Below, one piece after another: positions 1-64,000 of a DNA stretch of 64,000 nt. This DNA is from Paratinospora sagittata (taxonomy: Eukaryota > Streptophyta > Magnoliopsida > Ranunculales > Menispermaceae): positions 42,841,741 through 42,905,740 of the forward strand of contig CM069593.1 in NCBI GenBank assembly GCA_035771175.1. The letters run 5' to 3'. A program made the translations under genes and the position numbers. The first letter of the stretch is position 1; every line of letters begins with the position of its first letter. The notes beneath the pieces were generated by a model. It worked only from the letters and a program-made list of their open reading frames with translations. It did not search any database and had not been told where the DNA came from.

Positions 1-1084
1 TCAAATTTGATATCCATCCAACGGTACGTTGAGGAGATCTACAAGTTTTACCGAAACGGAACGAGAAACCCAGAAATTCCGACCAGCTTTGTTTCAGAGG
101 TTATATCTCTTAGCACAAGCTTCTAATTACGATCTCCACCGTTCAGAATGTATAAATATCAGTTATAAACTACATACCCAAATTTGATAACCATCTAACG
201 GTAGATTTAGGAGATCTATAAGTTTGAGCGAAACAGTGCGAGAAATCCAGACTTTCCGGCCAGCTTTGTTTGAGAGGTTAGATCTCTCAGAAGAAACCTC
301 TGATCAAGATCTCCACCGACCAGAATGAAGAACCATAAGCTACGAACGTGCTGACAAAATTTGAGCTCAATCTGACCGTAAATTCCAAAGATCCACTTCT
401 TTGATGAAAATCTCGCAGGGTTCTTACTCCTGCAACTCTCTCCTTCTTTCTCTTCTTCTTTCCTTTCTCTTCTTTTCTTTCTCTTCTTCTTTCTTTTCTC
501 TCCACTCACCTCTTTCTAGCACTTCCTTGATTCCCTCCTTGATTCTCTCCTTGATTCTCTCCTTGTTTTCCTCTCCTTGGTTCCCTCCACTCATTCTAGC
601 ACTTCCTTGAAGAAGACAAGTGGGCATTGGACACTTGTCCACTTTCATGCACCAACCTTCACATGTGTTGGTCTCATACTACCCATACCAACCACATGTA
701 TTTTAAATGTCCAATCCATTTAATACACCAAATTTTCAATTTCATTTATCTTTTTATTCAATCAATCCTAACCCATATCAATTCATGGTTTAATGAGCCC
801 ATGCATAAATAATAACATATGCATTAAACTTTAATTTAACATGACTCATATACAATTTATGATACATATATTTATATACATTATCAAGCATTAACTATAC
901 AAACATTAAACAATCATCAAACAAACACCAAACATATCAAGGCAACACATAGAGTTTGGGCAAAATACAATTGGGTTATGGGCTAGATGAAATAATTTTC
1001 GGGGCGTCACAGTATATGAGTATGTACAGTGTATAGTACGCTGTGCCGGTCATGACGCCAACTTACGTCAGGGGCGTCGTGACA
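1..1084 (+). mobile_element. Gypsy-1 5' LTR, 3' portion (starts left of window)
   Basis: The last 70 bases end in a terminus (GGGGCGTCGTGACA) that closely matches the ends of the Gypsy-2 LTRs read on the other strand, and a tRNA-iMet-like primer site follows 4 bases later. This makes the segment the right part of a 5' LTR whose start lies outside the window. It holds a two-copy tandem repeat (about 4-350), a long pyrimidine-rich tract (430-600) and an AT-rich tail. No gene is seen here; lysine- and arginine-rich open frames on the minus strand are shadows of the pyrimidine tract. Confidence 0.75.
4..350. repeat. 178-bp tandem repeat, two copies, inside the Gypsy-1 LTR
   Basis: Two diverged copies start near 4 and 182. 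Each runs through an AAATTTGATA start, an 'ACGGTA' step, a 'GGAGATCTA' step, and 'CCAGCTTTGTTT' followed by 'GAGGTTA', in the same order and spacing. Repeats at this place in an LTR can be promoter or enhancer modules in U3; that role is inference. Confidence 0.7.
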
Positions 1085-1088
1085 ATAT

Positions 1089-1098
1089 TGGTATCAGA
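1089..1098 (+). other. Gypsy-1 primer-binding site (tRNA-iMet type)
   Basis: TGGTATCAGA directly follows the LTR end (GACA-ATAT-). This is the first 10 bases of the usual plant iMet site TGGTATCAGAGC; the last bases are lost. It fixes the LTR boundary and the plus orientation of the element. Confidence 0.75.
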
Positions 1099-1110
1099 TA
1101 CATAAGGCCT

Positions 1111-1401
1111 TTTTGTCACACCCTGGGTTGCACAGCGTGCCCCCTACCCAGGTGTAGGCGCACCCCCTCGGGGCGAAATTAGACTCCTTAAGGGAGGTCT
1201 TGAGTTCGATTCCTAGGGAGGCCCTGCACTATTCATGAATAGTGGCAGACAAATAATCGTTTCGATGTAGACCAGCTGCGGTTGGGTTGCTACATGGCGA
1301 TATGACAATATTATGGATCCATAATGGCTTGGCGTTCGCCCCGAGGGGGTGCGCCCACACCTGGGTAGGGGGCACTCTGTGCAACCCAGGGTGTGACAAA
1401 A
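1111..1401 (+). repeat. SINE-like element with 66-bp inverted arms
   Basis: The body (about 1172-1335) carries a pol III B-box-like GAGTTCGATTCC at about 1202-1213 and is shared with copies at 47345-47573 and, more loosely, 42151-42380. Its 3' end (1336-1401) is repeated in inverted orientation at its front (1111-1176), with 64 of 66 positions pairing, so the whole unit folds into a long hairpin. It lies 13 bases after the Gypsy-1 primer site. The copy at 47345 has only one arm, so the second arm is specific to this copy. Confidence 0.7.
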
Positions 1402-1494
1402 GTAACTGTTCAGATGGCAGTTCGTGAGACCGTGGCCAATTAGGTTGTCACTGTTCAGGCACCTGTGAGATCTGGGTCGTAGACTCAAACTGAC

Positions 1495-2375
1495 CAGATT
1501 ATGAAATACAAGAGGCTACAACTTCTTAATTTTGCTGGCACCATTGATGCTGAAGAGGTGCAGAAATGGCTGGATGAGTCAAAGAAGGGTCTCGATGCAA
1601 TGAGAGTCAATGAGGCTCGAAAGATTCCACTTCAACCTATCAACTTATTGGTAAAGCAAATACATGGTGGAAAACAGTAAAGGAGGACCCAAGGGTCAAC
1701 ACTACAGATATGACTTGGCAACAGTTTGAGTCATTGTTTATTGATAAGTACTTCCCCAGCGCTGTAAAGAGGCATAAGCGCCAGGAGTTCGCCAAACTAT
1801 ACCAAAGCGGCATGACAGTCAGGGAGTACGCTGGCAAGTTTAATGAATTATCGGTCTACTCTTTCATTAGCATCTTAACAGAGCAAGATAAGACCGAGAA
1901 ATTCTACAATGGCTTTCGTCCTGACATTCGACAAGCCTTGTCGATCTTGGATCTCAAGATTTACAGGGAGGTCGTTGACAAGGCCATGAGTTTTGAGCAG
2001 GAGAAGATTGTGCAGGAGCAGAGACTGAATAGAGGAAAACGACCTGCAACGTTTTTCCAACAGGGCTCGCAACAGGGCAACAAGAAGAAGCCCTACTATA
2101 ATCAAAACCCAGCCCTCCCAGCCCCTGTTAAGAAGAATGAGGCCACGACACCTACGGCTAAACCATCTAACCCTAGCCATCAGGGTTTTTACAATCATGG
2201 CCGAAGAGGCCGTAATGGCAGGGGTGGCCGTCGAAACGGTAATGGCAGAGGTGGTGGTCAGCACCAAAATCAGCATGGCCAACAGAACCATCAACAACAG
2301 AGGCTGACGTGTTACAACTGCGGCTAGCAAGACCATGTAAGAAATTTCTGTCCGCACATTCATCAACCTATTCTT
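1495..2375 (+). pseudogene. Gypsy-1 gag remnant (capsid and zinc knuckle)
   Basis: This encodes the structural Gag of a Ty3/gypsy element, which packages the element's RNA. A first frame (1501-1640) reads FAGTIDAEEVQKWLDE, as in plant gypsy Gag N-termini, then shifts. The main frame (1710-2327) reads MTWQQFESLFIDKYFP and REYAGKFNELSVYS, the Retrotrans_gag core, followed by a long Gln/Asn/Gly/Arg-rich tail (RGRNGRGGRRNGNGRGGGQ) of the kind that binds nucleic acid. The zinc knuckle begins CYNCG, then a TAG stop replaces the next codon; past it QDHVRNFC completes a C-x2-C-x4-H-x4-C spacing. A frameshift and this stop mean no full Gag can be made. Confidence 0.85.
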
Positions 2376-2489
2376 GTTGTTCCAGTCCAACAAGCACCAC
2401 CTGCTGCTAATACCCAACACAGACAGAACCAGCAAAACCAGGGGCAACGAAACCAGGGCAGAGCATTTGCCATCACTCAACAACCCCTT

Positions 2490-3726
2490 CCAGACAACAG
2501 TGTAGTCGAATGTACATTTTTCTTGTTCAATACAATGGTGCATGTCTTGTTCGATTCGGGTGCTACACATTTTTTTATATCGTCTACATTGGTAAGACAT
2601 TTAGGGTTGCATCCTGAACCCATAGAAATCACAATCCATGTCACATCACCTTTAGGATCTAGTACTGACGTGAAATTGCAGTGTTCTCGACGTGAGCTTC
2701 GAATGGCAGAACAAATAATATATGCAGATCTTTTTGTGATGGACATTGCAGACTTCAACATCATCCTCGGCATGGACTGGTTCGCACCACTGAATGCAAA
2801 GATCGATTGTATGAAGAAGCAAATTCAGTTAACCTTGCCCACGGGGGAGTTTGTCAAGATTCAGGGAACAAGGACATGGATACACAAATCGACTGCTGCA
2901 CTTCTCAAGGCACAGCTTCGAGCTCTATCCCTTGGTGATCAAAATGAATCACCAGCACTGTACCCTCTCGAAGTACATGATGCCCCGGTAATATCTGAAT
3001 TTCCAAAAGTTTTTCTAAATGACCTTCCTGGTCTACCTCCGGTTAGGGAATTCGATTTTGAAATCAATCTCATACTTGGGACCGGGCCTATCTCGATTCC
3101 ACCATACAGAATGTCAAATGTCGAGCTAGTCGAATTGGACAAACAACTAAAGGAATTAGAGAGTAATGACTTCATCAGAAAAAATTCATCACCCTGGGGC
3201 ACTCCAGTTCTGTTTGTCGCAAAAAGGATAGTTCGTTACGACTTTGCATTGACTATCGCAAGCTGAAGAACGTCACCATTAAGAACAGATACCCGTTGCC
3301 CATGATCGATGACTTGTTCGACCAACTTAGAGATGTCAAATACTTCTATAAGATTGATTTACGATCTGGTTATCACCAACTCTGGATCCGAGAGTCGGAC
3401 ATTACCAAGACGACATTTAGAACTCGGTACGGTCACTACGAGTTCTGGTCATGCCGTTCGGTTTAACAAATGCACATGCTGCATTCATGGATTTGATGAA
3501 CCGCATCTTCAGGTTATACTTAGATCGATTTGTGGTGGTTTTTGTGGACGATATCTTGATATGTTCCTTAACCGAAGAAGACCATAAAATACATTTGAAG
3601 ATAGTCCTCCAGACATTGAAAAGCCACCAGTTGTATGCAAAGTTGAGTAAGTGCGAATTTTGGGCGAAGCGAGTTCAATTCCTAAGCCATGTGGTTTCAG
3701 GCAATGGCATTGATCAATCCTTCTAA
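2490..3726 (+). pseudogene. Gypsy-1 protease and reverse transcriptase remnant
   Basis: This encodes an aspartic protease followed by reverse transcriptase of a Ty3/gypsy Pol. The protease shows the catalytic LFDSGATHFFIS at about 2550-2583 and ends in FNIILGMDWFAP. Reverse transcriptase starts with the linker NDLPGLPPVREFDFEI, continues through ISIPPYRMS and [10 protein letters not shown], then shifts frame near 3225 and again near 3440. The palm is recognisable as [10 protein letters not shown] (in a second frame), [16 protein letters not shown] and the catalytic box [10 protein letters not shown] at about 3529-3558, where both aspartates are kept. At least two frameshifts separate these blocks, so the gene is dead although the key residues survive. 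Confidence 0.88.
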
Positions 3727-4320
3727 GGTTGAAGCAGTTTTAAACTGGAAACAGCCTACCACTATTACTCAAATTAGGAGTTTTCTTGGTTTGGCTGGCT
3801 ATTACAGACGCTTCGTCAAGGACTTCTCAAAGATTGTTGAACCTATAACAAAATCACTCGGAAAAACGTGTGATTCATCTGGAATCCCGCCTGTGAAACA
3901 TCATTTCAAGAATTGAAGAAGTGCCTCACGACGGCACCAATACTCATCACTCCAAGAAATGCACTTGAATTTTCACTATACACCGACGCCTCTTTCCAAG
4001 GCTTAGGTGTCGTACTAATGCAAGAAGGCCAAGTTGTCGCATATGCCTCGAGGCAACTGAAGATTCATAAGGGCAATTACCCAACACATGACTTGGAACT
4101 TGCAGCTGTCGTATTTGCACTGAAGCTATGACGTCATTACCTATACGGTGAACGGTTTGAGGTCTTCTGGGGTGACAAGAGTCTTAAGTACATCTACACC
4201 CAGAAAGATCTAAACCTCCGCCAAAGACAATGGTTGGAATTCTTGAAAGATTATGACTTTCAACTCCAGTACCATCCCGGTAAGGCCAATGTTGTCGCTG
4301 ATGCCCTGAGTAGAAAATCT
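3689..4320 (+). pseudogene. Gypsy-1 connection and RNase H remnant
   Basis: This continues Pol after the reverse transcriptase palm. The connection motif [19 protein letters not shown] is at about 3774-3828. RNase H follows in another frame with [16 protein letters not shown] (catalytic Asp in YTDAS), [17 protein letters not shown] and [12 protein letters not shown]; a TGA stop then falls at about 4129, where family members have Trp. The domain ends with [15 protein letters not shown] at about 4273-4317, a classic gypsy signature. Frame changes near 3880-3913 and the stop show decay. Confidence 0.87.
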
Positions 4321-4853
4321 TATGTTGCTTGCATTCTAAACTTCGAAATGGGAAAGTTGGCTACTGAGATGGAGAATTTTAACCTACAACTGATCGAGGA
4401 GGGAACAAGATCACGACTTTTTCAATTGTCAGCTAACTCTGAGCTGGTTCGAAAGATTTTCGCAGCTCAAGCTAACTCTGAGCTGGTTTTGGAATGAAGA
4501 AGGCGATTGCACACTTTATTGCTCGATGTCTTGTTTGCCAGCAAGTTAAGGCAGAACGAAGACTTCCCTCTGGACTTCTCCAACCGTTACCTATTGGAGA
4601 ATGGAAATGGGAGAACATCGCAATGAATTTTGTTACGGCTTTGCCTCGAAATAATAAAAGGCAAGATGCTATCTGAGTTATCATTGACAGACTTACAAAG
4701 TGTGCACACTTTTTGCCAATAAAGTTCACGGATAACCCCGCCAAACTTGTCGAACTATATGAAAGAAAGATCGTACGCCTTCACGGCATACCCCTAACTA
4801 TTGTCTATGATCGAGACCCTCGATTCACTTTAAAGTTTTGGCAAAGTGTGGCG
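4321..4853 (+). pseudogene. Gypsy-1 integrase remnant, truncated in the catalytic core
   Basis: The integrase zinc-binding domain is represented by CLVCQQVKAERRLPSGL at about 4527-4577, the C-x2-C half of the HHCC site. The core follows as WKWENIAMNFVTALPR (Asp of the first catalytic position replaced by Asn), DRLTKCAHFLPIKF, and LHGIPLTIVYDRDPRFTLKFW with the second catalytic Asp in DRD. The homology stops abruptly after 'FWQSV' at about 4853. A partial duplication ([19 protein letters not shown]) sits at 4430-4493. No C-terminal domain, polypurine tract or 3' LTR follows. Confidence 0.85.
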
Positions 4854-4995
4854 ACCCCGCACCCCGGACCACCAACCCCGCAGGGAGTGGCAAGCGGAAT
4901 GCCGGGGCGGGATGCCCGGCGTAGGCATCTCCGACCACTCCTCAACTCCCGTGAGGTGGTTGAGACCCTACGAGCCTTATCTCAAACAACGACAT
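4850..4995 (+). repeat. GC-rich junction segment, possible start of another LTR
   Basis: The sequence switches at the Gypsy-1 integrase break to a GC-rich block starting TGTGGCGACCCCGCACCCCG, followed by 'GCCGGGGCGGGATGCCCGGC'. A start of TGTGGCGACCCC is similar in style to the TGTCACACCCCG start of the solo LTR at 32863, so this may be the first part of a different LTR that replaced the end of Gypsy-1. No matching second LTR or target duplication was found. Confidence 0.4.
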
Positions 4996-6382
4996 AATAT
5001 CAAAAGGTACTAAACAAAACTACCCACCGTATTAATCATCCAAGACAATAGATAATCCAATAATGATGAATAGAGAGTTGATGGGCTTTTATAGACAAAA
5101 AAAGTCTCTTATTCTTCTTAATGAGAACTTTTCTTTTTTAGTCTTAAATATTCGTTTTATCCTATTCTTCTTATCATCTGACCCAACAACTCAAGAAAAA
5201 TAGTTGAGGGTTATGAGACTTCTGCATTAGAGGCTTTGTATGTAATAAATTTTTAATATTTTTATTATATATATATATATATAAATTTTAATAGGTCGGA
5301 TCGGGTTAAGTTGCTCAAAAATTAATTCGACCAACTTGATATATCAATCAAACCCGACTCGATCCGACCCAGAATGGTCAAATTTGATCGGGTTGGGTTG
5401 CTTACACCCCTAATTAGAGAATCTCCAAAAAAAAATGGTCCCATGCATGTATAAATTCAATAGAGACAAGTGGGTAGTGTTTTTGTTTTCTACCAATAAA
5501 GGAGTAGTTTTAAGGTGCAGGATGAGGTAATGGAAATTCTTTCATCTACTGTTATAGAACTATTCTTGTGGTCACCCGTGTGTGTATATATATGTGTATA
5601 CATAATTATAAAAATATAACTGTAACTAGACTTTTATGTTTTTTGAATATTTGAGTTTTAAGTATATTAATATGTATGATAAATGATTCAATTAACATAT
5701 ACAAAGATGTAATAACACATATAGTTACACTTATGGGTCATGTCAGACGGTAATTGAGATATATATTATTGATCAGCTGTACTTTTAGTATGCAGTTAAT
5801 TATTAATTAAGGATAATTAAATTTAATTATAGCTAAATTTCCCGAAACAATGGAAAGGAAAGGAATGTTAATTATAGGATGCCAAGGAGATGAGTTGACA
5901 GTGAAGACACACCACAATAAAAAGAGAAGAAGAAAAAAAAAGAAAGAAGAAGCAATTATATGGGCTTTGGTCGGTTTAATTGGTGTTGGGTGGCCCTGGT
6001 GGGGCCAAGAACTTGGCCTACAACCTTCAAGCAACAGCTTCATATCATATGAGCCCCACCATACCACCATCAATATGTACTATCTCCAAAGATTAATCCA
6101 TATATATATATATTATATACAACTCAGAAATGATAGCAACTTTATGTCATCACCTACTTTAATTAATTATAAGCAGACCAGCTAGCTATGTAGGTAGCAA
6201 GGGTGGGTTCAGTTATCAACAGTAGCGGCGGATCCGTAGGGGACGGAGAAAGGCGACCGCTTTCAATATTTTAATTAATTAATTATTTATTATTATTCGC
6301 CTTACATAAGGTTCTTTTATTACATCCCAGATATTTCTACTCGATCGTATTTCAGCCACTATAATCTTATAATATTATCTTA
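4996..6382. other. AT-rich spacer with a hAT-like terminus and AT microsatellites
   Basis: No gene is seen. A block at about 5290-5410 is rich in GGTCGGATCGGG / GGGTTGGGTTG and ends in 'TTACACCCCTAA'. Read on the minus strand this is TTAGGGGTGTAAGCAACCC, the style of end seen on plant hAT-type miniature elements, but I could not find the partner end. TA microsatellites lie at about 5265-5282 and 6100-6116. Two overlapping ORFs near 5807-6185 have no recognisable domain. A short GC-richer piece at about 6220-6265 (AGCGGCGGATCCGTAGGGG) resembles plant short-repeat ends. Confidence 0.5.
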
Positions 6383-6625
6383 CTCATAAATAGTACAAGG
6401 CCTCTTTCGGATTAGAACTCACAACCTTATATAGTTTGATTTTATAATCTGAGTAATCACTGGACCGACACACTGTTCATGAGGAATAATATAGATAAAT
6501 GATCATAGAATATTAGATACTATTGAGTAGATTGTGTACTGAGATAAGACAATATTATGAGATCATAATGACTGAGATACGTTCGAGTAAGAGGTATCTA
6601 TCACATCCGTAGGCTGTGACAAAAA
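6383..6625. repeat. SINE-like repeat, two oppositely oriented parts
   Basis: The left part (6383-6470), read on the minus strand, gives an A-box-like stretch (CAGTGATTACTCAGATTATAA) and a B-box-like GGTTGTGAGTTCTAATCC, matching the head of the copy at 42151. The right part (about 6471-6625), read on the plus strand, gives GACAATATTATG and ends in GGCTGTGACAAAAA, like the tail of the copy at 1336-1401. The head and tail of one family therefore face opposite ways here, either two adjacent copies or an inversion. Confidence 0.5.
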
Positions 6626-9180
6626 TTTCAAACATTTTAGAAAAACTTTTACAAACTATATTCTATTATATATTTTCATTTCAACCTTTAAGATCAAAGG
6701 TCGTCACTGATTATCAAACCCCCCAATTAAGCTTTTAGGTAGTAGGCAATGAGTGCTTAATTATAATTTAATTGTCTCACTCCTCAATACACCACATGAG
6801 ATTGCTTAATTGTGGGACAAAGCCATATATCAGGTTCCTCACCACCCATATATACAATTAATTACCATCTCATCATCTTCAATTACTTGCCTTTCGCTCT
6901 AATATTAACTAATTTATGATGAGTGTGAAAATTGATGAAGCATCTCTACATACAAATTGACAAGTACACACACATATATAACACACACATGTATATATTT
7001 TCAATTACGCCAAAGAGATCAATGATTTGCGTAATTTGAATCTCATTATATAAATAGGAGCATATATTGTGTTATCTAGCTGATAGCCAACATATTAGAT
7101 TAATTGTGACATAAATCTATTATAATCAAAAGGAATCAATGAATCTTCTTACAAATTAGATCTAATAATTAGGATGAAACAATCTAGAAAATTTAGGAAA
7201 AAAAATAAAATAGAAACAAATTAACTAATTCAACTAGCTACCTAAAAGAAGAATATTATCCAAAAGTATTTATATATATATATATATATAAGTAGGGTTG
7301 TGCTGGATGCTCTATGCGGAGATGGCGGTCAGAGACATTGCGTGTCTCATGGGCATTTTCTCCACAAAAAATAAAATAAAATAAAATAAAATTAATAAAA
7401 TTAATTATATGTTTTAAGGCCTAACCTATCTTTTGTTATTTCCATACATTTAATATTGAAAAAGTGTGGATTAAAATAATATTCTCACATCGAATATGGA
7501 TAAATTCATCACATAAAATATAAGTTGAGATTTCACTCTCATTAATACCGAAGTCTTTTAGAGTAAAATCTCACACCTTGACTAAAAGATGGTTAAATTG
7601 AGGATAATACCAGTACTAGTAAAGATTCAGATTTGCCATACACTTAATTCATATACATATACAACTATTTATGTAGTTTTACACATTATAATAAGCCTTG
7701 ATCATTCCTAGTTAGGTATGGTTCCCACTTGTGGACTTATATATTTTCTTTTCTCTCTTCATTACTAAACTATTTAAAAATGCATGCATCCAGGAACTAT
7801 TACGCTGACACATGTACATAATTAGTATCAGTAACAGTTAATGTTTTATTAGCATTAATATATATATATATATCCAATTCAATATCTTCATCTAAACTTA
7901 ACAAAATAATAATAGCAAATAGTAGTAATAATGTGGGGTGCATGTTGAAACGGAATTGTTAAACCATCAAACAAAAAGTAATTAATTTAGAATGATTTAT
8001 CTAATTAACCCAAAAAGCTTGATGTTTTAAGCAGTAGTACTTTCCTTTAAGTGGCAGAATACTGGTGGTAATGCAGATTCTTTCTCCCCTAAGGATTTTC
8101 CTATCTGATAAGAGGGTCACTAGTGACACCATTCTTTATCTTGAAAGAGACCTTGGAATCATTTAAAAGCTAGCTAGCTAGTGAAAATTTTGCAATTCAT
8201 GGTGAATATAGACAAGGGTTTACCTATCATATTTGAACTTTTTTGAGTGCTACCATGCATAGACCTAGTACTGGAGGAATGTTTATCCACCAAAGGTTTG
8301 CTTTCTACTGCTTTAATTAAGCTCAGTGCAATTTGTCATGAGTTTACTTTCAAAGACCTAAATTCTTTTTAGCTTAATCTTTAAATTGTGTAATGATCTA
8401 TTTGTATTATTTATTTATTTTTATTTTTATGGTTGTTACATGTATTTTAATTTTCATTAGAAGAATACTAGGGATTTGTTACATCTTATTTGTAACTACC
8501 CGTCACCAAAAGGTTCTAAATTTCTAGAAAATAATTGGTTCTTGTTTTGAATCAAATAGGTTGAGATCAAAGTTCTATTTTTTTTTTTTAAAAAAATGCA
8601 TTATGTTCAATTTTGTGCTTAAAGGGTTTTGAGACCGAGATCTTAAAGGGTCTGTTTGGTTTAGACTTAAAAAACAGTTAGTTTTATTTTAGGAAACAAA
8701 AAAAACATTATTTTATTATTTTCTCGTTTCCTTCCCAAATTCTAAAAACAATTTTTTGAATTTTTAAAAAAGAAGTCAACCAAATAGTACTTATCCAAGA
8801 ATCTTTGTTTTCAAAAAATAGAAAAACAATGATTAATCCAATAAACGTTTACACCCGTTGTCAGCCACTTAATCCAACCCTCTCCACCTCCAACCTATTG
8901 GATGTTAGATACTTGTGGACTAAAAAACAGCGCCCCACATAAAAATTGAAAGAGTTCATTATGTGAGATATAAGCATAGTTACTTTCCTCATTGTTTCCA
9001 AGACATTTTGAAATAAAACCTAGACCTAGGCCTAATAGTAAGTCTCCCCCCACATGAGAAAAAAAAATTACAACAACAATAACAACTAAATGAATAAGAA
9101 AAATATAGGACCTGAAAAGTAATCCCTCTATTGCTTTATTGCTTTAGATGGACAAGTAGAGATGGAACACTCTCACTTTT
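6626..9180. other. AT-rich spacer without recognised genes
   Basis: I find no coding sequence or RNA gene. The stretch contains TA microsatellites (7268-7290, 7858-7872), a short AAAAT repeat (7370-7390) next to a GC-richer 70-bp piece (7297-7365), and long poly-T/poly-A runs near 8580 and 8690. Nothing here shows clear LTR ends. Confidence 0.55.
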
Positions 9181-9467
9181 GTTGCATTTATTTATAGATA
9201 GAAGATTAGTTTAGTCATTCCGGTCTAGATTCAGAAACACTAATGGTTAAATGTCAAATATACATGAGCATTTATGTGTTAGTACATTTAGTATGTGTGT
9301 AATTTAAGTTTTAGTTGTACCATTTATGATATATCTAAATCAAGTTGTATAAATAGTTTTAAGAGTGACCTTTTTATTATAATTGTTTAGACTTATAATG
9401 AGATGGGTTAATTTTTTACTAACAAGGGAAAGTTCATACACTCTACGTCTCTACCACACACACATAC

Positions 9468-9498
<31 letters not shown>

Positions 9499-9632
9499 TA
9501 TATATATTGGGCTAGCCTATTGAGTCATAATGTCTTGAACCAAAGGTTTATTGGTTGCTAAGTGGTAAAGAGTGTAGAACACACCCTCTCTCTCTACATG
9601 GTAGATCAAACACCACCACCACCACCGCCACC
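9181..9632 (+). repeat. Dispersed repeat, copy 1 (partner at 26206-26580)
   Basis: The segment from GTTGCATTTATTTATA through ACTAATGGTTAAATGTCAAATATA, GAGCATTTATGTGTT, GTCTTGAACCAA and TTGGTTGCTAAGTGGTAA to GTGTAGAACACACCC is shared in the same order with 26206-26580. Copy 1 carries extra sequence at about 9380-9500, with a CACA/CATA/TA microsatellite. TTGCTAAGTGGTAAAGAGTG looks like a pol III A box, so a SINE origin is possible, but no clear B box is seen. Confidence 0.7.
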
Positions 9633-10739
9633 ACCACTGATGGCTTCGGCGACGTTTTTGACATCAATCCCCACCGGGAAAGATAAAAAGAAAATAATGA
9701 TGAGAGCAATAAATGTAGCAACCAGTCACCATGTTCTCTGTTTAAAAGGATTTAGGTGGGGTACAGGATTTTGTTTTTATGTTTTTTTTGAGATAGAAGA
9801 ATGAAAAAGTCAAAGAAATAATAAAATATTGTCTATTTGTCGTTTTTATGGGCCAGATTATTAGATGTCCATTTATTTTTTATTTCTTGGGCCCAAAAAC
9901 AGTTAAGCCTTGTTAAAGAAAATAAATTTAAGTTGGGTTAGACCCCTATTGGGCTTAATTTTAGTCGAGATTTGTTTTTTCTTGAGCTACAACCTTGAAA
10001 AATATAAGATATTGGGCCTCCATTCATCAATTAGTTTTACTGAATCTTGTTGCATTGGGCGTCGATTTTACACCCATATTACATACGCATTTTGATTGGA
10101 CTAAAGTACGTGAATTATTTTTGAATAACTTTGTTAATATTATTTCATTGTTTTATTTAGCCATTTTGCTCATAAATTACATTATCTTGAATGTCATATC
10201 TATTGGTTTTTTGACATGTTGGGATTTCACCAAATTTTGGGTTATGTCATTGGTATTGTATTCACACTTTTAAGACTATGATTTGTCATTGAATTTTGAG
10301 CATATGTTTTTGGATATTACATATTTAATTGTTGATGCATGTACTAATCTAAAAAAAACTCGATTAATAGTGTGAATATTAATATGATATCAAAACCATT
10401 GATTTGGAATGATTGTATACTTACCAGTCGTAGGGCCAGTCACGACAAATTATTCTGGGTTTGAGATTGTTTATTGGACAACTTTATAATTTATTTATGA
10501 CAATTACTGAGATTCTAAGAGTAATGGTTTTTTTCGTCAGTTAATTATTGCTTGGAAAGATGCTCAAGACTGTAAAGATTTTAATTGAGTATGTTGCCCT
10601 TAATGATTTTGTTATCTTGTCGGTAGCTAGTTATTGAGTTTAATACACAATTAATTTGCTTTAATTTTGTATTATCTTGTGAGACAATTTTTTGATTTAT
10701 AAAAATTATGGAATAATTTTAAATGCATGTTTTTTGGTT
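9633..10739. other. Spacer, possibly the decayed 5' LTR of Copia-1
   Basis: No gene is seen; the proline run ORF at 9562-9804 is a CCA microsatellite shadow. The segment lies directly upstream of Copia-1 Gag, where a 5' LTR is expected. A weak iMet-like primer site, TGATATCAAAACC (10 of 13 matching TGGTATCAGAGCC), is at about 10386-10398. I could not define LTR ends. Confidence 0.35.
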
Positions 10740-11680
10740 TCAACATGCTCCCAGCTTTCCATAATCCTAGTGTATCTTTACAACTATCTGCCATCAAGAC
10801 CTTAACTGGTTCTAATTTTAATGATTGATATGAGTTACTCTCTATGTTCCTGAGTGTCATGAACCTAGATTTGGCCTTGAAGAGTTGATCCACCTTCTTT
10901 ACCCACATCTCAGAGCTTTCATGAGGACAAAGTCTATTATGCTACTTGGAAACACTCAAATAAGAATTATTTGATGATCATGAATTACACCATAGAGAAA
11001 TCAATCCAAATGAGTGTCCCACCTGTTGATAATGCCAAAGCCTTCATGGATGCTATTAAGAAATAATTTGTCAAGTTCGACAAGGTAAATATATCAAACC
11101 ACATGAGATTATTCACAACAACTAAATATGATGGGATTAGTGGTGTGCGTGAGCATATTCTAAAAATGACCAATTACTATAATAAGCTTAAAGCAATGAA
11201 AGTTGAAGTGAGAGACCAATTTCTTGTGTGACAGGTGCTTGAATCCCTTCCTTCTTAATTTGATGCCCTCAAAACTAGTTATAACACTCAGAAAGAAGTG
11301 TGAGATTTACACACTAGGAGTGCCATTCTCATCCAAGAGAAAGAGATCCTAAAAATTAAAAAGTCTCAATATGCCTTAATGGTGACACAACATAACACCA
11401 ATGCTAAGAAAAATTTCTCTAAAGGTAGTACTAGCTCCAAAACAGTCAAGAATAAGAAATTCAAAAAACATACTCCTCAATCTAGTACAACCACAAATTC
11501 TAGAGATAAATCAGGGGACTTCAAGGGCGAGTGCCACTTTCATCATAAATTTGGACACAAGAAGGCCGATTGTAAAAAACTTAAAGATTGGAAAGTGAAT
11601 AAAGGTATTTTGAATCCAATCTTGTTGATGTGCTTTCTAATTCTTGGTGGCTAGATGCCGGTGCTAGCATTAACATAACC
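10740..11680 (+). pseudogene. Copia-1 gag remnant with altered zinc knuckle, and protease start
   Basis: This encodes Gag of a Ty1/copia element and the start of its protease. The plus strand reads MNLDLALR-like sequence, then DKVYYATWKHSNKNYLMIM and MRLFTTTKYDGISGVREHI, the UBN2-type Gag core, with in-frame stops at about 11065, 11229, 11257 and 11303. The zinc knuckle CHFHHKFGHKKADC (about 11532-11573) has His in place of the second Cys of the usual C-x2-C-x4-H-x4-C. Protease follows as WWLDAGASINITNSL (about 11648-11692) with the catalytic Asp kept in DAGA, followed by a stop. Confidence 0.85.
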
Positions 11681-11759
11681 AATTCCTTATAGGAATTGAC
11701 AGGTAGCCGTAAGCCAAATGAAGGGAGATTCTAGTGAACATGGGAAATGGAATCAAAGT

Positions 11760-13000
11760 CAAAGCTGAATGCATAGGAGTAGCCAAATTGATCTTGTATT
11801 CAGGTCATATTTTTGGAATTGCATAATACAATGTATATTCCTAGCATTAGGAGGAACTTAATATCAGTTTCTCTTTTAGATAGGGTTGGTAATAGTTTTC
11901 ATTTTGGTGATGGAAAAGCATTTTTGTATCGTGATAATTTGTGTATTGGTTATGGTATTCAATATGATGGCTTATATATGATTGATTTGCATCTTAATCC
12001 TAATGTTGGCCAATCTTCATCTCTTATGCATAATGTTAATAATGTGGTTGGTTCTAAACATAGTAGAATAGAAGAAAATTCCTCTATCTTGTGGCATAAG
12101 CGTATGGGGTACATATCTAGACAGAGAATATAAAAACTTATTAGGGCTGACATTCTACATAGTCTTGATTTCTCTGACTTTGACACTTGTGTTGATTGCA
12201 TCAAAAGGAAACTCACTGCTAAGACTAGAAAGGACAGAGTTGGCAGAAGTAAAAAAGTTATGGAACTTATTCATACTGACAGTTTTGGACTGTTTACACC
12301 CATTGCATTGGGTGGATACAAATACTTCATCACCTTCATTGATGATTACTCATGATATGACCACATTGAACTTATTCATGAAAAGTTTGAATATTTGGAT
12401 GCCTTCAAAGTTTTCAAATCCGCTGTAGAGCACCAAAAAGATAAGAAGATAAAGGCAATAAGATTAGATAGAGGTGGTGAGTATTATGGTCGGTATGATG
12501 AAATTAGGCAGAATCCTGGACCGTTTGCTAGATTTTTACAAGATTGTGGCATTGATGCTCAGTATACAGTTCCCAGGACACCTGAAAAGAATGGGGTTGC
12601 AGAATGGAGAAATCATACACTTTTTGATATGGTACGTTGCATGCTTAGTAACTCCACATTGTCAGATTTTTTGTAAGGTGAAGCTCTGAAAACTGCAGCT
12701 TATATTCTGAATCAAGTTCCCAGTAGTTCAGTTCCTAAAACTCCTTATGAATTGTTGTCAGGCAAGAAGCAGAGTTTACGCCATTTTCATATTTGGGGCT
12801 GCAAAACAGATGTTAGACCTTGTAACCCTCACTCAAGGAAACTTGACTAGAAAACCATTAGCGACAATTTTGTTGGCTATTGCATAAGCTCAAGCGGTTC
12901 TAGATTTTATTGTCCTTCCCACACTTCTAGAATCAATGAGTGTGATTGTGTAGTTTATTTTGATGATGATTTTGATGGTGGGAGTTCAGAGCCTCGCAAT
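11760..13000 (+). pseudogene. Copia-1 pre-integrase and integrase remnant
   Basis: The GAG-pre-integrase region reads MYIPSIRRNLISVSLLDRVG and SSILWHKRMGYISRQRI, followed by a stop, then DTCVDCIKRKLTAKTRK, the C-x2-C half of the zinc site. The integrase core keeps ELIHTDSFGLFTPIALGGYK (first Asp), IKAIRLDRGGEYYGRYDE (second Asp) and RTPEKNGVAEWRNHTLFDM (third catalytic Glu region). After a stop at about 12676 it continues [20 protein letters not shown] and [12 protein letters not shown]. Domain order (integrase before reverse transcriptase) identifies Ty1/copia. Several stops show it is dead, yet the three acidic positions survive. Confidence 0.88.
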
Positions 13001-14120
13001 GTCTTTTTTAGAGAAGAACATGTTGTTGTGCCAATCCCTTTTATGCCTAATCTCTTCATTGGATTGCCAACAGTTGACCAACCTACTGCTGATAATGCTC
13101 CTATTATTCCTGAACATGCACTTGAACCCATATCAGAACCTCAAAACATTACTATTGATTCTACGAATGATGTCCAATTGAGGAGATCACAGATGACTAG
13201 AAAGCTTGCTATCTCTGATGACTATGTCACTTATTTACAGGAACATGAATATGATGTTGGTATGTCCTCTGATCTTGTTACATTCCAAGAGGTTGTTAGT
13301 GGTTCTAATTCTTATAGTTAGACACTTTCCATGCAAGATGAGATGACATCTACGTATCATAATGGTGATTGGAATTGGTCGAATTACCATATAGTTGTAG
13401 ACCTATTGGTTGTAAATGGGTTTACAAACCAAAAGGGACTCCAGGAGCCACGATGAAAGATATAAAGTGAGGTTTGTCACCAAAGGCTTTAAGGAAAGAG
13501 AAGGTATTGATTACAAAGAAACCTTTTCACCTGTTTTTACCAAAGACTCTTTTCGGATCATCTTGGCATTAGTAGCTCATTTTGATTTGGAGCTATATCA
13601 GATGGATGTCAAAATAGTTTTTCTCAATGGTAATTTATTTGAAGACATCTATATGGAGCAACCTGATGGTTTTGTGGTTCCAAGCATGGAACAAATGATT
13701 TGTAAGCCTCAAAAGTCTATCTATGGTCTTAAACATGCCTCCAGACAATGGTATTTGAAATTTGATCAAATTGTTACCCCTTTCAGTTTTAAGGACAATG
13801 TTGTTGATCAATGCATATATCAAAAGGTCAGTGAGAGTACCTATGTGTTTCTTGTGCTTTATGTTGATGATATATTGCTAGCATCCAATGACAATGACCT
13901 TTTGCTTGAGACAAAATATATGTTATCATGTCATTTTGATATGATGGATCATGATGAGGCCCGTTTCGTGTTAGGAATTGAGATTCTTCGTGACAGATCC
14001 AGAGGCCTTCTTGGTTTGTCTCAAAAGACCTACATTGATTGTATTTTGAGTAGGTACCATATGCATTCATGTTCTCCTAAAAAGGTGCTTATTGTGAAAA
14101 GTGACAAACTATATTGATCT
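13000..14120 (+). pseudogene. Copia-1 reverse transcriptase remnant
   Basis: This encodes Ty1/copia reverse transcriptase. A linker frame (13028-13321) ends with a stop, then a 233-residue open frame (13416-14117) holds the domain: RFVTKGFKEREGIDYKETFS, YQMDVKIVFLNGNLFEDIYM, QKSIYGLKHASRQWYLKFD and the catalytic LYVDDILLASNDNDLL at about 13856-13903 with both aspartates. It ends in RFVLGIEILRDRSRGLLGLS. The usual MDVKTAFLNG is MDVKIVFLNG here. The long open frame suggests younger decay than the Gypsy-1 Pol. Confidence 0.9.
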
Positions 14121-14149
14121 CAATGTCCTCAAATTGATAGTGAGAGAGC

Positions 14150-14520
14150 TCAAATGTTAAATGTTCCTTATGCATTTGTTGTGGGTAGTTTGATGTATGT
14201 TCAAGTTTGTACATGTCCTGATATTTCTTATGTTGTTGGTGTACTAGGGAGATACTTGAGCGAGCCTAGACTAGAGCATTGGAAGGTTGCAAAGAAAGTG
14301 TTGAGATATCTTCAAGGCATTAAAGATCTTGTTTTGACATATCAGCGATCTGACACTATTGCTGTGGTCGGATATTCTGATGTTGATTTTGTAGGTTGTC
14401 CAGATGACAAAAAGTCCACTTTTGCTATATATTAATGATGACAGGAGGAGTTGTTTCTTGAAAAAGTGTGAAACAGTCACTTACAACGTCCTCAACTGTG
14501 GAGGCAAAGTATGTAGCTTG
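14150..14520 (+). pseudogene. Copia-1 RNase H remnant, first half
   Basis: Copia RNase H reads VGSLMYVQVCTCPDISYVVG, KKVLRYLQGIKDLVLTYQRS and VGYSDVDFVGCPDDKKST (first catalytic Asp kept in SDVDF). A stop at about 14434 and a frame change precede SSTVEAKYVAC, where the sequence is cut by the insert at 14521. The missing continuation (YEATC and onward) reappears at 16169. Confidence 0.88.
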
Positions 14521-16163
14521 TGTTAATCCAATTATCCTCATGCCCCGTATATGAGAAAATATATTTTGATGATTACAAGCTACATTCTTATATTATCTAT
14601 ATATTGCATATTTTATTGCATGAAGATTCGATGATGCATTGTGGAAGAGTTATCAAGATCAAATTGAAGACCATAATCGTTCGAAGATAGATTTTATGCT
14701 ATTAGAATCTGTTTAGGTTTGTAGAACCTATGGTATCACACTATTTAACAAGTGTTTATGTTCTTGCATGATTGCATGTTTAATCGATTTATTTTGAAGT
14801 GTTTTCGTTTGATTTTTCGATCACTCATGATGAATTTTCAATGATTGATTTGATAAAAAAATAACGAGTTTTTAATCCTGTTTGTTCGAGTGTTGAAAGT
14901 CTGAAAAATGCCAAAAATATTTTTAAGTATTCTATCAGGACGCTGACGCGTTCGTCAGGATGCTCATACAATGGCTATTTACTTAAGCAACATACCAACT
15001 CCTCAAGACGATGATGAATTGTTAGGATGCTAATAGTGCATAGGTTGGAAACTGTTCTATTCATGTCAGGACGCTACTTAATCAGGAGCGCCCTCATGAA
15101 ACCAACCTTATGACTTATCAGGATGTTGATTGAATGTCAACGCGCTTATTATTTTTTGAGTTTTGAAAAGTTTCAAACCATCAGGACGCTACTAGTATGT
15201 CAGCACCCTCAACGACAAAAAATGACAAAAGAGTGTGTGTTGAGTCAGGACTCTCATGGCCTATCAGGATGCTCACACAACACTGTCAAAAAGCTGATAA
15301 AAGATGTCAGCCTGTGCTACCGTTCTGAATTTGCTATTTTTGTCAAAGTGCAAAGGATTCAGGTGCTACTGCATAAACTGAATCATTCCATTTTCGTGAA
15401 AGGTTTTGGTCGTTTGGTTTGAAACGAATTTGAGCGCCAAAAATCTTTTTAAAGATCAAATCAAACACACTATATATATATATGTGGCATATTGAGCCGA
15501 TGCACATACATAACAAAAGAAAGAAAATCTTACCTTAATCTTTGCATTTTAACTCTTGAAAGTTATACTTTTTTTCACTGCAAAATTCTTGATCATTTTG
15601 CGAAAACTATGATATAGTTTTTTCTTGTGGATTTGCTAAACTTTAAACTTCAATCTTTTCAAAATCCATCGGAGAAAGAGGAACTTTGAACTTCTCAATT
15701 TTTCAACTGCACTTTATAACATATCATTACTGAATATGTGGTAACTGAGGTTCATCCAAAAGCGCTGTAAGTATTTCATTGATTCTTGGTAAATGAATCA
15801 AAACTATACTTGTATTTCAGTTACTAAGTGACTGTGATTGTCACTTGGTTGAGCAAGTGTGCTCGGACTTTGTAAAAGTTGTTCTCAAGCCTGCAAGTTG
15901 AGAAACTGTAACGGTTTGATTCTCACTCGTAAGAGAATCGGATAATGGAGTTTCGACAAAATCATAATTGAGGAGGTTAGGTAGTGGACGTAAGCGCGAC
16001 CGAACCACTATAAATCCTGTGTTGCTATCTTTATAGTTCATTCTCTGTTACTTTATATATCTTGCGATAACCTACTTTATTTCATTCACTATTTTTTTTA
16101 AAGAAAGGTATAAACCTGCTAAGTATCCAATTCACCTCCCTCTTGGGCACATTTGGGCCAACA
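14521..16163 (-). mobile_element. 1643-bp solo-LTR-like insert in Copia-1 RNase H
   Basis: Read on the minus strand it starts TGTTGGCCCAAATGTGCCC and ends in TTAACA, giving TG...CA termini. The flanks are GCTTG (14516-14520) and ACTTG (16164-16168), a 5-bp target duplication with one later change; removing the insert rejoins the RNase H reading VAC-YEATC. No primer site, polypurine tract or protein domain is seen inside, so a solo LTR (recombination product of a copia-type element) is the best reading. It contains the TCAGGACGCT repeat cluster at about 14936-15310 and a TA microsatellite at 15470-15482. Confidence 0.75.
14936..15310. repeat. Interspersed TCAGGACGCT motif cluster
   Basis: Within the insert, about ten variants of TCAGGACGCT / TCAGGATGCTCA / GTCAGCACCCTC occur in pairs roughly 15-30 bases apart, for example at 14937, 14960, 15066, 15119, 15181, 15245 and 15264. 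Spacing is irregular, so this is not a simple tandem repeat. Confidence 0.6.
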
Positions 16164-16164
16164 A

Positions 16165-16531
16165 CTTGTTATGAAGCAACATGTTAGGCCATTTTGTTGT
16201 AGAATTTCATCTCAGGGTTAGGTTCTGTCATTCCCATTCCTAGGTTGTTGACGATGTATTGTGATAATTCAGCAACAGTTGCATTCTCTCGTAACATTAG
16301 GCGTTCTTCACGCTCCAAGCATATTGACATCAAATATTTATTTGTTAGAGAGAAAGTACTTGAATTCATTGTTTGTATAGAGCACAATCCTACGAGGCAT
16401 ATGCTTGCGAACCCACTAACTAAAGGTTTGGCTACTAGAGTGTTTCAGGAACATGTTTCTAACATGGGGCTTGTAAAACATTTATTGTATTAAGTTAGTG
16501 GGAGCCTTGGATGTTTTTGTAATAAGTTGCA
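16165..16531 (+). pseudogene. Copia-1 RNase H remnant, second half and 3' end
   Basis: After the insert the RNase H resumes with YEATC and then YCDNSATVAFSRNIRRSSRS (about 16256-16315), SKHIDIKYLFVREKV and HMLANPLTKGLATRVFQEHV, ending with LVKHLLY and a stop at 16491. GTGGGAG at 16498-16504 may be part of a polypurine tract. The element is then cut at 16532 by the Gypsy-2 LTR, so its 3' LTR is not visible. Confidence 0.87.
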
Positions 16532-18442
16532 TGTCACTACGCCCCTGACGTAGGCTGACGTCATGACCGGCATAGTGTACTATACACTGTACATACCCAT
16601 ATACAGTATATAATACACTGTCAGCCTTCACGTAGTCTCACAATCCTTCCCAACATTTTTTTTTTCCTAATATACCACAAATCAAATCCAATATAGATCT
16701 CTATAATCATTCCATTCATTCACACATCACATTTTCATTTCATCATCCAATATATTAAGTTATATATATGCCCACACATCCCATCTAAATGATAATACAT
16801 ATATATATATATATAATGTGTGATAAGTATACATATCAAACTAACAATATAAGCTATTTCCTCCAAGCGTACATACACATACCAGACGAAGACTCACGTG
16901 ATTATCACTCTCGGAGTTTCCTTTTCCCTTCGACTCAATACCTGAAATATTTGAGGAAATGGGGTGAGCAAACAACATCTTAGTGAATATAGTTCTTGAG
17001 ATGGCAATTATATACATTTAGAGAAATATGACATTTAAAATCATTTCAAACACTTATTCAACACATGCATCATTCAACGAATATATTATATATGTCAACA
17101 ACATAAATTGCATGAGTTTTCAATAACACAATGCACAATCTCCCTCCTCCTCAAGGCAAGAGAGCGAGTCTAACCATTGTTAGGACAGGCCTACTGACAA
17201 TGAGGACTCGCAAAACCTCATCCGGCTCTAATTTCTAACGAAATGACATCATTACAAACTCCAATTGCTAAAATCAGTTTGCATGATCCATAAAACTCAA
17301 TGCATTATATATAAATATAACATGCATACAATCAAACATTTTATATGCGTATAATGTCATACAAGAACCAAATCAAGAAAACTATACTCACAGTGGTTAC
17401 ACGGGGTTTCTAATCCAATATATCCGAGCAACAATAAACGTCATTGCTTCCTCAAGAGCGTTTCTCCATGCACTTAAGCCCCCAATTTAAACACTGAAAT
17501 TAACCATAGATTATCATGAGAATCACCATTTCAACTCACCAAAACACTATACTAAAAATATCAAATCATATCCAAAAATCATGATCTTAAATTCGAAACG
17601 TCCGAAATTCAATTCTCTACGATTCTATGATCTAAAACCGGAGTTTCATTGGATTCACATCACTGTTCACATCACTGTTTATAGTACTATTTACATCACT
17701 CTTCACATCACTGTTCACATCGTCACTATTTATTTGAAAGATGTAAATTGTACTAAAATTGTCAAACGGTCTTCAAAAACCATGAAATTCAATCTAACCA
17801 CATATTCAGGGTCCCGACAGTCCAGGGAGTGTTTTTCTACCTTCCTCGCGGATTTTCATTCACGTTGGGTCAAAACCTCAATTTGTCAAAACGTCGTAAA
17901 ATGGCTCCCATAGCTAAAATTAGTCCGCTAGAATCATTACATCTAGCTTAGATAGTAATTTCACGAAGAAAGAGAGTAAAAACCACTTACCGTGAGGCCC
18001 GATTGGACGCGAATCCCGCGTTCTTTCCTTTTTCATCTCTTCATTCTTCTCGGTCCTTCCTCTTATGTTTCTCTCTTTCCAGCAACTTCCTTCGTTTTTT
18101 TTTATTACATACGAGTATTGTTCATGGTACTGTTCCGTGAACAGTACCCGCAAATGAACAGTAATTAATTATTATTTTATTTTTTTCTTCCTTTATTCCT
18201 CTTTTTCTTCTTCTATATACTCAATTCACATATTTAATTAACCAACCCCATAAATTAAGCAATTGACATCAACTCCAATGTTTAACTTGTAAGCACCCAT
18301 AGAAGATGATCCCATAGGTATCATCTTCTTTACTACTCATACACACGTATATTTGGCTCATAAGTATAAAATACGTGTATTATATATCCCGATATACGTG
18401 TACGTCAACGTATGTATTTAAGTAAATTTACGGGGTGTTACA
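16532..18442 (-). mobile_element. Gypsy-2 3' LTR (minus orientation), 1911 bp
   Basis: On the plus strand it runs from TGTCACTACGCCCC to GGGGTGTTACA; on the minus strand this is TGTAACACCCCG...GACA. It closely matches 22741-24088 over its first 1.2-1.5 kb. The flanking TTGCA (16527-16531) would be the target duplication, but its partner is lost. Inside are a short run of CATCACTGTTCA units (17655-17735) and, on the minus strand, 'GAACAGTACC'-type motifs near 18125-18165. Relative to the other LTR it lacks about 71 bases near 17178. Confidence 0.85.
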
Positions 18443-18456
18443 ATCTCCCCAACCCA
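18443..18456 (-). other. Gypsy-2 polypurine tract
   Basis: On the minus strand TGGGTTGGGGAGAT lies immediately before the 3' LTR start TGTAACACCCC. This is the expected plus-strand primer of an LTR retrotransposon and confirms the minus orientation. Confidence 0.8.
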
Positions 18457-21400
18457 AGGAATTTCGTCCTCGAAATTTAGAATCAATGACTATTCCTGAA
18501 GTGATACTCAATCCCAGAAAACTGCTCCCGCATTTTCTAATTCCGCTCCCATGTTTGCTCTTCTTAATACGTAGTCTCCTACCCAACTTAGAGTTGAGTT
18601 ATATCCATAACATATATGGAATCCGAATGATATTTTCTCACATCAATATATAGAAAATATTATGGACACATAGCAACTGTGACAGTAGAGCAAATCGGTA
18701 AGCCAATGGACCTATCCTATCAATGATCTCTAATGGTCCAACAAATCGCGGTGCGAGCTTTCTTTTCATCCCAAATCTCATTTTGGCCTTTCTGTGGTAA
18801 GACCCTTAGCAAAACTGGGTCAGCCACACTAAATTTCAAGGCCTATATACCAACCTTGTGTATTTAATACTATCCTCTGGTACCAATAACAATAACTCCA
18901 CACTTTCAATTCAACAAGTTGGAGATCTATAAGGCTTATTATCAAACCTTTAGAGTGCCATCATTATGCTCTTATACTAGCTGTTTATACAAATAAAGTA
19001 TTCCTTCCAACTTCCACCAAAATTCAAGTATACTAGACTCGAGCATGCTCGCAAGCATTAAAGTCACTCTCTCAGTCTGTCAACCAGTCTGAGAATACAA
19101 TATCACACTGAAAAGGAGATGAGTACCAAATCGAGTCTGCATCATATATCAGATCTCGACAAAATCTTCGGATCTTAATCCGACATGACAAATATCTGAG
19201 TACTCCCATCAAATCTCCTTATCTCACACATATACAATCTGCTCCGTCTATCAATAGAATTCTGGCGTTCATTGGAAGAATATATAGACTTATCAGTCCA
19301 CTAATGGTTGTCCAAATGGTATCATTTCTACCCATAACCCATAAGAGACCATTTGAATCCCATCTTCAGTTAACACAATCCATATTACCAATTCCATAAT
19401 CTTTCATACTGATATCAGGCTCGTCTCATCATAAATTTTACTCTATGAATTTGCGTATCAATCAGCTGAACAAGCATTCGAGCACAAATATCAACACATG
19501 GAGTAATAGAGAATACACTCATAACTGTAACTCTCACTCACAATCAATCTCCCATTTATGGCTAACTGATAGTTACTACTCCAGTTTCAGCCTGTTTTCT
19601 GCTCAATGCCTCGGCAACATATTGTCCTATCCCAGGATAATAATTCAATATAAAATCAAATCCTTCGGGAATTCTTGCCACATTTATTACCTCATATTCA
19701 GTTTCTTTCCGTTCAAATAATTACTTCAGACTCTTAAAATTTGAAGAGAATGTGACATTTGTATTATAGAGGCAATGCTCTCATTATGTCAAAATAACTA
19801 CCAACAAATTTCTATTCACTCTCACGATAGTTATTCACGTGCACTACCAAATATCTGGAGACACAAGGAATTAACTTATTCTTTTGTATTAATGCACAAC
19901 CTAGATCTGGACGTGATATTCATAAATCACAATATAGTAATAACATTTAATACTATGAGAGCTTCCCCATAGTAATAACATCTAATACTGTGAGAGCTTC
20001 CCCATGCACAATGGTTCACACATTCTATAGCATTCATCTGGCTTAGTTTCGTGAGTGGAACAGATAGCTTCAAGGATCTTTCCACGCACGTTCTATAGCA
20101 TATGATGATCACTTTGACCTTCGCAGCATCCTTAACGATACTATATAACCTGGTCATGTGATCCAAACATTCTCATCTTAATTAGATTCAGAACTCATAT
20201 TCACCGAGTTTGGCACTCAATCGGTGCTCTCTCAGTTACTACAAGATAATTTTGAGGTGCTATTCATGCTCCTCTCATTTCTTGGGACAATTGCATATAT
20301 CATCATCGAAGACTATGTAATAAGCAAGATATGGTTCATCACATTAATCCAGGGTACCAAAAGTTTATAACATCCATATCTTGTCTTAAAACAGTTTGCA
20401 TTACATCATTTTCTTGAATTCTTAACTAATGGTGCCTAGATCTCAAAATGATCTTAACGAAAATTTAGCTCCATTTAGTTTATCGAATTCGACTATCTAT
20501 CCATGGTAAAGGATATTCATTATTTATTGTGACCCTGCTCAGTTAACAGTAATTCATACTTAAACATAGTTCACTATACCTTCTTTCCATCTTCTCACAA
20601 ATGCTCTCCAAGATGGCATATCAAGGACAATAAATCTTTTGCTCATTAACACATTTACATACACCTTAAATCCTCACAATTTCTCAGGTGCTTGGCATCA
20701 GTTTGATATGCTATAAATCTCCTGTCCGGGTAGCAATTTTAATACTTCATCAAAGAAACTCCAATATACCAGCTCACCACAGAAATTTTAATCAACTGCA
20801 TGCCTTATTACATTACTCTAAATGGCTTCGTACTAGCCATATTCTCCATTTCCTCGTCGTCAATAACTATCTTATCTTAGATACAAGATTTTGAGGGTAT
20901 AAAGTCCTCGAGATTCAAATGAGAATTTTTCACTTATTCAACATACCACTTCTTTTCAGAGAGACGCTCCACCTGGCATGAGAGGTAGCCAGCCAATCAT
21001 ACCCAACAAAGCATCTAATTTCAAAAACTTAATATTCTAAAGTCCATACTTACTTGATGACCCTCATATTTATTCCACATATTATTTGCTAACCATATCA
21101 TGGTAGATTCTTTCTCCTGTAGGCATACTCACAATCAATGATCTACTATTATAACAGAAGATAATACAATTTGTCTACCATATCACCAGAGGTACAAGAC
21201 CAGGTAGATCCAACAATGCCTCAGATTATACACAATAACAAAATGTTGATCATACATGTTATCAACGTCGTACTAATCTTTGGATCTGGTCTTGTATGTA
21301 CTTTTATTTATTCTCTAAAATCTGGTGGAGTCACATTGATAAAACATATTGGGGCATTCCTTATTGACTAACTGGACACTAACACATCCTGTGTTTGTAT

Positions 21401-22723
21401 TTTTTTTAGATTGATAATAGACAATCATTGGTCGAGATACAATGTACGCAGTCTGTGACTCCTGCTCAGGCATTGGAAACCACTTCTGGTTTTCATATTT
21501 CGTTAACATCACTTCCCTTTTTCCCATTATTTTTGGGTCAGGTACTAACAAACTTAGAGTCACTAATACTGCCAAAATCTCAACCTTAGTCAATGTTTCA
21601 CTGATCTTCAATTTCAGATTATTGCCCCAACATTTCCTTACATTACTTATTTCTCTTTTTACCTAACACGAGTGTTGATGACTCGGCTTCAAACGACAGT
21701 GTAAGCTATCTCACTATTGCTGGTGTTAACAATTTCACCACAGCTTTGGCTAACCCGAAAGTTATAGGCTGCCTCACAACTTGCGCCTATATTTATAACC
21801 CAACAATTATCAAACCTGCCGTATAGGATCCCAACATGTATTCTAGATCCTTATCATTCTCAGAATATCCATAGTAATCAGTCCAAAAATAAACTATACC
21901 AGTCTATTGAATTCATGTTTGTATTTATGGTTAGGCATGTCACTACATTGTAACAAGATAAACTTTTTCATGCCTTAAATCAATTTCAGCATGATTATAG
22001 AAGCCCTCATAACATAGCTTCTTTAATTAATTTCGTGCCTTAATCATCTCAGGAGTCCTTAACCCAATTTTCTATCATCTCTTCTCATCAGTTAGCTTAA
22101 ACTTAGCTAACTTGCTTTATCAGTTTCAGAGACTTAATCCTTCTCTAAGATGGTCTTCACTCAGAGTAGCAAATTCTTTGCTCCGTCTATTATCAGTCTG
22201 CCAGTTAAGATAGGAGAGTCTCTTCTCCTGAAAGTTTTTCATAACTTTCACATATCTTTTCATTTCATCTGGCTTATCATTGAGACCTTCTATTTATTTT
22301 ATTTTTACTTCAAACTCAACTATATATCTTTTTACAGAAGTACCCACACCTTTGGCACCCAAATTGGGAGCTATCAATGGTTCAAGCCTCTGTCTTTCTC
22401 ACATTACAACTTTGCCACAAGCTCATAAGCTGTGCATTTCGTTGTTGTTGGGTAGTTACTAGCCATATATAAGTTATATCATTTATTATCACTGGCTTAC
22501 ATCCAGTTCTTTTTCTTTCAGCCTTCTGATCCTTTCTTGATCAGTAATTTCCATTGTTAATCTTGACTATTCGTTTCCAACTCTGACATTCACCGACACA
22601 GGTGATTCTCAGTCAAGATAGCATATTGGATTAGGCTCAACATAATAGGACTACCCATATGTATACCCATACAATCAATCATAATATCATAAAGCTTTTA
22701 TCTTTTTACGAATTTGAAACTTA
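18457..22723 (-). pseudogene. Gypsy-2 internal region, heavily decayed gag-pol
   Basis: The minus strand carries only short recognisable pieces. Near 18460-18480 it ends in FRGRNSLGWG, a common gypsy Pol tail. Near 18690-18850 it reads like an integrase C-terminus (FGMKRKLAPRFVGPLEII). Near 19575-19640 it matches the end of RNase H, shown more clearly by the inverted copy at about 24425-24465, which reads [11 protein letters not shown]. No long open frame remains and I cannot place gag or protease. Domain order along the minus strand agrees with a Ty3/gypsy element. Confidence 0.7.
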
Positions 22724-22736
22724 GGCTCTGATACCA
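22724..22736 (-). other. Gypsy-2 primer-binding site (tRNA-iMet)
   Basis: On the minus strand TGGTATCAGAGCC follows the 5' LTR end (GTGACA-ATAT-). It is a full match to the usual plant iMet primer site. Confidence 0.9.
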
Positions 22737-22740
22737 ATAT

Positions 22741-24088
22741 TGTCACGACGCCCCTGACATAGGCTGACGTCATGACCGGCACAGTGTACTATACACTGTA
22801 CATACCCATATACAGTATATAATACACTGTCAGCCTTCACGTAGTCTCACAATCCTTCCCAACATTTACAGATGTTTTTTTTCCTAATATACCACAAATC
22901 AAATCTAATATAGATCTCTATAATCATTCCATTCATTCACACATCACATTTTCATTTTATCATCCAATATATTAAGCTATATATATGCCCACACATCCCA
23001 TCTAGATGATAATACATATATATATAATGTGTGATAAGTATACATATCAAACTAACAATATAAGCTATTTCTTCCAAGCGTACATACACATACCAGACGA
23101 AGACTCACGTGATTATCACTCACGAAGTTTCCTTTTCCCTTCGACTCAATACCTGAAATATTTGAGGAAATGGGGTGAGCAAACAACATCTCAGTGAATA
23201 TAGTTCTTGAGATGACAATTATATACATTTAGAGAAATATGACATTTAAAATCATTTCAAACACTTATTCAACACATGCATCATTCAACGAATATATTAT
23301 ATATGTCAACAACATAAATTGCATGAGTTTTCAATAACACAATGCATAATCTCCCTCCTCCTCAAGGCAAGAGAGCAAGTCTAACCCTTGTATAGCCGTT
23401 ACAAGGTAGTCACAACCTCTCATTATCCAATTCACAGTCATTTCAAGGATCGCAACCCTTGTTAGGACAGACCTACTGACAATGAGGACTCGCAAAACCT
23501 CATCCGGCTCTAATTCCTAACGAAATGACATCATTACAAACTCCAATTGCTAAAATCAGTTTGCATGATCCATAAAACTCAATGCATTATATATAAATAT
23601 AACATGCATACAATCAAACATTTTATATGCGTATAATGCCATACAAGAACCAAATCAAGAAAACTATACTCACAGTGGTTACACGGGTTTCTAAGCCAAT
23701 ATATCCGAGCAACAATAACGTCATTGCTTCCTCAAGAGCGTTTCTCCATGCACTTAAGCCCCCAATTTAAACACTGAAATTAACCATAGATTATCATGAG
23801 AATCACCATTTCAACTCACCAAAACACTATACTAAAAATATCAAATCATATCCAAAAATCATGATCTTAAATTCGAAACGTCCGAAATTCAATTCTCTAC
23901 GATTCTATGATCTAAAACCGGAGTTTCATTGGATTCACATCACTGTTCACATCACTGTTTATAGTACTATTTACATCACTGTTCGCATCACTGTTCATAA
24001 TACTATTCACATCACTGTTTATAGTACTATATACATCATTGTATATAGTATTATTCACATCACTGTTCATAGTACTATTCACAATATT
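22741..24088 (-). mobile_element. Gypsy-2 5' LTR (minus orientation), truncated
   Basis: It starts at TGTCACGACGCCCC and follows the other Gypsy-2 LTR closely until the CATCACTGTTCA minisatellite (23935-24088), which is longer here. It then breaks into an inverted copy of the element's interior, so about 500 bases of LTR and the outer target duplication are missing. Confidence 0.85.
23935..24088. repeat. CATCACTGTT(C/T)A minisatellite in the Gypsy-2 5' LTR
   Basis: Imperfect 12-16 base units of CATCACTGTTCA alternate with ATAGTACTATTCA. The corresponding place in the other LTR (17655-17735) has about half the length. A minus-strand ORF with a repeating Val-Asn-Ser-Asp pattern is only a shadow of this repeat. 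Confidence 0.75.
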
Positions 24089-24853
24089 AAATGTTATTAC
24101 TATATTGTGATTTATGAATATCACGTCCAGATCTAGGTTGTGCATTAATACAAAAGGATAAGTTAATTCCTTGTGTCTCCAGATATTTGGTAGTGCAAGA
24201 GAATAACTATCGTGAGAGTGAATAGAAATTTGTTGGTAGTTATTTTGACACAATGAGAGCATTGCCTCTATAATACAAATGTCACATTCTCTTCAGATTT
24301 TAAGACTCTGAAGTAATTATTTGAACGGAAAGAAACTGAATATGTGATAATAAATGTGGCAAGAATTCTCGAAGGATTTGATTTTATATTGAATTATTAT
24401 CTTGGGATAGGCCAATATGTTGCTGAGGCATTGAGCAGAAAACAGGCTGAAACTGGAGTAGTAACTATCAGTTAGCCATAAATGGGAGATTGTTTGAGTG
24501 AGAGTTACAGTTATGAGTGTATTCTCTATTACTCCATGTGTTGATATTTGTGCTCGAATGCTTGTTCAGCTGATTGATACGCAAATTCAGAGAGTAAAAT
24601 TTATGATGAGACGAGCCTGATATCAGTATGAAAGATTATGGAATTGGTAATATGGATTGTGTTAACTGAAGATGGGATTCAAATGGTCTCTTATGGGTTA
24701 TGGGTAGAAATGATACCATTTGGACAACCATTAGTGGACTGATAAGTCTATATATTCTTCCAATGAACGCCAGAATTCTATTGATAGACTGAGCAGATTG
24801 TATATGTGTGAGATAAAGAGATTTGATGGGAGTACTCAGATATTTGTCATGTC
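24083..24853 (+). repeat. Inverted copy of Gypsy-2 interior (19184-19955)
   Basis: Read on the plus strand this is the reverse complement of 19184-19955, with scattered differences. Both copies encode the same antisense frame (MLSLCQNNYQQ... at 19775 plus and 24262 minus), and both break cleanly: after 'AACATTTAAT' at one end and after 'GTCATGTC' at the other. It joins directly onto the truncated 5' LTR. Confidence 0.88.
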
Positions 24854-25487
24854 ATATTTTGGAAGCATATGTTGGAAAGGCTTTGGTGATTTGGATATTT
24901 GCTCACATTTGACATTTTCTGGTTACAACCATTTTGGTAGTCCAGATCATGTTTTGTTTTTCAAATGTATATGTTGGTGCAAAATTTGACCAACACCAAA
25001 TAGTGATGAAATGGAGGGGGCGTGCTGAGCTGGAACTTGCTAAGTTGTTTACTGAACTGTGGTGTCTTTATCTGTGTGCCTCATTTGAACATTTAGCATT
25101 TACCTTTACAGAGTGAACAATTCTCAATAAAGTCAACTAGTCTAGTCCCCAGGCTGAGAGGTGGAATTACAATGGACCCGCTTAAATATCAAGTCTTCTG
25201 AAGCAGCAAGCTGCCTTTCGTTTACTATTTAAAGTTACTAAGAACAAGACTGAATCTGGCTAACTATATTGATTGTTGGTTCAGTAGAGTAACGATATAA
25301 TGCATTGATTCCTTGACATGGTACACAAATGAACAATGATATGCGTAAATAATGTCATGCGAGTGAATAATGTCATATACGTGAATAATATCGTATATGT
25401 GAATAGTGTGGTATATCGAAAAAGACCTTTCTGATGTGAAAGATCAGCCAAGGCCCCAATTACGGAGCATACTAAGAATTTTCTAGA
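24854..25487. other. Junction segment with a solo-LTR-related fragment
   Basis: 24854-25130 is unrecognised. 25131-25265 resembles 33670-33800 of the solo LTR (shared order: 'GAGAGGTG', 'AAATATCAA', 'GCAGCA', 'GCTGCCT', 'ACTATTTAAAGTTACT', 'ACAAGACTGA'), so a fragment of that LTR family lies here. 25340-25430 has short repeats of GTGAATAATGTCATATAC. No gene is seen. Confidence 0.55.
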
Positions 25488-25500
25488 GGTTCCGACACCA
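25488..25500 (-). other. Copia-2 primer-binding site (degenerate iMet)
   Basis: On the minus strand TGGTGTCGGAACC follows the LTR end CCCCAATA-AG. It differs from TGGTATCAGAGCC at three positions, all transition-type changes. Confidence 0.6.
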
Positions 25501-25502
25501 CT

Positions 25503-26039
25503 TATTGGGGAACGTATACAATATTACACTGCTAAATGGTAAAATAAAGACAATAACTGTAAAGTGTAGAGAAACAAAAGTTTTACGTGGTTCGGTTCTG
25601 AGACCTACGTTCACGGGCAGAATGTAGAAACTTCACTAGAGATTGTAGATTACAACTCTCTTTTTACTTTTAAGGAGATAACAATGAGACTCTCCCTCTC
25701 TTGAGAACTGAAAAATACTTATGACTACTCAGATCTGAATGAGTTGAATTGAATTCTAAGCCCCTATTTATAGTTATGATGGATGACAAACTTGTAATTA
25801 ATTGGTAATGAATGGATGGCTAGGATTAGATCTCAACTACGAGATCAATGGTTAGGATTAGATCTCACCTACCTAATCAATAGTTATGATTAGATCTCAT
25901 CTACCAAATTAGTGGCTAGGATTAGATCTCTCCTATCAAATCAATAGTTAGGATTAAATCATTTGTTTTATATAAAACATGTGGGACCAAATGTTTTTGT
26001 TAATTTGGAGTGGGGCCCACCACTAATATGGGCCCAACA
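25503..26039 (-). mobile_element. Orphan copia-type 5' LTR (Copia-2), 537 bp
   Basis: On the minus strand it starts TGTTGGGCCCATATTAG and ends in CCCCAATA, followed by a primer site. The end region contains ACGTAGGTCTCAGAACCG and ACGTAAAAC, a sequence style frequent in plant copia LTRs. Only about 40 bases of leader remain beyond the primer site before unrelated sequence, so the coding part has been lost. Confidence 0.6.
25813..25960. repeat. 32-bp tandem repeat, about five copies
   Basis: Imperfect units of the form TGGTTAGGATTAGATCTCAC followed by 'CTACCTAATCAA' repeat inside the Copia-2 LTR. Confidence 0.8.
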
Positions 26040-26205
26040 ATATATATATATACATATCTACTTTTACATAAAGTAAAACTTGTTTTGGAAATATTACGGA
26101 GTAGTCCCCAAGTGGGAGAATCTTATATTTATTTATAAATGGTGTAGACTAGCATAGTCATTCCTGTTTAGATAAAGATGACTTATGTTGTTCAAGTGAG
26201 AGAAT

Positions 26206-26580
26206 GTTGCATTTATTTATAAATATAAGATTGGTTTAGTTATTCATGTTTGGATCTGAAAATACTAATGGTTAAATGTCAAATATATAAGAGCATTTAT
26301 GTGTTGGTACATTTGGTATGCGTGTGATTTAATGTTGTAGTTGTACCATTTATAATGTACCCAAATCAAGTAGTATGAATGGTTTTAATTGTGACCCTTT
26401 TATATATATATATATATATATATTGGGCTAGTCCAATGAGTTCTAATGTCTTGAACCAATGATTCATTGGTTGCTAAGTGGTAATGAGTGTAGAACACAC
26501 CCCTTTTCTCTACCTTTCCTCTACCTCTCTCTCTACATGGCAGATCAAAGATCACCACCACCACCGACGTTTCCGGCATC
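26206..26580 (+). repeat. Dispersed repeat, copy 2 (partner at 9181-9632)
   Basis: This matches copy 1 block by block, including ACTAATGGTTAAATGTCAAATATA-like sequence, the TA microsatellite (26402-26423), GTCTTGAACCAA, TTGGTTGCTAAGTGGTAA and CACCACCACCACC. It lies about 400 bases beyond the stop codon of ELOF1. Confidence 0.7.
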
Positions 26581-26837
26581 ACTCCTTACCAAGGAAGGTT
26601 CTGGCAAAGGTTTCTCATCTACTTAAATTATAGGTTTGCAAATCTTCCATAGCTAATGGATTTACAAGCTATAGATATTGGATTTATCTGTCTTTTATGT
26701 ACTGATTTTAACAACTTTGCCTTCTACTTTTATTTATCAAAAGATATAAAAGCCATTGGAGCAACTAAGGAGTTCAATTAATTGTCTCATTGTTAACAAA
26801 ATGCATATATTAGCCAAATTCCAGCTAAAGGAAGAAC

Positions 26838-26845
26838 TTTATTTA
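26838..26845 (-). terminator. Candidate poly(A) signal of ELOF1
   Basis: On the minus strand AATAAA lies about 150 bases after the ELOF1 stop codon, within an AT-rich presumed 3' UTR (26590-26992). Confidence 0.4.
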
Positions 26846-26992
26846 TTTAAATCCAAACTCCCACAAAATAAAATCTCATGGGCAAAAAGATATAAATAAC
26901 ATGCCTGTGAAGCCATTCAAAAAAATAATTTTCTGGGAGACCCCCTTCTTTTCTTAGAAGAATTTTGTCTGCAAAGAGGTGGTGGTGAATGA

Positions 26993-29617
26993 CTAGGAAG
27001 AAAGGTGACCATCCATTTCGTTAACTCGTTCGCATTCGTCAATCCATTCGCTATAGCTGTTGAAGCCAAGAATGGCAGAATTAATTAGAAAAGGACCAAA
27101 ACGATAATGGAAATTAAACAAAGAGATTTGCTTCAGTCTCTGTAACTCACACATCAATAGCTTCAGTCAAATCTGCAATGCAAAAGAAAGAAACAAAAAC
27201 AAAAGTCAGGAAGATAGTAATGATCGGGGATGTAGCTATGCATGGGCTAACTTGGCCCATAGCCCAAGTAAGTTTTGTATAAATATATTACTTGTTGCTA
27301 TTCTAACCTATCATCTAACTTTAGCCTAGTTGGTAGAATGCCATAAATGAATTTATTAAATCATGGGTTCAAATCCATATGTAGCAATTTTTTTTTTCTT
27401 CTCAATATATCTTTCTACCCAATATTCATTTGTTTGTTTCATCATTCTACCCAATAATAATAATCAATAAACTAATCCAATAATAATATTTTTTTAAAAA
27501 AAATCCAATAATAATAATCAATAAATAAATTAATAAATAATTAGATACAAGTCGACATTAAATAATTTTAAAAAAAAATTATATACCAAAAAAATGAGAA
27601 AAAATTACTCATATCACATCGCTATTATTATTATTATTATTATTATTATTTTTAAAATACTTTCTAATGAAAGAAAATAAAAAAGTGAGATGTACTAATT
27701 ATTTGAAAAAAAAAATGAACATTTTCTTTTAACACCAGCATGTATCCACATTCATTTGTATTTCAAGCCTCTCTTTGCTACCTACCTCTTCTTTAACCAA
27801 AGGCCAAACATTATGAATGAAATTAGTAGTGCAACTAAATTGTAAGTTACTACATGAATCTACTTCTTTCATTCCCCGTATGAGTAATGATATTTAAATT
27901 ATAAGTTTATATATTTTATAATTATCTTTTTTATGTTATTTTAAGTCTTACTCTACCTTTATTAACATTATGAGATATTAATAACTCACTTTTCTTAATT
28001 AGCTTAGGTATCATGTCTTCATTGCGTGTACTTGAACTACCTTAAACTATCTTGGATACAGGGACGTAGTTATTCATGACTAGCCTAGGCTCAGTTAAAT
28101 ATTTTTAAAAAACTATTTCATAATATCCTTAATTTATACCCTTAATCTCTAGTTCAACGCCCAAATTGCCCAAATCAAAGTCTAGATCGCAGCTCTAAAT
28201 CAATGCTCAAATCGCCCAAAACCCCCTGCAACTCTTATCATATCGTTGAGATTTTAAAAAAAAATATTTTAGCCCACCTGAAAGAAAAAACGCCTCTGGT
28301 AATGATACATTTGCTTGGGAACATTTAGCCTTACAGACACTTCAACTGTAAAATAAACTATAACTCTACTTTCAACCTCTAAAGTAAAGTTAAGGATAAT
28401 TAAAAAATTATTTTTGAGTAAATATCTTTATTTTTTCTATTTCTAATTAAAGAATAAGTAAAAAACTTTGACTCATTTTGTTAGAACATAAAACTTCTAC
28501 TAAAAAGAGATATTTATTTTTAAGTAGCAGTTAATAAATAGAGCTAACAAACAATGTAGCTTAATTTATAATATAATAAGCTATAAATCCTGCTTGTTCT
28601 ATAAATGTTATACCTCTACTTCTAAATAGAAAATAGTGGATATAGGTGTTCAATATTCTAACCCCTATTTATTTCGAGTGGGCTATCTTCTCTTTAAGCA
28701 TTGAATATATAAATAACAAGCAATTAATATTCCAAGAGATAGCAAAACCAATTGCATTCTTAGATTTTCTTCCTATGTCCTTAGGCTTGGTTCAAGTCAA
28801 GTTTTTGAATCTGTCGAGCTGAATCATATCCACACTTCTCAGGCCCATCTCTTAATTTAACTAGTATATGAAACTAGGAGTACTTCGGTTATTTAATCCA
28901 AGCTTTAACCTTACTGGACTAAAACATGTTCATTGATCCATGGTGGTCAGTCTTTAAGGGCATTAAGCATTAATGGCAGCCCTAAGGCATTGATATCAAA
29001 AGCATAACTAGATTTACATAGCTTGAAAAAAGTCATTTCAACATTTATATGATTGTTGTGGTTGATAGTAAAAACCCCTATTAAAGGGCAAGGTGACATA
29101 TTTTTGTCTTCTACAAGTTCAATTTTTTTTTGTTGCCAGTATTAAGGGTTTTCAGAGAAAAATCAAGCAAAAAAAAAAAAAAAGATTTTTTTTTTTTTTG
29201 GAGGTGTTAGCCACACCATATGATGATTCTCAAAACTGAAAAATGAGAAAAAAAAAGAAGATTCAGAAGTGTGCCAAAAGAGAAGAACAGACTGTTTACT
29301 GATGTGTTGTAACTTTCTTGGCATATCCTGCATGATACTGCTCCAACCATGTTATCCCTGTCACTGATCACAAGAAAAAGTAGTATCTTTTTATTTATAC
29401 AATTAATCTATCAATCAATGGGTTCATTGGCCACTTAAGACCCATTAAAATAGATTAAAATAAGATGAAGAAATGGAAGAAAACTTGATAATGGGAACTC
29501 TCACATTGTGCAGTCAACACTCTTTTCGTGGTTGCAGAAGGGGCAGTTAAAGACAGAGTCAAGCTTATCTGTCCTTTTCTTTGGGGCTGGCTTTGATCTG
29601 GATTTCCTCTTCCCCAT
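26993..29617 (-). CDS. ELOF1: Transcription elongation factor 1 homolog (ELOF1), four exons, 89 aa
   Basis: This encodes the small nuclear zinc-ribbon factor that binds RNA polymerase II and supports elongation through chromatin. Exons (minus strand): 29505-29617, 29293-29363, 27151-27172, 26993-27056; the sum is 270 nt, in frame from ATG to TAG. All introns are GT-AG (141, 2120 and 94 bases). The N-terminus [20 protein letters not shown] is the basic tail of the family. Zinc ligands are Cys25 and Cys28 (CPFC) and Cys49 and Cys52 (CRIC). The C-terminal part reads [16 protein letters not shown], a strong family signature. Exon 3 is a 22-nt microexon. Intron 2 donor is GTCTG, weaker than usual. 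The protein stops soon after ERVN, without the long acidic tail that I recall for the Arabidopsis protein. No exon is long enough to be seen as a large ORF. Confidence 0.93.
27225..27400 (+). repeat. SINE-like insertion in ELOF1 intron 2
   Basis: TAGCCTAGTTGGTAGAATG (27322-27340) matches a pol III A box and GGGTTCAAATCC (27365-27376) a B box, about 40 bases apart, followed by a T-run. This is the layout of a tRNA-derived SINE. It lies antisense to ELOF1 within its 2.1-kb intron. Confidence 0.55.
27401..29290. other. Rest of ELOF1 intron 2: AT-rich, microsatellite and a second insertion
   Basis: An ATT microsatellite lies at 27622-27652. A segment starting GGGACGTAGTTATTCATGAC at 28061 and ending near 28300 resembles the left part of the SINE-like insert (GGGGATGTAGCTATGCATGG at 27229) and is probably a related insertion. 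Long homopolymer runs of A and T lie at 29167-29200. No coding sequence other than the ELOF1 exons is seen. Confidence 0.5.
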
Positions 29618-30070
29618 ATGTTTTATATACTTGTTTGCTTCAATTTAAAACCATTAATTCAATCGCTAGCTGTATAGAAATCATAAGGCACACACATATA
29701 CTAAAAAATGGGAGTTAATGATATAACACAATAACTAAATAAAGATAGAAAAGGCTATGGGATAATTATAAAATATCATCATAAACTAGTTTTAAACTTT
29801 TAATACAATTAATGGCAAAATACAAGGGTAGAATCATCTCACTGCCAAACAAAACTAGTCATCTACAAAGCAGTTTAGAACTTCAGATTGCTCCCCGTCA
29901 TATCTACATACACGCACACCATACAGATCCAATTGTCTCAAAAATGAAACCCCTTTGTCTGCTAAACATCAACACTGATGGGCCACCCCTTGTATGATTA
30001 TCTCCAAAATTTCATCCTCTAAATATGCTTAAATCAAGAAAGCTTATCCCAAAGCGAAGATCCAAAGTGG
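29618..30070 (-). promoter_or_regulatory. 5' flank of ELOF1
   Basis: This 450-base AT-rich region lies upstream of the ELOF1 start and must hold its promoter and 5' UTR unless a 5' UTR intron exists. I do not see a clear TATA box at a typical distance. A 61-residue ORF at 29812 has no recognisable domain. Confidence 0.35.
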
Positions 30071-30078
30071 CTTGGGTC

Positions 30079-31046
30079 TAGGAGTAGCAATTTGACCCGA
30101 GGCTTATGGGCCTAATCTGACCCGTTATAAATGAACCGGTTCCAAAACTTATTGGACGAGTTTGAAATTACTTGGTTAGATCTGGCCTGGCCCGCTAATC
30201 CGGTCCAAAGGCCCGAAAATTGAGCTCGATTATACATATATATAATAAATATAAAATATATATGTGCACGTATTAAAATTGTGTTATAAAATTAAAGTAT
30301 ATATAGTATATAAATATAATACATACCACATACATAATACATTGTGTCAAAATTAATTAAGGGTTTATATTTGTATTATATATACATTATTAAGAGTATG
30401 TTCAATTAGGTATATAATACCAATAATCCACATACTTAGTCTATTTCTTAATAAAATAAATAATTTACATACCTACTCTATTTCTTAATAGAGTATATAT
30501 AGTATATAATTATAGTACAAAATAGTAAAAACAAAACATAATGAAGATTCAAGAGTATTATATAATTAGAGAATATATTATACACACATATACACATATA
30601 CACACGCTCAAACTTATATATATATATATTACCAAATCTAAAAGTATGTAGTAGGGTTAGATATAAATATATAATAAATTTAACTAAATTATAATTTGGG
30701 TTGAGCTAAAATTATGAAAGAAAGAAAGATATTATCCAACTACATACATAAACTAATTTATTTAGAATAAATGAACACATATTTAAGATAAATTAAATAA
30801 ATAATATTTTTAATTTGTATGTTTTATTTAATTATTTAACTAAAATTTATATTTTATTGTAATTTATCTAACCTTAAAATATATTTGATTATATTAGTAC
30901 TCTAAAAGCCCGACCCAAAGGCCCCATTCATATATCTTTGGAATTGGGTTTGAGCCAAGACTTTTTAATGTTGATCCGGTCCGATTATTCATAGGCCCGA
31001 CGGAACCGGGCTAGGCCGGGCCAAATGATCCGAATTGCCACCCCTA
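30079..31046. mobile_element. hAT-like non-autonomous DNA transposon, 968 bp
   Basis: The ends are TAGGAGTAGCAATTTG and, on the other strand, TAGGGGTGGCAATTCGG, an imperfect terminal inverted repeat of the type found on plant hAT elements. The flanks CTTGGGTC (30071-30078) and GTTGGGTC (31047-31054) form an 8-bp target duplication with one mismatch, as hAT transposases make. Both ends continue into GGCCC/CCGGT-rich sequence, while the middle is AT-rich and without a transposase. Confidence 0.75.
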
Positions 31047-31054
31047 GTTGGGTC

Positions 31055-32862
31055 TTAAAGATCTCTCTTCATTGGTGCAATCCAATCAGCATTGAACATG
31101 AATATAAATATCACAAATAATGCCCCTCAGGCTCATTAATCTCCATCATCCCTTAAAGTGAGGCAACGACAAAAATTGAACCAGAAACTTTTAGAATTTA
31201 AAGCCACCTCTTTAACGTCTAACATAGAATGTAGACCTAAACAAAGCTTATTTCAGACATGATGAGGCAAACTTGTTCGTCTCTTTTTATTTTTTTTTAT
31301 TTTGTGAGGGTACTGTTCCCCTCTTTCATTGACACTCAAATGAAATGAAACCGTCTAAACATAATTGATGCAATCTTATGCTCATCATTAAATTAAGCAC
31401 ATATCAGATATTTAAAAAAAAATAAAAATTATATAAGATATTGATCAAATAGAAAAAAATTTAAGAAAAAAAGAAAGAAAGAAAGAGAATGCAACATTTA
31501 TAGACAAGTACAAGATTCGGAGTTAAATGATGTAAAGAACAAATCTAGCCAGAATCATGTAAAATTAAACAAACCTTCGACAGTCAAAATCATGCAGTAA
31601 TTAATTAAATTGCGAATGAGATTGATCTATTTCTTACCGCTTTCGAACTTTATAGAATCAACACTACGTACCACCCTCTCTCTCTATGATTAATTTTCAA
31701 AATCTCTGTAATGCTTCTTTGGTTTCAATGTTCCTCTTGCTTTTGCTTTCTTGTTTTTTCTTCTCTCAATATACTTTGTCAATCGCCTTTGTAACTCGTT
31801 AATCTTCTCTCATGCAGTAGTAACTTAATCCTTGTTTTTCTCCGCCTTTCCTCTAAAATCGCGCGTATCAGTTGCATCTTTTCATTTTTATTTTATTTTT
31901 TTGTCATAGCACACGCATGAATAAATTAAACTTACATCAACCATGAATATCTAATATATAATATATAATAACAGGAGCTTTCTCTAATTTCATTGTCTTG
32001 TTTTTTTTCCACTTCTCCTTAGTTTTTTTTAAGCTCTTTTTCTAATTGGAAACAACCCTTTTTTGTTCCTTTTAAATTTGAGAAAAATATTTTTTTCTAT
32101 ATTTTAATTAATCTGTTTACCTTCTATTAGGATTTTATTGAAACAAAATAGAACATAAATTTCATAAATACTTTATCGTATATATTTATTTTTTTACCCT
32201 TTATTTTATTTTATTTCTACAAATTGAAATTTTTTAATCTTTTATTTTGAACAAAGAATTTTAAAACTAAAAGAGTTGCCAATGGAAGGTTTTTTATTTA
32301 AAAATATTTATAATTTTATTTTAGGAAATTAAAAAAAAATAGTAAAAAAATTTAAAGGGTAAGAATATTAAATATTTGTTGAACTGAAGTTTTTTCTTTT
32401 GTTTTGAAAATTTTATTCTATTTTATCTTAATATAATTCAAATAGAAAGTAACAAAATTGTTGTTGAAAAGGGTGTTTAGACAAACATATAAAGAGAAAT
32501 TCTTGATATACCCCACTAAATTACTATACTTACGCACTTGTTAATTTTACCCTACCCCAAATTCTTTTGCTATCTTTACCAACAAAAAAAAAACTCCCCA
32601 AAATACCTAAACTACCCTCCTTAGCACCTTTCATTGTCTTCTTCGTCTCCTAAACCCTAACCCCGCCAAGCCTCCTCACGCCGTCATCAGTCACATTCTT
32701 CTTCTTCAACTCTCACACCAAGCAATTAGATATTGAGCACGCGTCTTGGTATCGTTTTCAATTTGGGAAAGATTTTGGGTTGATTTGATCTCATTGATTT
32801 GGTAAAAAAAAATACATGTTTTGACATCATTTTTCATTTTTACACATATTTTCTATGTTATT
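31055..32862. other. AT-rich spacer
   Basis: No convincing gene. 31650-31870 is pyrimidine-rich and its minus strand has short open stretches rich in Lys and Arg without a family match. 32600-32760 contains TCCTAAACCCTAACCCC and other pyrimidine-rich sequence that looks like a plant 5' UTR, but no open frame follows before the solo LTR at 32863. Confidence 0.45.
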
Positions 32863-34235
32863 TGTCACACCCCGCCTGGACGCGCCTAAACTAGCGGGAC
32901 ACTCACGAACGGGGTGCGAATGCATTATAACAATAACCGAGTACGAGGAAACACGATTAAGTACAAGTCTAATTTCATTAATTTCAGAATATATTTGTAA
33001 ATGAAATAGTTAAGGGAACATCCTCCCAAAATCCCCAATGAATAATACAAAGGGTACAAAATGTGGGTCCAAAAACCTGCACCCAGTCCACCTTAATCTC
33101 CTGTGAAAAATTGCATAACAACGGGGTGAGCTACACGCTCAGTGGGTAAAATAGTTCGTGAATATAACAATTAATAAAACAAACTTCATAATCAAATATC
33201 ATAAATATACATCAGAGCATCATAATTAATCCAACATGTATATATGCATGACATCGTCTCGTATTAGTTTCATGATTGTACGTCGCCTAAGTTCACGAAC
33301 AGATGTTCCTCCCCAGGAGAAGCCGGGTTCTCATTGTATATCCTTCCTTAGGAACGACGCTCTGGATTCACGTACAGATGTCCCTCCCCAGGAGTAGCCA
33401 GGTTCTCATTGTACGTCCATCTCCAGACAAATATATGAATAGTGAGCATTGCTTCTAACTATTTTATGAATCATAAACTACATACATCCCTAGGTGGTGC
33501 TTATGTATGATGCCAATGCATGAACTGGTCGGGTCTTTACTTAACATTAGACAGGATTTGGCAACGTCTGGTGATCCTTATCAGGGTTGGTATCACCACG
33601 TGCAAGGTTAGGACATTCAGTATTACTTGTATAAGCTGATAGCTTTCAAATAAGACCAACCAGATCAGTCTCCAGTTGAGAGGTGAGACACGAGGTCTAC
33701 GTAAATATCAATTGTCTAGAGCAGCACGCTGCCTCTCGTTCACTATTTAAAGTTACTGAGGACAAGACTGAGTCTGGTTGAGCCAGATTGACCACTAATC
33801 CGGCATAACAACAGTGTAATACATGAACTCCAAATATACAGGCATAAATATGACAAGTATAAACATTATACATAATAATGCAATGTAAATGAACAGTAGA
33901 TATAATGATAAATGAATGTAAACTTTAATAAAAGTTATAAGACACGCAAACCTATGTTTCGTTGCCCACCTTCAGATAAAAACTCCTTCGAGAACTGGCG
34001 CCTTCCTCCGAGCAGAACCGCGTTGCACCGCGAAGAGAGTCTCGAAAAGAGAGTCACAAAAGAGAAGACAAAAACTCAAAATGAGTGAGGGAGAGAAAAG
34101 AAAAATCACAAGGAGAAGTGATTTTGGCATGAGAAATGAGGAGGGGGGTTCCTTAAATAGGAAAAAAGGGTGCCTGAAGGTTCGTCCATGCTTCTGAACT
34201 TCAATTTTTTTTTTGTGCAAACCTAGGGTATTACA
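32863..34235. mobile_element. Solo LTR, 1373 bp, with 5-bp target duplication
   Basis: It starts TGTCACACCCCGCC, ends in GGGTATTACA, and is flanked on both sides by TTATT (32858-32862 and 34236-34240). No primer site, coding domain or polypurine tract is present. The GGGGTGAGCTACACGCTCAG block at 33123 and the TGTCACACCCC start are common in plant gypsy LTRs. A roughly 71-bp imperfect tandem duplication (33291-33420) repeats CTCCCCAGGAG and GGGTTCTCATTGTA. A related fragment lies at 25131-25265. Confidence 0.85.
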
Positions 34236-34466
34236 TTATTTGTGTGCCTTTTGTGCATAAAAATTAAAGACCCATTGGAAGCTCGTCATTGCCATTTTCA
34301 TGGCGAGCTTTCGGTGATCAGTTCAGTGGAACAGGGCCAAACTGAGTATTTGTATTGTGAGCTTAACGTTTTATATCTTGCATTTAAGTATTTGTATTGG
34401 TAAGCTTCCTTCTACTTGTTCTAAGTTTTCAGAAAAAACATTTATCATTTTCTTTTTCTTTTTGAT
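34236..34466. other. Spacer between solo LTR and ORF
   Basis: AT-rich sequence with 'GGAAGCTCGTCATTGCC' and 'GGCGAGCTTTCGG', a short inverted pair. Nothing else is recognised. It may be the leader of the following ORF. Confidence 0.3.
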
Positions 34467-34784
34467 TTGTTTCTATCAAAACAAATCGCGTCAAGTGATA
34501 CCATAGTAATTAGGATGACTTATCAGCCTCCTAATCGAACTAGGAGAATTTTAGGCCTTATCAGAGTCAAATTAGGAGTAGATCCCGAACTTATCGCTGT
34601 GGATCACGTCTTATTCCTATCTAATCCGATGTTTCGTCGTCATTCGTTTCGGAGTCATAGATCTCTTCAGATCGGTATGCCGATATGTAGTTTCCCATTA
34701 TATCTGCTTGTTAATGAAGATATGGTCTGTAAAGGATATCGATATACATTGGTCAGTAGTGTACATCATGTCCTACCGACCTGA
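34467..34784 (+). CDS. Unidentified 105-aa ORF, possible MULE transposase N-terminal fragment
   Basis: I do not firmly recognise this ORF. It is in a stretch with more balanced base composition than its AT-rich surroundings. The middle reads RRILGLIRVKLGVDPELI and later SFPLYLLVNEDMVCKGY, which resembles in layout the N-terminal part of plant Mutator-like (MuDR) transposases, where an 'I..KLGIDP' helix is followed by 'P..I.DDEDV'. No catalytic DDE domain, zinc SWIM domain or terminal repeat was found nearby. A second open stretch (34872-35057, rich in Val, Met and Trp) follows. The likeliest reading is a decayed fragment; a captured host gene piece is possible. Confidence 0.3.
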   Translation: MFLSKQIASSDTIVIRMTYQPPNRTRRILGLIRVKLGVDPELIAVDHVLFLSNPMFRRHSFRSHRSLQIGMPICSFPLYLLVNEDMVCKGYRYTLVSSVHHVLPT

Positions 34785-36879
34785 TGTTGTCGCCCTATAG
34801 CCACTAACCTGTCATCTAGGTCGGTAACCAAATCTGGAGTCCTGGAGCTCTCTAATGTTGACCTGGTTATTATGGTAAATAACACATCTAGCTGGTCAGT
34901 AGGAATGACTATGGCTTGGGTTGTGTGCATCGTATTCTCTGTCCATAACAGGTCGGTATGTCCACCTAGTCTGCATTACATCCTACAAGATGAAACAAGC
35001 GTGGCTGACATGTCATATGCTCGGTATATAGTCCAACAAATATTTTTTGAGGGTTGCTAATTAAATTACAGAAAAACTCTCTTTACACCACAGAAAACCA
35101 CCAATTTTAATTTTTAATAATATTCGTATGTGATTATACCAAAATGCCCCTATTTTTTTTTCCAATTTGGAAAGTTTTTTTTTTAATTTCTTCGTCGTGG
35201 GGTTCAGTCTTGCGTGACCAAACCAAATGTTCTAGGTTCGGTCGCACAAGATCGAACCAAATGTAATTTATTTTTTTAACTGTTCAGTTAGAGATGACAG
35301 AACCTAAAATGATAGGTTCGGTCATCTCTGACCGAACCTATCACGATCGATTCGGTATCACAGGTCCGAACCAATCGCGATTCCTTCTCACCCATGTTGG
35401 TTTCCTCCCACTTTTGGCGATGTTTTTCGTGAACAAAAACACTAAAACATTCTATTTCACGTAATCTAAATACTAAATATGATTAAAAAAAATAAAAATA
35501 AAAATCTTTTACCGATTTAGTGATTTTTTCGTTAAATAGGATATTATATCAATGAAGTAAAATATTTTTATAGTGATTTGGGGTTTTGAGTGTTAATGGA
35601 GAGGGAGTTGAAGATGGTGTTTTGAAAATGGTTGAAATATGAGAGAAAATGAGAATGGTGTTTTGAGAAGTTTAATGTGGTAAAGATATCGATTTTTTAT
35701 ATTTTGTGGTAGAAATAAGATGTAATAGAAAGAGAGTTTTTTGGTGGTTTAAATAGCTGCCCTCTATTTTTTTTTCATTTTTTTCACTTTTACTTTTTAG
35801 TGTCCTTTTTTACTTTCTTAAACCGAACATTATCCCTTATAAAAAATAATATATATAGTAAATTAAAAAAAAAACTACGCATTCTCTTTAATTAATGAAA
35901 TAAAGTTTTCCCTATATTTAATTTGTTACCCTCTTTTTGAATTATTTAAAAATAAATTTACAATTCAAGTTTTCAAAAAAGAAAAAAAAAAAGAAAAAAC
36001 CAGATCAATAAATATTTTAAAGTTAAAAGAATTTTAACTTGAAAGTTTGTAATTTTAATTTAATTTAAAAATTAAAATAAAAGGTAAAAATATTTGTTGA
36101 GTTCAAGTTTTTATTCTTTTAATTTAAATTTTTTATTCTAATTTATCTTAATAAAATTCAAACAGGAGATAACCAATCAAAATGCTAGTACTCAGCAAGC
36201 AATAAAAATTATAATACAAGGTTTTTATTCTTGTATTTTTAAATTATATATAATGTAAATAATTAAAAAATTAAAATAAAAGGTAAAAATAAAAATATAT
36301 GGTAGAAATATCTTTACATTTAAGGGTTTTTATTCTTTTAATCTTAAAATACTTATTTCCTATTATTAAAAAAAAAGTTAGAATTAAGGGTAAAAAATTG
36401 AAAATACAAAATACAAAAATTGTCCAATTTATATCTTAAATTTTAATAATTATAATTTTTTTGTAAGGTAAAATTTTATTTTCTTGTATTTTAAAAGAAT
36501 TAAAATAAATGGTAGTGCATTATTTTTTAAAAGAGAAAGATGGAGAAGTAGAAGAAGATGAAGAGGAAGAGGTTTATTTTTTTACTTTTTATTTTTGCGT
36601 CAATTTTATTTTTATTTTAGCGTCAATTGTTTTTACTTTTTTTTGGATCAAATAAAATAATTTATTTGCTGAATCAGTAATAAATGGTTGTCCTATAAAC
36701 CCTCTGAAAATAGACAGTTATGTTGACAACTTCTATTTATTTTTTTTGTCACCTTAGCTTGACAGTACAGTGAAGGGTGATAGGTACATTGAAAAGGTCT
36801 ATTTTAACTAAATGTCTATTTATTTTACTAACATTGAGTTTTTTTACAAGCTATATTTATATTGGAGATATTCTAAATA
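34785..36879. other. AT-rich spacer with a GGTTCGGTC motif cluster
   Basis: No gene. 35200-35390 holds five or more copies of GGTTCGGTC / GACCGAACC in both orientations in under 200 bases, so it can form short stems. The rest is poly-A/T rich with short purine-rich runs (36525-36570). Confidence 0.45.
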
Positions 36880-37240
36880 TCAGGTCAAGTGGGGGCGGAA
36901 GCTTAAGAAATTAAGTCCTTGTTTCCTACTTAATCCATACGTGATTTTCGCCACCCCTACCAGGTTGGCATCCTGCTCGGCAATCCTATGAGGCGTGGGG
37001 GCATTGAATCTCTCCCCATGTTAGAGTATGGGAGATGGGGAAGTCATGTACCACCATGTATGTTTGTTCTCATGACCCTACGCCAGCCTGTGTGCCGGGA
37101 CCGAATTACTTTAAGTTGTGGCACTGACCTAACCACATGGTGCCCAAAAGATCAGGTGACCGTTGAAATTAGTAATTGGCTCGAACACAGTAATTAGGTC
37201 CAACCATATGGGTCAGTTGGGTCATATATAGCTAACAAGA
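36880..37240. other. GC-richer island of unknown origin
   Basis: This roughly 350-base stretch has clearly higher GC than its surroundings and contains TTTCGCCACCCCTACC, GGGGGCATTGAATCTC and 'TGTGCCGGGACCG'. A 69-residue ORF (36988-37194) has no recognisable domain. It may be a fragment of a mobile element or a captured gene piece. Confidence 0.35.
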
Positions 37241-38692
37241 AACAATCCAAGTTTATGAATAGAAAAGGGTCGCTATTTATATACATTTTTTAGCACCAAA
37301 GAAGAGACATTGGGCGTGCAATTTAATGTACTTGTCATCACTAACATGTGGAAAGAAAAGTATCCATATTGACGAGCAGATCAAATACACCCTTGTCACA
37401 TGTGTAACGTTAATATTATTGTTTGGCTTATTTCTAATATTATTGTGTTCTAAGGAAAAAAAAAAAAAACATCTTTAATTTGTGGCTATAATTATTAATG
37501 AGCAAATTTTACTTTGCATTAGTATATATGGGCCTATCAAACCAAAAAAAAAAAAAAAAAAGAAGTATATATGGGCCTATGTACACAATTAATTAATAGT
37601 TGAGCACCAATTTAATTAGTATAAATGGGTTGGGGTAAAATTAATGGTGTTCATCTTACCGACCAACTCGAATCTTTTAGGTTGGGTTTATATGTCAAAT
37701 TGAGTTGAACTGGGTCTAGAAATTTGTAACCCGATCTTGTTTGAGTTGGGTCAATATTTTATAATTAACCAAACTTAATAAAAAATAATAGTTATTATTT
37801 TATTTATTATTTTTATCATAAACATTTACCGTGATTGAATTAGCTAAAATTTTATGATGTAAATTATTGTAAAAGAAATCGTCTTAACAATTATCATAAT
37901 ATTCGTATTTGACTTACATATAATTTTATAAAATATTATTTAGAATTCATATATATATATATATATATATATTAAGTAGATTCTGTGATTTTATAATTAA
38001 TAAATATATTAATTATTAATCCGACCTAAACCAACCCAAGCCCGGATTTAATGTTTGACCCTCTACAAGTAATTATAAGAAGTTAGGCTTATCGTAGATA
38101 TTGTGTACCCTTAACTTATTGTGTACCCTTAACTTATAAATTAAGGGTAAAATGACATGAATTAGATCATTTTAATTAGTTTTAATTGATATCCTAAATG
38201 ATCAAAAGTTCAAAATGTATAGATCTATTAAAGTGAACAAAATTAATAGTTGTGACTAGTTAAATGGTCTTATTAAGATTTTAAGTCGTTAATTAGTAAC
38301 ATAAAATGTTAATTACAAGACTGTTAACTTTTTAGCATTAGACCATTTGATGATTTTCACATTCAATACACATTTTTCAAACATAAATTAAGAAGACATG
38401 ATCAAGATGACAGTAAAAGATCAAACAAACTTTAATATTATTCATCATTCAACATGCAAATAGCATTCATACATGCATACACCTCAACTTACAATATACA
38501 AAAATCATATATATAGGCGCAATATCAAGGGATGGCGATTAATCAACAATAATACCAATACAAAGCAAGGGTTTAGTATTATATAACTAACCCTTAATTT
38601 ATTTTGGCAAATTAACAACTTGCTAGCTACTAATAATAATGAGGCATATATATATATTATATATAGAAGGAATTGATAAAGAAAAGGGTAGC
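37241..38692. other. AT-rich spacer downstream of the phosphatase gene
   Basis: A block at about 37650-38065 begins near GTGTTCATCTTACCGACCAA, holds GGTTGGGT-type sequence at both ends around an AT-rich middle, and may be another hAT-like miniature element, but I could not confirm ends. TA microsatellite at 37945-37970. A tandem TGTACCCTTAACTTAT pair lies at 38103-38138. 38400-38692 should include the 3' UTR of the phosphatase gene. Confidence 0.4.
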
Positions 38693-40835
38693 TCATAATT
38701 GGAGACTGTCTCCGTTGAATCCACGCTGAAGGAATCCAACTTCATTGAGGTGCTTCACATCGCTCCATGTCTTGAATTGCCATTTTTTATCAGAAAGATG
38801 AAGTACATTGAGTGAACCATTCATTATTTTCCCAGCAGAATCCTCCCTTGTCACTGACATGTAAACTGCTCTCAACACACCCCCATGAGTCACCACTATC
38901 ACCCTTTCACCTGCATTAATTTAATTAATTCACTGATCAATATTAACTACTGCCCAATAATTAATTACTCCTTATTCAATTCATTTTTATTTTAATAAAA
39001 ATGTCTTGACTATATAATATATCACAGATTAAAGTTAATTAAAATGATCAGATCATATATTTATAATATAGCTACCTTTGTGCCTGGAAGCAATTTCCTC
39101 GAGAGCAGCAACAGATCTCTCACAAAGCTGATCAAAACTCTCTCCCCCACCCTGAAAATTAAACATGGAACACACAATTAAAATTAATTCATGAGGCATT
39201 AACAATATTGTCACATCAAATATTCTCTCTTTAATTAATTATATTTTGTTGGATCATTAATCCAATGTTGAGCTTATATGTGAATAATTATGTATTATGG
39301 ACTATCAAATAAGGTTAAGCCTAATTAAAAGTGATCCGTTAAGTTATTGGATAATTTAGACTTTAATATATCTGATAAGTTGTGGGTATTTAATGTGTAG
39401 AGACTTAAAAATATCTATAAAAATGATTATGGTCCCCAGATCACACGTACCTGTATTATTATCACACTTCTATTTCTGTCTTCCCATTATCAGTTATAAA
39501 GCACAGAGAAAAGTTAAAGTATTTTTTTAGAAAAACGTGTTAATTTAAAAGACATTGCACGGCTCTAAAGAAAATCGGTCATTATGGATTCAAACACACT
39601 TCCGCTTTTAATTTATTAATTCTTGGTAATTCAATATGAATGTTGATGTATTTGGTTGATAATTTTCACCAATGAAATTCTCTAACATATTTTTCAAAAA
39701 GATAATTTTAATTAATTAAATAATTATTAGCTAGGTAGGTCTAGTTCAGTAATGAAATAATTAAAGAAGAGGCCACATACAGAGATTTCAAGGTCGTTTT
39801 GTGAGGAGAAAAACGCATGGAAAGCCTCAGGCTCCTTTTCTTTAATCTCACCCCAAACCAATCCCTGTAAGCTCCCAACATGTCTCTCCTTCAGTTCTGG
39901 AACCACAATAACCTGAAAACAAAACAAACCTTTTTATACATATAGCGCATATATGGGCAGCGGTTCAATACTTTATACATGTATATATATAGGATGATCT
40001 ACAAGGCTTTATCTGACTCTGAAGTTCTGAACAATGAACAAGGAGGGTGGATCTGAAGAATATTCAACCGGGTCGATTTGGTGATTTAATGTTCAAGAGC
40101 AATTTTTTTTTTTTTTCATTTCTTCTCAATATATTGTATTTTTCCTTCATTTTTTAGAAATTTCATATAGATATTATTAGTGGAGAAGAATTATATTTAT
40201 ATATACCTCGGAATTAATGTGACATCTCTTAGCAATCATCTCAGCTGTGTTTTTGGCTCTCATAAGATCAGATGAGTATATTGCTGCAGGCTTCAATTCC
40301 TTGGATAGCCTCTCTGCTATCTGTTCAACACAAAGATATTTTCTTGAGCAATTACTTATATTTCCGAATAATTGACAATATACACAATTAATATCATTGA
40401 GGTGAGGGCTATATATTATATATATTGAGAAAGACAAATTTAAAGTAAAAATGATACGAAGAATATTATTGCTACCCTTTAGTGAAAATTTATTGTAGTT
40501 TTTTTTATATTTTTAAGAGAAGGATTAAATTAATGCTGGCTTTGGTATGGGTCTTAGATATATAATTGTGAATAGAATTAAGAAATATTGTAAGAAGAAG
40601 GAAGAAGCTCATGATGAGTTCAGATATTTACAGATTCTGCTTGCTTCCATCCAACTTCGTTCAGCTCTGATTCAAGTTGTCCCTGCAATGAAAAAACATA
40701 AAAATCAAGTTGAAATATTAACAAATAAATCTAGAAGAAACAAAAATGAAAAAAAATAAAAATACAAAGCATTTTTTATGATTTAGTTTACCCTTAAATT
40801 ATTATTCTTTTTCTTAAATTTTATTGACCAAGAAG

Positions 40836-40879
<44 letters not shown>

Positions 40880-41644
40880 GCCTTAATTATGATATTAATT
40901 TTATATTTATACATAATTGGTACCTGAATTCTTCCTGAAGCATTCCATGTGGTCTCCCCGTGACGAACAATCACAATCTCGGCAACATCACGTGGAACTT
41001 CAGTTGGACACTCATCAGCCACTGTAGCTATGGCGACCATTGGGTTGATTCTGAAAATGAAAACCACAAGAAAAATTTAATATTTTAATTACTAATAATG
41101 TATTTCATACCAAAAAAAAAAAACTTGTATTTGATTGGACATAAAGTGATTTATTGAGAGCAGATCAGTTTTTGGTTTCCAAATTTTTACACTCTATTTA
41201 TCACAGAAAAGATGATTATTGATTGACTATCAATAAGCATTAATTAAAGTTTTTTTTTTTTTACTTTTAAAAATAAAATAAAAATAAAGGGTTCTTTGTA
41301 AATTGTTGTAACCTTATTGTTATAATTTCTATTAATCATCTATTTTTTTTCTTCTTTAAAATAGTAACAACCATGCACAATATTGTTTTGTTTATACAAA
41401 TAATAATAATAATAAAGGCTAATTAATTTATTATTATTATTACATATAAAACACTCACAAATAAATGCCACAAACATTGATAAAAATAAATAAATATATA
41501 TATTGAGAAAAAAATACAAAAAGGAAAAAAAAATGAGAAGATAAATTATGAATAGAAGTTTGAGAAAGCAATATATATATATATATTATATGGAAGAGCC
41601 ACAACTACTTACGTTAGCTCATTGGAGACAAGACAAGTTGCCAT
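38693..41644 (-). CDS. Phosphoglycerate-mutase-like histidine phosphatase, seven exons, 249 aa
   Basis: This encodes a histidine-phosphatase superfamily protein that transfers phosphate through a catalytic histidine. Exons (minus strand): 41613-41644, 40924-41050, 40632-40682, 40207-40320, 39781-39912, 39076-39151, 38693-38910; the sum is 750 nt with every junction GT-AG and in frame. The catalytic motif IVIVRHGETTWNASGRIQG places His41 (RHG). SSDLMRAKNTAEMI gives Arg91, PELKERHVGSLQG the acidic residue (Glu117), and VVTHGGVLRAVY the second His186. Plant relatives include the 'phosphoglycerate mutase-like protein 4' group and a metal-independent phosphoserine phosphatase, so the substrate is uncertain. 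The start at 41644 uses a short first exon (MATCLVSNELT); a later in-frame Met in NPMVAIA is an alternative. All key residues are present, so it looks functional. Confidence 0.93.
40839..40878. repeat. AAT microsatellite in phosphatase intron 2
   Basis: Thirteen perfect AAT units lie inside the 241-base intron between exons 2 and 3 of the phosphatase gene. It would be length-variable and usable as a marker. Confidence 0.95.
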
Positions 41645-41759
41645 TTTTCTATAAGTGGACTGAATAGAAAAGAGAGAAATAAAATTAGTAGGATTTGAGA
41701 TTAGATGAGGAAGGCGGAATTCAGTTGGGATTGTGGGCAAAAAGGGGTGATTGGTTGAG

Positions 41760-41767
41760 TATTTATA
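41760..41767 (-). promoter_or_regulatory. TATA box of the phosphatase gene
   Basis: On the minus strand TATAAATA lies 116 bases before the start codon, fitting a transcription start near 41733 and a 5' UTR of about 90 bases. A CCAAT lies a little further upstream, near 41800. Confidence 0.6.
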
Positions 41768-42150
41768 GAGAGATGTTAAGAACCAACTCCCTCAATTATT
41801 GGAGAAAAATTATTGCCCATAACAATAATTTTTCTTCCTTCTTTAACAATTATACAAATGTTCAATTATTGCACATGTCATTTTTCTTTTTCTTTTTTGT
41901 ATTTAGTTTTTATAATTACCAAGAAATTGGGGTGCAATCATAAGTGGCCATTTGTGATACTGAGCTCATCACTTTGCTTCTCTCCCTCAATAATTCTTAA
42001 CACGTCAACTAATCTATCATTAAAAACAAGCACTTTCTCAATGATGTGTCCTCAAATTAATCCACATATACTTCAATCAACTCATATTATAATCTCATCT
42101 CAATAATAAAATACATAAATGCACGTGTTATTATTATTTTCGTATACATA
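41768..42150. other. Upstream region of the phosphatase gene
   Basis: AT-rich with pyrimidine tracts; presumed promoter. Two overlapping ORFs at 41695-42106 have no recognisable domain and cross the TATA box, so they are not taken as genes. Confidence 0.4.
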
Positions 42151-42380
42151 GTTCAGTGGCTACTCAGATTACGAAATCAAATCTTATAAGGAGGTTGTGA
42201 GTTCGAATCTGGGATAAGCCCTATACTATTCATAAATAAATAGTATGAACAAATGATCTGGGTACAAAGTGATTGCACAACCTGGATGAGACAATATTAT
42301 GTAGTGTTATGGCTAAAATATATCTTGCGGGATACTCATCATACTGGGTATGAGGTGCTTGCACAACCCAGATATGACAT
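42151..42380 (+). repeat. SINE-like repeat, tRNA-derived
   Basis: CAGTGGCTACTCAGATTACG (A-box-like) is followed by GGTTGTGAGTTCGAATCTGG (B-box-like) about 40 bases later, then 'CCCTATACTATTCATAAATA' and GACAATATTATG as in the copies at 1172 and 47345, and it ends in CACAACCCAGATATGACA. It lies about 500 bases upstream of the phosphatase start. Confidence 0.65.
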
Positions 42381-44433
42381 ATTATATTTACTTTAATTAT
42401 TTTTTTTTTTGAGAAGATATAATATTCGTAGTTAGTTGTAATATAACCAGTTTCATCGTCACCACGCTCTTAGAGAGGTATATATTAAGCAAATTCCTGA
42501 TAGAATCTAAAGAAATACTTCCACGTGCTCTCAAGGAATTATAAGCATTTATCACCTCAATCAGTTTCTAATATGTATAGTATTTCTTATTCTTCAAAAC
42601 AATCAGAAAAAGGTACAATGAATATTGCATAAAGAGAAGAAAAAAGCTAAAGATGCAGCAAATCATGAAACTCATCTCATCAAAAATCAAACATGTAGTC
42701 GTGACAGCATTACTCAAATATATATTTAAAAATAAGTAATTAATGTTAAGTAGTTTTTGTTTTAAATAGAAAAATTGTGAAGTTGTGGGAGCAAAAACCC
42801 AATAGAAAACCAACCACCTCATGCCTATGTATCAAATATCGAGCTATGGGCATTGTGTAACGATGTCAACGTGAGATTCATCTTAATAATTGTAGCAGTA
42901 GATTATTTATAAAAAAAAAAATGCTAAAGTAATATTTTAGACACATTCAAAATGTATATTATTATTAAACATTATTAATTCAATGATGTATATAAGTGAT
43001 GTACACTTTAAATATGTACATAGTGGATATCATTAATGTCAATAAAAAAAAAAGCAATAAGGAATCCATCTGCCATGTGAAATAATGGATCGGTTGCTTT
43101 GTTTTTTAACTTTAAATTGGTATTACTGCTAGCACCTACTTTTGTTTGTCTCTTAATTATTACTTGAGATTCCCCTATGTGGCCCATATTCTTTTTTCCT
43201 TTTTTTATTTATTAAGAAATTGTTTTGTCAAAGATTAATGCATATATATATATATATATGGATGTCTTGAAAACCTTTTGTTCCATCAGATTTATAAATT
43301 AATTAGGTTAAATTAAATATTGTTATTAATGAGTTATCATTTGTTTTATTTGAAATTATAGATTAATGATCTTATCATCATCTATCTATATTTGTTTTAT
43401 TCTATCTTTAACTTCATTTTTTGTTTTTTAATTACATAAAATATTTTTTTATTTGCATTGCACTCCGAATTAATACTAATATATATATTGGAAATCTATG
43501 TATCATATATACGTTCGGTTATAAGTATTTATAGTGAAAATGTACTTATTGAGAAACAAGCTTTCAAATATACCTTAATAAGCTGAGAATTTACCAAATA
43601 GCTACAATAACATACATTAGAAAATAATTTTCCAACCCAACAAAAATAATGATAATTAATAATAAATGAATTTTAATAATGCACCCCACAAGCTTAGGAT
43701 GTCCAGATTCAGTTGAATATTCTTTATGTCCATGTGCGGCAACTCATTCATTGGCCACATATATATTATTGATGCTTAGGTAGGCAATAATAGCTATGGT
43801 CTTTTTTCTTTCTTTCAATAATGCACTGAGGAAGGCCACTTGTAAGGCAGGCATTGCTAGCTGATTTGTATAAGTCTATGATATATACATACATTTAATT
43901 ATAAACAACATTAAAATATAAAGTCATGATCTCATAACATAAGATAGGTAATATATTTATTTTCTTATATTGACTTTATCTTTTTTATTTATGACAAGTG
44001 TTGATCGTGAGTTTAAGTGATGGAAAACTTTTTAACATGACGGTAGTACTTAATTATAAGTTATCAATTAATGCACTTATAACATTTAGTACTTAACATT
44101 ATCTTTTTAATAAAATAACCGCTTCCTTTACCATCTCAAATGAGACAATAAGGTTGATCTTTACATTTGAGCTAAACCACACAAGTCAAAATATAGGCGT
44201 GCCAAAAAGACTCGTAAACACAATTAGCTTACGACATGTTATCTACAGCCAAACATGCCGTGATGTAGGTGCGTTGAAAAGATCATTTTTTACTATTTAT
44301 AAATAAGTTAAATCAGACTTAAGCATAAAAGAGTATTATGTGGGCATCCTCACATTAGCAGTCATCTCGTTGTAATAAATTCGTAATTATAGTCTTGTAT
44401 TGATAGTAAACCTATATAAGTTTTAAAAGTTGG
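42381..44433. other. AT-rich spacer without recognised genes
   Basis: I see no coding sequence or RNA gene. TA microsatellites lie at about 43240-43258. A minus-strand ORF at 42568-42822 is hydrophobic and of low complexity without a family match. Confidence 0.5.
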
Positions 44434-44633
44434 TGTTATAATCGGATAGAAAATAGAGAGAGAATTATAGGTTTATCTTCATTGATTGATTCCAATGAAC
44501 AACTAATTACATCCTTAAATAAAAAAATTAAATAAATAAAATATTATTTTCACTTAATGAGTGGGCAACCCTATTCACACTTAGTGGGCGACAACAAAAT
44601 AGTGAGGATATATACAACATATATTATATAACA
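44434..44633 (-). mobile_element. Copia-3 3' LTR, 200 bp
   Basis: On the minus strand it starts TGTTATATAATATATG, preceded by the polypurine-like CAAAGAGGGAG, and ends in CGATTATAACA. These TG...CA ends, the short length and the upstream copia RNase H support a 3' LTR. No target duplication is recognised (its right end has no partner). Confidence 0.65.
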
Positions 44634-44779
44634 CTCCCTCTTTGAATCCCCACTATATGTAGAATATGCCTTAGTTAAAATCTTACTAGAAAAATTCAGT
44701 GGGACAAAATCATAGCGAAGAGAAAAAAAGTACAATGCATTAAACAATAACTCCATTTTAATTCTCCTCCTCAAAAAGA

Positions 44780-45680
44780 CAGGAAAATGTTGTTTCTTTG
44801 CCTAAAAAATCTTTGAGCTTGTCACATCTCAATATTGGATATAATCTTCGATGAGATTGACAAAGCTTTGATAAATAAGTTGCTCGATCATATTTGTTTA
44901 AACTTTAATTTCATCATTATTCTGTAGCTCATGTGTGAAGAAAACCTTTTGTAAAATATATTTGGCTCTGTTGGCTTCAATATGAACTTCTCATAACTGT
45001 GCAATACATGCTGCATTGTCTTCTTATAATATTGAAAGTGAGCCTATGATTGAAGATAATCCACATAATTCTCGAAGTATTATAACTCTCATATACATTT
45101 TCGAATTGCTTAATGAATTGCAATATTTTTCTAGATGATTTGAAGATGTAACAACTATTGTCTGTTTCATAGATCTTTATGATATATCAATATCACCATA
45201 AGTGAAATTGTGCTTGGATCGAGCATAGTGGGGGTCTGACAAATATTTAATATTTACATATTCAACCAGTTTTGACTTTCTCTTTCTTGAATAAAATAGA
45301 CTTTTGTCGCTTGCTTTCTTGAAGATAATATAATACATGTTTAGCACCATTTTAATTTGGTGTAGTATATCCTGCAAGCATGTTAACAGAGAAAAAAATA
45401 TTTGGTTTTGTATATAAGTGCATCTATTGCATCAAGGCATGATCTTCAGGACCAGCTAGCTATTCATTGTTTTAATGAAGGCGAAAATCATTTTTATTTA
45501 CTTTCAGTGATTTTACGTTATTGGGAAATCTAACGGATATGTCTTGTCCAAATGAAATTTCTTCAATAAATTTCTTAATACATTTGATAAATGGACAAAA
45601 ATCCCACTTGAAAATTTTAGGTCTACAGGCCGAGACAAAAATTTATTTTTCCAAGATCTTTCATTTCAAATTCTCCCTTT
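44780..45680 (-). pseudogene. Copia-3 RNase H remnant
   Basis: The minus strand reads YVNIKYLSDPHYARSKHNFT (45190-45260), matching the copia RNase H signature 'YADAGYLSDPHKARSQTGY'. Further along, across stops, come SMKQTIV, SSNHLEKYCN and EDNAACIAQL at about 44985-45025, then FFTHELQNNDEIKV. The order and direction fit a Ty1/copia element (a lineage with SDPHKARSQ), heavily decayed and followed by its 3' LTR at 44434. The catalytic region is not intact. Confidence 0.75.
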
Positions 45681-48407
45681 AAAATATATTTTGATAAACT
45701 CTTCAGGAGTCTTAACATATGCAATAATAAGTAGATAATAAATGAATAAAGTGCATATGCAAATATGATTGTTAGAATACTTACCCATAACAATTATGAA
45801 AATGTATATGCACATTGATCAATATGAATATTAATGCAGTACATACTTCAGGCCTTTTAGATCCTTTAGGGACTATCATGTTGAAGTTTCAAATGTACCT
45901 CATAAATCCTTCAGGGATTTTCACATATATTATCCATGGATTAGTATATTTCCTCATGCATGTCCAACATGATTTATCTCTTTAGGTGTTTGGACTTCTG
46001 GTCCAAATAGCTCTCGATTTTTCAATGAGTTTAACTATATTTGAACTTGCTCCTTTCCACCTTTTCAATGTTGACATTCTTTCATATTTTATGGTTTGGG
46101 ATCCCCATAATATCAAAGGATACTTTAAAATATTGCCAGGAGCAACATTAATATTTTCATTCCATAGCTTCAAATGTGAATAGATTCAAATATAAACGAA
46201 TTGAAAATTCTCTACTATTTATTTCTCTTCAAGAGTATAAATTCTTCAATCCATATCTCTTTATGGGATACGCATACCAATTCAATGTATATTTATTTCT
46301 CAATTTATATCGCATACCACTTCAGGGTATATTTTATTTTTCAATTTATATATCTTCAGGAGATACACATACCACTTCAGGGTATATTTTTCATGCAATA
46401 TTTGTTTGTCAATCCGTTCCTTATTTCAGAATGCTTATACATTTATCAATTATTTGTATGTACCTTCTTCTTTAGGAAGTCGTGTCCTTTGAGTTGACCG
46501 GTCAACCACACTTCAGGTGTGTTATTTGCAAATTGTCCTTGAGGGACTAAATATAAATATATCAGATAATTGATTAGCAAATGATTGATTATGTGAACTT
46601 ATCATTCACTTTTCTTTATCATTTGAACTTTTGGTTCACATTAACTTATAGCTTATATTGCATTTCAATCAATTTTTTCATGTCATTTTTTTGACACTTT
46701 TATTTTCTCTGCCTAATGGTGGGAAGATTGCCTTGCAATGACTTATATTGCATTCTAACAATTTTACATGTCATTCTTTTGAAATTGGCTACTCTCCCTC
46801 TAATGGCGGAAAAATTGTCTCGTAAAAATGTTATTAATGGTCTTCAATCTTGGCCAATATATATTTATGTCAAAGAATTTCTCATTCCTAATCATAAATC
46901 GTGTAATTGACCTCAGAAGCCAAAAATTAAAATGAGAAACATTTTCAAAAATTTGCTTTTACCCAAAATGAAGCAATGTGATATCAATTTTCTATATATC
47001 TTAAAAATTGACCAAGATCTTCTAGATCTACATGTATGCTATAAAATATCACTATTGTGAAATTTTGCTTCATTTGGACAACATAATATTCGCTCTTCTG
47101 GAGCCATGAATATATTTTTAATTTAATATCTTTTCTTTATTGAGGCTTGATAGATCAATCAAATATTTGGTTTATAACAAGTACACGACCAATTCTTTTC
47201 ATTCCACACCTAAAGCAAACACATAGTTATGTTAATATTTGGTTTATTCTGTAAACCTTTATCTTGTGCTACGATAGGATTATTCCATTTCTGGTAGAAT
47301 GGAATTGATCTATTTCAAATATATGGTTGTAATCATATATCAAATTGTCACACCCTGGGTTGCACAGCGTGCCCCCTACCCAGGTGTGGGCGCACCACCG
47401 CAGTGGAGAACGCCTAGCCATAGTACCACATAATATTGTCATATCGTCATGTAGCAACCCAACCGCAGCTGGTCTACATCGAAGCGATTATTTGTCCCTA
47501 CTATTCACTCATGAATAGTAAAGGGTCTCCCCCAGAATCGAACTCGAGACCTCCCTTAAGGAGTCTAATTTCTCAAAATATGTCTTCTTTTTTATATAGT
47601 ACTATCGTGTAACTTTAATATTTTAACATCACATGCAATTCATTATTTGATCATAATAAATTTTGAGTTCATATGATTGTAATATTGCAACTTTAGGTAC
47701 AATTAATTACGATAAACCTTTAAATAAAAGGTTATAAATCTTTCTCATGAGATAAAATAAATAAATTCAAAATGTTAATTCAATTACATCAAATAATTGA
47801 AATTATTAGTTAATCATAAATAATTATTCAATAAAATAAAATGTAATAATGCATTATATTAGCTTCAAGCTAATTTACAAATCCACAAATATGTGGGTTC
47901 CATTAACAAAATCCATGTGATCTTACATGGAATACTATCAAAATAATTATCAATCCAATATAGCTTCTGGATATTGAAATAATATGTTTAACATAACTTC
48001 TAATTATGAGAATATTAAATTCAATATAACTTTTAGCTATGAAAATATTAAATTTTAATATAGCTTCCAGCTATAAAAATAATGAATTTGGATATATATT
48101 GCTACTAACTAGAAAATTATTGTTTTTAATAACTTCAGGTTATAAATTCTTTTCTTCTTCTTTATAACAAAACATCTATATAGTTTCATGCAATACAAAT
48201 TTTTTTACATAGCTTCAGGCTATAAATTCTTGTTCACATGACTTCTGGCCATAACAGACAAAATTCTTTCTCAATAGCTTCAAGCTATAAATACCCTTTT
48301 TCACGTAGATTTGATCTTGCAACTTCGTTGTATTTCATAAAAAAAAAAAATTGGATTAAAAATCACAATATTGACATTTTTTTGATATTGAAATTTCAGG
48401 TACAATC
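45430..48407. repeat. Hairpin array, left part (variable stems, TTCAG-like loops)
   Basis: Many short inverted repeats of 4-7 base pairs share a 5-base TTCAG-like centre but differ in stem sequence. Examples: AAATCC-TTCAG-GGATTT (45904-45920), TTTGGAC-TTCTG-GTCCAAA (45989-46007), ACTC-TTCAG-GAGT (45698-45710), CACAC-TTCAG-GTGTG (46507-46521), TGAAC-TTTTG-GTTCA (46624-46638), GCTC-TTCTG-GAGC (47092-47104), TATAGC-TTCCA-GCTATA (48059-48075), ATAAC-TTCAG-GTTAT (48129-48143), ATAGC-TTCAG-GCTAT (48209-48223), ATAGC-TTCAA-GCTAT (48274-48288). Two copies of ATACC-ACTTCAG-GGTAT lie at 46314 and 46369. No coding function is seen. Confidence 0.7.
47345..47573 (-). repeat. SINE-like element, single-armed copy
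   Basis: On the minus strand GAAATTAGACTCCTTAAGGG leads to a B-box-like GAGTTCGATTC, then ACTATTCATGAGTGAATAG, and the element ends in GGGTTGCA...CACAACCCAGGGTGTGACAA-like sequence, the same as 1336-1401. It lacks the inverted front arm of the copy at 1111. It interrupts the hairpin array. Confidence 0.75.
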
Positions 48408-48630
48408 TAACAATGTTTGTAAAACCACCACACTTCTGTGGGGTTGAGTTTTTCATTTATATAGACGTATACAAAACAGAGTAGAGTTTGAATACAGAGA
48501 TAAAATAGGAAAGATAACTGCAAATGGAAACCGTATAACAAATAAAAGGAAACCGCATAAACTAAACTATATCTCCTATACTCAAGGAGGATTCCGTAAA
48601 TCAAGAACTGATTTACTGGAATTCTCTACA
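48408..48630 (-). repeat. Copia-4 3' LTR
   Basis: On the minus strand it starts TGTAGAGAATTCCAGTAAAT and ends in ACAAACATTGTTA. The termini are TG...TA rather than TG...CA. The polypurine tract GCTTGCGGGGGGC lies just before it (48631-48643). Confidence 0.88.
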
Positions 48631-48677
48631 GCCCCCCGCAAGCTAAGAATGGGATTAACACAAACTCGTAACTTGGA

Positions 48678-49298
48678 TCAAAAGAAGACATAGAAATCCC
48701 GTGAGACATTCTTGGTGAAAACGTCAGCCAGTTGTAAGTGAGACGTAACATGCTGAAAATGAAGAGTGCCAGCAACAACAAGCTCACGGAGAAAATGGTA
48801 ATCAAGGTCGATGTGCTTGGCGCGCTTGTGGGACACGGGATTGGAACTCAAAAAAATTGCACTCTTATTGTCACAAAGAAGGAGAGGCCAGTGAGTTAAA
48901 GTAACTCGAAGATCTTGTAGGAGATGAGTGAGCCATAAGACTTCAGCAGCAGCAAGGGTGAGAGTTCGGTACTCGGATTCGCAGCTGGAACGAGAAACTG
49001 TCGGTCGTTTCTTGGCACTCCAAGAGACAAGATTATTGCCAAGAAAAATTGAGTATCCAGAGGTGGAGCGTCTAGTGTCCAGGCAGCCAGCCCAATCATC
49101 GTCCGAGAATGCAACTAAGCCCAGTGAAGATAAAAAAGTGAAATGGAGACCAAAATTAAGTGTTCCTTTAACATAGCGAATGATTCGCTTGACTGCCTGA
49201 AAGTGAACATCAGTAGGCGCATGAAGAAACTGACTTACAGAGTTGACTGAATGGGCAAGATCAGGACGCGTGATCGTTAAATACTGCAAGGCTCCCAC
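48678..49298 (-). pseudogene. Copia-4 RNase H
   Basis: This encodes the RNase H that removes RNA during reverse transcription. The frame of 206 residues reads MGALQYLTITRPDLAHSVN, VKRIIRYVKGTLNFGLHF, VAFSDDDWAGCLDTRRSTSG (catalytic Asp in SDDDWAG), SRSSCESEYRTLTLAAAEV (catalytic Glu), LLCDNKSAIFLSSNPVSHKR and KHIDLDYHFLRELV. All catalytic acids are kept and the domain is open to its stop. It is joined to the reverse transcriptase through a frame change at about 49298, so it is intact as a domain but not as part of one polyprotein. Confidence 0.9.
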
Positions 49299-50188
49299 TA
49301 AGGAGTACCGTCAGAGAAGAGTCGTTGAGAGACAATCGTGGGAGTTTTAACCGGTTTGCTATCCAACAATTGAGCACGGGCCAAAACATCAGTAGCATAT
49401 TTAACTTTGCTGAGGAAAAGACCGTCTGGTGTGGAAGTTGCCTCTAGTCCAAGAAAATAATTTAGCGGACCTAAGTCCTTGACAACAAATTTAGAGTGCA
49501 GCTGGAAAATAAATCGGTTAATGAGAGCAGGGTTATTTCCAGTGAGTATGATGTCATCAACGTAAAGGAGGAGATAAATAAGATCATCCTGCCTATTAAA
49601 GACAAATAAAGAAGTGTCCCCGCGGTTGCAAAAAAAACTAAGTTTTAGAAGGAATGAACTAAACTGTCGAAACCAAGCACAGGGTGCTTGTTTCAAGCCG
49701 TAGAGGGCCTTCTTTAATTTGCAAACATGAAGGGGATGGCGAGGATCAACATAGCCCGGGGGCTGCTCCATATAGACAGTTTCATGAAGAATGCCATTGA
49801 GGAAAACATTTTTTACGTCAAGTTGACGTATGGACCACTTGTGAGACACAGCGCCAGAGAGGACAACACGAACTGTGGAGGCTTTGACCACGGGACTGAA
49901 GGTATCCGTGTAATAAATACCGGAAAGTTGAGTGTAGCCCTATGCAACGAGGCGAGCTTTGAAGCGCTCAATGGATCCATCGAAAAGAAATTTAGTCCGA
50001 AAAACCCATTTGGAACCGACAATATTGGTGTTGAAGGGCCGGGGAACAAGATCCCAAGTATCATTGGTTTGAAGCGCCTTCATCTCTTCATCCATAGCAG
50101 CAAGCCAAGCTGGGTTTTTGGCAGCTGATTTAAATCCCTTAGGCTTAGAGGTGGCAAGCAGTGCATGGATCAATGGAAAAGACTGCAC
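49298..50188 (-). pseudogene. Copia-4 reverse transcriptase
   Basis: This encodes Ty1/copia reverse transcriptase. The first frame (49940-50188) reads NPAWLAAMDEEMKALQTNDT and VGSKWVFRTKFLFDGSIERF to KARLVA, followed by a TAG stop where the family has Lys. It resumes GYTQLSG...YTDTFSPVVKAST and 197 residues with IRQLDVKNVFLNGILHETVY, KKALYGLKQAPCAWFRQF, and the catalytic LLLYVDDIILTGNN at about 49540-49581. A frame change near 49298 separates RNase H. One nonsense change and one frameshift are the visible lesions. Confidence 0.9.
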
Positions 50189-50189
50189 A

Positions 50190-51155
50190 AGGCTGAGATG
50201 CGCAGGATGCCGTGGCTTGAAAATTCATGATTTTGAGCGTGTAGTCATGGGATGAGAGTCAGAAGGAGCTGATGAAGTAGTGGCTTGTATCGGGTCCATG
50301 GGAGCTGCATGAGGAACCAAGTCCGTAGAAGTTGCAGGTGTAGGCGAGATTGCAGCAGATGCGGATGTTGTCTCCGTAGCAGAAGAAGTAACCTGCAAGG
50401 GCTCAACAGCAGAGTCATCTGCACAAAAATGACAAGGAGAAGAAGGGACCTGCGTAGTAGTAGGAGAAGATGTGCTAGGAGATGGTTCAAGGACGCAGGG
50501 TTCAAAAAAATGTGAAAAATCAATATCAGCAAGAGTAGCGGCACTGGAAGTATTTGAAAAAGGAAAAAAATTCTCATCAAAGCGAGCATGTCGTGTAATA
50601 TATGTGTGAGAAGTTATAGGATCAAAACAACAGAAGCCTTTATGTGAGGAACTATAACCAAGAAAAATACACGGTAAGCTACGGGGAGAAAATTTGTGAG
50701 GTGCATAATCACGTAGGCGTGGGTAAACTCGACAACCAAAGGGATGGAAATTCTAATAATTAGGAGACTTACCAAATAAAACTTCAAAAGGTGAAAGACC
50801 ACCAAGAACAGGCATAGGCAGCCGGTTGATAATGTAGGTTGCTGTGCTGAAAGCGTCAACCCAATGCCGAGGAGGAACGTGGGAGTGAAAGAGGAAAGCA
50901 AGGCCAGTTTCTGTCACATGACGATGTTTGCGCTCAGCTCTACCATTTTGGGAAGGAGTATATGGGGAAAGACATTTGGTGATGGATGCCAAATTGTTGA
51001 AGATACGATTGAAAACGATTGCTTATAAATTCGGCGCCACCATTGCTTTGAAAAATTTTGATTTTGGTAGAGTATTGATTTTAAACCAATTTTTGAAATT
51101 GGAGGAAAATATCAAAAAAATTGGATTTTAATTTCATTGGATAGAGCCAAGTAAA
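50190..51155 (-). pseudogene. Copia-4 integrase C-terminal part and linker
   Basis: The core continues from the Gag-Pol frame with frame changes between 50992 and 51155. The second catalytic position, usually QSDGG, reads QSNGG (51040-51054), so Asp is replaced by Asn. The Glu region is kept in YTPSQNGRAERKHRHVTETG, then PPRHWVDAFSTATYIINRLP. After a stop at about 50753 it continues GCRVYPRLRDYAPHKF and GYSSSHKGFCCFDP, then a Ser/Thr/Pro-rich linker ending HPMTTRSKS (about 50230). The Asp loss alone should abolish integration. Confidence 0.85.
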
Positions 51156-52692
51156 TCAAGAGTAATCATCGATAAATAACACATAATAGCTAAATCCCAA
51201 ATTAGATTTGACGGGAGCGGGACCCCAAATATCGCAATGGATGAGACCTAAAATTACATTAGATCGAGTAGTATTCGGGGAATAAGGCAAGCGATGGCTC
51301 TTAGCGAGTTGACAAGTAGAGCAAAGAGATTGATTAGGCAACAAAGAAGTAAGAAATAATTGTCCTTTTTTATTCAAAAGAGATAAAATAGAGTGATTTA
51401 CATGACCAAGGCGAGCATGCCATAATTCAAAGGAAGCATGTAAATTCTTATTTCTAAGGACAGAAACAAATGCAGAGTTGCCACGTTCCAGCACATACAG
51501 CCCACCTTCTCGTTTACCTTTTGCCACTGTCTTTCTTGTTACTCGATTTTGTACAACAAAATGATCATGAGAAAAAGTGACAAAGAGAGGAAAGTCAGAG
51601 GTCAGTTTGCTGATGGACAACAAGTTTTTGGTAAGACGAGGAACAACAAGAACATCTAAAAGCTGAAAATTGGGAGAGGGAGAGAGCGTTCCAGTGTGTG
51701 TAATAGGAAGAGAAGCACCATTGCCTATTATTGCACAGTCCTTACCATGATATGGCTCAACCTTGTCTAACTGAGAAGGGTCAGGGATCATGTGAGCGAA
51801 AACACCTGTATCAGTGAACCAATCAGATTTCAAGCCATTTGAGAGGGAACATGCTGTGGTGAAAGCTTCAGCAAGTTGTGTCGTAGGTTCGGCATGATCA
51901 TAACGGCTCCTGCAACTATTAGCAGTGTGACCTTCAGTCTTGCAGATTTGACACAGAGCGGTATTGGAGCCCCGTTTACCACGTCCATGGCCATGGCCTC
52001 CATTGTGGCCGCCGCGAGAACGACGAGACTTGGAGGAACTACCACCACGAGATGGAGGAAGAAACCCGTTGGTGGCAATAAAAGCAGCAGAGGAAATAGG
52101 AGAGGAGGACCCGAGTGACTTCTGGAAAATCTCAAGGCTTTCAGCTTTGGGAACCAAGTCTTTGAAAGCTGGTAATAGAGTGAGAGACATCTGGGCAGTA
52201 GAAAAATTAGCAAAGTCAGCGCCCAATCCTCTGAGATACCAATGAACTTTGTCTGTATCATCAACCGAGCGGCCCATTGCAGTGAGTTGGTCGCATAAAG
52301 CCTTAAATGAACGAGAATATTCAGTGACACTTCGGGTGCCACGTTTGATGAGTTGCAAATCATCTTTGATGCGAAGCTCACGAGTTTTAGAAATATGGCT
52401 GAAGGAATTTTCCAAAGCAAGCCAAACATCACGAGCGGTAGTGAGACCAAGGACTTCAGTCATGGCTTCTTCAGTCAACGAGGAGAAGAGAAGACTGAGA
52501 AGACGTTGATCTTGAAGTTGCCATTCCACATATTTGGAATTCGATTGAGATGAGGAAGAATGAGAGGCGATGGTGGTTGGAGGTGCTACAACTGAACCAT
52601 CGACATGGCTAAGGAGGTTCTGTTATTGAAGAAAGGGGAGAAGTTGATTTCGCAAGAGAAGATAATTTGTGGAGGAGAGTTTAATAGTAACC
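51156..52692 (-). pseudogene. Copia-4 Gag, protease and integrase N-terminal part
   Basis: Gag begins near MVTIKLSSTNYLLLRNQLLP at about 52691 and meets a stop after FLQ (about 52623); the long frame of 457 residues starts at 52529. It contains the UBN2 Gag core (TARDVWLALENSFSHISKTR, VTEYSRSFKALCDQLTAMGR), an Arg/Gly/His-rich basic stretch, an intact zinc knuckle CQICKTEGHTANSC, protease WFTDTGVFAHM with DTG kept, the pre-integrase LWHARLGHVNHSI, the zinc pair C-x2-C in SLCSTCQLAKSHRLP, and the first catalytic Asp in IHCDIWGPAPV. It stops at FIDDYS. Apart from the early stop it is well kept. Confidence 0.9.
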
Positions 52693-52765
52693 ATGTGGAT
52701 CATGGTGTTAAAGGAGAAAAAAGAATAGGGGATCGAGGAGGTTAATCCAAAGAAGTCAGATACTA

Positions 52766-52988
52766 TAACAATGTTTGTAAAACCACCACACTTCTGTGGG
52801 GTTGAGTTTTCCATTTATATAGACGTATACAAAACAAAGTAGAGTTTGAATACAGAGATAAAATAGGAAAGATAACTGCAAGTGGAAACCGTATAACAAA
52901 TAAATGGAAACCGTATGAACTAAACTATATCTCCTATAATCAAGGAGGATTTCGTAAGTCAAGAACTGATTTACTAGAATTCTCTACA
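52766..52988 (-). repeat. Copia-4 5' LTR and primer site
   Basis: Same length (223 bp) as the left LTR. On the minus strand the internal region starts TAGTATCTGACTTC directly after the LTR end; this is an imperfect iMet-like primer site (TGGTATCAGAGC). Confidence 0.85.
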
Positions 52989-52993
52989 CAATC

Positions 52994-53175
52994 AACCATA
53001 ATAAATCTTTCTATTAAGTTTTAGCTATAAAATATTCTTTTCTCTGAATAGCTTCAAGCTATAAAATATTTTCGTCACCACATTTTTCCATATGAATCAA
53101 TATATAACAACATAGCTTCGAGCTATGAACAAAATATATAAAATAATTCTTACATAGCCTTTAGCTATGTAATTC
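52994..53175. repeat. Hairpin array, right part
   Basis: The pattern of the left part resumes after Copia-4: ATAGC-TTCAA-GCTAT (53048-53062), CATAGC-TTCGA-GCTATG (53111-53127) and CATAGC-CTTTA-GCTATG (53153-53169). The exact CAATC target duplication shows that both parts were once continuous. Confidence 0.75.
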
Positions 53176-53252
53176 CAATAAAATATATCAAATAAAAGAA
53201 CCTACCTCATGCAATAAAAATATGTGATGCTTACTGCAATTTACCTATTACG

Positions 53253-53338
53253 TTCTAGATAGGTAATCTCCTTGATCATAAATGAATATTATCTTTTCTA
53301 GATAGGTAATCTCCTTGATCATAAATGAATATTTTCTG
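53253..53338. repeat. 43-bp tandem duplication
   Basis: TTCTAGATAGGTAATCTCCT... occurs twice in direct succession (53253-53295, 53296-53338), nearly identical. Confidence 0.9.
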
Positions 53339-54399
53339 TGAAAGTGGTACTGCTGCATGTGGTGACATCCGGTAGGTCAACCTTAATTGGTGTCATTTTT
53401 AACACCATTAATACCATTATAATGGGGTTCTCATATTTTAAATATCCCTCCTTTGGGTGGGGAAAAATAAAATATGAATAAAGGTGTCGCGCGCCACGTT
53501 TATTTTAATTGGTCTTTTAAGTCTAGGTGTGTCACAAGTCTAGCTGAGAGTTTTCAAAAATTAAAGGTCACCGATGCATTCATAAATAATTTTCATAATA
53601 AAAGAAATTTTAATATACCTTTTGACGTATCTTTTTGGGTGATGAAGTGACAGTCACCGGTGACGATTCAGCATGCATCCTATAGTTGCTTCAATTTAAG
53701 CATTATAGCCGCAATGCTTTCTTATCCTTTCCCCCAACTCCACCAAGCTGTCAATTACCATCAACCTATTTCAATAATTGTCGTCGTCGTAGTTACACAC
53801 CACACGGTGCCACTTATATCTTTACCCGATCCAATTGTAAAACCACTTTGGTTATAATAATATAATTTTGGGCCATTAACTTTTGTCTCCTCTGCAAAAC
53901 CACCATATGATCTTCAAACGTGGTTTAGAAATTTCCTGAATCACTCCTAAAAACCGCCTTGATTCTCCTTTTTTTTATTCTCATTTTGTTTTATTTTTTT
54001 GTCTTTTTCACCGACCAACAAAAACACCTTTCTTTTTTTCTTTTTTTCTTTTTTTCTTTTTTTCTTTTTTTCGTCTTTTGTGCACCCTATCTCCTTCTTT
54101 TTTCATCCACCAAACAACCCTACTATTAGACCATATACAGAATATAAGACATGTCAGCTACGCCAGATATACCAATTTATTCTGAATAAAGAATATCAAT
54201 CTACTCATTCATGTAAGGCATATTCTCATTTGGGTCCATCTGAAAAATGCAAAAAAAAAAACATATGATTATCCAAATATTTCTATTGCAATAGACATAT
54301 GTACATTTTCACACGTCAAAATGAAACATAATTATAAGCATGATAATTACAGAGTTTCATTTTTAGTATTATTAATAAATAATTCTGGATATCTATGTT
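53339..54399. other. Spacer with TTTTTTTC microsatellite
   Basis: No gene recognised. An 8-base TTTTTTTC repeat lies at about 54030-54073. 53460-53530 holds a GC-richer piece (GTCGCGCGCCACG). This region may include the decayed LTR of Gypsy-3, but I cannot place ends. Confidence 0.4.
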
Positions 54400-55284
54400 T
54401 TATATCATTTTCCAATTATCACGTGGCCTTTTTTATACCATGATGCTTCCACAATACTTTGACAAGCGAAATAGCTTCTTTGTCGAGTCTTTGTATCCAA
54501 AAATTATATTGGTCTTTCTTGGTACTTACTCTCTTCCTTAATCTAGACATATGTCTAGGCGACAACTTAAGAAGGGTCAATATAATAATTTCACAGTATG
54601 GAGACGTGGGAAACATCATGTAGTCTTGCCATTGAAAAATTTAATTGATACGCGACCGCTCCAATCCTTTGTTTAATTTCAAAGGGCCTATAAATCTTGG
54701 AGATAATTTCCTTTTGTTCCAAATTGATGGACTCCTTTGATAGGTTGTACCTTTATGAATACCATATCTCCGACTTGAAACTCCAGAGGGTGTCTGTATC
54801 AGTCCGCATAGCTTTTATGCCAACTTTGAGTTATACATAGTTTTTCCTTGATTAACTGAATCTTTTCACTTGTTTCCTTAATTATCTCAAACCTCGGTCC
54901 TATTCTTATTTATCGGTCATCTCTATTCATAAGATTATATCAAAGTCTTCAATGTTCAGAACTAAAGGGTTTACGAAGAAAGATTCATCACACATTCTAA
55001 GTTCACATTTGAAGCATAACTATGTGATTTCTACCCTTGGTGTGGTTACCATCATTTTAGGATTTAAAGGTTCAATTTCTAACAATTGTACTATGGAACA
55101 AGTAATGAATGAATGGTTGGATCCCTGTGAAACAATACTCAAACTTTGGAGTTAAATAAAGGAAATTTACCTTCAATCACAGTAGTGTCAATTTGCTCAT
55201 GTGTCGTGGCGGCAACTGTTTTGCCTTGATTTTGCTGCCTTAGCACATTATACTGATTTGTTTGAACTGTTGTTCGAGTTTGAC
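54400..55284 (-). pseudogene. Gypsy-3 remnant: protease joined to integrase C-terminus
   Basis: On the minus strand the right side (55000-55200) reads THEQIDTTVIEGKFPLF and, through stops, PLVLNIEDFDIIL, like a gypsy protease. It is followed at about 54900 by KETSEKIQLIKEKLCITQSW and then YRHPLEFQVGDMVFIKVQP and KLSPRFIGPFEIKQRIGAVA, the integrase C-terminal domain. It ends with ISLVKVLWKHHGIKKAT (54419-54475), the chromodomain-proximal tail typical of gypsy. Reverse transcriptase, RNase H and the integrase core are missing between them, so the element carries a large internal deletion. It is cut on its right by the Gypsy-4 LTR. Confidence 0.78.
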
Positions 55285-57403
55285 TGTCACGACTCCCCCT
55301 CCAGGTGACGTCATGATCGGCACAGTACCCCAGATAATGTCACAACCTGACAAAAACAAAGGCACTGCTAAGCTCTGCGTGGAAAGTACCTAATAAACTC
55401 AAATACATAACTTGTATATGTTCAAAATAATTGAATCTAAAAATATAAAATCTTTTCCATATCATCATCATAATTTTCCAATATTCAATAATCCTCAAAA
55501 TCAACAGGGAATTTAAAACAAAAGTCTATCATATACAGTCTAGAGAACCACATCTACCTATGTCTTATATACACGAGTACTTGTGATATTTATATACAAA
55601 ATCAAAATAAAAAAAATGAGTAAACTAGCCCCAGTTTTCCCAATATACATAATCCAAACCTACATTCAAAAAGAGAAGAAAAGGAAGACTGCGAGCTTTA
55701 TGCTTTGACCTTTCCTTTCTGATCTGAACCTGAGAAAAGTAGGAAAAATGGGATGAGCTTAACTAGCTCAATGAAAAGTTCTCACAATATATCTCCATGT
55801 ATGCATTTATATAAAACACGTATGATATTGAAAATCTCATTCATAAAACAAATGCATCAAGATAAATCATATTATACGTGTGTCCAAACTAAACATGTGA
55901 TTTATGCATTATTTCCATAAGAATCAAATTTTCAGACTCTTTACCAAAAAGATATATCAAAATAACACATGTCTGTACTTCCCCTATTGGCCAATAGGTT
56001 CCGACCGGCTCATTACCTGACACTAATCCTCCTAATCTTTCTACCCTTACATTGCTCAGTGATTCGGAAAGTCCTTTCTACAGAACACTAACCCAAGTAT
56101 ACCGACGGTATATTTCCCTGAAGAACAAGTAAATAGAAAGACAACAATGGAAATCAAAGGTGAGAAATACTCACAACCAATTCACTAGCCAATTAAACAC
56201 ATCATTTACATCCCAATTGGCCAATCGATTCACATACACCTGAAATGAATCAATTCTATACACCAATAATCAATTTCAAGTCATTATGACCAAATACATA
56301 AGCATTAACCCAAATCACCTCTAATCCACACCAATTTGGATTAGAAACACTAAACACCATTCAATTGACCATTTCTAATCTAATTGCCTCAAAAGCCCAA
56401 AATTAGGAAAATCTCTACATGGTCCAACTAAATTAAAAACCACATTATACCATAGGATCCATCAAATTGGCTCAATGCTTAGATAAAGTATGTCATAAAC
56501 ATCAATATAACCCAAATGCACACAATTTGCACACCTAAATCACCATAAATTCCATCAAAATCCACATACATGCCAAATTTCCATTTATACAAGTTAAACT
56601 CGTAAATAACATGGAAAACCACCATTAAAGCACGTATAACATGTCACGACGCCCCTGACGTAGGCTGACGTCATGACCGGCACAGTATACTATACACTGT
56701 ACATACCCATATACAGTATACAATACACTGTCAGCCTCAACGAACATTCACAATAATTCCCACAATTTCTAAACATTTTGACAGCATCTCAACTCACATT
56801 TTTTTTTTCCTGATATATCACAAATCAAATCCAAATCATTCCATTCATTCACACATATAATTATACATATCAAAATAACAAAAATATAACCTATTTCCTT
56901 CAAGCATACATACACATACCAGACAAAGGCTCATGTGATTATCACTCACGGATTTTTCCTTTTCCCTTCGACTCAATACCTGAAATATTGGAGGAAATGG
57001 AGTGAGCAAACAACAGCTCAGTGAATATAGTTCTTGAGATGACAATTATATACATTTAGAAAAATATGACATTTAAAATCATTTCAAACACTTATTCACA
57101 CATGCATCATTCAACGAATATAATATACATGTCAACAACATAAATGGCATGAGTTTTCAATAACACAATGCACAATCTCCCTCCTCCTCAAGGCAAGAGA
57201 GCGAGTCTAACCCTTGTATGGCAGTTACAAGGTAGCCACCGCCTCTCCTTACCCAATACACAGTCATTTCAAGGATCGCAACCCTTGTTATGACAGACCT
57301 ACGGGGTGGTACACAACAACTCCAATCAATAGAATCAAACCACAAAATTGGTAGGTGAGGGTTTGAAATTTTGAAACCCTAGCTAAACCCCAATCTCCTG
57401 CAT
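55285..57403 (-). mobile_element. Gypsy-4 3' LTR (minus orientation), interrupted and truncated
   Basis: On the plus strand it starts TGTCACGACTCCCCCTCC and follows the right LTR (61983 onward) closely. It lacks about 137 bases near 56150 present in the right LTR at 62850-62985, is split by a 672-bp solo LTR at 56642, and stops at AAACCCTAGCTAAACCCCAA, after which Pol sequence follows directly. The first part of the LTR in the element's own direction is therefore deleted. Confidence 0.85.
56642..57313 (-). mobile_element. Solo LTR of the Gypsy-2 family, internally deleted (672 bp)
   Basis: It starts TGTCACGACGCCCCTGACGT and ends in TACGGGGTGGTACA, both like the Gypsy-2 LTR ends, but the middle of that 1911-bp LTR is missing after 'GACAGACCTA'. 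Flanks TAACA (56637-56641) and CAACA (57314-57318) form a 5-bp target duplication with one change, and the uninterrupted site is seen in the right Gypsy-4 LTR at about 63475. Confidence 0.87.
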
Positions 57404-58600
57404 CTGATCTTCAAACTCCCAGGTTTGCTATTCATTATCGTGGAACTGCCATTTGACTTGAACCAAATGAATTTCTTTATTCCTGAGCTTTTTAATTCTA
57501 CGAGCCATAATCTGAATAGGTTGTTCCACATAAGTTGCATCCTCCCCAACTTGAATTTGAGAAATGTCAACCGTAGATACATGGTCGGGGTCTGCATTAT
57601 ACATCCTCAACATAGACGTATGAAGTACATCATGGACTCCAGCAAGTTGAGATGGTAGAGCAATCCTATAGGCTAAAGAACCTATCTCTTAAGGACTTTA
57701 AATGGCCCAATAAAACGAGGAGAAAATTTTACTTTCACACCAAATCACATTTGCCCTTTCTGTTGAGAGACCTTCAATAAAACCTAATCTCCCACAACAA
57801 ACTCTAATAGCCTGTGACGTCTGTCGAAGTAGCTCTTTTACCGATCCTGAGCTACCTTCAACCTTGCCCTAATCTGCTTAATCTTCTCCGTCTGTGCTAC
57901 CATTGCTTCTGGCCCCACCAACTGTGTCTCTCCCACTTCAAACCAACAAGTAGAAGATCTACAAGGTTGCCCATAGAGAGCCTCAAAAGGTGTCATACCA
58001 ATGCTAGCCTGAAAGCTATTATTATAAGCAAATTCACATAGATAAAGATATTCATTCCAACTCTCACCAAACTCCAAAATACATGACCTGAGCATATCCT
58101 CCAGCATCTGAATAACCCTCTCAGACTGTCCGTCCGTCTGAGGGTGAAATGTCGTGCTGAGACAAAACTGAGTTCCCATCTGTTTCTGCATCACACGCCA
58201 GAAACTCGAAGTAAAATGCGGATCTCTATCCGATACAATCGAAACAGGAACTCCATGAAGTCTCAGAATCTCTCGAAAGTATAATCTACCCTGAGACCTA
58301 GGAAGTCCCATAATAAAATCCATCGTGATATGCTCCCATTTCCATTTCAGAATAGGCAATGATCGCATTTGCCAAGACTTTGTTGTTCAGCTTTCACCTG
58401 TTGACACACTCCACACTTCCGAACATACTCGGCTATGTTTTTCTTCATCCCATGCCACCAAACTGTACGTTTCATATCATGGTACATCTTGGTCGCTACG
58501 GGGTGCATAGTGTACTGTGATGTATGTGCCTCACGAAGTAACTCATCTCCCAACTCTGGATCATATGGAATCCATAGCCTCCCCTGAAATCTCAAAATGC
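57404..58600 (-). pseudogene. Gypsy-4 integrase with core deletion, and Pol C-terminus
   Basis: This encodes integrase on the minus strand. The zinc domain reads LLREAHTSQYTMHPVATKMY and CGVCQQVKAEQQ, giving the HHCC ligands. The core starts WKWEHITMDFIMGLPRSQ with the first catalytic Asp, then jumps to LYFREILRLHGVPVSIVSDR: roughly 35 residues normally in between are missing. The second Asp (SDRDPHFTS) and the Glu region (HPQTDGQSERVIQMLEDMLR) are kept. The C-terminal part, split by stops, reads LHTSMLRMYNADPDHVSTVD and EIHLVQVKWQFHDNE, ending WEFEDQMQEIGV next to the truncated LTR. Confidence 0.88.
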
Positions 58601-59500
58601 CATTTGTATATCTCGACCAATCGACACGATCAACACTGCCAGCCCAAGCATCAAATATCCCAAAATCTGGACTATGTTGCTACAAATATCTGATCCTCTG
58701 AATATGAGTGTTCGACAGCTGTGCCCGCACCTAAGCACAAACATCCAAAGATGGTTCAACAGAACATATACTCATCATCAAGATCCTCTCCAATAATCGT
58801 CACTCATGGGCCATCTAATAAGATATAACGCTTGTTTCAGCCTGTTTCCTGCTCAATGCATCGGCAACAACATTGGCTTTCCCAGGATGATACTCCAATG
58901 CGAAGTCATAATCCTTAAGAAATTCAAGCCATCTACGTTGTCTCATGTTCAATTCCTTCTGATCAAACAAGTATTTCAGACTCTTATGATTAGAATATAA
59001 TGTGAACCTTTCGCCATATAAATAATGTCCCCAAAGCTTCAGAGCAAAAACTGCTGCCGCCAACTCCAAATCATGAACTGGGTAATTCTTCTCATACACT
59101 TTCAACTGTCTAGATGCATACGCAACAACTCTGTCGTCCTGCACCAGAACACAACCCAATCCTGCATGAGATGCATCGATATAAATCACAAACTCTTGCC
59201 CACATTCTGGAAGTACCAAAACAGGTGCGGTGATAAGTTTTTTTTCAACTCTGCAAAAGCTTCTTCACAGGCATCGATCCACACAAAAAGAACGTTCTTC
59301 TGGGTTAACTTAGTAAGTGGGCTAGCTAACTTCGAAAAGTTTTGCACAAACTTTCTGTAGTACCCAGCCAAACCTAGAAAACTCCTAATTTTCGTCACTG
59401 TGGTCGGTCTTGGCCAATTAATAATCGCCTCAACCTTAGCAGAATCAATAGAGATACCATTTGCACTAACCACATGACCCAAAAATTTCACTTCTGAAAT
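58601..59500 (-). pseudogene. Gypsy-4 connection and RNase H
   Basis: The minus strand reads [40 protein letters not shown] and [20 protein letters not shown] (59260-59491), then after a frame change [20 protein letters not shown] (catalytic Asp), [40 protein letters not shown] and [20 protein letters not shown] (58820-58900). Usual 'TDHKSLKY' is SNHKSLKY here. The 134-residue RNase H frame is open. Beyond it (58601-58815) the linker to integrase contains stops. Confidence 0.88.
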
Positions 59501-60219
59501 CCAAAACTCACACTTGCTGAGCTTAGCATACAGCTTAGGCTCCCTTAATGTCTACAATGTAATCTTGAGGTGTTGCTCGTGCTCCTCACATGTTTTGAAA
59601 TATATCAAAATATCGCAATGAAGACAACGATGAAGTGATCTAGATACGGTCTAAACACTCTCTGCATCAAATCCATGAACATCGCGGGTGCATTCGTCAG
59701 CCCGAATGGCATGACCAGAAATTCATAGTGACCATATCTCATCCCGAAGGCAATCTTCGGGACATCTTCTTCTCTAATCCTCAACTGATGGTAGTCTGAT
59801 CTCAAATCAATCTTAGTGAAAAACTTTGCACCACTTAATTGGTCAAATAGATCATCAATGCGAGGTAAAAGATATTTATTCTTCACTGTTACCTTCTTCA
59901 ATTGTCGGTAATCTACACACAGTCTAAGACTCCCGTCTTTCATCTTCACAAAAAGAACTGGTACTCCCCGAGGTGACATGCTAGGGGAAATTAACCCTTT
60001 GTTCAAAAACTCTTCAACCTGCACCTTGAGTTCTTGGAACTCCTTGGACGCCATTCGATAAGGTGGAATGGAGATAGGTTTTGTACCAAGAATCAATTCA
60101 ATGATGATGTCAATTTCCCTCTTGGGTGGTAACCCAGGTAAATCATCAGGAAATACATCGAAAAACTCACTTACTACTGGAAAATCAGATATCAGAATAT
60201 CTTGACCTTTCTCCTCCAA
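59501..60219 (-). pseudogene. Gypsy-4 reverse transcriptase, frameshifted in the catalytic box
   Basis: The 204-residue frame begins in the linker ([20 protein letters not shown]) and continues [60 protein letters not shown] and [20 protein letters not shown]. It then reads FIVVFI followed by AIF and a stop: compared with the family's FIDDIL, one base is missing in the codon for the first Asp (about 59613), shifting the frame through the active site. The rest of the thumb is readable in the next frame. The single-base loss alone inactivates the enzyme. Confidence 0.9.
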
Positions 60220-60800
60220 TGGCCTTCTACATCAGCAGCCAGCTTGCCTCGAGTAGGTGGTCTGGTAGTAGTCATACCTCGGTAGACAAAAGATGGCTGC
60301 CCAAGGATATGAAATACAATTTTCTTATGAAAGCAATCCACTTGAGCATGATACGCCGCTAACCAATCCATACCCAAAATAGTATCAAAATTGAGGAACT
60401 CTAACACCCTAAGGTTTACAATCATCTCAAGTCCCTCATATTTGACAACACAATTCATACAAGTCATATCTGAGTAGATTCTCTGACCCGTAGCCGTACT
60501 CAAAATCATAGGGGTACTAGCTCTAACAACAGGCAATTTAAGTCTATCTACCACATGTCCAGATATGAATGATAAAGTAGAACCAGAATCAATCAATACA
60601 TGCATCATCATATCACAAATAGAAATCATGCCCTCTATTAAATTCTTGTTGGCATCAGGATCTAGTTTTGTCACTGCCTTAGCTTGCTCCCTTGTACCAG
60701 ATGCTGCAGAAATAGCTGAAGCAGAAGGTTGCCTCAGCATAGAACATTGATTAGCCTTGTGGCCTTTCATACCACATATGAAGCAAGTAATAGAGGTCTT
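60192..60800 (-). pseudogene. Gypsy-4 zinc knuckle and protease
   Basis: The minus strand reads CFICGMKGHKANQC (about 60740-60785), an intact C-x2-C-x4-H-x4-C zinc knuckle closing Gag. Protease follows with MHVLIDSGSTLSFISGHVVD (catalytic Asp in DSGS) and FDTILGMDWLAAYHAQVDCF. The domain is open over 192 residues and overlaps the frame of the reverse transcriptase linker at 60192-60219, so a frame change separates them. Confidence 0.88.
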
Positions 60801-61765
60801 AGTCCTGAAGATGCAGTCTGTGACTAAGTCTGTGATCTAACTGTAGTTTGATCTCCCTTACTAAACACTACTGGAGCAGATGCCACAGAAACAGGAGCAA
60901 CAAAAAAATCAACCCCAGAAAATCCACCACTAGCTTTGGGCTTCTTGCTATCATCCCAAAACTTCTTGTTCCATTTTTTCTTTTTCTTTTTCTTCCCCGA
61001 AGATGAAGAAGATGAATCAGAAGGAAATACAGGTATTAGTGGAATAGTCATCGTCTTAGACCTAGCTGTAGCCTCAGCAGTCTCAAAATCCATAGCCTGC
61101 CTCAAGGCCTGATCATAAGTCGACACACCAACCAATGCCAAACCTTGTCTGATCTGATCCCTAAAACCATCCTCAACTCATCAGTAGGCACTAACTCTGG
61201 AGTAAAGAGTGGGAGTCTATTGAACTCATATTCATACTCTCGAACTGATTTACTACCTTGAGTCAACTAAATGAACTCATTCTGCTTCCGATGAACCTCT
61301 TACCGCGGGTAATAAGTAGTATAAAACAGCTCTTTGAATCTAGTCCAAGACTTAATCTCACCAGGAGATCTCTGAGTAGTTTCCCACCATCTATCAGCCC
61401 CATCAGTCAACTTAAATCTAGCCAGACGAATCTTATCTCTATCTAGAGCTTGCATATCGTTGAAGATGACTTCCATGCGCAGAATCCAACACTCGGCATC
61501 CTTAAGCCTTCATTACTTTCTCATACTGTTTCTTCTCCGCGACGTCCTCACCGAACTCGGGAGTCGGTACTCTAGTCTCAACAGGAGGAGTAACAGCCAC
61601 GACACCAACACTATTAGTGCCCACACCCTGAACAACAGGTGTATCCACACGCGGCCTGTCTTGCTGCAGCTTGGTGATCATCTCAACAAGTTGAGCATTT
61701 TGCTGCTGCTAAATAGCAAACATTTCCTCCAGCTTCTTAAGCCTATCCTGATCGGTAAGGTCCAT
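60801..61765 (-). pseudogene. Gypsy-4 gag
   Basis: Gag starts at ATG 61765 on the minus strand (MDLTDQDRLKKLEEMFAI, then a stop) about 200 bases after the primer site. The capsid core is readable in a second frame as LARFKLTDGADRWWETTQRS and SWTRFKELFYTTYYPR, followed by VREYEYEFNRLPLFTPELVP, the Retrotrans_gag signature. The C-terminal part (60824-61141) reads YDQALRQAMDFETAEATARS and a Ser-rich plus Lys-rich stretch (SSSSSGKKKKKKKW). Several stops and frame changes separate these parts. Confidence 0.85.
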
Positions 61766-61965
61766 TGCTAACCCTGATTAGTTTTGCCCTTCTTCAGAAA
61801 ACTGAAATTCCAATGGGCAACAATACATCAAATAGGGTAGCATACAATGGATAGCATTAACATAATCTAACTACCCATACAATACCCACACATTCAATCA
61901 TAACATTATAAGGCTTTTATCTTTCTTAAAAATTTTACAACCTAACCATAGGTATCCTAAACTTA

Positions 61966-61978
61966 GGCTCTGATACCA
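61966..61978 (-). other. Gypsy-4 primer-binding site (tRNA-iMet)
   Basis: On the minus strand TGGTATCAGAGCC follows the LTR end GTGACA-ATAT. It matches the plant iMet site fully. Confidence 0.9.
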
Positions 61979-61982
61979 ATAT

Positions 61983-64000
61983 TGTCACGACTCCCCCTCC
62001 GGGTGACGTCATGATCGGCGCAGTACCCAAGATAATGTCATAACCCGATAAAAACTGAGGCACTGCTAAGCCTCTACGCGAAAAGTACCTAATAAACTCA
62101 AATACATAACTTGTATATGATCAAAATAATTGAATCTAAAAATATAAAATCTTTTCCACACCATCATCATAATTTTCCAAGATTCAGTAATCCTCAAAAT
62201 CAACATGGGACTTAAAACAAAAGTCTATCATATACGGTCTAGACAACCACATCTACCTATGTCTTATATACATGAGTACTTGTGATATTTATATACAAAA
62301 TCAAAATAAAACAAACGAGTAAACTAGTCCCAAGTTTTCCCAATATACACAATCCAAACCTACATTCAAAAAGAGAAGAAAAGGAAGACCACAAGCTTTA
62401 TGCTTTGCCCTTACCTTTCTGATCCGAACTTGAGAAAAGTAGGAAAAATGGGATGAGCTCAACCTGCTCATTGAATAGTTCTCACAATATATTTCTATGT
62501 ATGCATTTATATAAAACACGTATGATATTGAAAATTTCATTCATAAAACAAATGCATCAAGATAAATCGTATTATACTTGTGTCTAAACTAAACATGAGA
62601 TTTATGCATTATTTCCATAAGAATCAAATATGTAGACTCTTTATCAAAAGGATATGTCAGAATAACACATGTCTTTACTTTCCCTATTGGCCAATAGGTT
62701 CCGACCGGTGCATTACCCGACACTAATCCTCCTAATCTTTCTACCCTTACATTCCTCAGTGATTCAGAAAGTCCTTTTCCATAGAACACCAACCCAAGTA
62801 TTCCGGCGGCACATTTCCCCGAAGAATAAGTAAATAGAAAAATAACAATGCTAAGGTATTTAATCCAAAACACCCAAGGCAATACCAATGCATATATTCC
62901 ATGCTCATGCTCTTAAATCACAATGCACATATATATAAGATGCATGTCATTGCACAAACCAATTTATATAAATAAAATGTCATAATGGAAATCAAAGGTG
63001 TGAAATACTCACAACCAATTCACTAGCCAATTAAACTCATCATTTACATCCCAATTGGCCAATCGATTCACATACACCTGAAATGAATCAATTTCATACG
63101 CCAATAATCAATTTCAAGTCATTATGACCAAATACATAATCATTAACCCAAATCACCTCTAATCCACACTAATTTGGATTAGAAACACTAAACACCATTC
63201 AATTGACCATTTCTAATCTAGTTGCCTCAAAAGCCACAAATTAGAAAAATCTCTACATGGTCCAATTGAATTAAACAACACACAACACTATGGGAATCAT
63301 CAAATTGGCTCAATACTTTGATAAAGTATGCCATAAACTTCAATATATCCCACATGCACACAATTTGCACACCTAAATCACCAAAAATTCCATCAAAATT
63401 CATATACATGCCAAATTTCCATTTATACAAGTTAAACTCATAAATAACATGGAAAACCACCATTAAAGCATGTATAACAACTCCAATCAATGGAATCAAA
63501 CCACAAAATTGGTAGGTGAGGGTTTGAAATTCCGAAACCCTAGCTAAACCCCAATTTTCAACTCATGAAAATGATCAAAATACCACACAAAAGCTGAAAA
63601 TTAGCTAAATAATCAAATCAATGGAAGAAATTGGGAAGAAATCTTATCTTGGGAGACCACAATGCAAGCCCTGGCTCCCAATCACCCAAGAAACCCCAAA
63701 CTTCTCTACTTTTCTCTCCTCACTCACTTTCTCCTCTTCCTTTGCTGGAAATGTTGCAAATGAGGAATAAATGAGTGAAATTTTCTTTTATACAACCTTG
63801 GGCCCACATGCAAAAATTTTAAAAAAATCAGCCCAAAATTTGAAATTTAACATATTCTAAGTGTATTTTCACATATACATCATACATACAACATATTAAA
63901 CATGAAAATATACATAAATACATCGTATACACACAAAATATGAGTAATATACACATCAAATATATACACAAGACCTAGAGTTGGGCATTTTATGTCATTA
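61983..64000 (-). mobile_element. Gypsy-4 5' LTR (minus orientation), runs off the window
   Basis: It starts TGTCACGACTCCCCCTCCGG and matches the left LTR through 63560, where the left LTR is truncated. It then continues at least to the window end, so the LTR is over 2 kb. It carries the uninterrupted target site of the solo LTR at 56642. ORFs on the minus strand here have no recognisable domain. Confidence 0.85.

Follow-up and report, generated by a model that had tools for sequence, protein, structure and literature searches.

Loop-sharing hairpins with varied stems in a decayed copia-derived element of Paratinospora sagittata: a putative repeated nucleic-acid signal

In the packaging-signal model developed for small RNA viruses, short stem-loops are strung along a genome and vary around a common loop recognition motif, as outlined in PMC6281560; for HBV, a reverse-transcribing virus, the loops described in PMC7612645 are RGAG. 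For the copia-type retrotransposon Ty1, PMC8396678 describes Gag as binding structured genomic RNA and, in competition, favoring packaging-signal RNA, and PMC4974528 places the packaging sequences in the 5'-terminal 580 nt. Here, we analyzed a window of 64,000 nt from the plant Paratinospora sagittata, in which the original prediction had pointed to an array of small hairpins with different stems and a TTCAG-like loop. The array proved to be the internal region of a dispersed, multi-copy, non-coding LTR-type element with its sense strand on the minus strand (Table 1).

To compare hairpin numbers with shuffled sequence, we joined the two parts of the array, excluding the inserted Copia (3,165 nt; 2,000 shuffles). 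Hairpins with a 5-nt TTCNN loop numbered 15 at a stem of at least 4 bp, 12 at a stem of at least 5 bp and 6 at a stem of at least 6 bp, while the shuffles averaged 0.66, 0.21 and 0.07, with maxima of 5, 3 and 2. All 12 loops of the set with stems of at least 5 bp read TTCNR (shuffle mean 0.10, maximum 3), and the claim that hairpins are more numerous than chance therefore held, shuffled sequence falling far short of the observed number. When any 5-nt loop was allowed at a stem of at least 5 bp, 21 hairpins were counted against 7.3 in shuffles; since only 8 remained without GAA in or adjoining the loop, against an all-loop mean of 7.25, the surplus lies in loops that read GAA in sense (TTC on the plus strand). 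Loops of 7 nt were also in surplus (19 versus 7.3; 9 once GAA loops were removed), and no surplus was found at loop lengths of 4 and 8 to 12 nt. The motif is oriented: all 15 NNGAA loops with stems of at least 4 bp in the array lie on the minus strand, with none on the plus strand. Their density is 4.7 per kb, compared to 0.00–0.20 per kb elsewhere in the window (positions 1–44400 and 54201–64000, strands counted separately). In contrast to the 5-base center originally described, the ATACC hairpins have a 7-nt loop, ACTTCAG, and at several of the sites originally named the loop has drifted (TTTTG at 46629, TTTAG at 46471 and TTGAG at 46539).

In sense, the motif has the form stem-C-YNGAA-G-stem': constraint falls on the loop and its closing pair and leaves the stem sequence free. 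In the window array, a stem of at least 4 bp was found at 13 of 21 C-NNGAA-G sites, compared to 6 of the 66 C-N5-G sites whose loops were of other sequence (Fisher p 2.8e-6) and 2 of 41 background sites (p 1.8e-6). Across nine array copies, which are related to one another, the corresponding counts were 67/164 and 57/492 for C-closed sites with other loops, and loop-linked stems occurred in all 10 array copies tested (29–64% of seeds). The pair adjoining the closing pair varied freely (A-T 24, G-C 22, T-A 22, C-G 6). Different paired stems with a common loop, beyond one tandem repeat, were thus correctly recognized from the outset. The varied stems, the single oriented loop motif and the presence of some hairpins in coding relatives suggest a signal repeated along RNA (or single-strand DNA), here regarded as putative, rather than decayed junk.

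Table 1. Features of the host element and individual hairpins (stem/loop/stem, written in sense)
Feature	Position in window	Strand	Remarks
Host-element LTR (3' LTR in sense)	44434..44633	-	aligns to L010 direct repeats; LTR query finds same
Decayed copia RNase H / RT end, without array hairpins	44667..45430	-	~70% DNA identity to coding L061
Hairpin array, part 1: decayed RT, integrase-side pieces, gag side	45430..48407	-	
ACTC/CTGAA/GAGT	45698..45710	-	helix 15
AAATCC/CTGAA/GGATTT	45904..45920	-	helix 13; coding L061 has AAATCC/ATGAA/GGATTT
TTTGGAC/CAGAA/GTCCAAA	45989..46007	-	helix 12; 9 bp in L014; 10-bp A-U version, loop CAATT, in coding L064
ATACC/CTGAAGT/GGTAT	46314..46330	-	7-nt loop; within tandem stretch
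ATACC/CTGAAGT/GGTAT (second)	46369..46385	-	TATCTC/NNGAA/GAGATA hairpin between ATACC units in L017, L018, L019, L024
CACAC/CTGAA/GTGTG	46507..46521	-	helix 6
GTCC/CTCAA/GGAC	46535..46547	-	window copy aligns to TGTCC/CCGAA/GGACA of coding L063
TGAAC/CAAAA/GTTCA	46624..46638	-	helix 5; drifted loop; other copies CAGAA or TAGAA
AGATC/TAGAA/GATCT	47015..47029	-	helix 3
GCTC/CAGAA/GAGC	47092..47104	-	coding L063 has GCTC/CGGAA/GAGC
GGTTTA/CAGAA/TAAACC	47241..47257	-	coding L065 has AGGTTTA/TAGAA/TAAACCT
ATTAGC/TTGAA/GCTAAT	47858..47874	-	
TATAGC/TGGAA/GCTATA	48059..48075	-	within 34-nt tandem stretch
ATAAC/CTGAA/GTTAT	48129..48143	-	
ATAGC/CTGAA/GCTAT	48209..48223	-	
ATAGC/TTGAA/GCTAT	48274..48288	-	
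Inserted Copia, outside the array proper	48408..52988 (about)	-	direct repeats at both ends
Hairpin array, part 2, past inserted Copia	52989..53175	-	
ATAGC/TTGAA/GCTAT	53048..53062	-	
CATAGC/TCGAA/GCTATG	53111..53127	-	
TTACATAGC/TAAAG/GCTATGTAA	53150..53172	-	drifted loop

The host element is derived from a Ty1/copia retrotransposon, decayed and internally deleted. Its copies align across 1.6–5.1 kb of one element, and gag-pol homology is present, the alignment to the coding relative L061 having 832 identities in 1,182 positions; two other coding relatives, L063 and L065, also match array copies. A piece of L061 matched Pfam RVT_2 (2.8e-13) and a piece of L063 gag_pre-integrs (1e-7), while the 281-aa RNase-H-side frame of L061 had no Pfam match and none of 11 frames scanned from the element itself passed the cut-off. 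An intact coding frame was absent from six copies, the longest stop-to-stop frame being at most 201 aa. When 13 loci of 10 kb each were compared with themselves, a clear direct pair of LTRs was seen only in L010 and L011, near-copies of each other (99%), as 156-nt core repeats 96–97% identical and 6.1 kb apart; L017 contained a 151-nt direct repeat at 79% identity, L020 a repeat of ~190 nt that is inverted, and the remaining loci no clear repeat pair at the element ends. The L010 LTRs are 177 and 195 nt long, with ends TGTTAT..ATAACA, and in this one copy examined for target-site flanks ACATG precedes and ATATG follows the element (4/5 match). By eye, AAAGGGGGAG adjoins the L010 3' LTR in sense as a polypurine-tract candidate, and TGTTATCAGCACGATG directly follows the 5' LTR as a primer-binding-site candidate, presumably one that fits initiator-Met. 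The inserted Copia is bounded by 223-nt direct repeats (48408–48630 and 52766–52988, 96% identical), and in L010, L011 and L014 the host element runs on without it. Between 44601 and 45429, 0 of 17 NNGAA sites had a stem of at least 4 bp, and Rfam 15 gave 0 matches above the gathering score in window positions 44400–54400. The hairpins are not a trait of decayed DNA as such, the array being a copia-derived internal region with like hairpins in coding relatives.

Covariation among 27 aligned copies (78 pairs, 1,632 cells) was marginal, barely above shuffles: 91.3% of cells were paired versus 91.1%, two-sided changes affected 4 pairs versus 6.1, and two-sided change cells numbered 16 versus 10.7 ± 2.7, a value reached by 13 of 500 shuffles. 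Clear swaps of a single pair occurred in helix 12 (window position 45996; G-C 13, A-U 9), helix 6 (46512; C-G 19, U-A 4) and helix 4 (U-A 7, C-G 2), and ATAAC/GTTAT aligned to ATAGC/GCTAT at 48134 in three copies (L017, L018 and L024), with the homology of the tail units uncertain. The stem halves otherwise decay mostly independently, so that the compensating change originally proposed is borne out by these few swaps only, and the independent change that had been named as evidence against it is in part what was found. Conservation showed a slight gain in stem columns (0.876, compared to 0.867 in flanks and 0.855 in the rest), while loop columns, at 0.803, lay below the 0.855 of others. Mutation might by itself produce such an array if reverse transcriptase switched template at a quasi-palindrome and copied one arm from the other, in which case stems would stay paired without selection, and paired yet different stems would need no function. 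Indels occur at hairpins, namely the lack of one base at 45451 in some copies and a 7-nt arm duplication in L017, L018, L024, L054 and L056; like the tandem multiplication of the tail, they are in keeping with this process. However, it should be indifferent to the loop, contrary to the excess of stems at GAA over other C-closed 5-nt loops and to a surplus that lies in 5-nt (and 7-nt) loops with GAA, and pairs in recent copies are broken, not mended; we consider it unlikely.

Folding predictions differed between the strands. Mean pairing probability was 0.47 for sense and 0.67 for antisense RNA, with 6/15 and 9/15 hairpins above 0.9 and local folding z values of -0.83 and -1.32, respectively; in sense, 7/15 hairpins fell under 0.1, six of them in the tail. 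These values favor selection on antisense-strand structures, whether of antisense RNA or of first-strand cDNA; the loop would there read C-UUCNR-G, and a U-R pair would leave three loop bases. Of 74 sense hairpins, 70 begin the loop with C or T, which would make the antisense pair U-G or U-A and points the same way, although Glu codons preceded by Pro or Leu codons leave those letters as well. Against this reading, the fold difference is modest, non-standard pairs in the tail favor sense (G-U in 67 sense versus 40 antisense cells, in related copies; in the head, the two are equal at 117 to 114), and we know of no antisense transcript. Selection on the antisense strand thus seems rather improbable.

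Two of three coding relatives examined over pol carry such hairpins, a few of them at shared sites, beyond what the protein sequence accounts for. Pooled, the coding relatives L061, L063, L064 and L065 had 7 hairpins versus 0.80 under protein-preserving synonymous-codon shuffling, and 0 of 300 shuffles reached 7. By alignment, the array hairpins at 45910, 47096 and 47247 have homologous hairpins in coding relatives, as does that at 46539 in 2 of 5 copies aligned; the TGAAC hairpin of L063 was rejected as the counterpart of that at 46629, since it aligns ~25 nt away. Retention in the array was not clearly higher for hairpins ascertained in coding relatives than for control hairpins with other loops (0.83 versus 0.73 Watson-Crick, p 0.07). 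In our reading of the translations, GAA is a Glu codon in 5/8 of the L061 and L063 hairpins but not in the other 3/8, nor in the L065 hairpin, which argues that the motif is more than a codon. The 5/8 share would be expected if the hairpins were a by-product of coding, with GAA codons of the ancestral polyprotein, often placed between a Pro or Leu codon and a GNN codon, acting as C-YNGAA-G seeds and palindromic codon neighborhoods passing to the decayed copy; L063 alone indeed averages 0.96 under the synonymous shuffle. Yet the pooled excess over that shuffle, the L064 seeds without stems (0/9 with at least 4 bp) and an array that has hairpins not found in those relatives, and no long frame, make this origin improbable. 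Least credible is the spread of one or a few chance hairpins by tandem duplication and element dispersal: in the window, 7 of the 15 GAA hairpins with stems of at least 4 bp belong to the ATAGC/ATAAC/ATTAGC type, tandem stretches of 34 and 40 nt are present and part of the tail is a tandem duplication, but the other eight stems (GGTTTA, GCTC, AGATC, GAAT, CACAC, TTTGGAC, AAATCC and ACTC) have no evident kinship, and five of them reach at least 5 bp against 0.10 expected.

The best explanation, to which we assign a probability of roughly 0.36, is a putative signal that acts in cis within the nucleic acid of the element and is read through the loop, most plausibly as dispersed packaging or assembly hairpins. 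An RNA with selected structure, among the readings first suggested, is the best-supported one, short of proof. Against such a signal weigh the marginal covariation, the less conserved loop columns, the lower predicted pairing of sense RNA, the stemless seeds of the coding relative L064 and a hairpin retention not clearly above that of controls, besides the tandem origin of part of the tail. The hairpins would act in cis on the single-stranded genomic RNA or cDNA; they would already have been present in the coding ancestor, and would have been retained and multiplied in a non-autonomous derivative dependent on proteins supplied in trans. Their likeliest role, one step further, may be as dispersed low-affinity Gag-binding (packaging or assembly) sites, as in the model for small RNA viruses, and a derivative competing for another element's particles would profit from extra sites. 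It is a more doubtful proposal that C-YNGAA-G hairpins form a code distributed through the gag-pol of a plant copia lineage and read on its single-stranded genome in particle assembly or reverse transcription, and that a protein-less derivative kept and multiplied this code as a packaging parasite selected for hairpins. If the signal is real, LTR retrotransposons would join small RNA viruses and HBV under the dispersed-signal packaging model, with a hint at the means by which LTR derivatives without coding capacity obtain transport in trans. The family, with its coding and non-coding members side by side in one genome, is a natural experiment in which protein and nucleic-acid constraint can be separated.

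Like foldback or MITE-type repeats, the array has inverted repeats at many places; however, its stems (4–9 bp) mostly differ and do not recur outside the ATAGC-type tail, and what recurs is the element as a whole, not the hairpin, so the suggestion of a foldback family fails. The host element resembles LARDs and other non-autonomous LTR elements in its LTR flanks, its length of ~6 kb, the lack of any intact ORF found and its many copies, which together imply mobilization in trans. LARD internal domains have conserved structure; the host element differs from LARDs in its short LTRs and in an interior that is recognizable, decayed copia gag-pol with a loop-specific hairpin array. For Ty1, the structures described are a pseudoknot (PMC8396678) and kissing loops (PMC5454406), a repeated loop motif not being among those described there, and internal deletions of up to 5 kb are given as without significant effect on transposition in yeast (PMC4974528), which counts against a dispersed signal. 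Compared to the packaging signals of MS2, STNV and HBV, the array belongs to a plant copia-derived LTR element, has the loop YNGAA, is a candidate for protein binding and packaging and lies in a sense RNA that is not predicted to fold all hairpins; what it shares with them is many dispersed stem-loops, a common loop motif and free stems.

The original prediction of many short hairpins with a shared loop in this region was borne out when the array was counted anew by script in its two segments. With stems of at least 4, 5, and 6 bp, we found 15, 12, and 6 hairpins with a 5-nt TTCNN loop (plus-strand reading), while 2,000 dinucleotide shuffles gave far fewer (means of 0.66, 0.21, and 0.07; maxima of 5, 3, and 2, respectively). 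Read as NNGAA loops, all 15 lie on the minus strand and 0 on the plus strand, at a density of 4.74 per kb, compared to 0.00-0.20 per kb for each strand of the background (window 1-44400 plus 54201-64000; 14 NNGAA hairpins, both strands summed). By loop length, there was a surplus at length 5 (21 hairpins) and length 7 (19), against about 7.3 expected; counts at lengths 4 and 8-12 were near expectation, and those at length 3 (13 hairpins) and length 6 (11) were matched by 10/300 and 27/300 shuffles. The length-5 surplus disappeared once GAA loops were removed, leaving 8 hairpins. No NNGAA hairpin with a stem of at least 4 bp occurs on either strand of the whole inserted Copia.

Features of the window, with positions and accompanying observations
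Feature	Position	Strand	Observation
Hairpin array	45430-48407 and 52989-53175	minus	3,165 nt
Inserted Copia	48408-52988		lies inside this copy of the array element
LTRs of inserted Copia	48408-48630 and 52766-52988		short palindrome CCACA-CTTC-TGTGG (CTTC centre), read by eye and resembling the array motif
Segment within array	47346-47576		like a separate dispersed repeat, found elsewhere in locus L021 and partly in L012; alignments of some array copies break at its ends
Second LTR-type element	55285-63555	minus (frames)	gag-pol-like frames; direct repeats at a spacing of 6.2-6.8 kb, 91-96% identical
Tandem array	23934-24083		12-nt unit TTCACATCACTG and 24/36-nt multiples
Tandem array	17654-17721		similar to that at 23934-24083

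To assess loop specificity, we analyzed C-NNGAA-G sites, i.e., NNGAA loops closed by a C-G pair. In the window copy alone, a stem of at least 4 bp was present at 13/21 such sites, compared to 6/66 C-closed sites with other loops (p 2.8e-6) and to 2/41 C-NNGAA-G sites on both strands of window 1-44400 (p 1.8e-6); in the flanks of eleven loci, the count was 0/20. When nine array copies, which are related and not independent, were pooled, the figures were 67/164 C-NNGAA-G sites and 57/492 C-closed sites with other loops. Each of ten copies tested held 4 to 13 C-closed NNGAA hairpins. Among 74 GAA hairpins from the array copies, the closing pair was C-G in 67 and the first loop letter C or T in 70, while the second pair was of all four types (24 A-T, 22 G-C, 22 T-A, and 6 C-G). 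Constraint thus falls on the loop and its closing pair, and the stem is free to vary in sequence. Paired yet different stems would also arise without selection from a template-switching process, but such a process should not be loop-specific.

The array region is a dispersed repeat in this 1.29-Gb plant genome, with at least 40 matches (the best 40 of 687 candidates were scored, and all match). A second query gave 1,629 candidates, of which the best 40 were scored, and an LTR-only query gave 176, of which the best 40 were scored and all 40 match. Among 13 loci compared with themselves, a clear LTR pair was seen in only L010 and L011, two nearly identical copies with direct repeats of 156 nt at 96-97% identity, 6.1 kb apart. 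The L010 repeats have the ends TGTTAT..ATAACA; one adjoins a PPT-like run and the other a PBS-like stretch, so the element reads on the window minus strand. Beside the 5' LTR in both loci lies a stretch (L010:8850-9540) that holds a 201-aa open frame without a Pfam match; it may be a captured gene piece.

That the array is itself coding sequence was rejected, as 11 frames of the element (8, then 4 with one common to both) contained no Pfam family above cut-off; six array copies held no long frame, and an Rfam scan returned no match. The element does resemble better-preserved coding copia relatives in the same genome. L061 aligned with it over 1,182 positions at 70% DNA identity, plus further pieces, with internal gaps; L063 matched in several shorter pieces upstream, and L065 around zinc-knuckle-like sequence. 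Pieces of L061 and L063 matched the Pfam families RVT_2 (2.8e-13) and gag_pre-integrs (1e-7), respectively. These similarities identify the array host as a Ty1/copia derivative, decayed and with internal deletions, that kept multiplying. The stretch upstream of L061 (L062) showed no similarity to copia or to the array element, so the L061 copy may be interrupted or truncated.

Hairpins of the same kind were found in some of these coding relatives. L061 and L063 each contained 4 NNGAA hairpins with a stem of at least 4 bp (shuffle means 0.27 and 0.22) and none on the reverse strand, and L064 had none on the sense strand; by site, such stems were present at 3/5, 4/6, and 0/9 C-NNGAA-G seeds in L061, L063, and L064. 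When synonymous codons were shuffled in each element separately, the L061 count was reached in 1/1,000 shuffles and the L063 count in 6/1,000, part of L063 being in a frame later read otherwise. Pooling L061, L063, L064, and L065 gave 7 C-closed NNGAA hairpins against a mean of 0.80 and a maximum of 3 in 300 synonymous shuffles, with frames chosen by eye, L063 segments differing from those of the single-element run, and a stretch of unclear frame omitted. In this pool, hairpins with a 5-nt loop, whatever its sequence, and a stem of at least 5 bp numbered 15 vs. 8.0, and those with a 7-nt loop and a stem of at least 6 bp numbered 7 vs. 2.8 (3/300 synonymous shuffles in each case); loop lengths 4 and 6 gave no excess. 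In the translations as we read them, GAA is a Glu codon in 5/8 L061 and L063 hairpins; at GSGRA and MNQKF (L063), LRKRE (L061), and VYRIN (L065), it falls out of frame.

Hairpins of the coding relatives align onto array hairpins at 45910, 47096, and 47247; a fourth match, at 46539, is in the window copy and L024 among five copies aligned, making three or four matched sites. Together, the excess over synonymous shuffles, the out-of-frame GAA, and the aligned sites indicate that some hairpins predate decay and that protein sequence does not explain them. Although similar to the array hairpin at 46629, the TGAAC hairpin of L063 falls about 25 nt from it in the alignment. The motif is absent from L064, but this relative carries a 10-bp stem at the 45996 site, with A-U where the array copy L014 has G-C. 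GAA hairpins derived from coding relatives had no clear advantage over control hairpins in being kept in the array, the difference lying in the expected direction (p 0.07; 7/9 GAA hairpins placed, one of the 7 at a neighbouring site, and 8 L064 control hairpins omitted).

Compensating change was the weakest part of the original prediction: a few pair swaps were observed, but covariation did not exceed that of shuffles except on two measures. The set comprised 27 of 28 copies (L011 was left out as a near-copy of L010), with 15 of the 18 hairpins found (three had bracket problems), 78 pairs, and 1,632 cells. Pairing cells (91.3% vs. 91.1%), pairs with both sides changed (4 vs. 6.1), and further pair types (35 vs. 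38.9) were at shuffle level; the two exceptions were cells with both sides changed (16 vs. 10.7 ± 2.7, reached by 13/500 shuffles) and the covariation score (0.062 vs. 0.059, reached by 16/500). Slid partners pair in 17-44% of cells, the structure itself being derived from the same sequences. One pair was swapped in helix 12 (G-C 13, A-U 9) and one in helix 6 (C-G 19, U-A 4), with a further swap in helix 4 (U-A 7, C-G 2) and one A-U in helix 2; at 48134, L017, L018, and L024 show an ATAAC/ATAGC swap, unit homology being uncertain in the repetitive tail. Of 36 tail hits, 34 were aligned (L013 and L048 are under 350 nt). Column conservation was 0.876 in stems, 0.867 in flanks, 0.803 in loops, and 0.855 in the rest. 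Little covariation is expected, since the copies are presumably dead and decaying independently, and the case for selection is therefore drawn from loop specificity and the coding relatives, not from covariation.

Other changes among copies were also seen. At 45451, the sequence following CCTGAAG is one base shorter in some copies (e.g., L014) than in L061/L064, so that TGGTC and GACCA come into register; other copies retain the base. At the 45996 hairpin, a 7-nt duplicate of the 3' arm is present in five copies of one subfamily (L017, L018, L024, L054, and L056). An insertion origin for the hairpin at 47020 was not supported, the extra bases occurring only in the window copy among three alignments.

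A selected RNA structure had been among the readings first proposed; when both strands were folded, the hairpins paired better in antisense than in sense RNA (predicted mean pair probability in local context, 0.67 and 0.47), and sense probability was under 0.1 for 7/15 hairpins, of which six lie in the tail. Mean folding z across 26 windows of 120 nt in the array was -0.83 for sense and -1.32 for antisense, and in two other window regions z was -0.29 and -0.50. Among non-standard pairs, G-U numbered 67 in sense and 40 in antisense in the tail alignment, and 117 and 114 in the head alignment; this G-U/A-C asymmetry is not decisive for strand, as it is equal in the head and sense-leaning in the tail, and the copies are related.

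Loop-specific, oriented hairpins of free stem sequence are present in a copia family, including some coding members. They may be sites read through the loop by a protein or another strand, and we slightly favor selection for loop-read hairpins, on either strand. Given a layout as in dispersed packaging signals, the hairpins could be packaging sites, a more tentative reading. Our main explanation, a loop-read cis signal that would most plausibly consist of dispersed packaging or assembly hairpins, is given a probability of roughly 0.36, slightly lowered because only three or four array sites are matched by coding relatives.

Searches of an open-licence literature library listed no paper on arrays of loop-specific hairpins in LTR retrotransposons. 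Ty1 is described as able to dispense with up to 5 kb of its internal sequence (PMC4974528), which speaks against dispersed packaging signals as a general rule, and, in competition, Ty1 Gag is reported to favor RNA bearing its packaging signal (PMC8396678). Packaging signals of HBV are described with RGAG loops (PMC7612645), and dispersed packaging signals as many stem-loops with a common coat-protein recognition motif (PMC6281560). The array is similar to the latter in its many stem-loops with a common loop motif and, with binding and packaging both putative, would work like them if the proposed reading holds.
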